Shown here: positions 1-64,000 of the stretch, in pieces
How the letters are laid out: every line of letters begins with the position of its first letter
Position numbering within the stretch: the first letter of the stretch is position 1
Source of the DNA: Dyadobacter tibetensis Y620-1
GTDB lineage: Bacteria > Bacteroidota > Bacteroidia > Cytophagales > Spirosomataceae
Length of the DNA: 64,000 bases
Direction: 5' to 3'
Assembly: GCF_000566685.1 (NCBI RefSeq)
Contig: NZ_AZQN01000006.1
Location: forward strand, 1-64,000
The notes under the pieces: model-generated
Databases searched by the model: none
The model's input: the letters and a program-made list of their open reading frames with translations, nothing else
What the model was told of the DNA's origin: nothing
Translations under genes and position numbers: made by a program

Positions 1-29
1 CGCGTCTTCAAATCCTGTCATCCCGACCA
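1..29 (+). tRNA. 3' end of a tRNA, probably tRNA-Pro (partial)
   Basis: The first 29 bases read as a tRNA tail: a TTCAAAT T-loop (7-13), a 3' T-stem strand, an acceptor strand CATCCCG, discriminator A and CCA. G72 followed by A73 fits bacterial tRNA-Pro, which carries the unusual C1-G72 pair. The 5' T-stem strand (GCGTC) pairs poorly with the 3' strand, so the identity and integrity of the tRNA are uncertain. The rest lies outside the window. A terminator follows at once, as expected for a tRNA transcript. Confidence 0.5.
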
Positions 30-40
30 AATTGAAGAAA

Positions 41-67
41 GGCTGTCTGCAAAGACGGTCTTTTTTT
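41..67 (+). terminator. Rho-independent terminator of the tRNA
   Basis: An 8-bp stem (41-48 with 53-60, containing two G-T pairs) has a GCAA tetraloop and is followed by seven T residues (61-67). It ends the tRNA transcript, and it argues that the GIY-YIG gene starts downstream of it. Confidence 0.8.
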
Positions 68-79
68 GTAAATTACTAT

Positions 80-325
80 ATGAACTTCATAGTTTATATT
101 TTGTATAGCCCTTCGTTGAGAAAATATTACGTAGGGCAAACGCAGGACTTGGCGGTTCGGCTCGAGCAACATAATGCTGGAAGAGGTAAATTTACTTCTT
201 CTGGCTCTCCTTGGACCTTGGTACATCAACAGTCGTTTGAAAAGAGATCGGAGGCTGTTCGCTTGGAGACTGTTATTAAAAAGCGGGGTATTAGGCGTTA
301 TTTAGAGTCCATTTCACCATTTTGA
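80..325 (+). CDS. GIY-YIG nuclease superfamily protein
   Basis: This small single-domain protein of about 81 residues belongs to the GIY-YIG superfamily (UvrC N-terminal-like or YhbQ-like). The core signature is visible as VYIL followed ten residues later by YYVGQT. A conserved Arg and His follow (RLEQHN), and then a Glu region (RSEAVRLETVIKKR). The start at 80 (MNFIVYIL) is preferred because an upstream in-frame ATG at 32 lies before the tRNA terminator. Such stand-alone proteins are common in Bacteroidota, often next to tRNA or rRNA genes, and their cellular role is not settled. The nuclease function is inferred from the fold only. Confidence 0.8.
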   Translation: MNFIVYILYSPSLRKYYVGQTQDLAVRLEQHNAGRGKFTSSGSPWTLVHQQSFEKRSEAVRLETVIKKRGIRRYLESISPF

Positions 326-509
326 TGGAGTAATCTATCCATATGTTAACTATCCTATTTTCTTCCAACTTCATCCCAGAATTTTGGATTACCTAAATCG
401 GTATGAACCGGGTGAATGCTTCATGGCGGTTCAATATTACGGGTTTGCAGGACCAGTCCTCGACCTACCTATATATGGGCGCTTCAGAAGAAACGATAGA
501 TCGGAAAAA

Positions 510-1385
510 TTACTCCTTCGCCGTCTCTTGCGTAACCCTTTCCATAAAATGCCTCATTTTCTCAATAATAATCTCTCCATCTTCTTCCAAGACGAAATGG
601 CCGGTGTCGAATAGGTTATAGTCGATCTGATTAACGTCTTTTTTATAGGCTGTGGCCCCGCTCTCTGGGAAGAATGCGTCGTTCTTGCCCCAAACAATTA
701 ATAGGGGTGGCTGATGGCTGCGTAGGTATTCCTGCCAGGCAGGATACAGTTTCAAATTATTTTGATAGTCGTAGAACAGGTCCATGCTGATCTTGTGGGC
801 GTGAGGCTTCGACAGGTTCAGATAATCCAGATTCCAGGTGTCAGGATTAACATTTTCAGGATTGCGCGTGCCGTGGGTGTATTGCCATTCCAGTGCTGCC
901 AATGTAAAGGTCGGTGCTAATGCTTTCTCCGTTTCCTCATTTCTGTTGGCCCATAGGGCTCTGATATCCTTCCAGGCTTCACCCAGCCCTTCTTCATAGG
1001 CATTGCCGTTCTGGTTGATGATAGCCGTAATCCTATCTGGATGCGCCGTTGCAATTCTAAATCCTACCGGAGAGCCGTAATCTTGTATCATTAGAGCATA
1101 TGTCCTTAACTCTTTTTGTTCCAGAAATAAGTTTATCGTGTTGGCTATGTTGTCAAAGGTGTAATGGTATTCCGAGGGATCGGGATAGTCACTGTTTCCG
1201 AAACCAGGATAATCGGGCGCTATTAAATAATAGGCATCGGATAATTGTTCCAGCACTTTTCTGTATTGATGAGAGGAAGAAGGAAAACCGTGCAATAGAA
1301 TAATAGTAGGATTCTGCGGATTTCCGGCCTCCCGGTAGGCGATTTTGACACCATTAACATCAGTTTTTTTGTATTTGGTTCGCAT
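510..1385 (-). CDS. alpha/beta hydrolase, haloalkane dehalogenase / epoxide hydrolase type
   Basis: This is an alpha/beta-hydrolase of about 291 residues with an Asp nucleophile. Numbered from the preferred Met at 1385, it shows the oxyanion motif HGFP (32-35), nucleophile Asp102 in IQDYGSP, acid Asp236 in WGKNDAFF and His263 in DTGHFV. The Q-D-Y-G elbow is that of haloalkane dehalogenases and epoxide hydrolases rather than Ser esterases. Family knowledge therefore suggests hydrolysis of an epoxide, halide or small ester, but the substrate cannot be read from the sequence. A further in-frame ATG at 1433 would add 16 polar residues. The gene is transcribed in the same direction as the TetR gene behind it, and an inverted-repeat operator lies just upstream (1453-1468), so repression by that TetR is likely. 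Confidence 0.85.
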   Translation of the reverse strand: MRTKYKKTDVNGVKIAYREAGNPQNPTIILLHGFPSSSHQYRKVLEQLSDAYYLIAPDYPGFGNSDYPDPSEYHYTFDNIANTINLFLEQKELRTYALMIQDYGSPVGFRIATAHPDRITAIINQNGNAYEEGLGEAWKDIRALWANRNEETEKALAPTFTLAALEWQYTHGTRNPENVNPDTWNLDYLNLSKPHAHKISMDLFYDYQNNLKLYPAWQEYLRSHQPPLLIVWGKNDAFFPESGATAYKKDVNQIDYNLFDTGHFVLEEDGEIIIEKMRHFMERVTQETAKE

Positions 1386-1452
1386 AATAAGATGGGTTTT
1401 GTTTTGAATTAATTGCTCCTTTTTGATCCTCAATGATCTATAGTAAATAATA

Positions 1453-1468
1453 TACCGAACATTCGGTA
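1453..1468. promoter_or_regulatory. TetR-type operator upstream of the hydrolase
   Basis: A perfect inverted repeat, TACCGAA-CA-TTCGGTA, lies between the hydrolase start and the end of the TetR gene. Its near twin lies upstream of the TetR gene at 2081. The repeated arms and their placement before both genes make it the probable binding site of the TetR protein encoded between them. Confidence 0.75.
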
Positions 1469-1488
1469 AATTATTTATTTAAATTTTT

Positions 1489-2052
1489 TTAAGTCTTCAA
1501 ATACCTTTTTTCAATATTGATCAAGGCTTTTTCAAAGATGCTGCTATCATCCAGGGCTTTCGTCAAAATTAGACTCCCTTGTATATCAATTAAGGATTGA
1601 ACCGCCAACTCTCTGGCCTTTGCTGGTGAGAGGCTCAGATCCTTGCCCAGCTTGGTAAATGCTTCAATCCAATCATTAATGCCTTCCCTGATATTCTCCT
1701 GAAAAAGAGACAAACCTTGTTGCATGGAAAATGCTCTGAAAATGCAGGTTTCCTTTCCTCCGTCATACAAAGTTCGGATTTGAGCCAATGCGTCTGTGAG
1801 CCTTATACTGGGTTGGCGATCGTTTATGGTGAGGGCCCTGAACACATTATTTTGTACCCATAGATCCATGTGAGAAATTACAGCTTCGGCCATTTCCTGC
1901 TTTCCATTGGGGAATCTATGGTATAAACTAGCCTTTTTTAGTCCAGTCACTTCGGCTAACTCATTCAGACTTGCCCCCTCATACCCTTTGCTTCTGAACA
2001 CGGTGGTAAGCGCCGTAATCAAATCTTGATCTAAAATTTTCTGTGGTCTCAT
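1489..2052 (-). CDS. TetR/AcrR family transcriptional regulator
   Basis: This 187-residue protein has an N-terminal TetR-type helix-turn-helix (about residues 10-60; ASLNELAEVTGLKKASLYH covers the recognition helix). The rest is a helical ligand-binding region, and a Cys (ETCIFRAF) sits near the pocket as in the LmrA/YxaF-like group. It is encoded between two copies of a TACCGAA/TTCGGTA inverted repeat. One lies before its own start and one before the alpha/beta hydrolase, so it probably represses both itself and the hydrolase until a small-molecule inducer binds. The inducer is unknown; a hydrolase substrate or product is a reasonable guess. Confidence 0.9.
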   Translation of the reverse strand: MRPQKILDQDLITALTTVFRSKGYEGASLNELAEVTGLKKASLYHRFPNGKQEMAEAVISHMDLWVQNNVFRALTINDRQPSIRLTDALAQIRTLYDGGKETCIFRAFSMQQGLSLFQENIREGINDWIEAFTKLGKDLSLSPAKARELAVQSLIDIQGSLILTKALDDSSIFEKALINIEKRYLKT

Positions 2053-2080
2053 ACAACAAAGTTACAGTAAAATTGAAATA

Positions 2081-2096
2081 TACCAAACGTTCGGTA
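2081..2096. promoter_or_regulatory. TetR-type operator upstream of the tetR gene
   Basis: TACCAAA-CG-TTCGGTA is an inverted repeat with one mismatch. It sits 28 bases before the TetR start and shares its arms with the site at 1453. It is the likely autoregulation site. Confidence 0.72.
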
Positions 2097-2504
2097 ATTA
2101 TATCTTGGAAATTTAGGAATTGGAGAACATATTTGATATTGCGTCGCCAGTAGGTATCCTATCCTATATGAATATGGAGCGCTACCTAATATGGAATTAT
2201 TTATGACCCTCCGGCACGGTGTCCAAGCCATGATAGGTTACGAAGGTTAAGAGACGAAGCATATACTGAAAGAGCCTGTTTTAATATACAGGAAGAGTAA
2301 GAAGAGTATTAAATTAGTAAATGACGGAAGAATGCTACTTTACCCAAGTAAGGGGAACACCTTCCTGCCTTATTCTAATATGAAGGAATGAGAAGGAAAT
2401 CCTGAAATGTTTCAATCTTTAAGAAAGAAACGTCTTCAATAACTTAGTCGTTATCTTCTGACCGACGATATTATTCAAAAAAATCTTGAATAAATATTAG
2501 GGAA
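2097..2504. other. Intergenic region without a gene
   Basis: About 400 bases separate the divergent TetR and sigma-factor genes. No convincing coding sequence, RNA gene or strong hairpin is visible. It must hold the promoter of the sigma-factor operon, but no clear TTTG / TAnnTTTG Bacteroidota promoter pair stood out. Confidence 0.6.
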
Positions 2505-3101
2505 ATGACCGCTCCATGGAACCTTAGCAAAAAGGATGAATTCATGCATGACTCCCATACTACAGATAGCGAACTTGTATCTTCTCTGAAAGGAGGGGAT
2601 GAACACGCCTTTGAAATGATTTACCGAAGATACTGGAAGTTTCTTTATCGCTATGCCTTTCGTCAGTTGGGTGTGAGAGAGGAAGCGGAGGAGGTAATAC
2701 ATGACCTTATGACGTCTTTATGGCAGAATAGACAGCAAACCATAATTCAAAATCTGAAAATATATCTGTTTATTTCAGCGAGAAATTTGATAAATAAATC
2801 CATTAGGTCGCAGATTAATTTAAGAAGATTCAGGGAGCATCAGATGATCCAGGGCATAATCGATCATACAGACGATGATATAACCTGGAGTGATTCTGAC
2901 TTACATACGGCAATCGAACAGGTATTGCAAAAACTGCCTACAAAAACAGCTCAAATCTTCCGAATGAGTAAACTGGAGCTGCTTCCTGTAAAAAAAATTG
3001 CCTCAAAAATGGAGCTTTCCGATAAGGCAGTTGAATATCATATTACCAAGTCTATTAAGATGCTTAGGCAGCATCTTTATCGGTTTCAATCCCATAATTA
3101 A
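2505..3101 (+). CDS. FecI-type RNA polymerase ECF sigma factor
   Basis: This sigma-70 family protein of 198 residues (or 185 from the internal Met at 2544) has region 2 at about 30-95 (HAFEMIYRRYWKFLYRYAF, then EAEEVIHDLMTSLW). Region 4 lies near the C-terminus (LPTKTAQIFRMSKLE, then VKKIASKMELSDKAVEYHI). It belongs to the Bacteroidota group that pairs with FecR-type anti-sigma factors and TonB-dependent SusC receptors. The next three genes are exactly those (FecR six bases away, then SusC and SusD), so it should switch on the downstream uptake locus when the receptor senses its ligand. Confidence 0.93.
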   Translation: MTAPWNLSKKDEFMHDSHTTDSELVSSLKGGDEHAFEMIYRRYWKFLYRYAFRQLGVREEAEEVIHDLMTSLWQNRQQTIIQNLKIYLFISARNLINKSIRSQINLRRFREHQMIQGIIDHTDDDITWSDSDLHTAIEQVLQKLPTKTAQIFRMSKLELLPVKKIASKMELSDKAVEYHITKSIKMLRQHLYRFQSHN

Positions 3102-3107
3102 GCAGTC

Positions 3108-4085
3108 ATGACACAGCAAGAATTGGACCGGATCATACAGAAATATCAAAGGGGCTGCACTAGCCCCGAAGAAGATGACTTACTCGAGGAATGGGCGAAT
3201 AGTCAACTCGAAGATGGAGAAGATATTGTATTAGCGGAGCGGAATCAAATGGAGGAGGGCTGGAGAAATATTTGCAGACAAACTGGGATGCAGAGGCCAT
3301 GGCCCGGATGGAAGATGCTAGGTATATGGTCAGGATTAGCCGCTACTGTGGCTATTGGTATGCTCTGGATTATACAATCCGATTTTATTGGAAAAAAAGT
3401 GCATCATGGAATTGAATCTATCAATATGGCTGCAAGTCCTCAAAAAGTAATTTTACCAGATGGAAGTCTGGTTTTTCTGGAACAAGGAGCTAAGGTGGTA
3501 ACTGATCAGAGTTATGGTGATTCTCTTCGAACGGTATATCTAACAGGGGAAGCCTTTTTCGATATAGTTTCTAACCCGAAACGCCCTTTCAGGGTTTATG
3601 TAGGGAATTTGGTTACAGAAGTATTAGGTACTAGTTTTCGCATCCGCCCACAGAAGGCTAATAGTACTGTTGAGGTTTCTGTTAGCACAGGGCGGGTTTC
3701 GGTTTATGATTGCGAGATAGATCAGCATTTCAAAAAAAATGGGGTGATTCTCACACCAAACCAAAAAGTAGTTTATGATACACAATATAAGACCTTAAGG
3801 TCGGACATTGTCGACGATCCTAAACCTGTGGTGCTTGATAGTCAGGATATTATTGCAGAGTACGATGAAGTATCCTTCAGTGATATTCTTAAACAAATGC
3901 AGCAGATTTATGGGGTCGAGATCGTCTTATCTAACCCCGCGTTGGGAAAATGTGCTTTTACAGGGAATTTGCGGGGGTTATCCATGTTTAAGCAACTCGA
4001 CTTGATTTGTGGTGTAGTCAATGCCCATTATGAAGTAAGAGGTATTACCATATTTATTTCCGGAACAGGATGTCCATCGGAATAG
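3108..4085 (+). CDS. FecR family anti-sigma factor
   Basis: This 325-residue inner-membrane protein has a cytoplasmic N-terminal part (1-69) that would hold the sigma factor. One membrane segment spans about 70-89 (LGIWSGLAATVAIGMLWII), followed by the periplasmic FecR domain (VILPDGSLVFLEQGAKV to LGTSFRI) and a C-terminal DUF4974-type domain (about 255-320). It starts six bases after the sigma gene, so the two are probably translated from one message. By family knowledge it receives a signal from the STN domain of the neighbouring SusC and releases the sigma factor. Confidence 0.93.
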   Translation: MTQQELDRIIQKYQRGCTSPEEDDLLEEWANSQLEDGEDIVLAERNQMEEGWRNICRQTGMQRPWPGWKMLGIWSGLAATVAIGMLWIIQSDFIGKKVHHGIESINMAASPQKVILPDGSLVFLEQGAKVVTDQSYGDSLRTVYLTGEAFFDIVSNPKRPFRVYVGNLVTEVLGTSFRIRPQKANSTVEVSVSTGRVSVYDCEIDQHFKKNGVILTPNQKVVYDTQYKTLRSDIVDDPKPVVLDSQDIIAEYDEVSFSDILKQMQQIYGVEIVLSNPALGKCAFTGNLRGLSMFKQLDLICGVVNAHYEVRGITIFISGTGCPSE

Positions 4086-4093
4086 AAAGAGTA

Positions 4094-4123
4094 AAACCGG
4101 CAATGCGTCAACATTACCGGTTT
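4094..4123 (+). terminator. Hairpin after fecR, terminator or processing site
   Basis: AAACCGG-c-AATG pairs with CATT-a-CCGGTTT around a six-base loop, giving 11 pairs and one mismatch. It lies nine bases after the FecR stop. It is not followed by a long T run, so it may be a partial terminator or an mRNA-stability element that separates the regulator genes from susC. Confidence 0.55.
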
Positions 4124-4128
4124 GTTAT

Positions 4129-4175
4129 GTGCTCAATGCAAATGGCTGTTTGCATGCCCGTGGGCTTTAGAGCAC
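4129..4175 (+). promoter_or_regulatory. Structured leader upstream of susC (possible three-way junction)
   Basis: GTGCTC (4129-4134) can pair with GAGCAC (4170-4175). Inside it, ATGCAAA/TTTGCAT (4136-4142 with 4149-4155) and GCCC/GGGC (4156-4165) form two further hairpins. The folded leader lies about 40-90 bases before the susC start. I see the pairing in the sequence; a regulatory role is inference. Confidence 0.4.
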
Positions 4176-4217
4176 ACCCGTTTTAACGTCATGTCTAACC
4201 TAAAACTATGTGAATGT

Positions 4218-7200
4218 ATGTACAATTCTTTACAGATTCCAATTTTTCTTTGGACCATTATGAAAATTTCTTTCCAACAGTTCGTCCTGCTGCTGCTCTT
4301 TTCGGGGCTTACATATGCACGAGATGCGCTAGGGCAGGAATTGTTAAAAACGAATATGACGATTATGGTGAAAGAAGTCCCCTTGAAGGCAGTATTGCAC
4401 CGTATAGAGAAAAAGGCACCCCTGCATTTTGTTTATAGCTCCAGTTCAATAAACATTCATCAGAAGGTAAGTGTCAACGTAGAAGCCAGGCCATTAGATG
4501 AAATATTAGGAACGCTTTTGACGCCGCTTTCGATAGGCTATAGAATATCAGAAAATAGAATTATGCTTTATGAATCTCAGCAAAGAATAATTCCCCCCGC
4601 AATGGACAAACTTAAAAATTCTCCACCTCAATTATTAGACGTTAAAGGAGAGGTAATTGATGAAAAAGGAATGGGGTTGCCAGGGGTTAATATTCTGCTC
4701 AAGGGGACTTCAATAGGTACTACAACCGATGCTGAGGGAGCTTTCTTTATCTCTATACCCAGAAATATCTTAGAACCTACCCTTATGATATCGTTTATCG
4801 GTTATGAAAGCCAGATGATAGCCCTAGATAATAAGGACTTCGTATCTATTCAACTCCAACCAGATGTTCAGGCCCTGGGGGAAGTAGTGGTAGTGGGCTA
4901 TGGTACACAAAAAAAGAGTGATCTGACTGGATCTGTTGCGCGGGCAAATATCGATGCCTTTCGGGAATCACCAAATGTCAATCTGGCCCAGTCCTTGCAA
5001 GGAACCGTACCAGGGCTGAATATTGGTCAGGTAACCAGTGCAGGGCAAAGTCCTGCCATATCTGTAAGGGGGAGGACAACTATTAACGGAAATCAGAATG
5101 TACTTTTGGTTGTCGATGGCATTATATTTTCGGGTAGTATGAGCGATCTTAACCCTGCAGATATAGAGTCTGTAGATGTGTTAAAAGATCCTAGTAGTAT
5201 GGCCATTTATGGGGCCCAGGCAGCAAACGGAGTTATCCTGATTACTACTAAAAGTGGGGGTAAAGAAAGTAAACCTGTATTTAATTATTCTGGAAGTTAT
5301 TCTACTCAAAATCCAAGTAATGCGCTCACGTTATTAGATAGAGAGGGGTTTTTAAAGAAGTCTGCCGATATCGATTGGAAAAAATCATTTTTGGCTCCTG
5401 ATTATACTACGCCCAATCCGGATTACACCTACTTAGATGTTGTCAACGATCCTCCTCTCAGGGAGGGGTTTGAAAATGGGTCTAATTATAACTGGTGGGA
5501 TAATACCACGGGGCCAGGTTTTATTATAAGCCACAATTTAAGTGTACGAGGTGCCGGAGAAAGGACATCCTACTTTCTTTCTGGAGGATACACCAAACAA
5601 AAGGGCTTTGTAATGAATGATAAATTTCAGCGCATTACAACCAGAATTAATATAGAAAATAAGGTCTTTGACTGGTTCAAAGTGGGGACTCAGACCTTCG
5701 CCTCCTTTTCCGATTTCTCCGGAGTGGCTCCAAACTTATATGGTATCACCATCATGTCTCCATTGGTTAAGCCTACCAACGAGGATGGCTCCTTTATCCT
5801 GAACCCGAATGGTACGAATAATGCTAACCCCTTCTTGGTAGCCCAAGCTGCTGATTATGATAAAAGAAATAGTTTGTTCGGGAATGTTTACGCTAACATA
5901 GATCTCCCATTTATACGCGGACTTTCTTATCGTTTAAATTATGGACATACCTTGGCATGGACCCGTCATTTTGGAAGTAATCCTTACTCGAATGGAGCAG
6001 CAGGTGAGGCATTTAAGATCAATAGCAATTCTTATGACTGGACATTGGATCATATTTTAAACTATAAAAAAAATATTGGTGAGAATCATAAGCTGGATTT
6101 AACAGTAGTTGCGGGCCGCAGAGAACGTAATTATGAAAATACGAATGCCACAGGATCAAACTTCACCAATTTGCGATTAAAATATCATGATTTGAGCTTA
6201 GGAGCTATTAAAAATATATCTTCTTCGGCCTGGGATGAAAGTTATATTTACCAGACGGGAAGGATCAATTATGAGTTTAAGTATAAGTATCTGCTTACTG
6301 CTACTTTAAGACGAGACGGTTTTTCGGGCTTTGCCGAAAATGCTAAAACGGCTCTTTTCCCTTCAGTGGGGTTAGGGTGGGTGCTCAGCGAAGAATCGTT
6401 TATGCGTTCACCTGCCATCAATCTCCTCAAATTAAGAAGTTCTTACGGCACCAATGGTAATTTAGTGAACCGATATGCATCTTTAGCCCGATTGAACATG
6501 TATCCCGCCTATGTATTTGGAGATGGTGGTGGAACCGAGTTTGGGCAAATGGTAACGACCTTGGCTAATCCCGACCTCTCCTGGGAAACCACCACAGGTT
6601 TCAACTTCGGTCTGGACTTTGCCATTTTGAAAAATCGAGTTTCAGGAAATCTGGATTTCTATTCTACTAAAACGAATGACCTGATCTTTGATGTCAATAT
6701 CCCTGAGGTAACAGGTTTTAATAAAATAACCTCTAATGTAGGGAAAATAGCCAATCGAGGAGCGGAACTGGTTTTGAATGGTAAATTGATAAGCAAAAGG
6801 GAATTTAGTTGGGATATTAATTTCAATATCGCCTCTAACCAGAATAAAGTAGTTTCGCTATTAGGACAGGATAATGATGGGGATGGTAAAGAGGACGACT
6901 TGGTGGCAAGTGGATTGTTTATTGGTCAACCCTTGGGTGCTATTTATGATTATGAGTCGGAGGGGATCATTCAGCTAGGAGATAGCGCACCCTCTGGATT
7001 CTTTGTGGGTACGCATAAAATTATAGATCAAAATAACGATGGCTTTTATGATGCCAATGACCGGGTAATTCGAGGTAAGAAAGAAGCCGCTTATAATTTT
7101 GGTATCTTAAATGAATTGAAGTATCGGAATTTTAATTTTCGATTTTTCATAAATTCTATTCAAGGCGGTCGTCAGGGCTATTTGGGGTTAAATATGCCTA

Positions 7201-7559
7201 CCAGTTTGGGCATAGGAGATAATATCAGACGGAATAATCTTTGGAAGGAATTCGATTACTGGACACCCTCCAATCCCAATGCGCGCTACAGAGGGCTAGA
7301 CCAGGGGCCGGCTACGGAATATAATGTGTATGGCAATAGAAGTTTTGTACGACTTCAGGATATTACTCTATCCTATAACATAGACAAAGAAAAGTTAGAA
7401 GCGCTGCATATACAGGATATAAAATTGTTTGTGAGTGCAAAAAATTTAGCTACCTGGACTAATTGGGTCGGCTGGGATCCGGAAACCGGTAGCGGGCTGG
7501 ATGCCAATGGACGACCTGTCATGCGTGCATGGACCTTGGGTATTAACCTCCGATTTTAA
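4218..7559 (+). CDS. SusC/RagA family TonB-linked outer-membrane protein with STN domain
   Basis: From the start at 4218 (MYNSLQIP) this is 1113 residues; a Met at 4260 (MKISFQQF) would place the signal peptide at the very N-terminus. In order: signal sequence, STN signalling domain (about 47-118), carboxypeptidase-regulatory-like domain (about 141-220; KGTSIGTTTDAEG), the SusC motif EVVVVGYGTQKK (about 222-233), plug, and a 22-strand-type barrel ending in the aromatic residue of INLRF. It imports oligosaccharides through the outer membrane with TonB energy, and the STN domain signals to the upstream FecR. SusD and a sulfatase follow, so the ligand is probably a sulfated glycan. Confidence 0.95.
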   Translation: MYNSLQIPIFLWTIMKISFQQFVLLLLFSGLTYARDALGQELLKTNMTIMVKEVPLKAVLHRIEKKAPLHFVYSSSSINIHQKVSVNVEARPLDEILGTLLTPLSIGYRISENRIMLYESQQRIIPPAMDKLKNSPPQLLDVKGEVIDEKGMGLPGVNILLKGTSIGTTTDAEGAFFISIPRNILEPTLMISFIGYESQMIALDNKDFVSIQLQPDVQALGEVVVVGYGTQKKSDLTGSVARANIDAFRESPNVNLAQSLQGTVPGLNIGQVTSAGQSPAISVRGRTTINGNQNVLLVVDGIIFSGSMSDLNPADIESVDVLKDPSSMAIYGAQAANGVILITTKSGGKESKPVFNYSGSYSTQNPSNALTLLDREGFLKKSADIDWKKSFLAPDYTTPNPDYTYLDVVNDPPLREGFENGSNYNWWDNTTGPGFIISHNLSVRGAGERTSYFLSGGYTKQKGFVMNDKFQRITTRINIENKVFDWFKVGTQTFASFSDFSGVAPNLYGITIMSPLVKPTNEDGSFILNPNGTNNANPFLVAQAADYDKRNSLFGNVYANIDLPFIRGLSYRLNYGHTLAWTRHFGSNPYSNGAAGEAFKINSNSYDWTLDHILNYKKNIGENHKLDLTVVAGRRERNYENTNATGSNFTNLRLKYHDLSLGAIKNISSSAWDESYIYQTGRINYEFKYKYLLTATLRRDGFSGFAENAKTALFPSVGLGWVLSEESFMRSPAINLLKLRSSYGTNGNLVNRYASLARLNMYPAYVFGDGGGTEFGQMVTTLANPDLSWETTTGFNFGLDFAILKNRVSGNLDFYSTKTNDLIFDVNIPEVTGFNKITSNVGKIANRGAELVLNGKLISKREFSWDINFNIASNQNKVVSLLGQDNDGDGKEDDLVASGLFIGQPLGAIYDYESEGIIQLGDSAPSGFFVGTHKIIDQNNDGFYDANDRVIRGKKEAAYNFGILNELKYRNFNFRFFINSIQGGRQGYLGLNMPTSLGIGDNIRRNNLWKEFDYWTPSNPNARYRGLDQGPATEYNVYGNRSFVRLQDITLSYNIDKEKLEALHIQDIKLFVSAKNLATWTNWVGWDPETGSGLDANGRPVMRAWTLGINLRF

Positions 7560-7579
7560 ATTCCTAAACCCTTAGAATT

Positions 7580-9283
7580 ATGAAAATTTCAAGCCTTATA
7601 CGCATCCTGATTTTATTACCAGTATTCTGGATAAGTAGCTGTAATGAAGAAGCTATATTAAAGGAAATTCCACTGGATTTTGCAAGTCCTGAAAATGCGT
7701 TCGTTACTAAAGAAGACTTTGATTTGGCAGTGAATGCACTGTACGATCTGACCAGAGGGATCCTGTCGGATGGCGAGCACAGACCACTCGATTATATTTA
7801 TGGGACAGATTTGGGGTATAATGCGGCACAACAACTCAACGAGCGATTCGGAAGTTATCCTGCGACGCTGACTCCCAACTCGGAGCAGGCACGTTTTCAC
7901 TGGCAACAGTATTACAAAATTATTTCGAGTGCTAATATTATTCTGAACAGATTGGAAACTTCAAGTTTGGGTCAAGATCAGAAAGTATTGATACAAGGGA
8001 AATCCCGACTATTCCGAGGCCTTGCTTACCGAAACCTCACACATCTTTACGGTGGGGTACCCCTTGAACTGGAAGAGGTGACCACTGATAAAAAAAATTA
8101 TGTGCGGGCTTCCAGGGAGGAAAGTTATCTGCAAGCCGTCGAAGATCTGGCCTTTGCAGCAGAAAATCTTCCTGAAATAGATAAGGTGAAAGATGGGGAA
8201 ATAACCAATTTAGCAGCCTTACATTTATTGGCAGAAACGTACCTAGCGCTGCAACAATTTGATAAAGCGGTACAGGCCGCTAGTCTTGTAATTGACGATC
8301 CGAATACGGCATTAATGACTTCTCGGTTTGGATCCCGGAGTACTGAGCCGGGAGATGTCTACTGGGATTTGTTTCGACGTTCTAATCAGAACCGCAGCGC
8401 AGGAAATAAAGAAGGAATTTGGGTTTTTCAATATGAGGTAGATTTGCTGGGAGGTGTCATAAAATCGTCGGCTAAGGAAGGGCCTCAGCTGGAGCGGGAT
8501 TGTGCGCCACGACCCTATAGTTTCCCTTATAAGGATCCAGCTGGTATTACTCCTTTTTTATCCTTGGGAGTATCCGACTACACAGGAGGCCGGGGCATTG
8601 GGCGATTCCGGGGGACAGACCATTTTGTCTATGGGATCTGGACGTTAGATTGGAAGGATATGCGAAATTCCGAATACAATTTCGTAAGAGATGTGAAGTT
8701 TAATAATCCAGCTTCGGAATGGTATGGGAGATGGATTTCCGAATTCGATATTTTTAAGCAGCGCACCGACGACACCATACGCAATTTTTATCCCTATCAG
8801 TCTAAAGTAACCACTCCGGGCAACCATCCCTTAGAGCTGTTTGTAGACCCGATATTAAAGACCTTAAATGCCTCTTCTGCCGGGACCACTTATACCGATC
8901 AATATTTTATTCGACTGGCGGAAACTTATTTAATCCGTGCAGAGGCCTATCTGGGAATGGGGAACACGAGCTTGGCAGCAGAGGATATAAACATTATTCG
9001 AAAAAGGGCCCAGGCTAAACTGGTAACGCCCGCACAGGTGTCGATCTCTTTTATTCTTGACGAAAGAATGCGGGAGCTAGGAGTAGAAGAAAAGCGAAGG
9101 TTGACTTTAAATAGACTGGGGTTGCTTTACGATCGAACGAGCAAATACTGTAACGGACATCCTACAGCAGCCAAATTCGGGGTTGATGTGGCTCCTTATC
9201 ATAATGTTTTTCCAATACCCTATTCTGAAATAGAAAGAAATACAGGCGCTATCCTCGAACAGAATCCCGGTTATGCCAACTAA
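7580..9283 (+). CDS. RagB/SusD family nutrient-uptake outer-membrane lipoprotein
   Basis: This 567-residue lipoprotein has a signal peptide with lipobox ISSC (Cys21). The SusD fold shows helical TPR-like repeats in the N-terminal half (LFRGLAYRNLTHLYGGVPL is the diagnostic SusD stretch). The C-terminal RagB region has the typical YLIRAEAYLGMGN and NIIRKRA motifs. It caps the SusC barrel encoded 20 bases upstream and binds the glycan at the cell surface. The sulfatase gene follows about 10 bases later, or overlaps if its first Met is used, so the three genes should be co-transcribed. Confidence 0.95.
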   Translation: MKISSLIRILILLPVFWISSCNEEAILKEIPLDFASPENAFVTKEDFDLAVNALYDLTRGILSDGEHRPLDYIYGTDLGYNAAQQLNERFGSYPATLTPNSEQARFHWQQYYKIISSANIILNRLETSSLGQDQKVLIQGKSRLFRGLAYRNLTHLYGGVPLELEEVTTDKKNYVRASREESYLQAVEDLAFAAENLPEIDKVKDGEITNLAALHLLAETYLALQQFDKAVQAASLVIDDPNTALMTSRFGSRSTEPGDVYWDLFRRSNQNRSAGNKEGIWVFQYEVDLLGGVIKSSAKEGPQLERDCAPRPYSFPYKDPAGITPFLSLGVSDYTGGRGIGRFRGTDHFVYGIWTLDWKDMRNSEYNFVRDVKFNNPASEWYGRWISEFDIFKQRTDDTIRNFYPYQSKVTTPGNHPLELFVDPILKTLNASSAGTTYTDQYFIRLAETYLIRAEAYLGMGNTSLAAEDINIIRKRAQAKLVTPAQVSISFILDERMRELGVEEKRRLTLNRLGLLYDRTSKYCNGHPTAAKFGVDVAPYHNVFPIPYSEIERNTGAILEQNPGYAN

Positions 9284-9293
9284 TTCAAGTAAT

Positions 9294-10829
9294 ATGCATT
9301 TTATACTCCCCAAATTTATTCTATCGGCAGCGTTGTTGGTCGGTGCATTAGGCTTTGCTTTTGTGGGTTCCAACACCACTCATCAACCCGGTAAACGTCC
9401 GAATATTCTCTTCGTGATTTCTGATGACCAGTCATTCGCCCATGCCTCAGCCTATGGTTTTAAAGCAATCAGTACCCCTGCTTTCGACAGGGTGGCTCGG
9501 GAAGGAGTATTGTTTACCAATGCCTTTGTGGCTTCTCCTGGGTGTAGCCCCTCACGGGCAGCTATTTTGACTGGGAAAAATTGTTGGCAAGTTGGCCCCG
9601 CAGGTACGCATGCGAGCACCTTTCCTCGAGACCTTCAAATATTTACGGATGTACTGCAGGATGCGGGGTATTTTGTGGGGCTTACGGGCAAGGGATGGGG
9701 ACCGGGAAAGGTTCTTGAGAGGGAGCACAATCCGGCTGGCAAACAATATGACCGCCATACCTTGACTGCCCCTAAAGGCATCAGTAATAATGACTATGCG
9801 GCGAATTTTCAGGACTTCTTCGAACAGAAATCTCCCAATCAACCTTTTTGTTTTTGGATGGGTGCCCAGGAGCCTCACCGTCGCTACCCCACTGGCATCG
9901 GTCAGCGTAGCGGAATGAAGCTTTCCGATGTTCAAGTCCCCAGCTTCTTGCCCGATCAGGATGAGGTAAAGTCCGATATGCTCGACTATCTATACGAAAT
10001 TCAATGGTACGATAACCATTTGGGAAAAATACTTTCATGGCTGGAAAAACAGGGAGAGCTAGAAAATACCCTCGTGGTGGTTACCTCGGATAATGGTATG
10101 CCCTTTCCCAGGGCAAAAGCGAACTGTTACGAATATGGAGTTCATGTGCCCCTAGCCATTCGGTGGGGGGCAAAGGTAAAGGGGGGGAGGGTCGTCAACG
10201 ATCTGGTGAGCAGCCTGGATTTTGCTCCCACTTTTTTGGATGCCGCTGGGATTAGCCAAAAGACCATGAAGCTTGAAGGTAGAAGTCTTATGAATATATT
10301 AAAAAGTAATCAGTCGGGGACTGTCGATAAAAAACGTACAGCCGTGTTTGCCTCACGTGAACGACATTCGTCCTCTCGATGGAATAATCATGGCTATCCT
10401 CAGCGTACCATCAGAAAGGCTCAGTTTCAGTACATCTGGAATGTGCATCCGGAACGTTGGCCTGCCGGGGCTCCCCAAAAATATGAAGAGGATGGTAGCC
10501 TCGGGCCCATGCATGGTGCTTATCACGATATTGATGATTTTGTGGAATCTCCTCTTAATATTTTAAGAGACCAGGCAGATATAGCCCCGTATTTTCATAT
10601 GGCAGTAGACAAGCGCCCAGCTGAGGAGTTATATGACATTCAGAACGATCCCGGATGCTTAAAGAATTTGGCTCAGGATCCGACTTTTGAAGGGATTAGG
10701 CGACAAATGGCTAAAGAGTTACAGGAATACTTGGTGAAAACACAGGACCCACGTACCACCTCCAACGGCGAAATTTTTGAGTCTTACATTCGATATAGCC
10801 CCATTAGAAAGTTTCCAAAGCCAGAATAA
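9294..10829 (+). CDS. Sulfatase, heparan N-sulfatase-like (S1 family)
   Basis: This is a type I sulfatase of 511 residues from the Met at 9294, which gives a clean signal peptide; an earlier ATG at 9273 overlaps susD by 11 bases. The signature CSPSRAAILTG is intact, with Cys84 expected to be converted to formylglycine. The calcium-binding Asp pair (VISDDQS, 44-45) is present, and further metal and active-site segments (GAQEPHRRYP, TSDNGMPFPRAK) resemble N-sulfoglucosamine sulfohydrolase (S1_8-like). It would remove sulfate from a glycan in the periplasm. It is the only degradative enzyme directly linked to this SusCD pair. N-sulfate specificity is inferred from resemblance and not certain. 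Confidence 0.88.
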   Translation: MHFILPKFILSAALLVGALGFAFVGSNTTHQPGKRPNILFVISDDQSFAHASAYGFKAISTPAFDRVAREGVLFTNAFVASPGCSPSRAAILTGKNCWQVGPAGTHASTFPRDLQIFTDVLQDAGYFVGLTGKGWGPGKVLEREHNPAGKQYDRHTLTAPKGISNNDYAANFQDFFEQKSPNQPFCFWMGAQEPHRRYPTGIGQRSGMKLSDVQVPSFLPDQDEVKSDMLDYLYEIQWYDNHLGKILSWLEKQGELENTLVVVTSDNGMPFPRAKANCYEYGVHVPLAIRWGAKVKGGRVVNDLVSSLDFAPTFLDAAGISQKTMKLEGRSLMNILKSNQSGTVDKKRTAVFASRERHSSSRWNNHGYPQRTIRKAQFQYIWNVHPERWPAGAPQKYEEDGSLGPMHGAYHDIDDFVESPLNILRDQADIAPYFHMAVDKRPAEELYDIQNDPGCLKNLAQDPTFEGIRRQMAKELQEYLVKTQDPRTTSNGEIFESYIRYSPIRKFPKPE

Positions 10830-10849
10830 AGCAAACGCTGATTTTTACT

Positions 10850-10876
10850 ATGAACGGTAGTCTACCTGCCGTTCAT
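10850..10876. terminator. Bidirectional terminator hairpin
   Basis: An 11-bp stem (ATGAACGGTAG with CTGCCGTTCAT, one G-T pair) encloses a five-base loop between the convergent sulfatase and AraC genes. T-rich sequence follows on the plus side (TTCCATTTCTTT) and AAAAAT precedes it, giving T on the minus side, so it can serve both genes. Confidence 0.75.
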
Positions 10877-10885
10877 TCCATTTCT

Positions 10886-11716
10886 TTAATGCCTCTGTCT
10901 ATATTTCATAGGGGAGAGCCCATGAAGTTCACTGAACTTTTTATGGAAAAACGGTAAAGACTCGTAGCCGCAGGCAAAACCTATCTGCGATACAGAGGCA
11001 TCACTGTCCAACAGCATGCGGGTGGCGATGTTGATGCGGTACTCGTTAAGAAAAGCAAAAAAGGGGCGGCCCATCATCTTAGTAAAAAATCGGGAAAAGG
11101 ATTGTTCGGACATGCTGACTAAATCTGCCAGCTCATTCAGATAAATTTTCCGATGAAAATTTTGCTCTACAAATTCATGAATCTTTGCCATACGGTTGCC
11201 ATATTCTGACGGTAAATCATTGATAAAGCTGGCTTCGGATAGCGTCTGATAGGGGCACTCTGTAAGGGTTATCAGTATTTTTAATAAAAACAGATAGCGG
11301 AAATGACCATCCAGCTCAGGTAGCCTTTTGACCATTTTGATAACGGGTTCTGTATGATTATGGTCAAATATAATCCCTTTCGCGGCCGCCTTAAGCAGGT
11401 CGTGAATAGGGGCAAGTTCAGGTACTTTCGGATAGGTAGCCAGGTCCCACTGCACTACAAACGACTGCGCATCATGCTTCTGATTGCTGCTATTTTTCCA
11501 ACAATGGGGGAGGTTCGAGCGTAGTAGTACCAATTCTCCCGGACGATAGGGGCCCACATAGTCGCCAATAAATTTGGTGCCCAAGCTCTCCTCTATGTAG
11601 GTCAACTCGTGTTGAGGATGAAAATGCCAGGGTGTTTCAAAATTCCTTTTTTTATAATGAAAGCTTACAATGCTCCTCTGGTCGCCAACGTATATGGGTT
11701 CTAAAATTGGTTTCAT
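10886..11716 (-). CDS. AraC family transcriptional regulator with cupin sensor
   Basis: This 276-residue protein has an N-terminal cupin-like domain (FHYKKRNFETPWHFHPQHEL with its HxH pair; RPGELVLLRSNLPHCW). The C-terminal AraC DNA-binding domain (about 175-276) carries two helix-turn-helix units (LNELADLVSMSEQSFSRFF and VSQIGFACGYESLPFFHKKF). It is encoded divergently from the P450 operon, with a 203-base shared intergenic region, so the P450, ferredoxin, reductase and dehydrogenase genes are its most likely targets. Cupin-type AraC sensors commonly bind sugars; the ligand here is unknown. Confidence 0.9.
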   Translation of the reverse strand: MKPILEPIYVGDQRSIVSFHYKKRNFETPWHFHPQHELTYIEESLGTKFIGDYVGPYRPGELVLLRSNLPHCWKNSSNQKHDAQSFVVQWDLATYPKVPELAPIHDLLKAAAKGIIFDHNHTEPVIKMVKRLPELDGHFRYLFLLKILITLTECPYQTLSEASFINDLPSEYGNRMAKIHEFVEQNFHRKIYLNELADLVSMSEQSFSRFFTKMMGRPFFAFLNEYRINIATRMLLDSDASVSQIGFACGYESLPFFHKKFSELHGLSPMKYRQRH

Positions 11717-11842
11717 ATGGCTTGCTCCCCATTTATCCGGGTCCTGGATTCTATCTCTTGTCGAGGATTTATATTCTATTTTGTAGTAAAAGGTTAAAAT
11801 TAAAGAAAAATTGAACAGAATTGTTTATAAAATGATCAAGTC

Positions 11843-11852
11843 TACATATGTA
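11843..11852. promoter_or_regulatory. Palindrome in the araC-P450 intergenic region
   Basis: TACATATGTA is a perfect 10-base palindrome between the divergent AraC and P450 genes, and a related ATACATAC occurs about 45 bases further on. It is a possible regulator site, but short AT-rich palindromes arise by chance. Confidence 0.25.
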
Positions 11853-11919
11853 TTGGGAATATTTAAGCTTCATCTTTGTATGGTGAAAATAAAATCATAT
11901 ACATACAAATTGGTACATT

Positions 11920-13080
11920 ATGAAGAATAGCGTGCTTCCGGACCCTTTTGCTAGTGCAAGAGAAAAGAGGGGTTTAGGTGAAATGGTCGACCAGAACGAT
12001 CCAGTGACGATGGTACTTCGGCATAAGGATGTGAGAAAATGTGCGCATCAATATAAGACCTTCAGTTCCGAAGATATACCGGGCAGGATTGTAGTTCCTT
12101 CGGAGGTAAATATCAGGGAAACGCGTCAGCTTCCCTTTGAACTGGATCCTCCCCGACATGGAACTTACCGGCAGCTACTCGAAGCATGGTTTAAGCGCCC
12201 TCTGCAAGCCGATTATCAGTCCATACTCAGGAAACAGATCGAGGAACTAATTGGTCAGGCTTTACTTCAGTCGCAGGTTGAAGTAGTGAGCGAGCTGGCT
12301 CTACCTATTCAGTCGCATGCCCTTACTTTGCTTCTCAATACCTCCCATGAAGAAGCACAGAAATGGATATCCTGGGGCACACATGTATTTCGTAGTGAAG
12401 GAGAGGCTTTGGACGGTGACAAGGCCATGGTTTTATATGATTATATAGATGAGCAGATCGAAAGGGCTGTTCTTCACCCAGGCCAGGATTTATATTCCGT
12501 ACTTCTGGCATCTGAAATAGATGGTCGAAAAATGACTAAGGAAGAGGTCAAGGGAGTTCTCGTTCTGACCTTTGCTGGGGGCCGTGATACGGTAATCAAT
12601 GCCGTTACCAATGCTATCGCTTATTTAGCCGACCATCCGGGCGCTTTAGAGCGCTTCCGCCAGGAACCTGAAATTATAGGTCGAGCGGTGGAAGAAATGA
12701 TTCGTTATTTCTCCCCTTTGACTCATATGGGCCGGGTCGTGAAAGAGGATACGCAAGTATGCGAACATGCTATAAAGGCAGATAGCCGTATTTCCCTGTG
12801 CTGGGCCTCGGCCAACAGGGATCCTGCTGTATTCGAAAATCCCGACGAAATTGTTCTGGACCGGAAGATCAACCCCCATGTTGGTTTCGGATTTAGCCAT
12901 CATAATTGTCTTGGAGCTACGCATGCCCGACAAATCATGAAAATTCTGCTTTCGACCTTGGCCGAGAAAGTGAGTACCATTCAAATACTGAAATGTAAAG
13001 AAAATATAGAGATGCTCAGCGACTTTCAAAGGAAGGTGGGTTACGATACTATTCAAGTGAAATTTAACGCAATAAAATAA
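11920..13080 (+). CDS. Cytochrome P450, candidate sugar O-demethylase
   Basis: This soluble bacterial P450 of 386 residues has all the class hallmarks: I-helix oxygen-binding motif AGGRDT (219-224), the ExxR pair (Glu259, Arg262 in EEMIR), and the heme loop FGFSHHNCLG with ligand Cys330. Its ferredoxin and ferredoxin reductase are encoded 10 and 328 bases downstream, so the electron chain is complete, and a Zn-alcohol dehydrogenase follows. This gene set, in a Bacteroidota polysaccharide-use setting, matches the P450 systems known to demethylate 6-O-methyl-D-galactose from red-algal porphyran (CYP236A type). The substrate here is inferred from context. No agarase or porphyranase gene is in the window, so another O-methylated sugar is possible. 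Confidence 0.88.
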   Translation: MKNSVLPDPFASAREKRGLGEMVDQNDPVTMVLRHKDVRKCAHQYKTFSSEDIPGRIVVPSEVNIRETRQLPFELDPPRHGTYRQLLEAWFKRPLQADYQSILRKQIEELIGQALLQSQVEVVSELALPIQSHALTLLLNTSHEEAQKWISWGTHVFRSEGEALDGDKAMVLYDYIDEQIERAVLHPGQDLYSVLLASEIDGRKMTKEEVKGVLVLTFAGGRDTVINAVTNAIAYLADHPGALERFRQEPEIIGRAVEEMIRYFSPLTHMGRVVKEDTQVCEHAIKADSRISLCWASANRDPAVFENPDEIVLDRKINPHVGFGFSHHNCLGATHARQIMKILLSTLAEKVSTIQILKCKENIEMLSDFQRKVGYDTIQVKFNAIK

Positions 13081-13090
13081 TTCTAGCACT

Positions 13091-13399
13091 ATGGCTCAAA
13101 TAACGTTTGTTACAAGCGACAACGATAGTATTACGCTTGAAGGTACCTCTGGATCGGTAATGTCCCTGGCGGTAGGCCATGGGGTAAAGGGAATAGATGG
13201 CGATTGTGGAGGAGTTTGTTCCTGCGCTACCTGCCATGTTTTCGTAGCTCCCGGCGATCTGGAAAAAACCGGTCCGGCCTCCGAAATAGAGACGGATATG
13301 TTGGAACTTGACGATAATGCTAACGAATTCAGTCGGCTTTGCTGCCAGATAGAAATAAGCGACGCAATAGATGGAATTGTATTAACGGTAGCCAAATAA
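13091..13399 (+). CDS. 2Fe-2S ferredoxin, adrenodoxin/putidaredoxin type
   Basis: This 102-residue ferredoxin has the vertebrate-type cluster pattern C-x5-C-x2-C plus a distant Cys: Cys39, Cys45 and Cys48 in CGGVCSCATC, and Cys85 in SRLCCQI. Two extra cysteines (43 and 84) lie next to ligands. It should carry single electrons from the FAD reductase encoded nine bases downstream to the P450 encoded just upstream. It is cytoplasmic, as no signal peptide is seen. Confidence 0.93.
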   Translation: MAQITFVTSDNDSITLEGTSGSVMSLAVGHGVKGIDGDCGGVCSCATCHVFVAPGDLEKTGPASEIETDMLELDDNANEFSRLCCQIEISDAIDGIVLTVAK

Positions 13400-13408
13400 C
13401 ATTTAAAA

Positions 13409-14659
13409 ATGTCAGCAACAGAGTCAAATGGTGGTAGATGTGTGGTGATTGGGGCGAGCCATGCCGGGGTAAACTTCGCCTTTGCCCTCCGCAAGGAAGG
13501 TTGGGAAGGTGAAATTCAGCTCTTCGATGCCGATCCAATGCGCCCATACCACCGACCACCACTTTCTAAAGCCTATTTGGCTGGCACAGACAAAATCGAG
13601 AAGAACCTGTTAAAGGCTGAGGAAAGCTATGAAAGAGAGAAGATTGATCTGCATTTGGGCATCAAGGTAGCAGCTATTAAACCTGGAGAAAGGACTATTC
13701 AGCTCGACGACGGGCGTAGGGTCGCCTACGACAAACTGGTACTTGCTACTGGTGCTAGGCCGCTGCTGCCTCCTATTGTTGGCATCGAAGCATGTAGCCG
13801 TGTATCAGTGTTAAGAACGGCTAGTGATGTCGAACATATCCGGAATAAAGTTAAGGAGCAAGTTTCGAGCAGGGTGGTCATTATTGGTGGTGGTTATATT
13901 GGTTTAGAGACTGCTTCTTCTCTAAGTAAAATGGGGGCCTCGGTAGTTGTCTTGGAAAGAGAGGAACGGATCCTGGCGCGGGTTACTGCACCCTTTATGT
14001 CCGATTATTTTCAACGGCTTCATGCAGCGCATGGCGTTTCCGTTCTGACTTCTAAGAACGTGGTATCTATTGGCTCGAGTAGGGAATGCGGGATAGTAAT
14101 CTGTGATGATGGGTCTCAGTACCCAGCCGAATTAGTGATAGTAGGAGTGGGCATCCAGGTTAATCAGGAGTTGGCAGAGCAGGCGGGCCTCATTGTAGAA
14201 AATGGAATTCGAGTCGATGGAAGGGCTCAGACAAGCGACCCGGCCATTTATGCTATTGGCGATTGTACCAATCATTTCAACCTGCATTATCAACGTTTTG
14301 TGCGGCTGGAGTCGGTTCAGAACGCTGTTGATCAGGCTAAAGTCGCCGCCGCAGCCATAGCAGGGAAGCAGCCAGTTTATGACGCCCTTCCTTGGTTTTG
14401 GTCCGATCAGTTCGACACGAAACTTCAGATCGCTGGTTTGTCGGCGGGATATAATAGGATCTTGACCAGGATAGAGCATGCGCATTGTTTCTCTGTCTGG
14501 TACTTTAAAGACGATACGCTGTTAGCAGTTGATGCGGTAAATCATGCGAAATCCTATGTGGTGGGAACTAAGTTGTTAAAGGATAAGCAGAAGGTAGATG
14601 TAGCCAGGTTAACCGATCGGAATATCGACCTTAAAGTGGCTAACCTCATTCTGGAATAG
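13409..14659 (+). CDS. FAD-dependent NAD(P)H:ferredoxin reductase
   Basis: This 416-residue reductase resembles putidaredoxin reductase and the rubredoxin reductase group. It has an N-terminal FAD-binding fold (VVIGASHAGVNFAFAL, then RPPLSKAYL), a central NAD(P)H-binding fold (VVIIGGGYIGLETASSLSK), the second FAD motif IYAIGDC, and a C-terminal reductase domain (PWFWSDQFDTKLQIAG). It passes electrons from NAD(P)H to the neighbouring ferredoxin for the P450. The gene order P450-ferredoxin-reductase with spacings near 10 bases indicates a single operon. Confidence 0.93.
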   Translation: MSATESNGGRCVVIGASHAGVNFAFALRKEGWEGEIQLFDADPMRPYHRPPLSKAYLAGTDKIEKNLLKAEESYEREKIDLHLGIKVAAIKPGERTIQLDDGRRVAYDKLVLATGARPLLPPIVGIEACSRVSVLRTASDVEHIRNKVKEQVSSRVVIIGGGYIGLETASSLSKMGASVVVLEREERILARVTAPFMSDYFQRLHAAHGVSVLTSKNVVSIGSSRECGIVICDDGSQYPAELVIVGVGIQVNQELAEQAGLIVENGIRVDGRAQTSDPAIYAIGDCTNHFNLHYQRFVRLESVQNAVDQAKVAAAAIAGKQPVYDALPWFWSDQFDTKLQIAGLSAGYNRILTRIEHAHCFSVWYFKDDTLLAVDAVNHAKSYVVGTKLLKDKQKVDVARLTDRNIDLKVANLILE

Positions 14660-14693
14660 TGTAGAGCAATAATATTTTTAAAAAAGAGAATTT

Positions 14694-15812
14694 ATGTCCA
14701 TACGGTCAAGAAGTGCCGTTGCCACGGGAGCGGGTAATTTTGTAATTGAAGAAGTATTCCTGAGCGATCCCAGATCCGACGAGGTGATTGTGAAAATGAA
14801 GGCGGCGGGTCTTTGCCATACCGATTACGATTCCTTGTCCTGGGGAAAGCCTATAGTGATGGGCCATGAAGGGGCGGGGATAATCGAAAGGGTAGGATCA
14901 GCAGTAGTCAATCTCAAACCGGGCGACCAAGTAATTCTTAACTGGGCAACACCCTGTTTACAGTGTTTTCAGTGTCAGGAAGGCAATCAGCATATCTGTG
15001 AGCGCCACTCTCCTGTGGTGGCCGGTGGTAACGGGCATACCCCTGGCCATGCTCATCTAACGAGTACCCGATGGAATGGAAACCCAATAGAGCGTTCTTT
15101 TAACCTCGGGACTTTAAGTGAATATACCTTGGTAAAAGAATCGGCAGTGGTGAAAGTAAATGAGGAAAATCTGAATTTTTCTGCTGCAAGCATCATCAGC
15201 TGTGGAGTTATGACGGGTTTTGGGTCTGTAGTTAATGCCGCCAGACTGATAGCAGGAAGTTCGGCGGTGGTATTGGGCTGTGGTGGTGTAGGCCTTAGCG
15301 TTATCAATGCCTGCCAGTTAGCCGGGGCAGCCCGGATAGTAGCGGTAGATATCAATCCTAACAAATTGGAAATGGCAAAGCAATTCGGCGCTACCGAGAG
15401 CATTCTTGCTCATAAAAAAGACATCGGATTAAACCAGGTGGCGCTACAGATAAAGGAACGCTTCGGGGGAAGAGGGGCAGATTATGCCTTCGAATGCACT
15501 GCTATACCTGCTCTTGGGGCAGCTCCATTGGCCATGATTCGAAATGCTGGAACAGCCATTCAGGTAAGTGGCATAGAAGAGGAAATAACAATCGATATGC
15601 GCCTCTTCGAATGGGACAAGATCTATATGAATCCCCTCTACGGGAAATGCCGTCCCCAAATAGATTTTCCAAAAATAATGGCACTCTATAGGAAGGGTGA
15701 TCTTAAACTGGATAAAATGATAACCCAACAATATACCCTCGACGACCTGCCGCAGGCCTTCGAGGATATGTTGTCAGGTAGAAATGCGAAGGGTGTAATC
15801 GTATTTGCCTAG
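14694..15812 (+). CDS. Zinc-dependent alcohol dehydrogenase (MDR family)
   Basis: This 372-residue medium-chain dehydrogenase has catalytic zinc ligands Cys41 (GLCHTD) and His58-Glu59 (GHEG). The four structural-zinc cysteines are Cys88, Cys91, Cys94 and Cys102, and an NAD-binding fold (VVLGCGGVGLSV, with acidic Asp in VAVDIN) favours NAD. It resembles class III / aryl-alcohol dehydrogenases. It starts 34 bases after the ferredoxin reductase. In known P450 sugar-demethylation clusters a Zn-alcohol dehydrogenase accompanies the P450 and is thought to handle formaldehyde or a sugar aldehyde, and the same role is likely here. Confidence 0.9.
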   Translation: MSIRSRSAVATGAGNFVIEEVFLSDPRSDEVIVKMKAAGLCHTDYDSLSWGKPIVMGHEGAGIIERVGSAVVNLKPGDQVILNWATPCLQCFQCQEGNQHICERHSPVVAGGNGHTPGHAHLTSTRWNGNPIERSFNLGTLSEYTLVKESAVVKVNEENLNFSAASIISCGVMTGFGSVVNAARLIAGSSAVVLGCGGVGLSVINACQLAGAARIVAVDINPNKLEMAKQFGATESILAHKKDIGLNQVALQIKERFGGRGADYAFECTAIPALGAAPLAMIRNAGTAIQVSGIEEEITIDMRLFEWDKIYMNPLYGKCRPQIDFPKIMALYRKGDLKLDKMITQQYTLDDLPQAFEDMLSGRNAKGVIVFA

Positions 15813-15839
15813 TAATCTGCACTGGCTGCGGTTGGCGAT

Positions 15840-17435
15840 CTACCGCTCCGGTGCGAAACGAAGGGCATTTACATCAAACTTTTCTTTCAGTATCCAGGCC
15901 TTACGCTCATATTCTTCAGGGTCCAGCCAGGAGTATTCCGGGTTAAGGATGGTATCGGGGACGTTAGGGCAGTGCTGGGGCACCATTACATCAAAGACGG
16001 GATGTTTGTCAAATTGGACATGTTCGAGACTATTATCTAACACTGCATGAAGTAGTGCCCGGGTGTAGGCCAGTGGAATACGGTTGCCTATGCCATAAGG
16101 CCCGCTTATCCAGCCAGTATTTAAAAGCCATACTTGAGCTCCGCTCTGTTCCAGTCTTTCACCTAGCATCTGGGTATAAGTCTTAGGGTGTAAGGGCAGG
16201 AACGCTTCTCCAAAGCAGGCAGAAAATGTTGCTACGGGTTGATTGATGCCCATTTCTGTGCCTGCAAGTTTGGCTGTATATCCGGTTTGGAAATAATACA
16301 TGGCCTGTTCGGTGGTCAGTTTGGACAAAGGGGGCAGTACGCCGAAAGCATCGGCCGTTAAAAAGAATATATGATCCGGAACGGGTCCGACAGAAGGATG
16401 GCAGGCATTGGAGATAAAATGAATGGGATAAGCCGTCCTCGTATTTTCTGTGACGGAAATATTGCTAAAATCCACCTTATTGGTATCAGGGAAAAAGCGG
16501 GTGTTCTCCAGGATACTCTGCTCTCTGATTGCAGCAAATATTTCAGGCTCCTGCTCCATGGTCAGATTTACTACTTTGGCATAGCAACCTCCTTCAAAAT
16601 TGAAGATGCCCTCCGCGGACCAGCCGTGCTCATCATCGCCTATCAGCTCTCGACTAGGGTCTGCAGACAGGGTGGTTTTCCCGGTTCCAGAAAGACCAAA
16701 AAATAAAGCCGTACTAGGTTGGCCATTCAACGAGTTGCCGATATTGGCCGAACAGTGCATTGGCAGTATCTGGTAGTCTACGGGGAGAATAAAGTTCATG
16801 ACCGTGAATATGGCCTTCTTGATCTCTCCAGCATATCCAGAACCTCCTATTAGAATTTTTTTGTTAGAAAAATCAATGATCGTAAAATTGCCTTGACGTG
16901 TACCATCCGTTTTCGCTTCGGCCTGGAATTCAGGGATGCAAAGTATGGTCCATTGAGGAGAGAAGTCTGCCAGTTCATCCTCCTCAGTCCTAATAAACAT
17001 GTGATGACAAAACAACCCCTGCCAAGCTTGGGTAGTGGTGGCCATTATAGGCTGCCTGAACTGCTCATCGGCACCTGCATAGGCATATCGGGTATAGACT
17101 GTCTTTCCGTTAAGATAGTCCTGCATTTTATGATAGATCTTGGCTACATTCGATGGGGTAATGGGATTGTTGATTTCACCCCAATGTACGAGATCCTCGG
17201 TGAGCTCGTCTCGTACTATAAACTTGTCTTTCGGAGAACGGCCTGTAAAGGTTCCGGTGTCACACATAAGCGCATGAGCGTCGGTAAGTACTCCTTCGCC
17301 TTCTTTTAAAGCCAGTTCTACAAGCTCTTCAGGAGTAGATTGCAGATAAATCGTTTTGCATGAGTTTAAGCCATTTTGCTCAAGGGGAGCATGGGCAATA
17401 TTTTCGTGCGGTTTGATGATGGTAGGATGTTGCAT
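15840..17435 (-). CDS. pckA: Phosphoenolpyruvate carboxykinase (ATP)
   Basis: The protein is full length (531 residues). It carries the family P-loop GLSGTGKT (247-254), the kinase-2 / metal region LIGDDEHGW (264-272), the oxaloacetate-site segment GRSPKDKF (65-72) and the kinase-1a region FGACFGEAFLPLHP typical of the ATP-type enzyme. It converts oxaloacetate and ATP to phosphoenolpyruvate and CO2 in the first step of gluconeogenesis, in the cytoplasm. The gene is convergent with the alcohol dehydrogenase, with only 27 bases between the stops. It is a housekeeping gene with no evident link to the neighbouring sugar genes. Confidence 0.97.
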   Translation of the reverse strand: MQHPTIIKPHENIAHAPLEQNGLNSCKTIYLQSTPEELVELALKEGEGVLTDAHALMCDTGTFTGRSPKDKFIVRDELTEDLVHWGEINNPITPSNVAKIYHKMQDYLNGKTVYTRYAYAGADEQFRQPIMATTTQAWQGLFCHHMFIRTEEDELADFSPQWTILCIPEFQAEAKTDGTRQGNFTIIDFSNKKILIGGSGYAGEIKKAIFTVMNFILPVDYQILPMHCSANIGNSLNGQPSTALFFGLSGTGKTTLSADPSRELIGDDEHGWSAEGIFNFEGGCYAKVVNLTMEQEPEIFAAIREQSILENTRFFPDTNKVDFSNISVTENTRTAYPIHFISNACHPSVGPVPDHIFFLTADAFGVLPPLSKLTTEQAMYYFQTGYTAKLAGTEMGINQPVATFSACFGEAFLPLHPKTYTQMLGERLEQSGAQVWLLNTGWISGPYGIGNRIPLAYTRALLHAVLDNSLEHVQFDKHPVFDVMVPQHCPNVPDTILNPEYSWLDPEEYERKAWILKEKFDVNALRFAPER

Positions 17436-17687
17436 GCGTATATATTTTAGCTTGTTGTACTTTCAGTAAAGTTGGAAGATATTTTTCGATAAAACAATAC
17501 AAAATGTCCTTTGTAAAGTCCTAAATATCTTCGGATTCAACCTGCCGGTGTCATGCTCGATGATCATCAATATACGAAATGTTGAGGAAGGAAAATATTT
17601 TGTCAGGGTCAAAATCTATATCGACTTCATTTGCGTAGGTAGGTGGGGCCATAGGCGCCCTTCAATCATTCACCTTACTTAACTTCT

Positions 17688-19262
17688 ATGAAATTTTTTA
17701 ACACATTATTTCAACATGCTAATTTTCTAATCGTCTTGGGGATAGGTATGGCCCTAAGTTCATGCCAGGATCATCGCCTTGAGCCGGACGTTCAAACCCT
17801 TCCCGATCGTATCTTTTATGCCCTATCAGACGATAATAAATTGCATGAGATGAATATTAAGAATACTTCCATGCCTGAGAGGTCCTTTTTAGTATCCGGT
17901 CTTGAACCGGGAGATCAGTTGGCAGGTATTGACTTCCGGCCTGCAACGGGTCAGCTATATGCGATTAGCATGCAAGGTAATTTGTACCATATTAATGTTC
18001 GTATGGGCGATCAGCAAGGGAAGGCTACTCGGATAGGTACCGCTCCTATTGCCAGCAGTCTAAATGGAGCAGAGATAGGATTCGATTTCAATCCCACCGT
18101 GGACCGAATCAGGGTGGTAACCTCCTCCGGTCAGAATATGCGTCTACATCCCGAGACCGGCGCAATAGTTCCCGGAGACAACCCCTTGAATGGTCCGGTA
18201 AATCCTATGGTTGGAGCTGTAGCGTATACCAACAGTCGGGCTGGAGCCAGCACTACAGCTCTTTACGATATCGATGCTTCAACAGATATGTTATATATGC
18301 AAAATCCACCGAACCCTGGTGCGCTTATTTCCATTGGGATGCTTGGTTTGGACATTGAGGCTGTCGGAGGTTTTGATATTTCTCCCGACGAAGATCCTTC
18401 GGATATTTATCCCATAGTTTCTGTAAAGGTTGGGGGCCAATGGGAGTTGGATTTAGTAGATCTTGCTACGGGGCGCCTTCAAAAACTTGGTAATTTACCA
18501 TCTGGGGTTAATGTTATTGGTCTCGCCATTCCGGCTTTACCGGTCGGTTATGCCCTGAACATGGCCAATGGGCTTACCATTTTCAATCCGATAACGGGGC
18601 AGGTATTTGCGAATAAGGTTGTCTCAGGACTACCCGCAGCCGTATTTCTGGAAGGGATAGATCTTCGCCCTGTAGATGGAAAACTTCATGCCTTGGGTAG
18701 TGATAGTAAAATATATGGAATCGATTTAGCCTCCGCTGCTGCAACGGTTATATCTAGCTTGCAACTTGCTGACGGAAGCCCCGTAATGATTATGGGTTCA
18801 AATTTTGGGGTTGATTTTAACCCGGTAGCAGACCGGCTACGGGTGGTAAGTAATACCGGACAGAATCTTAGAATCAACGTGCATACTGGAGTGACTATTC
18901 TGGATGGCGACCTTAAAATTGGGGTGGGCGGCGTAACTCCATTTGTTACAGCCTGTGCCTACACCAATAGCTATCCCGGTGTTTCTAGTACCATGCTCTA
19001 TGATATCGATAGCAAAATGGATATGTTGTTCAAACAGAATCCACCCAATGACGGAATCCTTGTCGAAGGTAAGCCTTTGGGTATCGATGCAGTTAGCGAA
19101 ATCGGTTTTGATATAGGAAATGGGGCGGGAGCAGCCTATGGAATTATTACGGCAGGGGGTAGCAGCCATATGTACCAATTAGACCTGTCCACGGGCACTG
19201 CAACGCCCAAGTATACTTTTGCTGCTCCAGCGAAGGGGCTTGCCTTAGGTTTTGGTTTATAA
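17688..19262 (+). CDS. DUF4394 domain lipoprotein, two tandem domains
   Basis: This 524-residue protein has a lipoprotein signal (lipobox LSSC, Cys26) and two copies of the DUF4394 beta-propeller-like domain (about 40-290 and 290-524). Each copy repeats the same sequence of motifs: GIDFRPATGQLYA, FDFNPTVDRIRVV, TALYDID and QNPPN in the first, with GIDLRPVDGKLHA, VDFNPVADRLRVV, TMLYDID and QNPPN in the second. The domain is widespread, but I know of no established function. It is probably attached to a membrane, facing the periplasm or surface. It stands alone between pckA and an AraC gene. Confidence 0.88.
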   Translation: MKFFNTLFQHANFLIVLGIGMALSSCQDHRLEPDVQTLPDRIFYALSDDNKLHEMNIKNTSMPERSFLVSGLEPGDQLAGIDFRPATGQLYAISMQGNLYHINVRMGDQQGKATRIGTAPIASSLNGAEIGFDFNPTVDRIRVVTSSGQNMRLHPETGAIVPGDNPLNGPVNPMVGAVAYTNSRAGASTTALYDIDASTDMLYMQNPPNPGALISIGMLGLDIEAVGGFDISPDEDPSDIYPIVSVKVGGQWELDLVDLATGRLQKLGNLPSGVNVIGLAIPALPVGYALNMANGLTIFNPITGQVFANKVVSGLPAAVFLEGIDLRPVDGKLHALGSDSKIYGIDLASAAATVISSLQLADGSPVMIMGSNFGVDFNPVADRLRVVSNTGQNLRINVHTGVTILDGDLKIGVGGVTPFVTACAYTNSYPGVSSTMLYDIDSKMDMLFKQNPPNDGILVEGKPLGIDAVSEIGFDIGNGAGAAYGIITAGGSSHMYQLDLSTGTATPKYTFAAPAKGLALGFGL

Positions 19263-19287
19263 ACCAGCATGGTTACGTAAGTGCTTC

Positions 19288-19324
19288 ATGGGCATGCTGC
19301 ATTCATTCTTTGCCGCATGCCCAT
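19288..19324. terminator. Hairpin between convergent genes
   Basis: ATGGGCATGC pairs perfectly with GCATGCCCAT around a 17-base loop, between the DUF4394 gene and the convergent AraC gene. No strong T run follows on either strand, so its terminator strength is uncertain. Confidence 0.5.
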
Positions 19325-19349
19325 TACTCATCCGTTGTCCGGTACTTAT

Positions 19350-20216
19350 CTAAATCTCGTAGCTGGATTTATAAGTCCGAGGAGTCGTACCTGTATATTT
19401 TTTAAAGTTCCTATTAAAATTGGATAGGGAGTCAAACCCACTGTCATAAGCGATCTGTGAAATGTTTGTTTTCTGTTCCAATAGTAATTTACAAGCATGA
19501 CCAATTCTGATTTCGTTTACGAAATCTACAAACGTTTTGTTCGACCGTGCCTTAAAATAGCGGCAAAATGCTGCTTCGGTCATTCCAGCCAGGGCAGCAA
19601 CCTCTCCCAGACGAATGTCTTGCTGATAATGTTGAAGTACATGGTTGTGAACTTTTTGCATGCGTTCGGTTTCCGAAAGCTTAAATTGGTTGGTATAACC
19701 CAGACTGGCGATGGGCGTTCCTTCCTGTTCTATACTCATCATCTCCAAAAGAGACAATAATTTTAGTATACTCTTAAATCCGTCCATGTGCAGCATTTCC
19801 ATCAGCGTTAGTCGAATGGTTTCCTGGAGGGGTCCTTTATAATGAATGCCGCGTTTGGACTCCAGAAATAATTGCTTAAGGGGTAACATTTCTTGTTTTT
19901 CGAGGAAATCTTTCCCCAAAAAATCTTCCTGGAAATACAGTACAATACCATGGGTCTGAAGGGATTCGTCCCCAGCATAATAAGAAGCATCGTTGCGCCA
20001 TAAATGAGGGATGTCAGGACCCAGAAAAACAGTGTCTCCCGGTTCAAAAGTCTGAATAGAGTCGCCAATAAAACGTTTCCCAGTTCCTTTCAGGACTGTA
20101 AATAGCTGATAGTGAGGGTGGAAATGCCAGTTTGAATCAAAATGAGGCTCAATGAGCTCCTGAATAGTAATACTGCGTATCTGGCTTTCGATATTCTTAT
20201 GAATAGGAGCTTTCAT
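19350..20216 (-). CDS. AraC family transcriptional regulator with cupin sensor
   Basis: This 288-residue protein has an N-terminal cupin domain (FDSNWHFHPHYQLF, then EPGDTVFLGPDIPHLW) and a C-terminal AraC domain (RLGEVAALAGMTEAAFCRYF and ISQIAYDSGFDSLSNFNRNF). It is clearly similar to the regulator at 44479, which has the same FCRYFK and SNFNR/TNFNR segments. Targets are unknown; the divergent lipocalin-like lipoprotein and the epimerase gene beyond it are candidates. TTTAAT-CAA-ATTAAA at 20261-20275 is a short inverted repeat in its upstream region. Confidence 0.9.
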   Translation of the reverse strand: MKAPIHKNIESQIRSITIQELIEPHFDSNWHFHPHYQLFTVLKGTGKRFIGDSIQTFEPGDTVFLGPDIPHLWRNDASYYAGDESLQTHGIVLYFQEDFLGKDFLEKQEMLPLKQLFLESKRGIHYKGPLQETIRLTLMEMLHMDGFKSILKLLSLLEMMSIEQEGTPIASLGYTNQFKLSETERMQKVHNHVLQHYQQDIRLGEVAALAGMTEAAFCRYFKARSNKTFVDFVNEIRIGHACKLLLEQKTNISQIAYDSGFDSLSNFNRNFKKYTGTTPRTYKSSYEI

Positions 20217-20542
20217 GAATGTGTCTCAATTTTGTCCATTTAAAAACTTTTTCCATCAAATTTAATCAAATTAAAGCCATTTATTTAGTATTCTACAAGG
20301 ATTCTAGCTTAATTCTATTAAATTAGTAATAAATACCAGAGATCGACCGCGCTCAAGTTTGATTTTAAGACTATGAAAACTGTTTCTTTTTGGTAAAAAA
20401 AATAGTAGGAAGGGTAAATAAAGTACGAATGCTGGTTCCCCAACGTTTAGAAAAACGACCTGGCATGAATTTAATCTAATCTAATCCTCGGAACGAACTA
20501 GTTTATGGTAGGAGTTATTTCACAACGCTATACTCAAATGAT
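20217..20542. other. Divergent intergenic region without a gene
   Basis: About 326 AT-rich bases lie between AraC and the lipocalin-like gene. Apart from a small inverted repeat (20261-20275) I see no coding sequence, RNA gene or strong hairpin. Confidence 0.55.
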
Positions 20543-20977
20543 ATGAAAAATTTAAAAATGGAATGGGTATTGATCTTTTTTGTCCTGATGTGTTATTCAT
20601 GTCGTCAGGAATCGGCGTTGCAGAAAACTCCAGAACTAACCGGTAGTTGGAAACTGGTATCGATTGTTGAGAGTGACAAGAATATTTCGGTAAAAAATTC
20701 TGAGAATCCTGAAAAGGTAGCTGGAATGATTTTTCGTGAGAAGGGGGAATTGGAAGCAATGACGCCGGCTAACTACATTACCGGATATTATGAAACAGGT
20801 CAGCAAAATACGATCCAGATAGCAGGAGGTGGCACTCAGCGTAGCGACACGCCTTGGGGCGAAGTATTTGTGAACGCTCTACCCGCTATCGACCATTATG
20901 AGCTTAAAGCCAATGAACTTACCTTATATTACCATAACAGCAATAAACTGGTATTTACCAGAGTGCTTAATCTGTAA
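20543..20977 (+). CDS. Lipocalin-like domain lipoprotein
   Basis: This 144-residue lipoprotein has a signal peptide ending in CYSC (Cys20). The mature part starts with the lipocalin-like signature LTGSWKLVS near residue 35 and continues as a small beta-barrel-type domain ending in YYHNSNKLVFTRV. Such proteins (lipocalin-like / DUF4488-type) are frequent in Bacteroidota, and I cannot name a ligand. The gene lies upstream of the ketose epimerase gene in the same direction, 108 bases apart. Confidence 0.7.
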   Translation: MKNLKMEWVLIFFVLMCYSCRQESALQKTPELTGSWKLVSIVESDKNISVKNSENPEKVAGMIFREKGELEAMTPANYITGYYETGQQNTIQIAGGGTQRSDTPWGEVFVNALPAIDHYELKANELTLYYHNSNKLVFTRVLNL

Positions 20978-21103
20978 GTAGGGCGACATTTCCTGAATGA
21001 TTGGCCGAAAGCGGCCATCAAAATTAATCCAACATTTATCAAATCGGACTGCAATAAATTCCTTTCATCTATGTAGAATTGTATTTTGAAATATAAATAC
21101 AGG

Positions 21104-21934
21104 ATGAAATACAGTATGAATCTTCTCCTATGGGGGACAGAAATCGATGAAAGTATATTTCCCACACTGGAATTAATTAAGGATATTGGTTTTGATGGAG
21201 TGGAAGTACCTATCTTTAATAACAATCCCGAACATTGGTTTAAATTTCGCGAAAAACTTGATGCACTGGGCTTAGCTTGTGCTGCCGATACTTTTTGTGG
21301 AGCCCAGCATAATCTGATCAGCCCCGATGCAGGCATTAGGAAGTCCGGTCTGGAATTTTTAAAAAGTTGTATCGACTGTGCCCTGGTACTTGGAGCCTCA
21401 AGATTAATGGGGCCGTTTCATGCTGCTTTGGGAGTTTTTACGGGTAAGCCAGCCACTCAGGATGAGTGGGAAAGAGGTATAGACGGTATCCGAGAATTAT
21501 CCGATTATGCCGAATCCCTGGATATTACTTTGGGTTTAGAATATCTGAACAGGTTTGAATTATATCTTACCTCCAGCGCCGAAGAGCTTCAGCGCTTCGT
21601 TAAAGAAGTAAATCACCCCAATTGCAAAATCATGTTTGATACATTCCACGCAAATATTGAGGAAAAGCGTGTAGGAGAAGCCTTTCATCTTCTGAAAGAT
21701 CAACTTACCTATATACAGCTGTCTGAAAGCGACCGATCCACTCCAGGAAAAGGAAATGTCGACTGGGAAGGGGCCTTTCAGGCCATTAAAGAAATAGGAT
21801 ATGATGGATGGATAGGAATAGAGGCCTTTGGTACTAAACTGCCTGCTGCAAATATCTGGCGTAAAATGTATGAGTCGGAAGAAAAGCTTATGCGGGAAGG
21901 TCTTGCCTTTATTAAGGAAGGTTTACGGCGTTAA
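21104..21934 (+). CDS. Sugar isomerase/epimerase TIM barrel, ketose 3-epimerase-like
   Basis: This is a xylose-isomerase-like TIM barrel of about 276 residues; the Met at 21104 is preferred over the one at 21086 because the core fold begins with MNLLLWG. Metal-site segments typical of D-tagatose/D-psicose 3-epimerases are visible: LGLEYLNRFELYL (Glu), IMFDTFHANIEEK (Asp and His), and WIGIEAFG (Glu). Members epimerise C3 of free ketoses with Mn or Co, in the cytoplasm. The substrate is not certain. It precedes a convergent GH125 mannosidase gene, which may or may not be related. Confidence 0.85.
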   Translation: MKYSMNLLLWGTEIDESIFPTLELIKDIGFDGVEVPIFNNNPEHWFKFREKLDALGLACAADTFCGAQHNLISPDAGIRKSGLEFLKSCIDCALVLGASRLMGPFHAALGVFTGKPATQDEWERGIDGIRELSDYAESLDITLGLEYLNRFELYLTSSAEELQRFVKEVNHPNCKIMFDTFHANIEEKRVGEAFHLLKDQLTYIQLSESDRSTPGKGNVDWEGAFQAIKEIGYDGWIGIEAFGTKLPAANIWRKMYESEEKLMREGLAFIKEGLRR

Positions 21935-21969
21935 TGAGGTTGATACCTAGATATTAAAAAAATGTGGAA

Positions 21970-22003
21970 CGGCTCTGCCCCGGATCTTGTCCAGGCAGAG
22001 CCG
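21970..22003. terminator. Bidirectional terminator hairpin
   Basis: CGGCTCTGCC pairs perfectly with GGCAGAGCCG over a 14-base loop between the convergent epimerase and GH125 genes. The flanks are A/T rich on both sides (AAAAAAATG upstream, ATATTTCTAATAAATTTTTT downstream), so it can end both transcripts. Confidence 0.8.
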
Positions 22004-22009
22004 ATATTT

Positions 22010-23440
22010 CTAATAAATTTTTTGCAAAAGTGATGGCCTCTCTTCTTCTAATTTAAGCATCAATTCACCAAATAAGGTATTGACCCAGGCAAACCATTTT
22101 CTGGTAAAATTGGCAGGGTCATCCTTATCAAAGGATTCGTGCATGAATCCGGTGTTGTTATGGGTATTTTTTAGCAGTCTTATTTGTTCTATAATTTCCT
22201 TTTCATCTACAGAGGTAATTGCCCTGGCAATGATACCCATCGGCCATATCTGGTCTATCAGTGTATGTGGACTTCCGAGCCCTTCGGCTGCTTTCCCTTT
22301 GAAATAATAGGGGTTTGAATCGCTGAGGGCGAATTTCCTTGTATTTATATAGATAGGATCGTCAAGAGAAACCGAATCCAGATAAGGCATGCTGATCAGG
22401 CCAGGTATACCGGCGTCATCCATTAACAAGTAATTGCCAAATCCGTCTACCTCGAAGGCATAAATATCTCCAAATTCTGGATGTTTGTAGACACCATGTT
22501 CCTGGACTGCTTTCTCAACTTCGGATGCCAGAGCCAAGAGTTCGGTAGCTAGGGTTGAGTTCCGGCCCATTGCGGTTAACATTTCGGCCAGTTGACGGAA
22601 AGAGATGACGGCGAATAAATTGGAAGGTATTAGGAACGGATAAATAGTGGCATCGTCTGATGGTCGGAAAATGCTGGCTATAAGTCCATTTGGTTTGATG
22701 GGGTTGCCATATCCATTTCCGGGAACTGTATCCGTTGACCAGGCTGTTACTCGCCCAAATTTGTAGGGCCCACGGTCGTCTTTGCGTTGTTGCTCTTTGC
22801 AAGTTTTCAAAATCAGCCCAACCGCCTTTTCCCATTCTGCATCGAAGGGTGTCGTGTCTCCCGTAATCTTCCAGTAATGGTAAGCCAGGCGTACGGCATA
22901 AGCTAAGGAGTCGATTTCCCATTTGCGCTCATGCAGCATTGGTTGCATTTTGGTAACATCCTTAGACCATTCACTTTCTTTAGGCCTGTCATAAAATGCA
23001 TTGGCATAAGGGTCTATATTGATGCACTTGGTTTGCCGATTGATAAGTCCGGCAACCATGCGCTTCAGTGGGGCATCCTGCTTGAGCAGGGGGAGATAGG
23101 GCCATACTTGTGCGGTACTATCACGGAGCCACATAGCATCTATATCTCCCGTTATCACAAAGGTATCTGGTTTACCGTTTTGCTCTGTATGCTGTACGGT
23201 TGTATCAATGGTATTCGGAAAGCAATTTTCAAACATCCAAGCCAGTTCCGGGTCTTTTATCTTCCCTTTCATTCGAAGTATTGTAGCTTCTACTGCTTTA
23301 CTGTTGAAGTTCCTTTTAGCCAAAGGGGTTCTGACAACAGGAAATTTTGGACTGCCCATTGCGGCAAAGCTATTTCCTGTAGCCGCCAAACCCAGACCTG
23401 CCATGGCCCCGGCTTTGATGAATTCCCTCCTTTTGATCAT
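22010..23440 (-). CDS. GH125 glycoside hydrolase, exo-alpha-1,6-mannosidase family
   Basis: This 476-residue protein of the former DUF1237 family, now GH125, has the hallmark (TGDIDAMWLRDSTAQVWPY), plus NPYYFKG and HTLIDQIWPMG near the (alpha/alpha)6 catalytic cleft. Characterised members are inverting exo-alpha-1,6-mannosidases that trim mannose from N-glycans or mannan. The N-terminus MIKRREFIKAGAMAGLGLAA is a twin-arginine signal, so the enzyme is exported folded, probably to the periplasm. It is the only classical glycoside hydrolase in the window and stands alone. Confidence 0.92.
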   Translation of the reverse strand: MIKRREFIKAGAMAGLGLAATGNSFAAMGSPKFPVVRTPLAKRNFNSKAVEATILRMKGKIKDPELAWMFENCFPNTIDTTVQHTEQNGKPDTFVITGDIDAMWLRDSTAQVWPYLPLLKQDAPLKRMVAGLINRQTKCINIDPYANAFYDRPKESEWSKDVTKMQPMLHERKWEIDSLAYAVRLAYHYWKITGDTTPFDAEWEKAVGLILKTCKEQQRKDDRGPYKFGRVTAWSTDTVPGNGYGNPIKPNGLIASIFRPSDDATIYPFLIPSNLFAVISFRQLAEMLTAMGRNSTLATELLALASEVEKAVQEHGVYKHPEFGDIYAFEVDGFGNYLLMDDAGIPGLISMPYLDSVSLDDPIYINTRKFALSDSNPYYFKGKAAEGLGSPHTLIDQIWPMGIIARAITSVDEKEIIEQIRLLKNTHNNTGFMHESFDKDDPANFTRKWFAWVNTLFGELMLKLEEERPSLLQKIY

Positions 23441-23534
23441 GACAATTATTGTTTTTAAGATAATTTAAAAAGGCAAGTTAATCATTATTTACGCTCTTTT
23501 TTTGTTAAATTGAAATAGATTAACGGAAAAGGTC

Positions 23535-24077
23535 ATGATAAAATCATCTTTTATAAAAGGCTTTTTTGCCATGTTACTGCTGTGTATGGCTTGTGCCGAC
23601 GATTCCATTGAGAAGGTGACGCCGAAGCAGGAGTTATACTTTGAGGTGAACTATAGCAATAACGCTTGGGGGAATCAGTTTAAGGGATTTCTGATTAATA
23701 ATAGAGGACAGGTATTGCAGTACGATCTTCCAGCACAGTGGAATAAAGCCAATGTAGGGGTAGGTCTAACGGCTGAGCAGGTGAAAGAAAATCTCGAAAT
23801 TGCGACATTGGTAGATGAAAAAGTGGACTCTTCCTTATTCGAAAGACAGGTTCAGGCGATTGCTTTATTGGGAGCTCCCAGTTTCAGTAAGCGTGTTTCG
23901 GGAGGTGCCGATCGTGGAACCGTCCTATATTATGCGTATAAATTTGATACGGAAAAAGGGAATTATACACCTATTCTATTGGCCGAGGCAGGTGATTGGG
24001 AAAAACATCGATTAGACCCAGAGGCTCAAAATCTGCTTGTCTGGCTCCAGGAAATAGAGCAGAAGCTATATCAATAG
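23535..24077 (+). CDS. Lipoprotein of unknown function
   Basis: I do not recognise this 180-residue family. It has a lipoprotein signal (CMAC, Cys20) and a mixed alpha/beta mature part with YFEVNYSNNAWGNQFKGF near the start and a charged helical C-terminus (LLVWLQEIEQKLYQ). It is divergent from the GH125 gene (95 bases apart) and convergent with the protease gene, with a strong hairpin between. A surface or periplasmic location is likely. Confidence 0.75.
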   Translation: MIKSSFIKGFFAMLLLCMACADDSIEKVTPKQELYFEVNYSNNAWGNQFKGFLINNRGQVLQYDLPAQWNKANVGVGLTAEQVKENLEIATLVDEKVDSSLFERQVQAIALLGAPSFSKRVSGGADRGTVLYYAYKFDTEKGNYTPILLAEAGDWEKHRLDPEAQNLLVWLQEIEQKLYQ

Positions 24078-24093
24078 TGATTCTGAATAAGGC

Positions 24094-24133
24094 AAGGAAG
24101 AGCGATTTACCGCAGGGGGCGTCGCTCTTCCTT
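24094..24133. terminator. Bidirectional terminator hairpin
   Basis: AAGGAAGAGCGA pairs perfectly with TCGCTCTTCCTT (12 bp) over a 16-base loop. It lies between the lipoprotein and the convergent protease gene, 17 bases from one stop and 16 from the other. Confidence 0.78.
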
Positions 24134-24148
24134 ATTTGTCAGATAATC

Positions 24149-27100
24149 TTATTCCTTGATAATTTTATAATAATACTTGCCAAACCCACCTTTCAGTATT
24201 AATTGATAGATGCCCGGGACGAGCTGTTCGACATCTACTTCAATCTTTCCTGACTCTGTCCATTTGGGTGTTTGATTCTGGACAAGCTGGCCTGCACTAT
24301 TAACGATTTCTATGGTGGCTCCCGATATGTTCATCCCTTCGACCCCAATATACATACGACTGCTAGCCGGGTTGGGGTAAGCAATCGTGGTTAGTGCATC
24401 GGCATGCAGGACAACCATTTTGCTATAAGCAAAGCTACCATCTAAATCGACTTGTTTGAGTCGGTAATAATTAGTCCCATCCGCAGGATTTCTGTCCAGA
24501 TATTGATACCTACCAAGCCCATCAGACGGAGCATATTGATTGATACGGCCGATCGCTTCGAACCGCCGGGCATCTGTTGATCGTTCTACGATGAAATGAT
24601 CATGGTTAATTTCTTGAGCTGTCTCCCAGAGAAGCATATTTCCTTCTTTTGAGGACTCCCCTTCGAAGCGAACCAAGGTGACAGGTAGGGGGCCGACCGG
24701 AGGGGCTGTTGATAGCCCAAATCCAGAGAATCCAGAATCGAACACTGCCGTATATGCTAAGTCAGAGTCGAAAGCACCTTCTGTTTGAAGTTCGGCCCAG
24801 GAGCTGTTGGCAGAGTTGCCTGTAAGGATACTACCAGCGCTCTTGCCCATGGAGGTAATAGCGGATCCATTGAAATTAGGAAGTTCACTGGACTTATAAT
24901 ATAAAGTGATTTCATATTCTCCATCAGCTTTATTGTTGGTAGGGGTCACCTTAAAGGTTTTGTTGGTAATGGAATAGGAGTCAAACCAGTTGGTTTCGTC
25001 AATTCCCGAACGGTCAATCTCTACAGTTGTACAACCATAATCATGACTCGTCATGTTTTTAATTTTGGCCATAAGTTTGCCCGTGGCCGGATCATAGAAT
25101 ACGGCCGTTTCGTTAGGTCCAAGATATTGGTTATCCCCTTGATTTATATTGGTATTGGTTAAAATGCTGGAAGTATTACTGCTGGTAATCTTAACATTAT
25201 CGATTGCCCACCATCTATGGTAGCCAGACTGATAACGGAAACGAATTTTCATATTCATATTCGCATAGCTATCGTGGATCGGGAGATTCTGGACGTTAGG
25301 CGTTTCATTTAAAATATTGCCCCGTCGACCGGTTGCCTGGTTCTGGGTTAACAGGATTTGCCAGGTATTACCATCCCAGATTTCCACCGTACCTTTTTCT
25401 ATGGAACCGGCTCCCGAAGTAGGGTACCAATCTTGAGCAAAACTTAATACCATATTGGTTTTTCCCACTGTATTGATAGAAGGAGAAACTAGTTTTTCGT
25501 CCATCAGGACGGTGGTATTCTGAGTTCCACCACTATTGATAAAGAAAAATGGTCTGCCGGCAGGGTCCAGGGCGGCATTGCCGTACGCTACCCGCCCCCA
25601 GGTATCCAGGGTATTTCCTCCATTTTCTATTTCCCAATTGTCATTTCCTCTGTTCCAGTTGCTAGCGTATAGCGTTTGGGTATAAGTCCCGGGCGTAAGA
25701 TCATCGTCGATGATGGTGATGATATGTTGCTGATTATAATCGGCCGCGTAGGCATCTCCGCCTTGGGCGTTGATGGTATAGCTAAGTTCAATCGTTTCAT
25801 CTCCTTCTACATAGGAATCATTATAAATGCGTACCGTTATTTCTTTGGAGAGTTCGCCCGCTTGAAGTGTTACGCTGGGGGTGCTCAAGCTGTAGTCTTT
25901 TGTAGTGCCTGCAGAAGCCGTACCCAGCGGAGTATTCAAGGTGACGATTACAGGCTGAGTTGGGGCTTGATCGATTTGTATCAGTATGGTTTTATCCACA
26001 TACTTCAAACAACCATCGGGCGTCTGTGCTTCTCCTTCACTAATCAGGGTCATATTAGTAGCAAAATGTACTGCTGGGGTAACGTTGCAGCTATAAACGC
26101 GCACATCGTCGATATACCAGCCATCTACACCATAGGTATAATCGGTGCCCATATCCCAGCGCAGTTGCAGCTGGTCGCCCGGGGTGAGGCCAATTGCGGA
26201 AAGATCTACCTGACTCTGTCCCCAGGAGCCTGTCACAGTTCCTGCGTCGGTTCCTGAGAAGGCTGGCTGACCTGCCAGAGGGTTGTTGTTCCCGGCACTG
26301 GTCCCAAGCAGGGAGAGATTGTAAGGGTTGGCTATAAAGGCCGTGGGTGGAAGCAGCGTCCAAAGGCCGCCATTGATGCGATACTTAATATTTCCTCCAT
26401 CCCAGTCGCTTTCAGTCGCGATAAAGTGATCGAATACCAGGCTTAAATTGCCGGTAACGGTACTGGGTATATTGATTGCTGGGCTTGTCAGACTGATCAC
26501 TCCTTGCTGATTGGAGGCTTCATAGGCTGTTCCTTGCTGATTGGGGCCGTAGGCCACCATTCCGGTCCTACCTCCTGGTGCACTTAGCTGAGACCAATTT
26601 CTAGGCATCCAGCCCGTTGAAGTGCTGAATGAAGATGTAGTAAATCCACCCAATCCGTTTTCGAAATTTTCGCTGAATAAAGCGAATTCAGGTTTGGATC
26701 CCTCGCATAAGGCTGCTACCGGCTTTAGAATAGGGTTAAATCCGCAACCCGCATCTGTACGCAATTCTACCGCCAAAACAACCTTCTGGAGTTGGAGAAA
26801 GTCTTCCTGAGCAAAGTTAAGGTCCTGGGGGCCATTGGGTGCGGTGGTGGTATTGAGGGCAGAAAAGGAACTTCCAATAAGATCCGAAGCTGCAGATTCT
26901 AGAATGTCCGCTAGGGCAGCGTAGTCGGTAGTTCTTGTCATATACACCGACTGCGCTCTCCAAAATATATGTGCGGCCTTTGTCAGACCAATGCCATTAA
27001 TTGTTTGACCATTATAGACGCCTCCATCTACCAGAAGGGCATAGGCATGATTGAGTACCCCGGAGTTATAATGAACCCCTCCACCGTCACTTGTAAAGCA

Positions 27101-28378
27101 GTGATAGAAGGGGTCGGTCATTTTGCCTGGATGCCCCTTACAATTAGGATCCCACATGTCTCTGATGGCTCCTCCAAATGCAGAGGCTTTTTCGCCCATT
27201 TGCCAGCGAGCCGAACTCCCACAACCAGTTCGAAGGGCAGCGCTTTCACTGGTGTCGAAGTAGCCATTCAGCTGGTCCACTGTTTCTCCCCAAATGTCTG
27301 AGAATGCCTCATTAATGGCTCCCGCCTGCCAGGCATATATTAATCCGCTGGTATATTCGGTATAAGCATGCCCCCATTCATGAGCCACAACATCGTCGGC
27401 AGCGGTTTCATCGCAATAATTGGCTGTTACTCCGTTCCAGTTTGCATTGGGGCAATTGATGGAAGGATTGTTATGAATGGTGATCATAGTCGCATCAGCT
27501 CCGTCATATGAGGCATAGCCAAAGGCATTTTTGATCAGATTATACATATGTCCAGCAGCATCTACCTCCGACTTTTCCCAAATATTCAGGGCATTGTATT
27601 CTGGACTCGGAATTCCGTTAGCTTCCTGCCATCTGAGATTACCAGAATTTTGATTGGTAATATATAATTTTCGGTCGATAGAATGCATTCCGGTAAACTG
27701 CTCGACCAAGGTCTGGTCATGGGCATCAATATAAAGAAACTCTCGAACGTCGGCGTAATTGGTGACTTCCACTTCATAAACCAGGTGTTTGGTTCCATTA
27801 TAGCCCTGGGCGAGACCTTTTTGAAATATTAATAAGGTCGATTTTTCGACCTTCAAATCCATGGAAAATAACCCTGCCTTTTGGCTGTTTACCAACCTTA
27901 CGGCAATCTCTTCTGCAGTATTTTTGGGTATTGAAGGTACTACATTTAGCCTGTTTATCAAGATGTTGTTTCCATTAATAGCTCGTAGCCTGCTCCTATC
28001 ATCATAATGGAAATGCAGCTTCCCGTCAAAGACAGGAACCCCTTTATAAGTTTGCTGGAGCGTTATATGTTCGCGTCCCAGATGGTCCTTTCTCGACTTA
28101 TCAGCAATGTAGTTGCTCTGACCATCGCTAAGCCCCAGAAGGGCCTTGTTCTGTGCGACAAAGGCTAGGGCTGTGTTTTGTGGATTCTCCGTTTGGAATG
28201 TTAGGGTACTATTGTTGGAGAATTTAATAAAGCTTACTGAATTAGTCGCCTTATCAATGGTTACAGTGGCGCCTGTTTGGCCTGAAAAGGCTTTTACGGC
28301 ATCGTTAATTCCCTTTTGGGCCCATATATTGGAGGCATAAAATAGAATTACAATCAGCGATAGTAGTGTTTTTTTCAT
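24149..28378 (-). CDS. Giant secreted M4 (thermolysin-like) metalloprotease with T9SS sorting domain
   Basis: This 1409-residue protein has, in order, a signal peptide (1-20), FTP/PepSY-type propeptide (about 50-230), and M4 catalytic domain (about 270-545) with zinc motif HEWGH (333-337), third ligand Glu357 in NEAFSD and catalytic His436 in GGGVHYNSG. A MAM-like jelly roll follows (about 565-790; DGWYIDDVRV), then a Calx-beta-like domain (EGDETIELSYTI), a second jelly roll (WWAIDNVKIT), an unassigned module around QYLGPNETAVFYDP and DYGCTTVEIDRSG, a fibronectin-like segment and a C-terminal T9SS sorting domain (YPNPASSRMYIGVEG). It is a secreted or surface-bound zinc endopeptidase. A close paralogue lies directly upstream at 28785. 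Confidence 0.93.
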   Translation of the reverse strand: MKKTLLSLIVILFYASNIWAQKGINDAVKAFSGQTGATVTIDKATNSVSFIKFSNNSTLTFQTENPQNTALAFVAQNKALLGLSDGQSNYIADKSRKDHLGREHITLQQTYKGVPVFDGKLHFHYDDRSRLRAINGNNILINRLNVVPSIPKNTAEEIAVRLVNSQKAGLFSMDLKVEKSTLLIFQKGLAQGYNGTKHLVYEVEVTNYADVREFLYIDAHDQTLVEQFTGMHSIDRKLYITNQNSGNLRWQEANGIPSPEYNALNIWEKSEVDAAGHMYNLIKNAFGYASYDGADATMITIHNNPSINCPNANWNGVTANYCDETAADDVVAHEWGHAYTEYTSGLIYAWQAGAINEAFSDIWGETVDQLNGYFDTSESAALRTGCGSSARWQMGEKASAFGGAIRDMWDPNCKGHPGKMTDPFYHCFTSDGGGVHYNSGVLNHAYALLVDGGVYNGQTINGIGLTKAAHIFWRAQSVYMTRTTDYAALADILESAASDLIGSSFSALNTTTAPNGPQDLNFAQEDFLQLQKVVLAVELRTDAGCGFNPILKPVAALCEGSKPEFALFSENFENGLGGFTTSSFSTSTGWMPRNWSQLSAPGGRTGMVAYGPNQQGTAYEASNQQGVISLTSPAINIPSTVTGNLSLVFDHFIATESDWDGGNIKYRINGGLWTLLPPTAFIANPYNLSLLGTSAGNNNPLAGQPAFSGTDAGTVTGSWGQSQVDLSAIGLTPGDQLQLRWDMGTDYTYGVDGWYIDDVRVYSCNVTPAVHFATNMTLISEGEAQTPDGCLKYVDKTILIQIDQAPTQPVIVTLNTPLGTASAGTTKDYSLSTPSVTLQAGELSKEITVRIYNDSYVEGDETIELSYTINAQGGDAYAADYNQQHIITIIDDDLTPGTYTQTLYASNWNRGNDNWEIENGGNTLDTWGRVAYGNAALDPAGRPFFFINSGGTQNTTVLMDEKLVSPSINTVGKTNMVLSFAQDWYPTSGAGSIEKGTVEIWDGNTWQILLTQNQATGRRGNILNETPNVQNLPIHDSYANMNMKIRFRYQSGYHRWWAIDNVKITSSNTSSILTNTNINQGDNQYLGPNETAVFYDPATGKLMAKIKNMTSHDYGCTTVEIDRSGIDETNWFDSYSITNKTFKVTPTNNKADGEYEITLYYKSSELPNFNGSAITSMGKSAGSILTGNSANSSWAELQTEGAFDSDLAYTAVFDSGFSGFGLSTAPPVGPLPVTLVRFEGESSKEGNMLLWETAQEINHDHFIVERSTDARRFEAIGRINQYAPSDGLGRYQYLDRNPADGTNYYRLKQVDLDGSFAYSKMVVLHADALTTIAYPNPASSRMYIGVEGMNISGATIEIVNSAGQLVQNQTPKWTESGKIEVDVEQLVPGIYQLILKGGFGKYYYKIIKE

Positions 28379-28717
28379 TGTGTGTTAGTTAAATGGAGAT
28401 GGGGTGCCCCTTTTTATTCTACACAAGATAATAAATGATTATAAGAAATGATAGATTTTGTCTCGATGTATACCGGTAGTATATTTAATTTATCTGATAG
28501 TTTTTCTTATGATAATTATAGAAATCCATCAGTTTTGCTTATACGCCAACTGGCCATAATGGGTCAACCTTAGTTGATTCATTATATAGGTTGTGCCTAA
28601 TATTATAGCCTGTGCATAAACGAGATAAAAGTCGACTTCCAAGGAGAAGTGCTTCGGGCTCACTCACTGAAAACCCTTATTTTCATATGATCAAATTGAA
28701 GGCTATCGTATAGTACA
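28379..28717. other. Intergenic region between the two protease genes
   Basis: About 340 AT-rich bases hold the upstream region of the first protease gene (minus strand). A perfect palindrome AAGTCGACTT occurs at 28629-28638. No gene, RNA or further strong hairpin is visible apart from the terminator that follows. Confidence 0.5.
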
Positions 28718-28766
28718 AAGTCGAGCTATCCTCCAATAGTTATATATTGAAGAAATAGCCCGACTT
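28718..28766 (-). terminator. Terminator of the second protease gene
   Basis: AAGTCG-a-GCTAT pairs with ATAGC-c-CGACTT (11 bp and one mismatch) over a 25-base loop, 18 bases beyond the stop of the minus-strand protease gene at 28785. It likely separates the two protease transcripts. Confidence 0.55.
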
Positions 28767-28784
28767 CTAAATTACCCGTATAAT

Positions 28785-31700
28785 TTAGTTTTTTATAAAC
28801 TTAAAATTCTGAACGGAGTTACCGCTAGTAATCTGCAAAATGTGCAGTCCAGGCCGTAGTGTAGTAGATAAATCCCATGTCTGTTTCTGGCTGGAGGAGA
28901 GATTATTCTTTTCAAAAATACGCTGCCCCTGGCTATCAAATATTTCAAGCCTGGCGCCGTCCATTTGGTCTGGAAGCTCTACCGTGAGGTATTGTTGCAA
29001 AGGGTTGGGATAAAAAGTTGCGGAGAAATAGGATTTCGCTTCCACAGCCACGATGCGGCTGAAGGCATGGCTTCCGTCCTTATCAACCATTCTGAGTCGG
29101 TAATAGCTCTGGCCAGGCAAGGGTCTGGTGTCCCAATAGGCATACCTGCGGAGTTCATCAGGGCGGTCGGCTTGGGGGGCAATGATCGCTATGGATTTAA
29201 ATTGCTGGCCATTATTTGATCTTTCGAGCTCGAAATAAGCATGATTTAGTTCTTCTGAGGTAGACCATTCTAGTAAATTCCCCTCTTCCCTATGCTGTCC
29301 TGCAAATTTGATTAGGGTGACGGGAAGAGGGCCACTTGGAGTGGCATTTGTGAGTCCAAAACCAGATAAGCCTGAATCGAAGATACTCGTATAAGCCCAG
29401 CCCCCATTCACCCCAGGATTAGCCTGGGTTTCTTTCCACAGACTATTGCCAGCATTCGCCTGGCTTATACCGCCTTCCGTTTTTCCCATGCCCGTAATCT
29501 GATTCCCATTGAAGGTTGAAAGTTCAGCCTGGGTATAATACAAGGTTATTTCGTAACGGCCATTTGGATTAGGGTTCGCAGGTATTACGTGAAGCGTTTT
29601 CTTGGTGATTTTGTTATGATCAAACCAACTCGTTTCATTGGCACCTGACCGATCCACTTCAACCGATGTACAGCCATAGTCGTGATCCGTAAGGTTTTGG
29701 ATTTTTGCTAAAAGATTTCCCGTATTAGGATCATGGAAATAGACGGTTTTATTTGGCCCCAGGTATTGCTGGTCGGCCTGGAAGGATACTTCCTCCTGTA
29801 TGGCAGGGAGATGATCACCCGTAATTTTTATATTGTCGATAGCCCACCAATAATCATAATTTCCATGGTATCTAAACCGAATTTTCATTTTGTCATGTGC
29901 CAGTTTGCTCGGAATCGGAATGTTGCGTTGGTAGGGTTGATCCCAAGATCCGGCATCACCCGTTTGTTCATTATGTGTTAACAGGATTTGCCAGTTTTGA
30001 CCATCCCATAGTTCCACATAGGCCTGTTCATCGAAATCGCTAGCGCCCGAATAGCTTTTGAAATATTCCAGAAACGAGAGTTGTATATTGGTAAGTTTGT
30101 GTCCATTGAAGAGGCGGGACTCCACACTGCTATGGGTATCAGCGTTTCCAGTTTTATCACTAGAAATATACATAAATTTTTTCCCCTCATTGTCAAGCCA
30201 TACTTCCGGGAAAGGAAGTACCCGCCATAAATTATCTTGATTATTATGGGTTGATATATTCCAGTCCGACAGATCCTCTCCTTCGAAATCGCTCTGGAGT
30301 AAGGTGACTTCCGTTTCACCGGGAGCCCGGTCGTCTTCCAGAATTGTGAGCAGGTATTTCTGATTGTTAGTAGCAGGTAGTGCATCTCCACCCGCCGTAT
30401 TGGAAAGAACATAACTTAGCTCAAGCGTGCGATCGCCTTCGATATATGCATTATCATACACCCGTATAAAAACGTCTTGTACCAATCTCTCCGAAGAGAA
30501 TTCAAATGTATTCGGGGTTATACTATAATCCTGCGCTTCTACCGTTTGTGTATTAATTATCAAGGGATTAAAGGTGACCGTGACAGGGCTGCTCGGCGCC
30601 TTGTTGATTCTTAAGGCGATCTTTCTATCTGTATACGGTAAGCAGTCATCTGCGCCCGAAATCCCTCCTATGGCTGGCTCCACGGCTTCATTGACAACGG
30701 ATCGTTGCTCTATAAATTGTACCGTAGGCATAGCACAGGAATAGATGCTCACGTTATCAATATACCAACCATCATAACCATTGCAGCCGTCTGACCCCAT
30801 CTCCCATCTTAACTGTACGGTAGCTCCTGCATTTATACCTAAGCGGGTGAGATTGACCCGGCTTTGTCCCCAGCTGCCAGAAAGGGTACCCTCATCGGTA
30901 CCCGAAAAGGCTGCCTGACCTTGTTTGGGATTATTATTTCCATAAAGAGTAGATAATAGGGTACGATTATATGGATTATCCGTGAAAGCCGTATCGGGCA
31001 CCATGATCCAGGGTCCCTGGTCTATTTTGTACATCAAATTACCGCCATCATAACCTGTCTCAATGGCCACATAATGATCGAAGGCCAGCATAAAGGGTCC
31101 GAAAGCATTGGAGGGAATGGTAATAGAAGGGCTGGTAAGTCGCATGACGCCGTTTTGCATCATACTGCTGCAATTTCCACCCAGCCTGTTGGTCCCGTAC
31201 ATGGTGGTTCCTGAATGCCTCCCGGGTGGATTGCTATTGAGTTGCCAATTGCTATTGCTCCAGGTACTACTGGTGCTTTCATTGCTGACTGTCCAGCCTC
31301 CCATTCCTGCCTCGAAAGACTCAAAAAAGAAGGCCTCTTCTGCCTGGGCTCCACTACAATCTTCAGTTACTGGTTTTAATAAGGCAGAAAAATTATTACA
31401 GTTTGTCGCCCTACGCAATTCCACTGCTTCTATTACCTTTTTTAATTCGTAGACATCCTCTTTACTGATTATTTCGTTGCTGGCACCGGCTGGTGTAGAC
31501 CTGGTGGAAAGGCCTTCCAGATTCATGCCAATGAGGTCGGTCATAGCCGATTCCAGTATATCGGCAAGGGCTAAGAAGTCTGTAGTAGCCGTCATATATT
31601 CTGATTGAGCCCTCCAAAACACATGTGCAGCCTTGGTGAGACCTATGCCCCGTATAGTTTGGCCATTAAATGTACCACCATCTACCAATAGGGCATAGGC

Positions 31701-33029
31701 ATGATTGGGCACCCCCGAATTGATATGTACTCCGCCGTTGTCGCCCGAACCACAATAGTATTGTGTATCCGAAACCTTTCCTGGCGCCGACTTACAGTTG
31801 GGGTTCCACATGTCTCTGATAGCTCCTCCTGATCCGAAGGCCGTCATTTGCTCTCCAATCATCCATTTGCTGGAACTTCCGCAGGCTGTCCTTGCAGCGT
31901 TGGATTCATTTTCGTCGAAATACCCGTTAATCTGGTCGATCGTTTCTCCCCATATATCCGAGAACGACTCATTAATAGCCCCAGACTGCCAAGAATAGAT
32001 CAGTCCACTTGTATACTGGGTATAGGCGTGTCCCCATTCGTGCGCTACTGCGTCGTCGGCTGCAGTTCCCTCGCAAAAGTTGACATGACTCCCATTCCAA
32101 GTAGCGTTGGGACATTTGATACTGGAACTCTTATCCACTGATATCATTACAGTATTTCGGTTGTCAAAAGATTCAAAACCAAAGCTGTTTTTGAACAAAT
32201 TAAAAACATGGCCAGCAGTCTCCACCTGAGACTGCTGCCATTTGCTAAGCGAGCCTGGAAATACGTTACCTTCACTGTATTTGAGGTTCCCACTGCTGGT
32301 GTTTCCCTCATACAGTTTACGTTCTATTCCATGCATTCCGCTAAATTGTTCTACTAATGAGCCCTCATGTGCATCAATGTACAGAAATTCGCGAACGTCC
32401 CAGTCATTGGCGAGCTCGATTTCGTATACCAGATGCTTGGGTCCGTTATAACCCTGAGCCAGCCCTTTTTGGAAAATATACAGTTTATTGCTTTTTACCT
32501 GAGTGGGATGATCGGGTGTTCGTAACTGACCGGTCAGCAGATGCCTCACCGCCAGGGCTGCCGCTTTCTCAGAAGATATGCTTGGTTTCGTTTTTACCTT
32601 GATATCTTTAATGAAATTCCCGTTAATAGCCACGAGTTTCCCTTGATCATTATAATGATACTTGAGTATCCCATCGTAGACCGGGACACTCTGATAGCTT
32701 TGTTGCAGGGTGAGGTGTGCCTGTCCGTGACTGTCTTTCACCTGACTGGTTACCGTAAATTCATCAACCAGTGGGCGAGCACCAAAAATCTGCCCATGCA
32801 TAGACATGAAATCGCGGGCAATGGAACTGACCGTTGCTCCCTTGCCCCCTATGTCGTAAGCGTCCGCAAACCGGATAAAGCTTACGGAGTTTGTTGCTGG
32901 GTGTATGGTTGCACTCGCTCCATACTGTTTGCTGAATGCTGCGACGGAATGATCCACGGCATTCTGTGCCTCCACAGCATGGCTTATCAGAAATACAGTT
33001 ATAAACGAAAGTAAAAGTCTGTTTGTCAT
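28785..33029 (-). CDS. Giant secreted M4 metalloprotease with T9SS sorting domain (paralogue)
   Basis: This 1414-residue protein has the same architecture as its neighbour at 24149: signal peptide (1-21), propeptide, M4 domain with HEWGH (330-334), Glu354 in NESFSD and His435 in GGVHINSG. These are followed by a MAM-like jelly roll (GYDGWYIDNVSIYSC), Calx-beta-like domain (IEGDRTLELSYVL), second jelly roll (WWAIDNIKITG), the shared unassigned module (QYLGPNKTVYFHDPNTGNL), a fibronectin-like segment and a T9SS tail (YPNPLQQYLTVELPD). The pair arose by tandem duplication, but the proteins have clearly diverged, so both are probably in use. The role is extracellular protein degradation. Confidence 0.93.
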   Translation of the reverse strand: MTNRLLLSFITVFLISHAVEAQNAVDHSVAAFSKQYGASATIHPATNSVSFIRFADAYDIGGKGATVSSIARDFMSMHGQIFGARPLVDEFTVTSQVKDSHGQAHLTLQQSYQSVPVYDGILKYHYNDQGKLVAINGNFIKDIKVKTKPSISSEKAAALAVRHLLTGQLRTPDHPTQVKSNKLYIFQKGLAQGYNGPKHLVYEIELANDWDVREFLYIDAHEGSLVEQFSGMHGIERKLYEGNTSSGNLKYSEGNVFPGSLSKWQQSQVETAGHVFNLFKNSFGFESFDNRNTVMISVDKSSSIKCPNATWNGSHVNFCEGTAADDAVAHEWGHAYTQYTSGLIYSWQSGAINESFSDIWGETIDQINGYFDENESNAARTACGSSSKWMIGEQMTAFGSGGAIRDMWNPNCKSAPGKVSDTQYYCGSGDNGGVHINSGVPNHAYALLVDGGTFNGQTIRGIGLTKAAHVFWRAQSEYMTATTDFLALADILESAMTDLIGMNLEGLSTRSTPAGASNEIISKEDVYELKKVIEAVELRRATNCNNFSALLKPVTEDCSGAQAEEAFFFESFEAGMGGWTVSNESTSSTWSNSNWQLNSNPPGRHSGTTMYGTNRLGGNCSSMMQNGVMRLTSPSITIPSNAFGPFMLAFDHYVAIETGYDGGNLMYKIDQGPWIMVPDTAFTDNPYNRTLLSTLYGNNNPKQGQAAFSGTDEGTLSGSWGQSRVNLTRLGINAGATVQLRWEMGSDGCNGYDGWYIDNVSIYSCAMPTVQFIEQRSVVNEAVEPAIGGISGADDCLPYTDRKIALRINKAPSSPVTVTFNPLIINTQTVEAQDYSITPNTFEFSSERLVQDVFIRVYDNAYIEGDRTLELSYVLSNTAGGDALPATNNQKYLLTILEDDRAPGETEVTLLQSDFEGEDLSDWNISTHNNQDNLWRVLPFPEVWLDNEGKKFMYISSDKTGNADTHSSVESRLFNGHKLTNIQLSFLEYFKSYSGASDFDEQAYVELWDGQNWQILLTHNEQTGDAGSWDQPYQRNIPIPSKLAHDKMKIRFRYHGNYDYWWAIDNIKITGDHLPAIQEEVSFQADQQYLGPNKTVYFHDPNTGNLLAKIQNLTDHDYGCTSVEVDRSGANETSWFDHNKITKKTLHVIPANPNPNGRYEITLYYTQAELSTFNGNQITGMGKTEGGISQANAGNSLWKETQANPGVNGGWAYTSIFDSGLSGFGLTNATPSGPLPVTLIKFAGQHREEGNLLEWSTSEELNHAYFELERSNNGQQFKSIAIIAPQADRPDELRRYAYWDTRPLPGQSYYRLRMVDKDGSHAFSRIVAVEAKSYFSATFYPNPLQQYLTVELPDQMDGARLEIFDSQGQRIFEKNNLSSSQKQTWDLSTTLRPGLHILQITSGNSVQNFKFIKN

Positions 33030-33432
33030 AGTGTATGCAGTTACTTTTATATTAAATTAAGCCTTCATTAGCCGTATATGGCTAATGGAATATATGGAAA
33101 AATGTATTTTTACTAAAATGTTTGCATTAAAATATGTAAAATATTTTAAATTCCTATATAGAATATATTTTTTTGGATATAGAATTAATGCCGGTAAGTT
33201 GATTTATAGTCGTAGCGAAGTCAAATCATATCTTTTGTTATTGTATTTTGCCCATAAAATTGATCTGTTATACAATATGGATCAAAATATGATCAGAACT
33301 CATCAATACCAATTTTGGATATGGTATTTTTAGCTGTTAAAATTGTATCGTAAAATCAGGATTGTATTTCAGCGCTATGAAGCGTTGTAGAACTGATAAA
33401 GCCTTATTAATAAATTACAATTGCAGCTCTTT
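33030..33432. other. AT-rich divergent intergenic region
   Basis: About 400 strongly AT-rich bases lie between the divergent protease and oxidoreductase genes. It must contain both promoters. I see no gene, RNA or stable hairpin. Confidence 0.55.
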
Positions 33433-34557
33433 ATGTCACAAAAGATTAATATTGCCCTGGTTGGACTTGGCTTCGGTGCCGAATTTATACCTATCTATCA
33501 GAAGCATCCACATGCTAACCTGTATGCCATTTGTCAGAGAACCCAATCGAAATTGGATGCTATAGGTGATCAGTATGGAATTGAGGTGCGTTATAATAAT
33601 TATGATGAATTGCTACAAGACCCCAATGTGGATGCTGTACATATTAACTCTCCTATCCCGAATCATGCAGAGCAGACCTTGAAAGCCTTACGTGCTGGGA
33701 AGCATGTGGCCTGTACGGTTCCCATGGCCACATCAGTGGCAGACTGCCTGGAGATTGTAAAGGCAGTACGTGAAACCGGTAAACAATATATGATGATGGA
33801 GACTGTCGTGTATGCTCGGGAATTTTTGTTTGTAAAGGAATTATATGAAAAAGGAGAACTAGGTAAGATTCAATTTTTGAAAGCCAGTCATCAGCAGGAT
33901 ATGGAAGGATGGCCTGATTATTGGCCAGGACTTCCGCCAATGCATTATGCTACCCATTGCGTGGGCCCGGTGGCCGGGCTCCTAAAGTTGGAGGCTGAAT
34001 ATGTTTCTTGTTTTGGGTCGGGAAGTATCAGCGAAGAGTTGGCCAGTATACACCAATCTCCTTTTGCTGTTGAGTCGGCACATATCAAATTTAAGAATAG
34101 CGATTTGTCGGCAAATGTATACCGGTCCTTATTCGACACGGCCCGGCAGTATCGGGAGAGCTTTGAAGTTTATGGTAGTAAAAGATCTTTCGAATGGCCA
34201 TTGATGGAAGGAGAGGATCCCGTCATTCACACGGCCAAAAAGCCTGAACAACAAATTCCGGAAAGAGTAAAGACACCCGATTATGCCCATTATTTGCCTG
34301 AGGAAATCCGGGAGTTTACCGGGAGAGGGGTTTACAATCTGGATGAGGAAAAGCATCTTTCCTATGAACAGGGTGGAGGTCATGGAGGCTCCCATCCTCA
34401 TTTGGCTCATGAGTTTATTTCCGCTTTAATTCAAAATAGAGCCCCATTTCCCAATGCAGTACAGTCGGCCAACTGGACAAGTGTGGGCATTCTTGCGCAT
34501 ACCTCTGCCCTCAAAGGGGGGGCGATCGTACAGATTCCTGATTTTAATGCAGTGTGA
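33433..34557 (+). CDS. Gfo/Idh/MocA family oxidoreductase
   Basis: From the Met at 33433 (MSQKINIALVGLGFGAEF) this is 374 residues; an earlier ATG at 33421 adds four. The N-terminal Rossmann fold (VGLGFGAEF) and the C-terminal alpha/beta domain are typical of the family, which oxidises or reduces sugars and cyclitols with NAD(P). At the place of the usual EKP motif it reads CTVPMA, so the normally catalytic Lys is missing; HYATHCVGP provides the His region. No signal peptide is seen, so it is cytoplasmic. The gene lies 60 bases before the ThuA-fusion gene, recalling the thuB-thuA pair for 3-keto-disaccharides in rhizobia. Confidence 0.88.
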   Translation: MSQKINIALVGLGFGAEFIPIYQKHPHANLYAICQRTQSKLDAIGDQYGIEVRYNNYDELLQDPNVDAVHINSPIPNHAEQTLKALRAGKHVACTVPMATSVADCLEIVKAVRETGKQYMMMETVVYAREFLFVKELYEKGELGKIQFLKASHQQDMEGWPDYWPGLPPMHYATHCVGPVAGLLKLEAEYVSCFGSGSISEELASIHQSPFAVESAHIKFKNSDLSANVYRSLFDTARQYRESFEVYGSKRSFEWPLMEGEDPVIHTAKKPEQQIPERVKTPDYAHYLPEEIREFTGRGVYNLDEEKHLSYEQGGGHGGSHPHLAHEFISALIQNRAPFPNAVQSANWTSVGILAHTSALKGGAIVQIPDFNAV

Positions 34558-34617
34558 AAATGAATTTAATGCCTTATGCAACCATTTAAACCAATATTCA
34601 CTTTTTTCAGCCATAGG

Positions 34618-37600
34618 ATGAAAAACACTTTAATTTATATTTTCCTGGGCTTCATTTTGTTGGGTTGTGCGCACCAATCGGGGCAGCAGTCACTTAACGC
34701 TACCAAAGGGAAGGCTCAGGCCAGGCGTCTGGAAATACTGTTTCTGGGTGATACGCTGCACCATCATAAACCTGCTGAGCGATTACCCCAACTAATGGCT
34801 GCCCTAGGCCCTAAAGGAATTAACTTTACTTATACCGAGCGTCTGGAAGACTTAAATTCCGAAACCTTGGAGAAGTACGACGCCCTTATGCTATATGCCA
34901 ATTGGGACGAAATCGGTCAGAATCAGGCTGATGCCCTATTGAGTTTTGTAGCCAGTGGTAAGGGCTTTATTCCAGTCCATTGCGCATCCTATTGCTTCCG
35001 AAATAATGAGGCGATTGTTAAACTGATAGGCGGACAGTTCTGGAGGCATACCTGGGATACCATTCAGCCAGTTTGGAAGCAGAAAGAACACCAGGCTATT
35101 GCAGGTGTTCTCCCATTCAAAACGGTTGATGAAACCTATTTGCACACTAAACTTCAGCCTGATAATATTGTTTTGACGGAACGTATTGTGACTCAGGATC
35201 AAATAAAGGATAAGCCTGGCTTAGAAAATGAGCCTTATACCTGGGTACGTACGCATGGGAAGGGGCGTGTTTTTTATACGGCTTATGGCCATGATGAGCG
35301 TACCTGGTCGAATCCTGGGTTTCAGGCCTTACTGGAAAAGGGGATTTTATGGTCGGTCGGCGAGGAAGCAAGAAAGGCACATGAAAACCTGAATCTACAA
35401 CCTTTTGCCTATCGCCCCGCCAATCTTCCTAATTATGAGCAACGTCCTGGCCCTCAGCTTCAGCAATTGCCTTTATCACCGGAGGAGTCTGTTAAACATA
35501 TTCAGGTTCCTGTGGACTTCACCTTAGAGGTCTTTGCTCACGAGCCCGACGTCATGCACCCAATCGCCATGACCTGGGATGAAAAAGGAAGACTGTTTGT
35601 GCTTATTACCAAAGATTATCCCAACGAAAGAAAAGATACGGGAGGAAGCGATTATATCTTAATCTGTGAGGACACTGATAAAGATGGCAAGGCCGATAAG
35701 TTTACACGTTTTGCCGATGGATTAAGTGTTCCTACAGGCCTGGTATTTGCCAATGGAGGGCTTATCGTCTCCCAAGCCCCGCATATGCTTTTCTTACAGG
35801 ATACCGATGGTGACGATAAAGCCGATGTTAAACGCATTCTGTTCTCCGGCTTTGGAACCAGAGATACACATGCTGGACCCTCTAACCTGCATTATGGATT
35901 TGATAACTGGGTATATGGCTCAGTAGGATATTCAGGTTTTAAAGGAAAGGTTGGAAAGAGCGATTCTCTGGATTTTGGACAAGCTCTGTTCCGTTTTAAG
36001 CCAGATGGTAGTGATATGGAAATTGTTGCCAAAACCTCAAACAACACCTGGGGCCTTGGTTTCAATGAGTCGGGAGACTTGTTTGGATCTACAGCTAATA
36101 ATGCCCATGGCTGGTTCAGTGCCATACCGAATCGTTATTTCGGGAAAAGTACGGTGGACAACGGCAGTCGTAGTACCGATACCCATAAAGACATACAGCC
36201 AATTACCGAAAAGGTGCGTCAGGTAGATGTTTTCGGTGGATTTACAGCTGCAGCTGGGCATAATTTCTATACCGCCCGCGCCTATCCTAAAGAATATTGG
36301 AACCGGGTAGCTTTTGTATCTGAACCAACCGGGCATTTGCTTCACCGGAATATTATGGTAAAAAAGGGTACGGATTTTGAAGATAAACTAGGTTTTAATT
36401 TACTAGCGGGGGCAGATGAATGGGTGTCTCCCGTATTCGCCGAGGTAGGTCCCGATGGAGCCGTATGGGTCGCAGACTGGTATAGCTTTATTATCCAGCA
36501 CAATCCTACTCCTCCGGGTATGGAGAATGGGGAGGGTAATGCGTATGAAACAGATTTGCGTGATTATACCCACGGACGTTTGTATAGAATAGCCTATAAA
36601 AATGCTCCTCCCTACGCGCCCTTATCCTTGAGTAAATCAAGACCTGCGGAGTTGGTGAAAACACTTGAAAATACCAATATGCTATGGAGACGTCATGCCC
36701 AGCGAATGCTGGTAGAGCGAGGTAATAGAGATGTCGTTCCCGCTCTCATTGCTCTGATCCAAAACAAAAAGGTAGATGAGCTCGGTTTAAATACGGCTGC
36801 CATTCATGCCTTATGGACTTTGGAAGGGCTTCAGGCCATCTCCGATCCTTCCGTTTTGTCTGTAGTAAAAGAAGCCTTGAGACATCCTAGTGCCGATGTG
36901 CGCAAAACAGCCCTCAAGGTGCTTCCTAAGACTCTCGATTCGGGGCGGACTCTGCTTGCGCTAAACATGTTGCAAGATCAATCACCTTCCGTGGTGTTAA
37001 ATACCCTGTTGGCTTTTATAGATATCCCTCTTACAAATGAAATTGGGAAGGCTGTTTTGAAACTTATGGAAACCTATCCTGATGCTCAAGATCGGTGGAT
37101 GCCCGATGCATTTGCTGCTATTTTGAATGCCCATGATGGTGCTTTAAGAGATCAGTACCTCTCTGAAAGGAAAGGGAAGCCAGGGTTAGCCATGTCACTG
37201 GCTAAAGAACTGAGCGTGGACCATAGTAAGATGAACCATGGCAAAGCTACAAACGAAGCAATTACGGCTCAAGGAACGGCCGAATTGGCTATTACCGATA
37301 TCAGAATAGAACCTTCTGAACCTTTTATCAGAGAGTATGCGCGGGTAGTGGTTGAGATTGCTAACCAAGGCAGTGTAGCGGTTAAAAAAGGAGTTGTTCC
37401 GGTAGTGAATGTGAACGTAAGGAGTCGATCAATTAATACGAATTATATCAGTAAAAAATTAGATCAGGGATTGGCTCCGGGTGAAAAAATATTGTTAACA
37501 GAAGGAAATAACGGGCCCTGGAGAAGCACTTTTGGTTTTGCATCCGATGAGGCAGGGCCTATTACGGTCTCCGCCAATATCGATTTGGATAATGTCGTAC

Positions 37601-38337
37601 CGGAAAAGGAAGACTTTAAAAACAATAGTCTAAGCAAGACCTTTGAGGTTAAAATGCTGGATCAGCTAGCAGACTTCGCATTGGAAAGGAGTTTGAGGGG
37701 GTATGCCTCTTATGCTACCGGAGCAGAAATTCTTGCCGTTCTGAAAAAAGCAGGAAACCTTGATCCCGCTGCAAGAAATGCCGTTTTAAGAGGAATCCTA
37801 AATAGCTGGAATCCAAAGCGTACCGAAAAGGTGAGTCGGGAAGATCAAAAATGGTTGTCCGAATCTAAAGACCTGGTTACGGCCGACCTTGCCGGCAAGT
37901 ATACCACCTTCTTAGAATCTTTCGGTATCAAAGAAATGGCAGAGGAAGATCCTGATATCCAGATTGTGAAAATCAAAGCCATACGAGAGGAGATGAAATA
38001 CGATGTAACAGACTTTAAGGCCGTAGCGGGTAAGACGGTCGAGATCGTCTTTGAAAACCCCGATGCCATGCAGCATAATATCGTTTTTGGTAAACCCAAC
38101 ACCATGGAGGTTATAGGCACCGCTGCAGATAAGATGATCACGGATGCCAAAGGTGCTGAGAAAAATTACGTTCCAAATATTCCTCAAATTATAGCAGCTT
38201 CTCCCTTGGTGAATCCGGGACAAACCTATCGCTTACGATTTGTTGTGCCAGACCAGCCCGGAGACTATCCGTTTGTATGCACATTTCCGGGGCATTGGCG
38301 CCTTATGACAGGTGTGATGCGTGTGGTGAAAGAGTAA
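34618..38337 (+). CDS. Multidomain lipoprotein: ThuA, PVC-type dehydrogenase propeller, HEAT, CARDB-like, cupredoxin
   Basis: From the Met at 34618 this is 1239 residues with a lipoprotein signal (LLGC, Cys17). Domains in order: ThuA-like (about 37-250; GKGFIPVHCASYCF, RVFYTAYGHDERTW), a PVC-type membrane-bound dehydrogenase propeller (about 297-660; FTLEVFAHEPDVMHPIAM), HEAT-like repeats (about 667-860), a CARDB-like beta domain (about 887-1009), and a blue-copper domain (about 1115-1239) with all four ligands: His1153, Cys1221, His1226, Met1230. ThuA acts on keto-sugars, the propeller resembles sugar dehydrogenases, and the copper domain could accept the electrons, so a periplasmic sugar-oxidation machine is a reasonable inference. 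A second ATG at 34576 is less likely because it would precede the signal peptide. Confidence 0.88.
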   Translation: MKNTLIYIFLGFILLGCAHQSGQQSLNATKGKAQARRLEILFLGDTLHHHKPAERLPQLMAALGPKGINFTYTERLEDLNSETLEKYDALMLYANWDEIGQNQADALLSFVASGKGFIPVHCASYCFRNNEAIVKLIGGQFWRHTWDTIQPVWKQKEHQAIAGVLPFKTVDETYLHTKLQPDNIVLTERIVTQDQIKDKPGLENEPYTWVRTHGKGRVFYTAYGHDERTWSNPGFQALLEKGILWSVGEEARKAHENLNLQPFAYRPANLPNYEQRPGPQLQQLPLSPEESVKHIQVPVDFTLEVFAHEPDVMHPIAMTWDEKGRLFVLITKDYPNERKDTGGSDYILICEDTDKDGKADKFTRFADGLSVPTGLVFANGGLIVSQAPHMLFLQDTDGDDKADVKRILFSGFGTRDTHAGPSNLHYGFDNWVYGSVGYSGFKGKVGKSDSLDFGQALFRFKPDGSDMEIVAKTSNNTWGLGFNESGDLFGSTANNAHGWFSAIPNRYFGKSTVDNGSRSTDTHKDIQPITEKVRQVDVFGGFTAAAGHNFYTARAYPKEYWNRVAFVSEPTGHLLHRNIMVKKGTDFEDKLGFNLLAGADEWVSPVFAEVGPDGAVWVADWYSFIIQHNPTPPGMENGEGNAYETDLRDYTHGRLYRIAYKNAPPYAPLSLSKSRPAELVKTLENTNMLWRRHAQRMLVERGNRDVVPALIALIQNKKVDELGLNTAAIHALWTLEGLQAISDPSVLSVVKEALRHPSADVRKTALKVLPKTLDSGRTLLALNMLQDQSPSVVLNTLLAFIDIPLTNEIGKAVLKLMETYPDAQDRWMPDAFAAILNAHDGALRDQYLSERKGKPGLAMSLAKELSVDHSKMNHGKATNEAITAQGTAELAITDIRIEPSEPFIREYARVVVEIANQGSVAVKKGVVPVVNVNVRSRSINTNYISKKLDQGLAPGEKILLTEGNNGPWRSTFGFASDEAGPITVSANIDLDNVVPEKEDFKNNSLSKTFEVKMLDQLADFALERSLRGYASYATGAEILAVLKKAGNLDPAARNAVLRGILNSWNPKRTEKVSREDQKWLSESKDLVTADLAGKYTTFLESFGIKEMAEEDPDIQIVKIKAIREEMKYDVTDFKAVAGKTVEIVFENPDAMQHNIVFGKPNTMEVIGTAADKMITDAKGAEKNYVPNIPQIIAASPLVNPGQTYRLRFVVPDQPGDYPFVCTFPGHWRLMTGVMRVVKE

Positions 38338-38387
38338 TAAACTGAAATGGCAATCTCGTTAAGAAACGATTACGTATAAAATATATC

Positions 38388-38432
38388 GTTGCTTATCTGC
38401 AAGCCTGAACTCCAGGTTTTCAGATAAGCAAC
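38388..38432 (+). promoter_or_regulatory. Hairpin between the ThuA-fusion gene and the second susC
   Basis: GTTGCTTATCTG pairs perfectly with CAGATAAGCAAC (12 bp), and inside the loop CCTG can pair with CAGG. It lies 50 bases after the upstream stop and 150 before susC. No T run follows, so it may be a weak terminator or a leader element. Confidence 0.5.
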
Positions 38433-38583
38433 AACCACCAGCATGCCAGGACTCAGGCCGATTATATGGTTTGATTATAGGGAGAATTATATGCTTTTTT
38501 TAATATAAATAAAGAAATAATAAATAGGATAGCGGTGCCTAAATAGCTCCAAATAATTTACTTCTCACCTAATTTTAAAAATA

Positions 38584-41500
38584 ATGTTTCGTATACAACA
38601 AATTCCTAAATTGGGACTTGGCAAGTCCTCTTGTGCCCTGATTTTTCTGGGTTTGATGATGCCCATGGATGGACGGTCGGAGAAACGGCACAAAACATGG
38701 CCTATTGCGCAGGAAATCGAAAGCGTTGATAAAACGGTGTCGGGTCGCATTACTGATGAGCATAATTCCCCACTACCCGGGGTGAGTGTGGTGGTAAAAG
38801 GGACAAGTACTGGAACCAGTACCCAAGCGGATGGAAGGTTTTCCTTGCAGGTAGGGGACCAGGCTCAGACCCTTATTTTTTCCTTTATAGGTTATGCTTC
38901 ACAGGAAGTCAGTATAGGAAACCGAACGAACTTTGAGATCTCCTTGAAGCCTTCTAGCGAAGATCTTTCGGAGGTTGTGGTGGTCGGTTACGGAACCCAG
39001 TCCACAGCGACCGTTACAGGCGCTGTTGGAAATGTTCAGGCCAAGGATCTGATAAGAACCCCTTCTATTGGTACTTCAGATGCACTAGTAGGAAGAATAC
39101 AGGGAATTACGGCCAGGAAAGCCGATGCCCGTCCGGGGGCGGCTACCAGCATCCAGATTCGGAATTTGGGCACCCCGCTTTATGTGATCGATGGCGTACC
39201 TTCAGATGCAGCGAATTTTAATAATCTGGGCCAAAACGATATAGAAAGTGTTTCTATACTGAAAGATGCTTCCGCGGCTATCTACGGACTTCGGGCCGCC
39301 AACGGGGTGGTATTGGTTACTACCAAAAAAGGGAAAGCGGGTGATGGCCCGGCAAAAATCAATATTTCTGGCTATTACGGACTACAAAATTTTACCCGTT
39401 ACCCTAAACCTGCCAATGCCTATCAACATATGAGGGGCCTTGTGGAGTCCGATGTGAATCAGGGGCGCACCCCGTCGATAACTCCCGAACAATTGGCTAA
39501 ATGGAAGGAGGGTACCGATAAAGGCTACCAGAGTTTTGACTATTATAAAATGGTAATGAGGCCAAATGTGCCCCAATATAGCCTTAATGCAAATGTTTCT
39601 GGTGGTACAGAAAAAGTGAATTATTTTTTGTCGGTGGGCCACTTAAATCAGGATGCACTCATTCGCGATTATAACTTCAATCGTACCAATGTCCAGGCCA
39701 ATATCGATGCCAATGTCACTAAGCGACTTCGGGTAGGAACCCAAATCAGCGCACGCATCGAGGACCGGTTTCAGGTAGGTGTTCCAGGGCTGGATGACTA
39801 TTTTAACCCCTTCCTGAGTATTTTTACCATGTGGCCCACCGAAAGGCCCTATGCCAATGATAATCCGAAATATATTAATCAGACGCATAATGTAAATGTT
39901 AATCCTGCTACTTACAAGAAAGACATTACAGGTTATATCGACGAAATAAACCGGGTAGTAAAAGGGAATTTTTATGCCGAATATGCCTTTGATTTTGGGC
40001 TCAAAGCGAAAGGGACTTATTCTTATAGTTACAATAACTTTGATTTCGATGGGTTTGAATATACCTACGATGCCTACACCTACGATGAGGTTACCGACAG
40101 CTATTCGGTAGTGCCGGGAGGGGGTAATCAGAATCCCTGGAGAGAAAGAAGAAAACATAATACGGTTGATCGTTTTGCTCAGTTTCAGCTTAGCTATAAC
40201 AAGCAGTTAGGGAATCACGAAATATCCGCTGTAGCCGCCTATGAGCAGTCAGATACTGAGTTCTCAAGGATGGTGGTGCATACCGTACCTCCCAACAACT
40301 ATATTCCCTTAATGTCCTTTGCGAATCAAGATTTACTGATCGACGAATGGAGTACCGAAGCAAGAGCTGGATACATTGGTAGAATCAATTATAATTTCCA
40401 ACAAAAATATTTGCTGGAGGTTGTAGGGCGATATGACGGCTCATTTTTGTATGCTCCTGGCAAGCGCTTTGGGTTCTTTCCTGGTGTCTCTGCCGGATGG
40501 AGGATTTCGGAAGAGGATTTCTTTAAGCAAAAACTGGGCAAGGTGCTAAGCAATCTGAAGCTCAGAGCCTCTTATGGGCGCACCGGCAGCGACAGGCTAG
40601 GGAATGACGCATTTCTGGTGAGTCCCTTTAGCTACCTAACGGGCTATAACTATCTTCAGGGAAGCGCCATATTTGACGGAGAGTATAATATTGGACTAAG
40701 GCCTCGGGGACTACCCATAACGAACCTTTCGTGGCTGACCAATATATCGAGTAATATTGGAGTCGATTTCGGTTTGCTGGAAGGCAAGCTAACAGGGCAA
40801 TTCGATATTTTTGAAAGAAAAAGAGAGGGATTACCCGCCGCGCGGTATGACGTCCTCTTGCCCTCTGAAGTAGGATATTCTTTGCCTAATGAAAACTTAA
40901 ACAGTGATACCCACCGAGGATTGGAAGGACTGATTACTTATAGGAGCTCGGTAGGGCAGGTCGACTACACCTTAAGTGCCAATGCTACCATGTCACGCCG
41001 TAAAGACCTGGATTTTTATAAACCCCGATTTGGAAATTCCTATCAGGAATACCGCGATTCTTATGTCGATCGGTGGGGAAATATTAATTGGGGATATCAG
41101 GTAGTAGGTCAATTCCAAAGCCAGGAAGAAATAGAAACTCACCCAATCAATAATGATGGCCAGGGTAACCGAACACAGCTGCCAGGAGACTTTATTTACA
41201 AGGATGTGAATGAAGATGGTATAATTAATAATCTAGATGAGCGCCCTATTGGTTTCGCTGAAGGAGCCAATCCTTATCTGAGCTTCGCCTTCAACAGTAG
41301 TTTTTCCTACAAAGGTTTTAGTCTGTTTATGGACTTTGCAGGTGCATCCCTTCAAACTTTTCAAAGAAATTGGGAATTGAAAATCCCTTATCAGAATAAT
41401 GGTACTTCTCCAGGATATATGCTGGAGGATCGCTGGCATAGGGAAGATCCTTTCGATCCTGCCAGTAAGTGGATACCAGGTACTTACCCTGCCATTAGAA

Positions 41501-41778
41501 AAGATAATTCAAGTCATGTTAATTTCAGGAAAAGTGATTTCTGGATGACCAATGTACGCTATATACGTTTAAGGAATGTGGAACTGGGCTATAACTTCGA
41601 TTCCGAAATGCTGAAGAAAATAGGCAGCGGTGGACTTCGAGTATATTTCAGCGCCAGCAATCTGTTTTCGATCGACAACGTAAAGAAATTTGGTATAGAC
41701 CCCGAAATTTCTGCTGGTAATGGTCTGGTTTATCCCCAGCAACGCCTATTCAATCTAGGGTTCAATATTTCTTTCTAA
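38584..41778 (+). CDS. SusC/RagA family TonB-linked outer-membrane protein
   Basis: This 1064-residue receptor has a signal sequence, carboxypeptidase-regulatory-like domain (about 52-130; KGTSTGTSTQADGRFSL), the SusC motif SEVVVVGYGTQ, plug (YVIDGVPSDAANFNNLGQND) and a barrel ending in the aromatic FNISF. Unlike the receptor at 4218 it has no STN domain and no adjacent sigma/anti-sigma pair. It is therefore more likely controlled by the AraC regulator at 44479. SusD and a DUF3823 lipoprotein follow at 13 and 12 bases, which makes a single uptake operon. Confidence 0.95.
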   Translation: MFRIQQIPKLGLGKSSCALIFLGLMMPMDGRSEKRHKTWPIAQEIESVDKTVSGRITDEHNSPLPGVSVVVKGTSTGTSTQADGRFSLQVGDQAQTLIFSFIGYASQEVSIGNRTNFEISLKPSSEDLSEVVVVGYGTQSTATVTGAVGNVQAKDLIRTPSIGTSDALVGRIQGITARKADARPGAATSIQIRNLGTPLYVIDGVPSDAANFNNLGQNDIESVSILKDASAAIYGLRAANGVVLVTTKKGKAGDGPAKINISGYYGLQNFTRYPKPANAYQHMRGLVESDVNQGRTPSITPEQLAKWKEGTDKGYQSFDYYKMVMRPNVPQYSLNANVSGGTEKVNYFLSVGHLNQDALIRDYNFNRTNVQANIDANVTKRLRVGTQISARIEDRFQVGVPGLDDYFNPFLSIFTMWPTERPYANDNPKYINQTHNVNVNPATYKKDITGYIDEINRVVKGNFYAEYAFDFGLKAKGTYSYSYNNFDFDGFEYTYDAYTYDEVTDSYSVVPGGGNQNPWRERRKHNTVDRFAQFQLSYNKQLGNHEISAVAAYEQSDTEFSRMVVHTVPPNNYIPLMSFANQDLLIDEWSTEARAGYIGRINYNFQQKYLLEVVGRYDGSFLYAPGKRFGFFPGVSAGWRISEEDFFKQKLGKVLSNLKLRASYGRTGSDRLGNDAFLVSPFSYLTGYNYLQGSAIFDGEYNIGLRPRGLPITNLSWLTNISSNIGVDFGLLEGKLTGQFDIFERKREGLPAARYDVLLPSEVGYSLPNENLNSDTHRGLEGLITYRSSVGQVDYTLSANATMSRRKDLDFYKPRFGNSYQEYRDSYVDRWGNINWGYQVVGQFQSQEEIETHPINNDGQGNRTQLPGDFIYKDVNEDGIINNLDERPIGFAEGANPYLSFAFNSSFSYKGFSLFMDFAGASLQTFQRNWELKIPYQNNGTSPGYMLEDRWHREDPFDPASKWIPGTYPAIRKDNSSHVNFRKSDFWMTNVRYIRLRNVELGYNFDSEMLKKIGSGGLRVYFSASNLFSIDNVKKFGIDPEISAGNGLVYPQQRLFNLGFNISF

Positions 41779-41791
41779 TTAAACTTTCACC

Positions 41792-43642
41792 ATGCAAAAA
41801 ATATCAAAATCACTATTTATGTTCTTAGTCATTTTCCTGATGTCAGGATGTGCTGAGGACTGGTTAGATAGAAAGCCACAGAATATTATTCTGGAAGAAC
41901 AAGTTTGGAACGACCCCAAGCTGATCAAAGGGCTGCTGGCCAATTATTATGATCGCCTCCCGGCACATACCTCCCTAACGTCCGGGTGGGCGGAATTTGC
42001 TGCTTATGACGAGGCCATGTGGTCTAATAACGATGATGGTCGCAACAATATAGTGAGCTACCCCTTCAATCGCTGGAGCCTGTGGGAGTATGGGTTGATT
42101 CGGGATATCAACCTGGCAATAGAGAATATTGCAACCTTTGGTACGTCCCTTTCTGCTGTTCAGGTATCCCAATTTTCTTCGGAGCTAAGGTTTCTCAGGG
42201 CCTTCGTATATTTTGAAATGGTAAAAAGAATGGGGGGTGTTCCCTTGGTAACCAAACAGCTGATTTATGATTTTAAAGGTGACCCAACCAATCTCCAGCA
42301 GCCTCGCAACAGGGAGGAGGAAGTTTACGATTTTATTGCCTCTGAACTAGACGACATTCAGGATAAACTGGGGAATGAAGACAGTAACACCCGCGCCAAT
42401 AAATATGTTGCCCTGGCCTTAAAAAGCAGAGCGATGTTGTATGCAGCTTCCATAGCGAAATACAATAATCTATTGGCCGAACCCATTATGACTCCAGGTA
42501 GGGAGGTGGGAATTCCAGCGGCTCGTGCTCAGGACTATTACGAGAAATCCCTGTTAGCTTCTCAACAACTTTTGAACAGTGGGAAGTATAGACTTTATAA
42601 AACCAATCCTAATCTGGGCGAAAACTTCTATGAAGCCATCACCAAGAAAACGGCAAACCCAGAGGTTATTTTGGCTCAGGATTTCCTGGTCAGCAAGGAT
42701 AAAAGACATGGTTTTACCTATGACAATATCGCCCGAAACGTCCGGGAGGATAACCTCTCTTCTTCCTCAATAACCCCTTCCCTTAACCTCGTGGAAGATT
42801 ACGAGTTCCTGGATGGCAGTCCCGGAATCTTAAAAACCCGAACGGCCGATAACTCGGACTATATTTATTATAGCAGTCTGTCCGGGCCCTTTGAGAATAA
42901 GGATGCCAGGCTCTACGGGACTGTTATTTATCCGGGCACCTCCTTCAGGGCTACTCCAGTGGAGATTCAGGCTGGGGTGAAAGTATGGGATGAAACCTCC
43001 AAAAGCTTCAAGAATGTGGAATCCAATGTGCTAGGCTCCACTTACGACGACGGTGGTTTGTTAACAGGGGCATCAGGGCCTCAGCGCTCCCAGACGGAGG
43101 TCACCAACTCGGGGTTCTATCTGCGCAAGTATGTGGATCAGACGGCCATGTCGAGTACCCGTGGGATACGCAGTGATATGTGGTGGGTGCGTTTCCGTTT
43201 GGGAGAAATATACCTGAATGCCAGTGAGGCGGCCTTGGAACTAGGCAAAACCTCTGAGGCTTTAGAGTATGTCAATGCCGTTCGGGAGCGTGCCGGCTTC
43301 GGAGCCAATAGCCTGAAGTCACTTACTCTGGGTCGCTTGCAGAATGAACGCCGGGTGGAACTGGCCTTTGAAGACCATAGGGTCTGGGATCTGATGCGTT
43401 GGAGAAAAGCTCATGAGATCTGGAATGGAGATGCGTCAAATCCAGATGCAGTCATCAATGCGCTTTATCCCTATCGTGTGGTTCGGCCAGGCCATCCTAC
43501 CCATGGGAAATATGTCTTCGATAAACTCAGGGCTCCGCGTTTTAGGGCCCCGCGTTTCTTTCAGATGGGCAATTACTATTCTTCTATAGCGCAGAGTATC
43601 ATCGATAACAATCCTAAGGTGGTCCGGAATCCCTATCATTAA
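41792..43642 (+). CDS. RagB/SusD family nutrient-uptake outer-membrane lipoprotein
   Basis: This 616-residue lipoprotein has a signal peptide ending in MSGC (Cys20), the SusD segment LRFLRAFVYFEMVKRMGGVPL, and the C-terminal RagB motifs (LGEIYLNASEAALELGK, VNAVRERAGF, NERRVELAFEDHRVWDLMRW). It pairs with the SusC just upstream to capture and import a glycan. Ligand unknown; no glycoside hydrolase is encoded in this operon. Confidence 0.95.
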   Translation: MQKISKSLFMFLVIFLMSGCAEDWLDRKPQNIILEEQVWNDPKLIKGLLANYYDRLPAHTSLTSGWAEFAAYDEAMWSNNDDGRNNIVSYPFNRWSLWEYGLIRDINLAIENIATFGTSLSAVQVSQFSSELRFLRAFVYFEMVKRMGGVPLVTKQLIYDFKGDPTNLQQPRNREEEVYDFIASELDDIQDKLGNEDSNTRANKYVALALKSRAMLYAASIAKYNNLLAEPIMTPGREVGIPAARAQDYYEKSLLASQQLLNSGKYRLYKTNPNLGENFYEAITKKTANPEVILAQDFLVSKDKRHGFTYDNIARNVREDNLSSSSITPSLNLVEDYEFLDGSPGILKTRTADNSDYIYYSSLSGPFENKDARLYGTVIYPGTSFRATPVEIQAGVKVWDETSKSFKNVESNVLGSTYDDGGLLTGASGPQRSQTEVTNSGFYLRKYVDQTAMSSTRGIRSDMWWVRFRLGEIYLNASEAALELGKTSEALEYVNAVRERAGFGANSLKSLTLGRLQNERRVELAFEDHRVWDLMRWRKAHEIWNGDASNPDAVINALYPYRVVRPGHPTHGKYVFDKLRAPRFRAPRFFQMGNYYSSIAQSIIDNNPKVVRNPYH

Positions 43643-43654
43643 TTTAAAAAGACT

Positions 43655-44344
43655 ATGAAAATGAACCAATTGCTTAGAAATTTATTCATCGCCCTAGCCC
43701 TGATCTTTGTTTTCGGGGCATGCGAGAAGGACAACAAACCTGCCCCCAGTGCAAAGCTCACCGGAAGGGTTGTCTATCAGGATCAGGCTATAGGACTACG
43801 CTCCAATGGTGTTCAGCTGGAGCTTTGGCAACATGGTTATCAGTTATTTACCAAAATCCCCATTTATGTGAACCAGGATGGCACCTTCTCCGCTAGCCTG
43901 TTCGATGGGGACTATCAGTTGGTAAGACTGAAAGGCAATGGCCCATGGGTGGATAATACCGATACGATCCATGTTGCTTTAAGGGGCCGACTGGAGCTAG
44001 AGGTCCCAGTGAAGCCTTATCACAGATTTGCAAATGTAAATTTCTCACAAGCGAATAAAAAGGTGTCTTCTAGTTTTACCGTGGAGAAGTTAGACAATTC
44101 TAAATCCTTAGAACGAATCAGCCTATATATAGGTACTACCGTGATCGTAGATCCTAATAATAATATTGCTGCGGCGTCTATTCCAGCCTCGGAGGTCGCC
44201 GATCTGACCAAGCCGCTTCAGCTGTCTGTCAATGTACCGACCAGTTTCCAAGGCCGCGATTATGTATTTGCCCGGCTGGCGGTCAAAACTTCCGGAGTAG
44301 CAGAAATGTTGTTTAGCGAGCCAATAAAGATCATGCTTAATTAA
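43655..44344 (+). CDS. DUF3823 domain lipoprotein (SusE/F-like position)
   Basis: This 229-residue lipoprotein (signal ending FGAC, Cys23) has a DUF3823 N-terminal region (LTGRVVYQDQAIGLRSNG, then DGTFSASLFDGDYQLVR) and a C-terminal beta-sandwich. DUF3823 proteins commonly follow SusC/SusD genes in Bacteroidota and are thought to be surface glycan-binding accessories. The gene starts 12 bases after susD and is followed by a strong hairpin, so it closes the operon. Confidence 0.88.
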   Translation: MKMNQLLRNLFIALALIFVFGACEKDNKPAPSAKLTGRVVYQDQAIGLRSNGVQLELWQHGYQLFTKIPIYVNQDGTFSASLFDGDYQLVRLKGNGPWVDNTDTIHVALRGRLELEVPVKPYHRFANVNFSQANKKVSSSFTVEKLDNSKSLERISLYIGTTVIVDPNNNIAAASIPASEVADLTKPLQLSVNVPTSFQGRDYVFARLAVKTSGVAEMLFSEPIKIMLN

Positions 44345-44362
44345 TTTTGTATGGTTTCTGCC

Positions 44363-44396
44363 AGTCCTGTTCCCGGCTCATTCTGGGAACAGGACT
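44363..44396 (+). terminator. Terminator of the second SusCD operon
   Basis: AGTCCTGTTCCC pairs perfectly with GGGAACAGGACT (12 bp) over a 10-base loop, 18 bases after the DUF3823 stop. The T run is weak but the stem is strong. Confidence 0.72.
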
Positions 44397-44478
44397 AATT
44401 ATGCGGAAAATAGATCTTTTATTCTCATTGAATTCATGCTGTCCTTAACTTTGGGGTTTCTAAGTAAATCTGGAGCCT

Positions 44479-45369
44479 ATGAAAGTGATCCCCTTTACGA
44501 TACCAGTCGTTCAGGACCAGTGTTTAGTGGTCCAGGAGAGAACATTGAATCATTACTACCCGCATTTGCATCGTCACCAGGAGGTTCAGCTGGAATATGT
44601 TGTGGAGGGCAGTGGTATTCTTATTGTAGGAAATTATATGCAGCGGTTTCAGTCGGGGGATATTTATTTAATTGGTGCCAATCAGGCCCATATTTTTAAG
44701 AGTGACCCCATTTATTTCGCACCCGAATCTGAGTTAAGAACTAAATCTGTCTCCATTTTCTTTAATTTGAAATATCTTCAGGAGTCCTTACTTCTGTTGC
44801 CTGAATTACAACACCTGGCCAGATTTATAGTGGCTCACCAGAATGGGTGTCAGGTGCCAGAGACTCATGCCAATCATATGAGCGGATTGGTTTTAACTCT
44901 GGCAAAAGCTAGAGGCAGTCTTCTGATCTCCTCCTTTATTGAGCTTTTACAGTCTTTTACCGAAATTCCCCATTTGAAACCCCTTTCTACCAATGTGGGA
45001 GAACAACTGCTTAGTGAAGTTGAAGGTAATAGAATGGATCGAATTTTTCAATATCTCGTGAGCCATCATCAAAAGCATATTTCTCTCGCAGAGATCGCCA
45101 ATGAAGCCAATCTTTCACCGCAGGCCTTCTGTCGTTATTTTAAGAAACATACCGGTAAAACCTTTGTGGCATTTCTTAACGAAATCAGAGTTAATGAAGC
45201 TTGTAAACTTATTCTATCTGGAAAGCTTGAGACCCTGGCGGAAGTGGCTTTTGCTTCAGGCTTTGAGAATGTTACCAATTTTAATCGCGTGTTCCGAAAG
45301 GTTACGGGCAAGGCTCCCGGCACTTACCGAAGGTCATTTCGACACCTGGTAACATCAACACCAGACTAA
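44479..45369 (+). CDS. AraC family transcriptional regulator with cupin sensor
   Basis: This 296-residue protein has an N-terminal cupin domain (LNHYYPHLHRHQEVQLEYV, then QSGDIYLIGANQAHIF) and a C-terminal AraC domain with two helix-turn-helix units (SLAEIANEANLSPQAFCRYF and LAEVAFASGFENVTNFNRVF). It is closely similar to the regulator at 19350. It lies directly behind the second SusCD operon in the same direction but beyond a terminator, and is the best candidate for its regulator. An inducing sugar is likely but unknown. Confidence 0.9.
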   Translation: MKVIPFTIPVVQDQCLVVQERTLNHYYPHLHRHQEVQLEYVVEGSGILIVGNYMQRFQSGDIYLIGANQAHIFKSDPIYFAPESELRTKSVSIFFNLKYLQESLLLLPELQHLARFIVAHQNGCQVPETHANHMSGLVLTLAKARGSLLISSFIELLQSFTEIPHLKPLSTNVGEQLLSEVEGNRMDRIFQYLVSHHQKHISLAEIANEANLSPQAFCRYFKKHTGKTFVAFLNEIRVNEACKLILSGKLETLAEVAFASGFENVTNFNRVFRKVTGKAPGTYRRSFRHLVTSTPD

Positions 45370-45438
45370 GAGAGAAACGTAGAAGGTATATGGGCGGGGA
45401 GGGGGCCCTTACAATTCCGAACTGTCTGGGCGAAGCCA

Positions 45439-45894
45439 CTACGGGTCCGTCTTGGAAGAAACGTCGATTTTGATTACTCTGCCTTGTTTTTGAGCCATGG
45501 AGTCCATGACTGCCCCAATAACCATTCCCGTGATCACGCCCCCGATCACCGCGTAAACGCCAAAGTGAAACTGAAATAAGGTGCCAGCAAAAAGCCCCCA
45601 AATCATTCCATAACCCATGAAATAACCTTCTGGTATCAAGGAATGTTCTATCCTCAAAAATTTTTCAAATTCGGCAAGCTCTTTTCTGAAGAATTTTTTT
45701 CGATCCCCGGTTTCAGTATAAAATGCCAATCCATTCAGTTTCTCTTCTATAGACTGAATTTGAGTAGTGGTCAAATTTCGATTTTCTAAGGCAGACAATA
45801 GCCCAATGAATTTATTATAGACTTTAAGCTCAGATTTCTCAGATGAAGCATTCTTTAGATTCAGGATCATATTTAATGACTCTTTAATATTCAT
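45439..45894 (-). CDS. Small membrane protein of unknown function
   Basis: I do not recognise this 151-residue protein. The first 95 residues are charged and helical with coiled-coil character (TTTQIQSIEEKLNGLAF). About 98-136 form a Gly-rich hydrophobic hairpin of one or two membrane segments (GYGMIWGLFAGTLFQF, then VIGGVITGMVIGAVMDSMA), followed by a short basic tail. It stands alone between AraC and aminopeptidase P. Confidence 0.7.
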   Translation of the reverse strand: MNIKESLNMILNLKNASSEKSELKVYNKFIGLLSALENRNLTTTQIQSIEEKLNGLAFYTETGDRKKFFRKELAEFEKFLRIEHSLIPEGYFMGYGMIWGLFAGTLFQFHFGVYAVIGGVITGMVIGAVMDSMAQKQGRVIKIDVSSKTDP

Positions 45895-46220
45895 GGGCTT
45901 CCCTTTAATTTATTGAGTGTCTATTCATAATTTTATGGTTTTTCTATTCCAGATACACGGATTCGTATACAATTAGGGCAATTTTTTTTATAAAACCTCT
46001 TGGCTCGTTTATGATGGGTCGTTGTATCTTATCATTGTCCATATTAAATGCTCTTCCTGAGCTACTTTTAGTAGACCTGTAAGGGTCAGCATGACAAAAG
46101 AGAGGCTATGCAAAAAAAAATGTCTTGGTCACCAAAAAGGACATGCGATTCAGCGGTGAGCAACAGAATTTCGTTTAACTTGGGGGCCTTTATTTGAACC
46201 TTACAAATGACTATCTAGCT
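45895..46220. other. Divergent intergenic region without a gene
   Basis: About 326 bases hold the upstream regions of the membrane-protein gene and aminopeptidase P. No coding sequence, RNA gene or strong hairpin is seen. Confidence 0.5.
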
Positions 46221-47603
46221 ATGTTTTCCAAACAAACCTATATACACAGACGCCAAACCCTTAAAGAGAAAATGGGGAACGGACTCTTGCTATTTCTAGG
46301 CAATGAGGATAGTGGTATGAATTACCGCGACAATATTTATCCCTTTCGTCAGGACAGTTCTTTCCTGTACTTTTTTGGCTTGGATGCCCCCAATCTCAAT
46401 GCCATCGTGGATGTGGATAGCGACTTGACTATTATTTTTGGTGATGAGCTCACCCTCGACGATATCGTATGGACAGGCCCTAAAACCTCCTTGCAGGACC
46501 AGGCTGGGGAGGTGGGTATTTCTGAGGTTCGACCTGCCAGAGCCTTTTATAAGTATGTCGAAAAAGCCATTCATAGTGGGCAGACGATCCATTTTCTGCC
46601 TCCCTACCGGGCCGAACATACGCTGAGACTTCAGGCGTTACTGGGGATGGCAGTGCCTGAAATCCCTACCCGTGCTTCAGCCGATTTTATTCGTGCTATA
46701 GTCTCCATGCGAGCCTATAAGTCGGAGGAAGAGGTGGCTGAAATAGAAAAGGCTGTGAATACTTCCGTTGATATGCATCTGCATTTTATGCGGGAGCTAC
46801 GTCCGGGAATGACTGAACTCACCATGGCCGGACAACTTCAAGCCCTAGCCATCGCAGGTGGGGGAAATGTCTCTTATCCCGTTATTCTGACCGTAAATGG
46901 GGAGATACTGCATACCCATGCCCGTGATTTGCCGGTTCAGGAGGGGCAACTGGCCCTCTGTGATGCCGGTGCCGAAACGGCCATGCGCTACTGTGGCGAT
47001 CTCACCCGAACCATTCCGGTAGGAAAACAGTTTACCAGCATTCAAAAAGAAATGTATCAGATCGTTCTGGAGGCTCAAATGACCGCCATACAGGCCTGCA
47101 AACCTGGGGTTTTGTTTAAAGACATCCATGCTTTGGCCAGTTTGAAACTCTTGGAAGGCTTAAAAGGACAAGGGATTCTGAAAGGTGATATGCAGGAGGC
47201 CTTGGCTGCTGATGTGCATACCCTGTTTTTCCAATGTGGATTGGGCCATATGATGGGTATGGACGTGCATGACATGGAGAACCTTGGAGAGCAACTCGTA
47301 GGTTATGGCGATAACCTTCAAAAGGGTACCGCCTTTGGCTGGAAATCTCTCCGACTTGGTCGTGTTCTAGAGCCAGGTTTTGTGGTAACGGTAGAGCCAG
47401 GCCTCTATTTTATTCCTACCCAAATCGACCAGTGGAAGGCTGAAAACAAACTAGCGGCATTTGTAAATTATACAGAACTCGAAAAATATAGAGACTTTTC
47501 AGGAATAAGAATCGAAGATGATCTGCTGATCACGGAAACGGGAAATCGAGTACTTGGAAAGCCCTTACCCAAAACCATTTCAGAAATTGAAGCACTTAGA
47601 TAA
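46221..47603 (+). CDS. Aminopeptidase P family protein (M24B)
   Basis: This is a two-domain M24B metallopeptidase of about 460 residues; the ATG at 46221 is preferred over an upstream TTG at 46194. The N-terminal domain (MNYRDNIYPFRQDSSFLYFF) is that of Xaa-Pro aminopeptidases. The C-terminal pita-bread domain has all five dimetal ligands: Asp248 (CDAGAE), Asp260 (CGDLTR), His343 (GLGHMMGMDVHD), Glu392 (VTVEPGLYF) and Glu432 (IRIEDD). It removes N-terminal residues before proline from peptides in the cytoplasm and is probably a general peptide-use enzyme. Confidence 0.93.
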   Translation: MFSKQTYIHRRQTLKEKMGNGLLLFLGNEDSGMNYRDNIYPFRQDSSFLYFFGLDAPNLNAIVDVDSDLTIIFGDELTLDDIVWTGPKTSLQDQAGEVGISEVRPARAFYKYVEKAIHSGQTIHFLPPYRAEHTLRLQALLGMAVPEIPTRASADFIRAIVSMRAYKSEEEVAEIEKAVNTSVDMHLHFMRELRPGMTELTMAGQLQALAIAGGGNVSYPVILTVNGEILHTHARDLPVQEGQLALCDAGAETAMRYCGDLTRTIPVGKQFTSIQKEMYQIVLEAQMTAIQACKPGVLFKDIHALASLKLLEGLKGQGILKGDMQEALAADVHTLFFQCGLGHMMGMDVHDMENLGEQLVGYGDNLQKGTAFGWKSLRLGRVLEPGFVVTVEPGLYFIPTQIDQWKAENKLAAFVNYTELEKYRDFSGIRIEDDLLITETGNRVLGKPLPKTISEIEALR

Positions 47604-47730
47604 GTAATAGTTTTGTTAGCAAATTATGTTTTGTTTTTTATCATTTTATTTAGGTTGACTAAGAATTAATCGCATGTTAATTTGAATATTGCAAAATATA
47701 ATTTTATTTAAAGTCTGTATTGATTAAATT

Positions 47731-47777
47731 TATCCTACTCACTCTAGAATATTTCCTGAGTGGGTAGGATATTTTTT
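47731..47777 (+). terminator. Strong terminator or attenuator just before the Hcp-like gene
   Basis: A 14-bp stem (47731-47744 with 47758-47771, one G-T pair) with a 13-base loop is followed by a TTTTTT run. It lies 128 bases after the aminopeptidase stop but its T run ends only about 20 bases before the Hcp-like ATG. It may end the aminopeptidase message, or act as an attenuator in the leader of the next gene. Confidence 0.8.
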
Positions 47778-47796
47778 ATTAAACCATATAGAATTT

Positions 47797-48327
47797 ATGA
47801 AGCAACCCTACAAGTACTTTCTCCTCCTGGCACTTATTTTGACATGTTCAACGAGTTACGCACAGGGCATTTATCTGCATATTAGAGATATTACAACAGG
47901 ATCAGGGCTAACTGGGCCACATGCCGACGAAGTCAAACTAACTAGTGCCCAGATGGGTATGGAAAGGCAAATTGAATCAAGTGCTGGGGGGCCGAGAGAG
48001 GCTTCTAAACTAACCATTTCGGAATATAGCCTGACCAAGGATCTGGATATCAGTTCCACGAAGATCATGAACTCCTTAGCTTTGGGTATGATCATTCCCA
48101 GAGCATTTATCCGATATTATAATGGCGAAGATAGAAAGGTCTCGGAAGTTGAACTAGAGGATGTACTTATTGCTAGTTATTCAGCTAGCTCTGCTGAGTG
48201 TGGTGGAGGTTGTCCCATGATGTCTGAAAGCTTTTCGCTGAACTTTGCGAAAATCAAGACTACCCATAATATGGACAATAGAGTTGAACAGGTATTTACT
48301 TGGAATTTGGAAACTAATACACCTTGA
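47797..48327 (+). CDS. Hcp-like (T6SS tube family) protein with signal peptide
   Basis: This 176-residue protein has a clear Sec signal peptide (YFLLLALILTCSTSYAQ) in front of an Hcp-fold domain. The match to Hcp1 is seen in KLTISEYSLTKDLDISSTK, then RAFIRYYNGEDRKVSEVELEDVLIASYS, then the FSLNFAKI strand and the FTWNLETN end. Canonical Hcp forms the cytoplasmic tube of type VI secretion and has no signal peptide, and no other T6SS gene is in the window. The gene for a T9SS-tailed protein follows after 11 bases. Extracellular or periplasmic ring formation is an inference; the function is not known. Confidence 0.8.
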   Translation: MKQPYKYFLLLALILTCSTSYAQGIYLHIRDITTGSGLTGPHADEVKLTSAQMGMERQIESSAGGPREASKLTISEYSLTKDLDISSTKIMNSLALGMIIPRAFIRYYNGEDRKVSEVELEDVLIASYSASSAECGGGCPMMSESFSLNFAKIKTTHNMDNRVEQVFTWNLETNTP

Positions 48328-48338
48328 TAATCGTACCT

Positions 48339-49169
48339 ATGAACTCAATTTCTTCAATCATTTTTTGTAGCCTGAGTTTTATTTGGTCTGAGACGAGTGG
48401 TCAGGTATTATCTTCTACAAATCAGAATATCCAACAGCCTTATAAGTCTGGGCATCAGCTACGGGCGGAGGAACTGGTACGACGAACGGACCCCGATTAT
48501 TATAAAAAACAGTTGGCGTTAACCTATAGTCCACCACATTCTAACCTACGTACCCAAGCCGACTGTGGAAACGATTACCTTTGCAATAATGCCTTGCCGG
48601 TAACTCTGGTTCGGATTGAAGCCGAACGAAAAGAGGTAGATCAGGTGGAGGTGACCTGGGAAACGGCCAGCGAGACCAACAACCAAGGCTTCGAAGTGGA
48701 ACGTTCTTTTACGGGAATTAACGATTTTGAAAAAGTAGGCTATATCGATGGTGCAGGGAATAGCTCAAGGTCAAAAGAGTATCGATTTTTAGATCACAAC
48801 AGCCACGCCGGCTGGAGTTATTACCGTCTGAATCAGCTCGATTGGGATGGGACGCATGTCTATTCTCGTATCGTGGCTGTAAAGGGTTATGAGGTACCTT
48901 TTACAATCACGGTGTCGCCCAATCCCAGTACGCAGCAAAATATCGTTTTTGCCCTCGATGGTATTGGTGCCAATGGTAATAATGGTAATGTAGAACTTCA
49001 TATTTATAATCAAGCTGGCCAAATACTTTTTCAGCAGTCAGATCCTGAACTGGATGCGCAGCAGCACATCGTTGGTAGTATGTTGCCACATTTGGAAATG
49101 GGTCGATATTATTTTAAAGTGCTCGCTGGATCACAGTCTGGTGTTGCGCCCTTTGTGATTGTACCATAG
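48339..49169 (+). CDS. Secreted protein with T9SS sorting domain
   Basis: From the ATG at 48339 (MNSISSIIFCSLSFI) this is 276 residues with a signal peptide, a low-complexity middle, and a fibronectin-like segment (LPVTLVRIEAERKEVDQVEV to YYRLNQLDWDGTHVYSRIV) that often precedes the T9SS tail. The C-terminal type A sorting domain (VSPNPSTQQNIVFALDG to GRYYFKVLAG) marks export through T9SS. No catalytic domain is visible, so it may be an adaptor or structural surface protein. It starts 11 bases after the Hcp-like gene, suggesting joint expression. Confidence 0.85.
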   Translation: MNSISSIIFCSLSFIWSETSGQVLSSTNQNIQQPYKSGHQLRAEELVRRTDPDYYKKQLALTYSPPHSNLRTQADCGNDYLCNNALPVTLVRIEAERKEVDQVEVTWETASETNNQGFEVERSFTGINDFEKVGYIDGAGNSSRSKEYRFLDHNSHAGWSYYRLNQLDWDGTHVYSRIVAVKGYEVPFTITVSPNPSTQQNIVFALDGIGANGNNGNVELHIYNQAGQILFQQSDPELDAQQHIVGSMLPHLEMGRYYFKVLAGSQSGVAPFVIVP

Positions 49170-49197
49170 GCTTAACAGCTCCAAACCTGTATCCAAC

Positions 49198-49233
49198 AAA
49201 CTGGGCCCTTACAAATCGGTAAGTGCCCAGTTT
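49198..49233. terminator. Bidirectional terminator hairpin
   Basis: AAACTGGGC-c-CTTAC pairs with GTAAG-t-GCCCAGTTT (14 pairs, one mismatch) over a six-base loop, followed by TATTATTTT on the plus side. It lies between the convergent T9SS-protein and DinB genes. Confidence 0.8.
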
Positions 49234-49239
49234 ATTATT

Positions 49240-49752
49240 TTAACGAGGCCTTTCCCAAAAAGCCGGAGGCTCTACTCCCAAGGCACGCAGGTATACATAA
49301 GCCTGCGCACGATGGTGTATTTCGTTATCTATAAAGTAAAGAAGACTACTATAAATGGGAGCCTCATACATCCCGAAGGCCGCTTCATGCTCCTGAAATC
49401 TCTCTAGTGTAATCAGGGGGAAGAATTTATTGATCTCTTCGGTGTCTGCATCCCACAGTGCCAGTAGTCCGGCCTTGGTGGCCGGAGGAGCCGGGTGCCC
49501 ATTCATATCGGGCCCCGACCAGTCGCCGGTAGCCATTCCCCGAACCCCCGCTCCGGCAATGTCTATGAGCTCCATACAAAGCTGTGCAAAGGGACGCATG
49601 CCACCTATGCTGAATTCATAGAACTCTTTTTCTGGAAAGATTTCTATTGCCCGCCGTGTAAGGCTACGGTGGCCCTGCCAATGGGTCAGCATCTGTATAG
49701 GGCTTATTAAAACTGCTTCTTCGGTGGGGGCAGATTTCTGATTTGTTTCCAT
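49240..49752 (-). CDS. DinB-fold metal-binding protein
   Basis: This 170-residue four-helix protein of the DinB/YfiT group has metal-ligand-type His residues in HWQGHR near residue 24 and in EIHHRAQAYVYLRALG near residue 145. Members bind a divalent metal; some are thiol transferases and many have no known activity. It stands alone behind a shared terminator. Confidence 0.85.
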   Translation of the reverse strand: METNQKSAPTEEAVLISPIQMLTHWQGHRSLTRRAIEIFPEKEFYEFSIGGMRPFAQLCMELIDIAGAGVRGMATGDWSGPDMNGHPAPPATKAGLLALWDADTEEINKFFPLITLERFQEHEAAFGMYEAPIYSSLLYFIDNEIHHRAQAYVYLRALGVEPPAFWERPR

Positions 49753-49824
49753 TTCTTTCTCTGGTTTAAGGTAAAGTAATTGATTCCTGATACAAAGAAA
49801 ACGGTGGCCAGTGACAGCAGTATG

Positions 49825-51007
49825 TCAGTAGGTTTGCAACTCAAAATTTTTTAAGAATTCAATTAAACCAATTGCTTCCATTTGATTTGATAAAGGGAAT
49901 CGGTCAGTGCCTGTGTATATGATAAATTTGTTTGTGGCTTTAATGTCCTCGCAGGCCCTAAGGAATCCAGCTGGAACCTTAGGTGCACTGGTTCTCTTAA
50001 TTTCAATAGCATATCGGATCATGGAGCGTTCAAATATTAGATCAATTTCAGTTTGTTCTGCACTTCTATAATAACTCGCCGTCCATTGGTCCGATATATT
50101 GCTCAAAATACTTTCAATTACGAAGCCTTCCCAAGAAGCACCTATTACGGGATGGCCCAATAAATCTTCGAATTCCGGAATGGAAAGCAACCGATGCAAC
50201 AGGCCCGTGTCTCGTATATATATCTTTGGGGATTTGATTAGTCGTTTCTTTGTATTACCAGACCAAGGCTGTACCTGACGAACCCTATACAGGTCTGTCA
50301 GGATATCTAGATAATGGCGTATGGTTGTATGTGATACTTCTAGGCTCTTAGCCAAGGACGACATATTGATTTGTTGTCCGTGATAGTGCGCTAACATGCT
50401 CCAAAACCTGCGCATCCGTAAGTTGGAAACGTTAATCCCAAGCTTAGGGATGTCTCTTTCCACATAGGTCGCGATAAAGTCTGAACGCCATTGCCAACTT
50501 TCTTGGTCATCATGTGCCAAATAACTATCAGGAAAGCCTCCTCTGAGCCATAACCGTTCTATTTTAAAATCAATTGGATTGTCCGTGTATACTTCGGAGG
50601 CTAGAAAGGGTGTTAATTCTAAATAACGAATTCGACCTGCCCATGTTTCTGAGCTTTGTTGTAATAAATCTCTAGAAGCAGACCCCAATAGTAAGAATTG
50701 GGCCGACTTTTCACCTGTCCTTTTTCGTTTGTCGATTATGCCTCGTAAAGTTTTAAATATTTCTGGCTTGAGCTGTACTTCACCAATGATGATTAGGTGG
50801 TTTCTACATTGCGCAAAGTATACCTCCGAATCGCTTAACTTCGCCAGGTCCGACTCCAGTTCTAGATCTATAAAAGGTTTGTCAATGTATTCTGAGGATA
50901 AAGTCAGTGCCAGAGTAGTTTTGCCTACCTGTCTAGGACCTAGTAAGCTACCGATGGCATGCTTTCCAGTGCTCTTACCAAGGGGATAATAATTATCTTT
51001 CGATCAT
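49825..51007 (-). pseudogene. AAA ATPase with DUF4143 domain, frameshifted at the start
   Basis: The C-terminal part, from 50688 down, is an intact DUF4143 region of 287 residues with a winged-helix-like segment. The reading frame stays open upstream to 51003 and encodes the AAA core with Walker A LLGPRQVGKTTLAL, but contains no usable start. The only good start, an ATG at 51005-51007 (MIER), is one base out of frame and hits a stop after four codons. Skipping one base would join MIER to NYYPLGKSTGKHAIG. The Walker B segment reads LIIIGEVQ where the family has DEVQ, so the catalytic-site Asp is lost. Both defects point to a decayed gene. Start at a rare codon or frameshifting cannot be excluded. 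Confidence 0.75.
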
Positions 51008-51051
51008 TTTTTTATTCTACTATTGAATCCTAAAGTACAAATATCATTAAA

Positions 51052-51094
51052 AAATCTTGTAATTTGAAAGTGTAAGTTTCAAATTACAAGATTT
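51052..51094. repeat. Perfect 18-bp inverted repeat
   Basis: AAATCTTGTAATTTGAAA is followed after seven bases by its exact reverse complement. It lies in the divergent region between the decayed ATPase gene (45 bases upstream of its ATG) and the amidohydrolase gene. It could be an operator for a dimeric regulator, a terminator-like hairpin, or a remnant of a mobile segment. Confidence 0.85.
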
Positions 51095-51255
51095 CAGGGT
51101 TTTCCCTGTTCTGCAAATCCGTCGTTATAGGAGGAGTGGAGGGATCACTGGTAGGATTCTGTTAACATGGTGCCTGCCTTACGTTTTAGGACGGGATTTT
51201 CAGATCTACTAAAAGTGTGTATTTTTACTGATCCCAAATCTTTTATTTTCTTTGC

Positions 51256-52899
51256 ATGAAATCTATTCCCTTTTTAAACTGGACCCTATTTCTAGGATTG
51301 ACCCTCAATCTGGCTTGTAATTCCAAACAAAAGGCCGATCTGATCGTTCACCATGCCATGCTGTACACAGTAGATTCCGTTTTTACGACGGCAGAGGCCA
51401 TGGCCATTCGGGATGGGAAAGTGATAGCCATCGGTAGTAACGATGAAATTCTAAAAAATTATGAGTCTCAAGAAACGGTAGATGCAGAGGGGAAGGCGAT
51501 ATTGCCAGGATTTATAGATGCACATTGCCATTTTACGGGCTATGCCACCGATATGTGGAAATGCGAGCTAACAGGCACTACGTCCTACGAAGAAGTATTG
51601 CAGAAAATGAAGGCTTATTCCCAGTCAGCGCCCATGGAATGGTTGTTCGGAAGAGGATGGGACCAGAACGACTGGGAAAACAAGTCTTTTCCTACTAAAA
51701 GAGAACTCGATGAAATGTTCCCCGACAGACCTGTTTTTCTAACCCGTATAGACGGACATGCCGCCCTGGCCAATCAGGTAGCCCTCGATCGGGCAGGAAT
51801 AACGGCTGCCACCCAAATTGTAGGGGGGCGTATAGAATTGAAAAATGGAAAGCCTACCGGATTACTAATCGATAATGCCATGGGCTTGGTGGAGATCCAT
51901 ATTCCCCCATTATCCGACTCATTGACCACGGCCTACTACCTCAAGGCCCAGGAGTATTGTTTTCAACAAGGCCTTACAGGTGTGCACGATTGCGGGGTGA
52001 GTGAGCATACGGTTGAACTTGTTGATGCCAGCCAGAAAGCGGGAAAGCTAAAAATGAAAGTCTTCGCCTTACTGAACGATACGAAGGACTATTACGAGCG
52101 CTGGATTAAAAAAGGACCATATAAAACGGATCTTCTCCATGTAGGTGGGTTCAAAGTATATGCCGATGGAGCGCTGGGCAGCCGTGGCGCGAGCCTGCTG
52201 CATGATTATTCTGATAAATCGGGCTGGAAAGGATTTCTATTGAGCAATCCTGCACATTTCGACAGCCTCGCTCAAATGTTGGTAAAAAGTAATCTTCAGA
52301 TGTGTACCCATGCCATAGGAGACAGTGGTAACAGGCAGATATTAAAGGCATATGCCAAGGTTTTAAAGCCTGGCAACGACCGTCGTTGGCGTATTGAACA
52401 TGCTCAGGTGGTGAATGAAAACGATTTTCATTTTTTCAAAGACTATAACATTATTCCGTCCGTACAGCCAACCCATGCTACGAGTGATATGTATTGGGCT
52501 GAGGATAGATTGGGAACAGAGCGAGTGAAAGGGGCCTATGCCTTTAAGCGGCTGCTAGGTGCCAATGGTTGGATTCCACTTGGCACGGATTTTCCTGTAG
52601 AGTATATTTCTCCCTTCAAAACTTTCTATGCTGCCACCGCTCGTCAGGATGCTGCGGGTTTTCCGGCAGGAGGATTCCAGTACGACCAGGCCCTGAGCCG
52701 AGAGGAAACGCTGCGTGGCATGACCATATGGGCCGCCAAAGCGGCCTTTGAGGAGAAGGAAAAGGGTAGTCTGGAAGTAGGAAAATCGGCGGACTTTATA
52801 TTGCTCGATACCAATCCTATGGAGGCCGAACTCAGACAGGTGTTGTCTACCAAAGTACTTGCCACCTATATCAACGGTGAAAAGGTGTTTGGACGGTAA
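51256..52899 (+). CDS. Amidohydrolase (YtcJ-like, amidohydrolase_3 family) lipoprotein
   Basis: This 547-residue protein has a lipoprotein-type signal (LNLAC, Cys21) followed by a metal-dependent amidohydrolase. The beta-strand-1 metal motif is GFIDAHCHF, later His ligands appear in CTHAIGDSGN and RIEHAQVV, and the C-terminal Asp region is GTDFPVE. YtcJ-type enzymes hydrolyse N-substituted formamides or related amides; the true substrate is unknown. Export as a lipoprotein is unusual for amidohydrolases generally but common in Bacteroidota members. Confidence 0.88.
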   Translation: MKSIPFLNWTLFLGLTLNLACNSKQKADLIVHHAMLYTVDSVFTTAEAMAIRDGKVIAIGSNDEILKNYESQETVDAEGKAILPGFIDAHCHFTGYATDMWKCELTGTTSYEEVLQKMKAYSQSAPMEWLFGRGWDQNDWENKSFPTKRELDEMFPDRPVFLTRIDGHAALANQVALDRAGITAATQIVGGRIELKNGKPTGLLIDNAMGLVEIHIPPLSDSLTTAYYLKAQEYCFQQGLTGVHDCGVSEHTVELVDASQKAGKLKMKVFALLNDTKDYYERWIKKGPYKTDLLHVGGFKVYADGALGSRGASLLHDYSDKSGWKGFLLSNPAHFDSLAQMLVKSNLQMCTHAIGDSGNRQILKAYAKVLKPGNDRRWRIEHAQVVNENDFHFFKDYNIIPSVQPTHATSDMYWAEDRLGTERVKGAYAFKRLLGANGWIPLGTDFPVEYISPFKTFYAATARQDAAGFPAGGFQYDQALSREETLRGMTIWAAKAAFEEKEKGSLEVGKSADFILLDTNPMEAELRQVLSTKVLATYINGEKVFGR

Positions 52900-53100
52900 G
52901 TGGGGGTGACTTTGTTTTTACCTCTTGCTAGATCAGGCCGAGAATAAGGGAGTACTAGCATTGTTGATATCAAGATAACCTATGATAGATATAAACTTTT
53001 TACAAAAGTCTATATCTATTTTCAGATAGATTAAAGCGTTTTTGGACTTATTCGTATTATATGATTATGGTACCTGAGAATATTCCTAAACACTTGATAC

Positions 53101-53736
53101 ATGAAAAAACAATGTCTTCTTTTTGCATTCCTTATCACCGGACTTGCCGCTCAGGCGCAGTCATTGCCAAAATCTCAATCAATTTTTAATGGGCGTGATC
53201 TCACCGGCTGGACTACGGTAAACCCTGCCAAGATGAGTGCGTGGTCTGTAGTCGATAGCACCATCCGAAGTGGTGATGGTACTTATAAGATTCCTGCCAA
53301 TACCTACTTGTATACCACTAAAGAATATGCCGATTTTGAATTCAGCTGTTTATTTAAAATCTGGGGAGATGCCTCTACCGGACTAATCAATAGTGGTATT
53401 CAATACCGTTCTATTGTCAAAGATGGGAAAATGATCGGGTACCAAGCCGATATCGGCAAAGGCTACTGGGGCGATATCTACGACGAACACCGAAGAGGAA
53501 AGCTGGTTGGAGGGAAGCTATCAACCCTTCGGCATGTGCTGAATCCCGAGGGCTGGAATAGCTATACCATCCGCTGCAAAGGCTCGCTACATGAAATTTA
53601 TATTAATGGCATAAAAACCGCTAGCTATGTCGAAAAGGACCCGTCGATCCCTCAGAAGGGAGTTATAGCCGTGCAGATTCACTCAGGGGGCAAGGCGCAG
53701 GTGGCCTTTCGGGATCTGACTATTACCGAGCTTTAA
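53101..53736 (+). CDS. DUF1080 (3-keto-disaccharide hydrolase) family protein
   Basis: This 211-residue exported protein has a signal peptide (FAFLITGLAAQAQ) and a concanavalin-like DUF1080 domain. It shows the typical start FNGRDLTGWTTV, then ADFEFSCLFKIWGDASTGLI and SGIQYRS in the middle, and the end GVIAVQIHSGGKAQVAFRDL. Members of this domain cleave 3-keto-glycosides, so it fits a pathway in which a sugar is first oxidised at C3. The PVC-type dehydrogenase gene follows after 37 bases and is the natural candidate for that oxidation. Confidence 0.88.
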   Translation: MKKQCLLFAFLITGLAAQAQSLPKSQSIFNGRDLTGWTTVNPAKMSAWSVVDSTIRSGDGTYKIPANTYLYTTKEYADFEFSCLFKIWGDASTGLINSGIQYRSIVKDGKMIGYQADIGKGYWGDIYDEHRRGKLVGGKLSTLRHVLNPEGWNSYTIRCKGSLHEIYINGIKTASYVEKDPSIPQKGVIAVQIHSGGKAQVAFRDLTITEL

Positions 53737-53773
53737 ACTCCAACGTATTACACATTTCCTAGACCGAGACTTA

Positions 53774-56700
53774 ATGAAAAAATATGCTATTATTCTGGCA
53801 GGCATTTATCTGCTGCTTGCCCCCATGGCCTATGGGCAAAAGAAAACACATTCAACACGGACCCGTATTTATTCTCCAGCCGAAGAGTTGGCGGGATTTA
53901 AAGTTCCTCCAGGCTTCGTGGTGGAGCTGGTTGCCAGCGAAAAAGATGGGATCATCAATCCCATTGATCTTACTTTCGACGACGCCGGAAGACTATGGAC
54001 TCAAACGGCATCGATGTATCCCCTCGACCCTGTCACCAATATAAAATGGGATGAATTGCTTAAATTAATGAACGATCGGGAGGCTCAACAGAAGCACCCG
54101 GAATTCAAAAGAATACTGGATCTGTATGCGGGTAGGACTAAAGGGACGGATAAGATTTTGATTCTCTCCGGACTCTATGATTCAGCTAGGCCACAGGTGA
54201 AGACTTGGGCCGATGGGCTTACCATTCCCATGAGTATTTTGCCCTACAAAAATGGAGCATATGTGGCTCAAGGCTCAGAGTTGTTTTTTTTAGATGACCA
54301 GGATGCTGACGGCCAGGCTGAGCATCGTAAGCCTTTGCTGACTGGCTTTGGGATCACCGATACACATACCATGACCCATGTATTAACCCGGGCTCCGGGT
54401 AACTGGATACATTTTAGCCATGGTGCACTAAATAAAGGTGAGGTAACGTCGCTGATTAGTGATGACAAACTCGTAATTGATTATAGCAAAATTGGTCGCT
54501 TCTCTATGGATGGGCGAAATCTTGAACTGCTCAACGCCGGGCTGAATAATATCTGGGGCTATCAACTAAGGGGGAACGGCCAATGGTATGGCTGCGAAGC
54601 CAATGATCTGGGCTATTCCATAGCCCCAATGGAACCCGGTGCGGCCTTCCCGGGAATAGGTAATGATAGGCTCCGGACCTATCAGCCATTTATGCCTCAG
54701 CTGCATGGCTTTCGGGTAGGAGGTACGGGCATCTCGGGCCTGGCCTTTGCCGACGATGACTCCGGAAGTTTTCCTGCCGAATGGAAAGATGTGGCCCTGT
54801 TGGCCAATCCGATTACCAGCACCATTAATGCTGTGAAAATCATCAGACTGCCCAATGGCCAGGTGGAGGCTACCCATCAAGCCGATTTTCTGACCTCAGA
54901 AGACGACTGGTTTCGTCCCGTTAATATGGAATTTGGACCGGACGGCTGTTTGTATATTGCCGATTGGTACAACAAAATCGTTTCGCATAATGAACTGCCC
55001 ACTACACATCCCGACCGGGACAAAGGACATGGACGCATATGGCGCATCAGACATGAAAGCCAAAAACCTCGTGCCGTCCCCAATCTGACAAAAATACCGA
55101 CTGCCGACTTGGTAGATCATATAAAAGCGCCTTCAATTTGGCAAAAACGTGCTGCGTGGCATCAGATTGCTGATAGACCTCTAGAGGAAACCAAGGCGCT
55201 AATCCCCCTGCTTTCGAAGATAATTCTGGATTCGTCTCAAACTGAGTCTACACGCATCCATGCGTTGTGGGCTCTTGAAAGTCTGGAAGCGGATGACCTG
55301 GAGCTCCTCAATCAGCTTATGATAGGGCCTTATGACGACCTGCGTAGAGAAGCCATGAGGGCATTGGTAGGTTTTGCAGGGACTACCGAGCAGAAGTCGG
55401 AGCTTCTCATGACCTACTCCCAGGACTCTAATCCTATGATACGTTCTCAAATACTTCGCAGTGCGGCCGATCTGGATAAAGCCAGTCCTACATTAATAGC
55501 CATGTTGGTAGATGCATGTAAGCCCGAGCTGCCAGGGAATGAAATGGGAGGGAGCTATGAAAGAAAACTTGAGCGTTATCTGGCAAGAAAAGCACTGGAA
55601 AAATATAGCAGCGCTCTGAATATGTTTTTGAGTCAGGATTTACCAGCAGGCATTCCGATTGAGAACTTGCTATGGGCCATACAGGCCCTTCCACAGGAGG
55701 CAAGGGAAGTTGCATTTCAAAAGTTTTGGCCCTTGTCAAAACGTGGTTCTTTCGATGAGTCCACTTTTGTCGCTGTGGCGGGAATGTTGACCAACCCGAA
55801 TATATACGGGATGGCCGAAAAGGTTCTCTATCAAGAAGAAAACCAGCCTCAATATTTAGAGTTTGCCGTTCGAAATCAGGCTCAGATACAAACTGAGCCA
55901 TTGAAAAGAATATTGATGAAGCCAGTGCAGAATCTACTGAAAAGTACTTTAGAGTCGGAGCGGCAACTGGCATTAGAAACCATGGGGCGTTATCAGTTGC
56001 AATTACCCCTGACAAATATCGGAAGTATACTCTCTAAAGATGTTTCGGAAAAGACTTTGACTCTTGCATTGAAGGCCATGGAAGTAGACCCCGCCGGTAG
56101 CAGATCTATTTTGGTAGCGCTATTAAAAAATGAAAAAATAGGAGTGGACTTAAAAAGGCAGGTAATCGGTAACTTGCTAAAATCGGACGCGGCCGAAGCC
56201 CAGAGACTGGTGCTTTCCTGGCTTCCGGCTTTGTCTGAATCAGAGAAAAAAGAACTGGTGACAGACCTATCCCGTACGGTGGAAGGGGGTGCCCTGATGA
56301 AAGCACTGTATGGGAATAAGAAATTAAGCTCCAAGTCCTTCGACTTATCGGCTGCCGAACGGATTCTAGATGCCAAAAAATCGGATGTTCACGCCCAACA
56401 GCTATTGAAAGAAGTGAAAGCTGCCGAGGTAGCAAGTAAGCAGCAATTGCAAAAAAAATTAGACCATTATATGGCTCTGGCAGCCAAGAAGTCGGGCGCT
56501 CCTGAAAATGGTAAACTGCTCTTTCAAACCTGTCTCCTTTGTCATCAGGTAGGCAATGAGGGTCAAAAAATAGCCCCCGCTCTGGACGGTTCGGCCTCCC
56601 GGGAAACGGAAGCGCTCCTGACTGCCATCCTCGATCCCGATGCTGCCGTCGAGTCCAACTATGCAGTTTATCGCATTAGCAAAAAAGACGGAAGCACTGT

Positions 56701-56899
56701 AGAGGGCTATCTGGTCAATAAAGACGAGCGGGGAGCTACCATTGCTTTTATGGGCGGGACCACGGTGTTTGTTCCCGCATCCAGCATTGCCCGTCAGGGC
56801 TTTATGGGAGGTCGTTCCTTTATGGTCAAAGGGCTGATCGATCATTACAGCGATCAACAAGTCGCCGATTTGCTATCTTATATTAAGACCTTGAAATGA
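53774..56899 (+). CDS. PVC-type membrane-bound dehydrogenase with HEAT repeats and cytochrome c domain
   Basis: This 1041-residue exported protein has, in order, a signal peptide (IILAGIYLLLAPMAYG), a propeller of the PVC-type dehydrogenase family (about 35-420; GFVVELVASEKDGIINPIDL, GPDGCLYIADWYNKIV), a long HEAT-like region (about 430-880) and a C-terminal cytochrome c domain with heme motif CLLCH (Cys920, Cys923, His924). The layout indicates periplasmic oxidation of a sugar or alcohol with electrons leaving through the heme. It parallels the protein at 34618, which ends in a copper domain instead. It sits in an operon with DUF1080, Dabb, Tm-1-like and epimerase genes. Confidence 0.9.
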   Translation: MKKYAIILAGIYLLLAPMAYGQKKTHSTRTRIYSPAEELAGFKVPPGFVVELVASEKDGIINPIDLTFDDAGRLWTQTASMYPLDPVTNIKWDELLKLMNDREAQQKHPEFKRILDLYAGRTKGTDKILILSGLYDSARPQVKTWADGLTIPMSILPYKNGAYVAQGSELFFLDDQDADGQAEHRKPLLTGFGITDTHTMTHVLTRAPGNWIHFSHGALNKGEVTSLISDDKLVIDYSKIGRFSMDGRNLELLNAGLNNIWGYQLRGNGQWYGCEANDLGYSIAPMEPGAAFPGIGNDRLRTYQPFMPQLHGFRVGGTGISGLAFADDDSGSFPAEWKDVALLANPITSTINAVKIIRLPNGQVEATHQADFLTSEDDWFRPVNMEFGPDGCLYIADWYNKIVSHNELPTTHPDRDKGHGRIWRIRHESQKPRAVPNLTKIPTADLVDHIKAPSIWQKRAAWHQIADRPLEETKALIPLLSKIILDSSQTESTRIHALWALESLEADDLELLNQLMIGPYDDLRREAMRALVGFAGTTEQKSELLMTYSQDSNPMIRSQILRSAADLDKASPTLIAMLVDACKPELPGNEMGGSYERKLERYLARKALEKYSSALNMFLSQDLPAGIPIENLLWAIQALPQEAREVAFQKFWPLSKRGSFDESTFVAVAGMLTNPNIYGMAEKVLYQEENQPQYLEFAVRNQAQIQTEPLKRILMKPVQNLLKSTLESERQLALETMGRYQLQLPLTNIGSILSKDVSEKTLTLALKAMEVDPAGSRSILVALLKNEKIGVDLKRQVIGNLLKSDAAEAQRLVLSWLPALSESEKKELVTDLSRTVEGGALMKALYGNKKLSSKSFDLSAAERILDAKKSDVHAQQLLKEVKAAEVASKQQLQKKLDHYMALAAKKSGAPENGKLLFQTCLLCHQVGNEGQKIAPALDGSASRETEALLTAILDPDAAVESNYAVYRISKKDGSTVEGYLVNKDERGATIAFMGGTTVFVPASSIARQGFMGGRSFMVKGLIDHYSDQQVADLLSYIKTLK

Positions 56900-56923
56900 T
56901 TTCTAAACCAATCGATTGACAGT

Positions 56924-57220
56924 ATGATCCGACATTTTGGTGTTTTTCAATTTAAAAAAGAGGTAAGTGCCCTACAGATTGACGCGTGCTTTGAAGCCTT
57001 GAAAGGAATGGTAGGGCAGATAGAGGGTCTGATTTCCTGTGAGCACGGCCCATATAATGGCAATGAAGGGTTGAATGGGGAATTTACTCATGGCTTTTTA
57101 ATGACCTTCGACAGCGCTGAAGCTCGGGATGCCTATTTGCCCCATCCCATTCATGAACGGGTGAAGGAACTGGTGGTGCCATGCCTGGAACAGTGCATCG
57201 TATTTGATATCGAAGTATAA
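56924..57220 (+). CDS. Dabb family (stress-response alpha/beta-barrel) protein
   Basis: This 98-residue single-domain protein has the dimeric alpha+beta barrel pattern: IRHFGVFQFKKEVS at the start, then LISCEHGPYNG, then FLMTFDSAEARDAYLPHPIHE, all typical of Dabb proteins. The activity of most members is unknown; some are cyclases or monooxygenase-like. It starts 25 bases after the dehydrogenase and lies 48 bases before the Tm-1-like gene, so it is probably part of that operon. Confidence 0.9.
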   Translation: MIRHFGVFQFKKEVSALQIDACFEALKGMVGQIEGLISCEHGPYNGNEGLNGEFTHGFLMTFDSAEARDAYLPHPIHERVKELVVPCLEQCIVFDIEV

Positions 57221-57268
57221 GGGGCCCTTGTCTAGTGCCAATTGTACCATTTAAAATAGAATGTAAGG

Positions 57269-58501
57269 ATGAACGATAAAAAAATATTGATTTTAGGATG
57301 CTTCGATACGAAAGCCGTTGTCTTTGAATATTTGTTAGAGCGGCTTCGGTCTTTAGGACAGGAGGTGCTTACCCTCAATACTGGCGTGATGGAGGGTACC
57401 TGCCATTTTCAGGTCGACTTTACCTCAGAAGCGGTGGCCTTGGCGGCGGATAATGATCTTGAAGGCTTGCGCAAGCTCGGTGACAGGGGAAAAGCTATTG
57501 AGGTCATGGGCAAAGGTGCTTCTAAATTAGTAGCCCAGCTGGTGGCTGAGAACCGGATCAAAGGAGCCATTGGCATGGGCGGGGGAGGAGGTACTTATAT
57601 GGCCCTGGCAGCGATGCAAGGCATCCCTCTAGGCATTCCCAAGCTATGCCTTACAACTCTAGCGACCAAGGACCTATCCCGGCAGATTGGCGATAAGGAT
57701 ATTACCCTCATGCCCTCAGTAGTCGACATTGCAGGCCTCAACCCCATCATCAAAGCCTTCGTGGCACAAGCCGCCGCCGCCATTACCGGGATGTCTCAAG
57801 CGGCAGTATATCCCATTCCCATGCAGAAAAGTATCGCCATCAGCATGTTTGGCAACACCACAAAATGTGTGGACCGATGTACAGAATTGCTCAATGCGGC
57901 AGGCTATGAGGTGTATGCTTTTCATGCCACTGGAGTGGGGGGCAAGACCATGGAATTGCTGATTAGGGAGGGGTGTTTCGAGGCTGTACTGGACATAACT
58001 ACTACCGAACTCGCCGATAATCTCAGTGGAGGAATATGTAGCGCAGGGCCCGATCGGCTGCTGGCAGCGGTGGAGATGGGGCTGCCGCAAGTAGTAGTCC
58101 CGGGTTGTCTGGACATGGTTAATTTTGGGCATCTGGACACGGTTCCCCAGCAATTTCGGCACCGACAATTATACAGCTGGGCACCAGATGTTACACTCAT
58201 GCGTACCAATGAAGAGGAAAATCGGGTGCTGGGCAAGGAGATTGTTAGTAAATTGTCGCCCAATAGGGCTCCGACTCAGATTACCCTGCCCTTGCGAGGC
58301 GTATCGCAGATGGACGATGTGGATGGCCTTTTTCATAATCCTTCCGCAAACCAGTCACTTTTTGACAGTATCAGGGAAGGTGCGAACGAAAGGCTACAAG
58401 TGGTAGAGGTTGATGCGCATATTAACGACGCCAGTTTCGCCGAACATCTAGTGGGGCAACTGCTGGGGTTAATAGCGCTGAGCCGGAAAGGTCACGTTTG
58501 A
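57269..58501 (+). CDS. Tm-1-like ATP-binding domain protein (UPF0261)
   Basis: This 410-residue protein matches UPF0261, the N-terminal half of the tomato virus-resistance protein Tm-1. It opens with ILILGCFDTKAVVFEYL, has a Gly-rich loop GMGGGGGTYMAL near residue 100, and the segments SVVDIAGLNPI and MFGNTTKCVDR. Family members bind ATP; the reaction is not known. The next gene encodes the TIM-barrel that forms the C-terminal half of Tm-1, so the two products likely act together. No signal peptide, hence cytoplasmic. Confidence 0.92.
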   Translation: MNDKKILILGCFDTKAVVFEYLLERLRSLGQEVLTLNTGVMEGTCHFQVDFTSEAVALAADNDLEGLRKLGDRGKAIEVMGKGASKLVAQLVAENRIKGAIGMGGGGGTYMALAAMQGIPLGIPKLCLTTLATKDLSRQIGDKDITLMPSVVDIAGLNPIIKAFVAQAAAAITGMSQAAVYPIPMQKSIAISMFGNTTKCVDRCTELLNAAGYEVYAFHATGVGGKTMELLIREGCFEAVLDITTTELADNLSGGICSAGPDRLLAAVEMGLPQVVVPGCLDMVNFGHLDTVPQQFRHRQLYSWAPDVTLMRTNEEENRVLGKEIVSKLSPNRAPTQITLPLRGVSQMDDVDGLFHNPSANQSLFDSIREGANERLQVVEVDAHINDASFAEHLVGQLLGLIALSRKGHV

Positions 58502-58550
58502 CCCTTATTAAATCGGGAAATCATTTGTTTTAGTTAAATATTAAATATTT

Positions 58551-59411
58551 ATGCCAAATCCATGGACGGGTAAAGGGAATCCCTACACCCGGGAAGAAGT
58601 AAGAGAACGATTACGTGCCACGGTCAATCAGAAAAAGGCGATTATAGCTGCGGGCGCCGGCACGGGCATTAGTGCCAAATTCATTGAAAAAGGCGGAGCT
58701 GATCTGATTATTATATATAATTCCGGACGTTTCCGTATGTCGGGACATGGCTCTACGGCCGGTTTGATGGCCTACGGCGATGCCAATGCGGTGGCCATGG
58801 AAATCGGAGAATTTGAGGTACTCCCCGTGGTAGAGGAAGTACCCGTTATCTGTGGAGTTCACGGCTCCGACCCGCGTCGGCGCATGTGGCATCACCTTTT
58901 GAAAGTGAAAGAAATGGGTTTTTCTGGAATCAATAATTTCCCTACCCACTCCATCGTCGATGGTCATTTTAGAGCCGTACTGGAGGAAACGGGTATGGGT
59001 TTCCAGAAAGAAGTAGAGATGGTCGCTATCGCCAGTAAGATGGATCTGTTTTCTATCGTATATGTGGCTACGGCTGAGGAGGCCAGGCAAATGGCCGAGG
59101 CTGGCGCCGATGCCATTATTGCGCATGTGGGCACCACCGTTGGAGGGTCCATAGGGGTAGTGAATGCTTCCTGTACCATGGACGATGCCATCGCCCGAAC
59201 CCAAGAGATTATGGACGCCGCACAGGGCGTTAATCCAGATATTTTCTTTTTGGCCCACGGAGGGCCGGTGAACACCCCGGAAGATGTAGCCGAAATCCTG
59301 TCCAAAACCAGTGTACACGGCTTTGTAGGTGCCTCTTCATTGGAGCGCATGGGCGTAGAGCAGTCTCTCACCGACCTCACCAAGCGCTTTAAGGAGCTGA
59401 CCTTGAAATAG
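58551..59411 (+). CDS. Phosphoenolpyruvate hydrolase family TIM-barrel protein (Tm-1 partner)
   Basis: This 286-residue protein of the PEP hydrolase / TIM-barrel signal-transduction family has the diagnostic start IIAAGAGTGISAKFIEKGGA followed by LIIIYNSGRFRMSG, with VPVICGVHGSDPRRRMWHH and FLAHGGPVNTPEDV later. It equals the C-terminal half of Tm-1-type proteins. Enzymatic function in bacteria is unproven; PEP-mutase-like chemistry on a small keto acid or sugar acid is possible. It follows the UPF0261 gene by 49 bases and precedes a terminator. Confidence 0.92.
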   Translation: MPNPWTGKGNPYTREEVRERLRATVNQKKAIIAAGAGTGISAKFIEKGGADLIIIYNSGRFRMSGHGSTAGLMAYGDANAVAMEIGEFEVLPVVEEVPVICGVHGSDPRRRMWHHLLKVKEMGFSGINNFPTHSIVDGHFRAVLEETGMGFQKEVEMVAIASKMDLFSIVYVATAEEARQMAEAGADAIIAHVGTTVGGSIGVVNASCTMDDAIARTQEIMDAAQGVNPDIFFLAHGGPVNTPEDVAEILSKTSVHGFVGASSLERMGVEQSLTDLTKRFKELTLK

Positions 59412-59437
59412 GGAGAAGATTTTAATGCAATAAAATT

Positions 59438-59469
59438 TCGGCCGGTCGGGTATATTCCTGACCGGCCGA
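59438..59469 (+). terminator. Terminator after the Tm-1-like pair
   Basis: A 13-bp G/C-rich stem (TCGGCCGGTCGGG with CCTGACCGGCCGA, one G-T pair) encloses a six-base loop, 26 bases after the stop, with ATTTCGTTTG downstream. It separates the following epimerase from the operon or attenuates it. Confidence 0.78.
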
Positions 59470-59698
59470 TTTCGTTTGTCGTAGATCACACTGACTCTTC
59501 TCTAGGTTTTAAATACAAAGCCCCTTTCGTGATTGATATCGTACCCTATATTTTTATAAGATAAACTGATATTTTGGACCATGTCATAGTTCCTGGCGAT
59601 GATTTCAGAGCCACTTGTCGAGCCAATGCTTTTTGATGTTATATTCATAAAAAAAATTCAAATTACAATAATTCCTTTACCTATCAACAATTGTTACT

Positions 59699-60676
59699 AT
59701 GATAAATAAAAGCAAAATTGAGGCACTCGACACCAGAAGAGACTGGCTGAAAAAATCATCTTTGATCGGATCGGCATTGCTTACTGGTTCCTTGGCTCAT
59801 GCGGAAGAGCCTGTTGCAAAACCTACTAATATCAGGCGATTGCCCATCGCCGTTTCTACGTATTCGTACTGGCCCCTACAAGGTGCTAAATATCCCATCA
59901 AAAATGTCATAGAAGATGCGGCTCGATTGGGTTTTGACGGGGTAGAGATTCTACACCGCTCCATGGAAGAAGAAACGGTCTCCTACCAGAACAAACTGAA
60001 ACGCTTGGCCTTCGACAATGGGATGGCGCTACCTCTGCTATCCATTCACCAGAACTTTCTACAACCCGATGTGGCCAAACGCAAAGCCGATATTGAACAT
60101 ACTTTTAAATGTATAAACATGGCAGTACAGATGGGTATTCCCTGTGTTCGTATGAATACAGGCTCCTGGGGGACTGTCAAAAACAAGCGCCAGGGTGACT
60201 ATTACTCCCACGGAATTGAGCCGCCCATCGAAGGCTATTCAGACGAAGACGGAATCAAATGGACGATCGATGGAATGGGGGAGTGTCTTCAATATGCCGA
60301 AAAAGCTGGGGTGTTACTCGCCCTTGAGAATCATTGGGGGCTTTCTTCCAACATCGATTATCTGTTACGGATGTACAATGCCCTGAAAGGCTCTCCAGCT
60401 ATGGGATTGAATGTAGATACGGGGAATTTTGTAGGAGAACCTTATGCCGGTCTGGAGAAACTGGCACCTTATGCCACCATTGTACAGGCAAAAACCTACT
60501 ATGGCGGTGGCACTTTCTATGATAAAGAAATGGATTACGAACGGATTGGTAAGATCTTCCAAAAAGCAAATTACAAAGGCTATGTTTCCTTGGAAATGGA
60601 GGGCAAGGAAGATCCCAAAACGTCGGTACCCAAAAGTCTGGAATTGTTGAGAAAGGCCTTTACGTTTGTAGGCTAA
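59699..60676 (+). CDS. Tat-exported sugar phosphate isomerase/epimerase family protein
   Basis: This 325-residue xylose-isomerase-like TIM barrel follows a twin-arginine signal (TRRDWLKKSS, Arg13-Arg14, cleavage probably after AHA-35). Metal and active-site segments of the AP-endonuclease-2 / sugar epimerase family are visible: LLALENHWG (Glu), GLNVDTGNF (Asp), and YVSLEMEG (Glu). Export by Tat suggests a folded metal enzyme in the periplasm, acting on a free sugar or keto-sugar. The upstream DUF1080 and dehydrogenase genes support a 3-keto-sugar substrate. Reaction not determined. Confidence 0.88.
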   Translation: MINKSKIEALDTRRDWLKKSSLIGSALLTGSLAHAEEPVAKPTNIRRLPIAVSTYSYWPLQGAKYPIKNVIEDAARLGFDGVEILHRSMEEETVSYQNKLKRLAFDNGMALPLLSIHQNFLQPDVAKRKADIEHTFKCINMAVQMGIPCVRMNTGSWGTVKNKRQGDYYSHGIEPPIEGYSDEDGIKWTIDGMGECLQYAEKAGVLLALENHWGLSSNIDYLLRMYNALKGSPAMGLNVDTGNFVGEPYAGLEKLAPYATIVQAKTYYGGGTFYDKEMDYERIGKIFQKANYKGYVSLEMEGKEDPKTSVPKSLELLRKAFTFVG

Positions 60677-60705
60677 AGAGATTTTGAGAGGAACTTTGAT
60701 TGAGT

Positions 60706-60740
60706 GGAGGGTATTGGATATTCTCAGTCCATAACCCTCC
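60706..60740 (+). terminator. Terminator of the epimerase gene
   Basis: GGAGGGT pairs with ACCCTCC and, beyond two mismatches, TGGA with TCCA, over a nine-base loop. TTTCTTTTG follows. It lies 29 bases after the stop. Confidence 0.7.
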
Positions 60741-60851
60741 TTTCTTTTGTAAAATGGCAATTGTCGTTTGGAGTGAGAGAACAAGTGGTTGAAATTTCGA
60801 ATATTAGCTCACCCACTATGATCCATCTAGAGCCTTGATTCGGTTTAAGAT

Positions 60852-61346
60852 TTATTTAATACTGGCTATTTTAACGTTCGCAGGTATGCCCTGAGGAAAT
60901 CTTGCAAACATTCTTAGGTCCTCATAGGAGATATCTTTTTTTCGGTATTGATATGACCTAACGCCACCTGTCGTTACTATAATAGTCACGAGTAGGTTTA
61001 GGGGGGCAGTGCCCAGTAGAATTATACCATGGCTTAGGGTAGCCAGGGTATAAACCGGAATAGTCCATCCATGATGCGTTGGAGCTGCATACTGCAACTT
61101 AAAGCTTTCAATTTCTGTGATCGGGATGGTAATACATCGCTTACTGACCTCGGAGAGGACGACAATCTGGCTGCTATCGATAGCAATTAATTCTCCACGA
61201 ATATCATCCGTAGTTTTACATTTGATTTTAGTATACGAGCCATTTTTATTAATGTCAATATCATCGGGGTGTGGTAGATATTTGGGTGCAGCACAGCTAC
61301 AGATAATCATTGCTAGCAGCACTGCAATAGCAAGGTTAGTTTTCAT
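60852..61346 (-). CDS. Lipoprotein of unknown function
   Basis: I do not recognise this 164-residue lipoprotein (signal ending ICSC, Cys18). A small beta-rich region (KIKCKTTDDIRGELIAI, then RCITIPITEIESFKL) is followed by a hydrophobic stretch (TLATLSHGIILLGTAPLNLLVTIIVTT). That stretch could be a membrane hairpin, and the tail contains FPQGIP. Its start overlaps the end of the upstream 61336 gene by 11 bases, so the two are translated together. Confidence 0.72.
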   Translation of the reverse strand: MKTNLAIAVLLAMIICSCAAPKYLPHPDDIDINKNGSYTKIKCKTTDDIRGELIAIDSSQIVVLSEVSKRCITIPITEIESFKLQYAAPTHHGWTIPVYTLATLSHGIILLGTAPLNLLVTIIVTTGGVRSYQYRKKDISYEDLRMFARFPQGIPANVKIASIK

Positions 61347-62937
61347 GATATGAAAAGGTTTTTGTATCCAATTTTGAATTCCAAAATTCCTGCTCCATGG
61401 TAGATTCGTAGCGTTTATAGTTTTTAGCCTCTCCCTTAAGATATGCTTTTGGATGATCCACCATTTGTTTCAACTTTAATAAGTCCTTATCCTTTATCCA
61501 ATTTTCACGCATCCATTCCAAATAGTATCCTTTTGAATACAGAAATAGCTCGTAATCTATATTGGGATCTGGAATTTTAAAGTTGAATTTGTATTCACTT
61601 CCAGGCATGGAAATCAGATGTTTATCGGCATGAATTATTTCATTAAGGGCTGTATTGTCAAGATTTCCTTTATTTAATATGCTGGAGGGTAAAACCTCAA
61701 TTGGGCTCACTAGTTTTTTGATTGACGTTAATGCCGTATAATCCATGCGCCATAATCCTTTATTTAGCACTAATTTTAATTTCAATTTTGAGTGGGAAGA
61801 GGTATTTTTTAAGGGGATAAATTGCTTATTGATCGAAATAGGTCCGGTTTCATAAAACCGGTTCTGGAGTTCCCAGCTGTTATTTGGCTCATTCCACAAA
61901 TAGACGTCTATATCTCCTAGCTCCTTTTTTATACCTCCTTTTAACTTCTCTTTTGTATCCGAACCCCTTTCTATTTTAGCAAAAATATCTCCAACCTCAT
62001 CCCCCATATAGCCCATAGCGCTATATATAAAATAGGTGGTCATGAGGGTCTGCCGAAAGTTTAATATCAATCCCAAACTATCTTCGGTATCGACCTGATC
62101 GAAATCCAAATATATTTCTTCCTTACTAATGAGGTTATTCTCATCCGACATCGAAAAACGTTCATTTCTATCCTGCTTTTCAAGTAATGCTGTAATATCA
62201 CCTTCGTTCGCCTTCCCTTGAGAAAGGGGATAAATATTTTGACAGAGATAGAAATCATTTGTCGGAGATTGATAGATGCGTTCCCCTTCTTGTCGGGGAT
62301 AAGCCAGAAGCTTCACTTCCCTAACACAGTGTGTTTCTAATGCTTCATTTTTCATGGTAATAGAAAATGTCTCACCGAGCCGTTCCTTATTATCTAAGGC
62401 ATCGATATCATAATACTCCATGGAAGGGGCTATTGCATTTGAGAAGCCTTCAGCATCTGCATCATGAAAATTGTCGTTTTCATTGATATAAAAGGTTGGG
62501 CAGGACCCAAAACATGCCTTTGGATTTATAAGGCAAAATATACCTATCGCGGCATCTACACCCGCCAAAATACTTAGGGCTTTAATCCTTTTAGATTCTG
62601 GATTTTTAATTTTCTGGTTCGTTTCAAAAATGGCTACATGGTCAATCGGAATTGAAATGCTTCCTTCTTGAAGTTTATAACGGTTAAAATTGTATCGTAT
62701 CCCGTCTCCATTAACCATATTTAAAATGGTGTCTATTTGCCAACTGTCTTTTAATATGCATACATCACCATTTTTGAGATGCGCTTTTAAATAGGGTCTG
62801 GTCTGCAAATTCTTGGTTTCATGAAGTACCCGATTCGTTTCAGTATAGTTGGAACGAAAAAAGTGACGGGCACAAGATTGTATACCAATAATGACTAAAA
62901 TCAGGGGCACCAGGTAATAGCTGTTTTTTTTGTCCAT
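61336..62937 (-). CDS. Large lipoprotein of unknown function with CFGSCPTFY motif
   Basis: This 533-residue lipoprotein (IQSC, Cys22) belongs to an uncharacterised Bacteroidota group. Its N-terminal part has a beta-rich region (KNGDVCILKDSW, then GSISIPIDHVAIFET) that resembles the one in the neighbouring 60852 protein. Then comes a hydrophobic segment (ALSILAGVDAAIGIFCLI) and the striking Cys motif NPKACFGSCPTFYI, followed by a long domain with LLAYPRQEGERIYQSP and FRQTLMTTYFIYSAMGYMG. The hydrophobic part and paired cysteines suggest an envelope protein. Its stop overlaps the next gene's start by 11 bases. Confidence 0.75.
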   Translation of the reverse strand: MDKKNSYYLVPLILVIIGIQSCARHFFRSNYTETNRVLHETKNLQTRPYLKAHLKNGDVCILKDSWQIDTILNMVNGDGIRYNFNRYKLQEGSISIPIDHVAIFETNQKIKNPESKRIKALSILAGVDAAIGIFCLINPKACFGSCPTFYINENDNFHDADAEGFSNAIAPSMEYYDIDALDNKERLGETFSITMKNEALETHCVREVKLLAYPRQEGERIYQSPTNDFYLCQNIYPLSQGKANEGDITALLEKQDRNERFSMSDENNLISKEEIYLDFDQVDTEDSLGLILNFRQTLMTTYFIYSAMGYMGDEVGDIFAKIERGSDTKEKLKGGIKKELGDIDVYLWNEPNNSWELQNRFYETGPISINKQFIPLKNTSSHSKLKLKLVLNKGLWRMDYTALTSIKKLVSPIEVLPSSILNKGNLDNTALNEIIHADKHLISMPGSEYKFNFKIPDPNIDYELFLYSKGYYLEWMRENWIKDKDLLKLKQMVDHPKAYLKGEAKNYKRYESTMEQEFWNSKLDTKTFSYHEN

Positions 62938-63441
62938 GATATGAGCTTTTATAGTGTGACATCACAGGTTACCAAAATTGGATCCAATCATACTTGCAGG
63001 ATATACTTATAAACTATATTTGCCTGCCAGTAATTTGGGGTACGAGCATTATTTACCCATTATTTAAGGCTATAGCTTAAGTAAAGCTTATGAGTATTAG
63101 AAAATATTTGAAAAAATACTGTACTAAAATGACATTCTAGATTATATTAAATCGAGTATAAGAATGAAATCATATGCCATTATAATTATACATGAATATA
63201 TATTTAGTAATATTGTTTAGTGTATTGTACTGTAGTAAATATAGTAATATTATTAAGCATAATAGAGATTTTATAAATTATTTTCAGTGATTAAGCAGGA
63301 TTTGTGCGGTACCAGCTGCTGAAATTATTGCTTCAAGTATAAGAGGGGCGAACTATACTATTACCAATCTTCTGGGTTCATAGGCTTTGTATGTCGGGCC
63401 AAATTGTCATGTGTCAATTTTTAGGAAAGGATAGAAAAGCT
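62938..63441. other. Strongly AT-rich intergenic region
   Basis: About 500 bases lie between two minus-strand lipoprotein genes. The middle (about 63100-63290) is unusually AT-rich, and TAGTAATATT occurs twice (63205-63214 and 63242-63251). No coding sequence, RNA gene or strong hairpin is visible. It may hold the promoter of the 61336 gene and the trailer of the 63442 gene. Confidence 0.5.
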
Positions 63442-63906
63442 TTATAAAGAAATACTTCCGCTCTCAAAACAATTGATTTTAAGGGTGCCTTTTTGGATGT
63501 CAATACAATAATCGGCCCCGTAGTCATGCAGCAGCAGCAGGTTATTATACACGGCAATACTCCTGTTTAAAGTGTTTTTGAGCATTTTACCAAACAAGTC
63601 GTCCCAAACCCAGATATTCTTTCCGGTCTCAAGGTCCTTGAGCATCAGGTACGACTCATGGTGGAGCTTTGGATTGGCATGTTTTCTAAGCCCCACACAG
63701 AGCAGGGACGGGCGGCGGGTTCCTTGGCCTCCGATCACATAACCATGAAATAACCCGCCTCCAAGCACCAGATCACTCAGGGCCGACTTCCACACAAAGG
63801 GCATGCGGGTGATGACGCCGTCGGGATCTTTGGCTATGGGTTCCTTCTGCGGGTTACAGGAAAGTAGTCCGCAGAAGACAACGAGGGTGATGAAAAGCGC
63901 TTTCAT
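63442..63906 (-). CDS. Short lipoprotein resembling the N-terminal blades of a PQQ-like propeller
   Basis: This 154-residue lipoprotein (LLSC, Cys17) contains propeller-like stretches (SYLMLKDLETGKNIWVWDD, then LLLLHDYGADYCIDIQKG) that are typical of PQQ-repeat proteins, yet such proteins usually exceed 300 residues. The chain ends abruptly after about two blades, so it may be truncated; I could not find the rest in the sequence beyond the stop. It begins two bases after the stop of another gene, so it is the second gene of an operon. Confidence 0.65.
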   Translation of the reverse strand: MKALFITLVVFCGLLSCNPQKEPIAKDPDGVITRMPFVWKSALSDLVLGGGLFHGYVIGGQGTRRPSLLCVGLRKHANPKLHHESYLMLKDLETGKNIWVWDDLFGKMLKNTLNRSIAVYNNLLLLHDYGADYCIDIQKGTLKINCFESGSISL

Positions 63907-63908
63907 CG

Positions 63909-64000
63909 TTAATAGCTGATTCTGAAAGTATTGCGATCATTGCCTCCGATGCGGTTTCGAATATCGGAGGCCATAAAGGGGATTCCGTTTCCGGTCGGAA
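63909..64000 (-). CDS. C-terminal end of a gene running off the window
   Basis: The minus strand is open from the window edge to a stop at 63909-63911 and encodes about 30 residues, including NGIPFMASDIRNRIGG and the end NTFRISY. The stop lies two bases before the next ATG, as in a tight operon. The aromatic C-terminus is compatible with an outer-membrane or secreted protein, but the family cannot be named. Confidence 0.45.
   Translation of the reverse strand, partial: PTGNGIPFMASDIRNRIGGNDRNTFRISY

Follow-up and report, generated by a model that had tools for sequence, protein, structure and literature searches.

A gene cassette of Dyadobacter tibetensis Y620-1, analysed within a continuous stretch of 64,000 nucleotides (the window), appears from the identities of its genes to be an intact copy of the known set for methyl-galactose demethylation, here in a genus of the Cytophagales. 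Very probably, it corresponds to the class I P450 system that demethylates 6-O-methyl-D-galactose, and its sugar would come from a galactan degraded by genes elsewhere in the genome, not from the adjacent SusCD-sulfatase locus.

The cassette spans positions 10886-15812 (Table 1). The reading frames and coordinates of the cassette were checked and, together with the Pfam domains, they agree with the preliminary description of a complete class I P450 chain accompanied by a Zn-dependent alcohol dehydrogenase (ADH) and a divergent cupin-AraC regulator. The AraC and P450 genes are separated by 203 bases, while the following intergenic gaps, when recomputed, have the values given before, namely 10 (P450-ferredoxin), 9 (ferredoxin-reductase) and 34 bases (reductase-ADH).

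Table 1. Features of the cassette and of the neighbouring unit (positions in the window)
Feature	Coordinates	Strand	Remarks
Sigma-factor-like ORF, FecR, SusC, SusD	2505..9283	+	Pfam/NCBIfam for FecR, SusC and SusD; probably outside the system
S1-type sulfatase with SGSH_C domain	9273..10829	+	Pfam; probably outside the cassette system
AraC-family regulator with cupin domain	10886..11716	-	Pfam HTH_18 + Cupin_2; divergent from P450
Putative AraC operator	11814..11841	+	Promoter region between the divergent AraC and P450 genes; tentative
Cytochrome P450 monooxygenase, predicted 6-O-methyl-D-galactose demethylase	11920..13080	+	Pfam p450; 287/385 identical to PDB 6g5o
[2Fe-2S] ferredoxin	13091..13399	+	Pfam Fer2; presumed electron donor to P450
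FAD/NAD(P)H ferredoxin reductase	13409..14659	+	Pfam Pyr_redox_2 + Reductase_C
Zn-dependent alcohol dehydrogenase, FoADH/ZoADH type	14694..15812	+	Pfam ADH_N + ADH_zinc_N; 292/371 identical to PDB 8h2b

Over residues 1-385, the P450 is 75% identical to PDB 6g5o, which we take to be the 6-O-methyl-D-galactose demethylase of Zobellia (the database entry itself reads only 'Cytochrome P450'), and with 657 bits over this length the match is not due to chance. The next solved P450 scores 159 bits, a far lower value that rules out a terpene, steroid or fatty-acid type. Members of a P450 subfamily usually share more than 55% identity, a guide value that is exceeded here over the full length of the characterised enzyme, and the protein, like 6g5o, presumably belongs to the type labelled CYP236A. 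P450s are recognised by the haem-binding cysteine and by the I-helix and ExxR motifs. The hallmark and family-invariant residues are kept in the window protein, with Cys330 as the haem ligand, as previously noted, and with no departure at any of the 127 columns that are invariant in 33 relatives. This P450 is the only PF00067 match in the genome in a Pfam profile search, and it is encoded together with its own ferredoxin and ferredoxin reductase, as expected of CYP236A-type demethylases. The ADH is 79% identical to ZoADH (PDB 8h2b) and scores 618 bits against FoADH (PDB 8h2a). These identities and invariant columns strongly support the oxidative demethylation of 6-O-methyl-D-galactose that had been proposed for this gene set, which can be assigned to the cassette with high confidence as its predicted function.

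The system of Zobellia galactanivorans and Formosa agariphila has the same gene set, with the P450 identity extending over the full length and the invariant residues conserved, but it belongs to a different order, and the window cassette lies outside a galactan locus and has no adjoining esterase. According to the accessible part of the report on FoADH and ZoADH (PMC10033563), the demethylase function is established and knock-out of either the P450 or the ADH in Zobellia causes a growth defect on the methyl sugar. The window ADH resembles these enzymes in its sequence and in its place after the P450 trio.

By analogy, electrons would flow from NAD(P)H through the FAD reductase and the 2Fe-2S ferredoxin to the P450, which would hydroxylate the O-methyl group to give a hemiacetal that breaks down into D-galactose and formaldehyde. 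The ADH would be the auxiliary enzyme required for growth on 6-O-methyl-D-galactose, and the cupin-AraC would turn on the P450 operon in the presence of the methyl sugar or a product. The methylated sugar itself would derive from a red algal galactan of the agar/porphyran type, degraded by enzymes encoded on contigs C1 and C9. As a candidate sink for the formaldehyde, the hexulose-phosphate synthase of the RuMP pathway reached the cut-off in one of nine genomes searched, that of the genus-mate G064, and the window's genome gave a 28-bit partial match. What the sequences show directly is the identity of the genes, their invariant residues, the co-occurrence and the separation of the cassette from the adjacent unit; the substrate, the electron path and the regulation are deduced.

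Genes for agar/porphyran breakdown, the usual setting of CYP236A-type demethylases, are present in the genome outside the window. These include a beta-agarase B homologue that matches 1o4z with 425 bits, a GH86 porphyranase-like gene (345 bits to 4aw7), a pair of porphyranase-like GH16 genes with 273 and 172 bits against 4awd, one of which also weakly matches kappa-carrageenase below the cut-off (42 bits), and a GH117-family gene (678 bits to 4u6d). They are found on contig C1 at about 8-49 kb and on contig C9 at 172 kb; since these are other contigs, the link with the cassette is one of genome content and not of synteny. The earlier statement that agarase and porphyranase genes are absent agrees with the Pfam results for 20 proteins of the window, a subset of all its reading frames, and fails for the genome. 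Negative results of such genome searches are soft because searches can miss genes: that with PF00722 returned two GH16 places and missed both porphyranase-like genes found later. NCBIfam gave no specific name to the GH117 gene (its locus taken as a partial frame), the GH86 gene or an enolase-superfamily gene, whose best model was talarate/galactarate dehydratase (239 bits, cut-off 500). From its family and neighbourhood, the latter is labelled a putative 3,6-anhydro-galactonate cycloisomerase.

At the level of the order (390 genomes), the presence of the P450 tracks that of the agar/porphyran genes. The enolase-superfamily gene of the agar-type locus is found in all 13 P450-positive genomes, compared with 18 of the 390 overall, and GH16 agarase homologues and GH86 genes each occur in 12 of the 13 and in 15 of the 390, counts that are not phylogenetically independent as many of the positives are Flammeovirga. 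Five genomes have a P450 whose last 200 residues are identical to those of named loci from Flammeovirga, a genus of the Cytophagales. One P450-positive genome (G324) has neither an agarase nor a GH86 match.

With regard to the natural source of the sugar, the beta-agarase B homologue and the GH117-family gene would also suit methylated agar in place of porphyran, and a review, as far as its accessible part goes, has such P450s acting on 6-O-methyl-D-galactose of both agarose and porphyran (PMC8360166). Against agar as the source, GH86 and GH16 porphyranase-like genes are present as well. Porphyranases of the 6-O-methyl-beta type are said to be marked by a glycine in the active site (PMC12316285). 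An agar origin is thus possible, if somewhat doubtful; with agarase and porphyranase-like genes both present, both polysaccharides are plausible sources. The sequence does not separate them, and methylated agar is a variant of the preferred explanation and not an exclusive alternative to it.

The preliminary description had instead looked to the adjacent locus and suggested a different sulfated glycan as the O-methylated substrate, which could be a carrageenan-like or another methylated sulfated galactan. The cassette does stand between the sulfatase and the PEPCK gene in this genome, and the sulfatase has S1_8A (PDB 9bb9, 148 bits) as its best solved match. In the available part of PMC12549532, S1_8A takes part in the lambda-carrageenan pathway as a monosaccharide sulfatase acting on galactose-2-sulfate, the identification of 9bb9 with that enzyme resting on the shared name and on one mention of 9BB9 there. 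A galactan link of the sulfatase is therefore not absurd, but the similarity is distant and concerns the neighbour, not the cassette. The term 'heparan-N-sulfatase-like' is fair at the domain level, given the Sulfatase and SGSH_C domains (117 bits to the N-sulphoglucosamine sulphohydrolase 4mhx). The call of an ECF sigma factor for the first ORF of the unit (2505-3101) was made solely by visual inspection.

Conserved linkage between this unit and the cassette was not found in genus-mates. In G064, a sulfatase homologue (82% identical) lies beside PEPCK on contig C16 while the cassette is on C1, and G033 has SusC (63%) and SusD (72%) homologues beside a sulfatase and no P450 match. Furthermore, the unit and the AraC gene of the cassette are transcribed towards each other, and the SusC-like proteins in the P450 loci of named relatives share only 27-31% identity with the window SusC. 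The unit was also compared with the SusC-SusD pair upstream of the P450 cassette in loci L002 and L021 and is not the same pair (SusC only 27-28%, SusD 23-26% identical); neither of these two loci gave a match to the window sulfatase. Together with the agarase and porphyranase-like genes in the genome and the order-wide tracking, this separability makes it very unlikely that the cassette serves the adjacent locus. Since galactan-degrading genes are present elsewhere, the SusCD-sulfatase unit is probably an incidental, chance neighbour and no clue to a new substrate. The example warns against reading a substrate from whichever SusCD/sulfatase locus lies closest.

The least credible reading is that of a silent or decaying cassette, acquired but without function here. 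In its favour, the window P450 has a longer branch than its sister in G064 (0.26 vs 0.13). Against it, all cassette genes have intact reading frames, the P450 retains every invariant residue, and amino-acid-changing sites differ from those of G064 far less than silent ones in the P450 (pN 0.15, pS 0.79), the ferredoxin (0.11, 0.71) and the ADH (0.13, 0.82).

Twenty named genomes recovered in a scan encode a P450 that is 59-69% identical to that of the window. Their fetched loci contain the reductase in all 20 cases (44-63% identical), the ferredoxin in 19 (51-74%), the ADH in 18, an esterase in 18 and the AraC in 14 (40-59%). The ferredoxin and AraC of G064 are 83% and 69% identical to those of the window; its P450 came from the search of 390 genomes, apart from a separate set of 36 genus-mates, none of which had the P450 at E <= 1e-60. 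Among the usual nearby genes, the ADH adjoins the P450 trio in the window, while the esterase is absent from the cassette and its nearest homologue in the genome (45% identical) is unlinked, at C1:271861. Modestly new here are a free-standing cassette without the usual esterase and outside any recognised galactan locus, and the operator-like motif described next.

The cupin-AraC is probably the cassette's own regulator. By title, a literature search combining AraC, porphyran and P450 returned only reviews on seaweed or diet, and the accessible main text of the primary paper on the system contains neither 'AraC' nor 'regulator'. An operator-like motif was found in 11 corresponding AraC/P450 intergenic regions and recovered from 10 of 13 upstream regions held out of training (shuffle P <= 0.015). 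The window copy scores 19.1, the best of the scan, but was part of the training set; its score when left out is only 10.7, and the site is therefore tentative. No convincing further regulon member emerged from 673157 bases (the window and stretches of its own genome), where the 14 other hits listed score from 10.9 to 16.2, all above the left-out value. In relatives, the motif lies upstream of both P450 units and dehydrogenase units.

It is plausible, if still short of an even call, that the P450-redox-ADH set, the cupin-AraC and the operator form an autonomous, horizontally moving module that would provide any galactan degrader with the use of methyl-galactose independently of its polysaccharide loci, and that an operator shared by the P450 units and the ADH-esterase units, which are transcribed separately, would place the ADH in the demethylation regulon. 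If the motif binds AraC, it would define the regulon and help to explain the requirement for the ADH when 6-O-methyl-galactose is the growth substrate. The natural substrate of FoADH and ZoADH is left open in the discussion of PMC10033563, in the part available, and the shared operator, if this modular reading is true, would offer a handle on it.

The five genes of the cassette, encoding an AraC-type regulator, a cytochrome P450, a ferredoxin, a ferredoxin reductase and an alcohol dehydrogenase (ADH), are intact and stand in the order given by the preliminary description, whose gaps of 10, 9 and 34 bases and haem cysteine (residue 330 of the P450) are likewise borne out; 203 bases separate the divergent AraC gene from the P450. 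Among solved structures, one match to the P450 stands out, 6g5o (657 bits over residues 1-385, 287/385 identical; runner-up 159 bits). This entry is titled only 'Cytochrome P450', and we take it to be the structure of the Zobellia P450. The ADH matches 8h2b (ZoADH; 694 bits, 292/371 identical) and 8h2a (FoADH; 618 bits), with the third structure at 196 bits. Aligned with 33 others (20 loci from a contig scan, 12 other genomes, five of which repeat scan loci, and 6g5o), the window P450 departs at none of the 127 columns that are invariant among the 33. The accessible part of Brott et al. 2023 (PMC10033563), where a structure of the Zobellia P450 is cited, describes how 6-O-methyl-D-galactose yields galactose and formaldehyde through the joint action of the P450, ferredoxin and reductase, and reports that Zobellia without the P450 makes no use of this sugar. 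An ADH knockout grew poorly on it; the ADH's own substrate is described there as unknown, and a role in formaldehyde detoxification with known thiols was tested and excluded. Judging by sequence, the cassette can be assigned with high confidence to this known demethylation set. No second P450 was found with PF00067 across the genome (5.3 Mb, 33 contigs, scored 100% complete). Compared with the cassette of the genus-mate genome G064, the P450, ferredoxin and ADH look to be under purifying selection (pN/pS 0.15/0.79, 0.11/0.71 and 0.13/0.82, respectively, for these three genes without the reductase and with silent sites close to saturation).

From the neighbouring SusCD-sulfatase locus and the absence of agarase genes in the window, it had been proposed that the substrate may be a different sulfated glycan. 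Agarase- and porphyranase-like genes do stand elsewhere in the genome, and the claim of a novel substrate is not supported. A first search with PF00722 returned only two GH16 places in this genome and missed two porphyranase-like genes, so family searches can overlook members and their negatives need caution. The enolase-superfamily gene found in the same stretch as the glycoside hydrolase genes is, we infer, a 3,6-anhydro-galactonate cycloisomerase. The genome also holds 44 sulfatase-family matches, some fragmentary, of which 43 are above the cut-off. The beta-agarase B homologue is solitary, with no SusC/SusD around it by eye (1829-2773 of locus L056), and has the same gene context in G064 (locus L155).

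Coordinates of the features discussed (C1 and C9, contigs of the window's genome; unprefixed positions, the window)
Feature	Location	Domains, matches or remarks
AraC-type regulator	10886-11716 (-)	HTH_18/Cupin_2; 69% identical to G064
P450	11920-13080	p450; 78% identical to G064
Ferredoxin	13091-13399	Fer2; 83% identical to G064
Ferredoxin reductase	13409-14659	Pyr_redox_2 with Reductase_C; 64% identical to G064
ADH	14694-15812	ADH_N/ADH_zinc_N; 80% identical to G064
Sulfatase	9273-10829	
PEPCK	15840-17435	
Beta-agarase B homologue	C9:171828-172769	425 bits to 1o4z, 422 to 4atf
GH86 gene	C1	BPA_C and Porphyrn_cat_1; 345 bits to GH86A porphyranase 4aw7
GH16 gene	about C1:26.1-27.0 kb	273 bits to beta-porphyranase 4awd
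GH16 gene	about C1:47.7-48.9 kb	172 bits to 4awd; weak sub-cut-off kappa-carrageenase match
GH117-family gene		678 bits to 4u6d (titled conserved hypothetical protein), 197 to 3,6-anhydro-alpha-L-galactosidase 3p2n
GH2 gene and alpha-L-fucosidase-family gene		also in the window's genome
Aldehyde dehydrogenase and enolase-superfamily gene		same stretch as GH genes
Nearest esterase homologue	C1:271861	45% identical
Cassette-type esterase homologues	L172 9820-10668; L173 8444-9268	loci of two genus members
Similar adjacent ORFs	24149-28378; 28785-33029	about 1410 aa
DUF7133 proteins	34576-38337; 53774-56899	

Across 390 genomes of the order (Cytophagales by inference; overlaps assume the same 390 in every search), the P450 is present in 13 (E <= 1e-90). 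Twelve of these 13 carry a GH16 agarase homologue (15/390 at E <= 1e-20, the match being only partial in several genomes; Fisher P 3e-19), 12 carry GH86 (15/390; Fisher P 3e-19) and all 13 the enolase-superfamily gene (18/390 at E <= 1e-110; Fisher P 1e-20), although these P values overstate the significance because seven of the 13 belong to one genus label (g50). Marker without P450 was seen in five genomes for the enolase-superfamily gene, three for the agarase and three for GH86, as expected for an accessory function. One P450-positive genome, G324, gave no GH16 agarase or GH86 match in the search of the 390. It retains the enolase-superfamily gene (C1:92 kb), about 28 kb from the P450 (C1:120 kb), with two GH2-like genes about 13-21 kb from the P450 (one Pfam-confirmed, the other by eye), and its cassette includes the esterase. 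This genome (loci L114, L153-L154), of the same family as the window's, possibly belongs to an oligosaccharide scavenger.

The cassette and the SusCD-sulfatase unit each occur alone, as the arrangements in two genus mates indicate. In G064, PEPCK comes directly after a sulfatase homologue (82%) and leads on to the AraC2, isomerase-like and GH125 genes that the window has too; neither the cassette nor SusC or SusD finds a match in this 20 kb stretch. The G064 cassette lies well inside a different contig, and the surrounding 60 kb hold nothing that matches SusC or SusD of the window. In G033, SusC (63%), SusD (72%) and sulfatase (62%) are grouped without the cassette, and no P450 match was found in that genome. 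The adjacency in the window is most simply explained if an insertion took place, or the DNA was rearranged, between the sulfatase and PEPCK. Of 48 genomes in the genus, the window's own included, 14 have a sulfatase homologue (E <= 1e-80). The window sulfatase best resembles S1_8A (148 bits), a likeness that does not fix its substrate; S1_8A is presented, in the accessible part of PMC12549532, as a galactose-2-sulfate sulfatase of lambda-carrageenan breakdown. The window PEPCK is just 69% identical to its syntenic counterpart in G064, which is low for a housekeeping enzyme, with flanking genes at 58 to 89% (AraC2 84%), and is possibly a replaced copy.

The 20 scan loci come from Flavobacteriaceae, Flammeovirgaceae, Agaribacillus, Alteromonadaceae and one organism labelled Cytophaga. 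The spread of the demethylation set is already known, since PMC12316285, in the part accessible, reports that aerobic Pseudomonadota, Bacteroidota and Planctomycetota carry it in their agarose loci. In the P450 tree, the window and G064 pair (support 99/96), while Seonamhaeicola and Tamlana (Flavobacteriaceae) group with the Cytophagales genome G096 (94/92) and this group joins Cellulophaga (96/94); support for the deeper branching is weak, and the bootstrap values had not yet stabilised. The mixing of orders in this tree suggests that the P450 moved horizontally. In five genomes of the order, the last 200 residues of the P450 equal those of Flammeovirga loci, and this agreement is the ground for reading the order as Cytophagales.

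Within the fetched DNA, the scan loci contain the reductase (20/20), the ferredoxin (19/20; at L013 the ORF filter retained an opposite-strand ORF in its place), the ADH (18/20) and a cassette-type AraC (14/20). An esterase is also usual (18/20), whereas the window cassette is without one, and that of G064 likewise has none linked. The nearest homologue in the window's genome is surrounded, by eye, by DJ-1-like, iron-ADH-like, OsmC-like and TetR-like genes, an arrangement shared with G064 that makes the neighbourhood a candidate aldehyde-stress cluster. The RuMP hexulose-phosphate synthase exceeded the cut-off in one of nine genomes searched, G064; below it were G324 (147 bits) and the window's genome (only 28 bits).

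The remaining interest of the cassette lies in its free-standing placement, its missing esterase and a candidate operator. An unsupervised search of 11 AraC/P450 intergenic regions returned a 28-base motif, approximately ACAGAATAGNTTA, with a short spacer and an A-rich end, totalling 301 bits versus 198-211 in eight shuffled controls, a contrast inflated by simple letter shuffles, fewer restarts (3 vs 25) and the close relatedness of several inputs. On leave-one-out, nine of ten sites were re-found as the top of their own region (L004 fails); the window's own putative operator scores low (10.7 bits) once it is excluded from training. Among 13 chosen held-out upstream regions, in which five Flammeovirga ADH/AraC regions are non-independent and from which the P450 upstreams of L003, L008, L009, L011, L012 and L017 were left out, the best site had a shuffle P <= 0.015 in 10 and 0.045 in one, and two were negative (0.15 and 0.59). 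The motif lies upstream of the P450 and also of separately oriented ADH-esterase units, suggesting that they form one regulon. No description of the cassette AraC or of the candidate operator was found in the open-access literature, a scope without the founding 2018 papers and the supplement of PMC10033563.

Elsewhere in the window, the two similar adjacent ORFs appear by eye to encode tandem-duplicated secreted metalloproteases, and of the two large DUF7133 proteins, one has ThuA, HEAT and copper-binding domains and the other cytochrome c.
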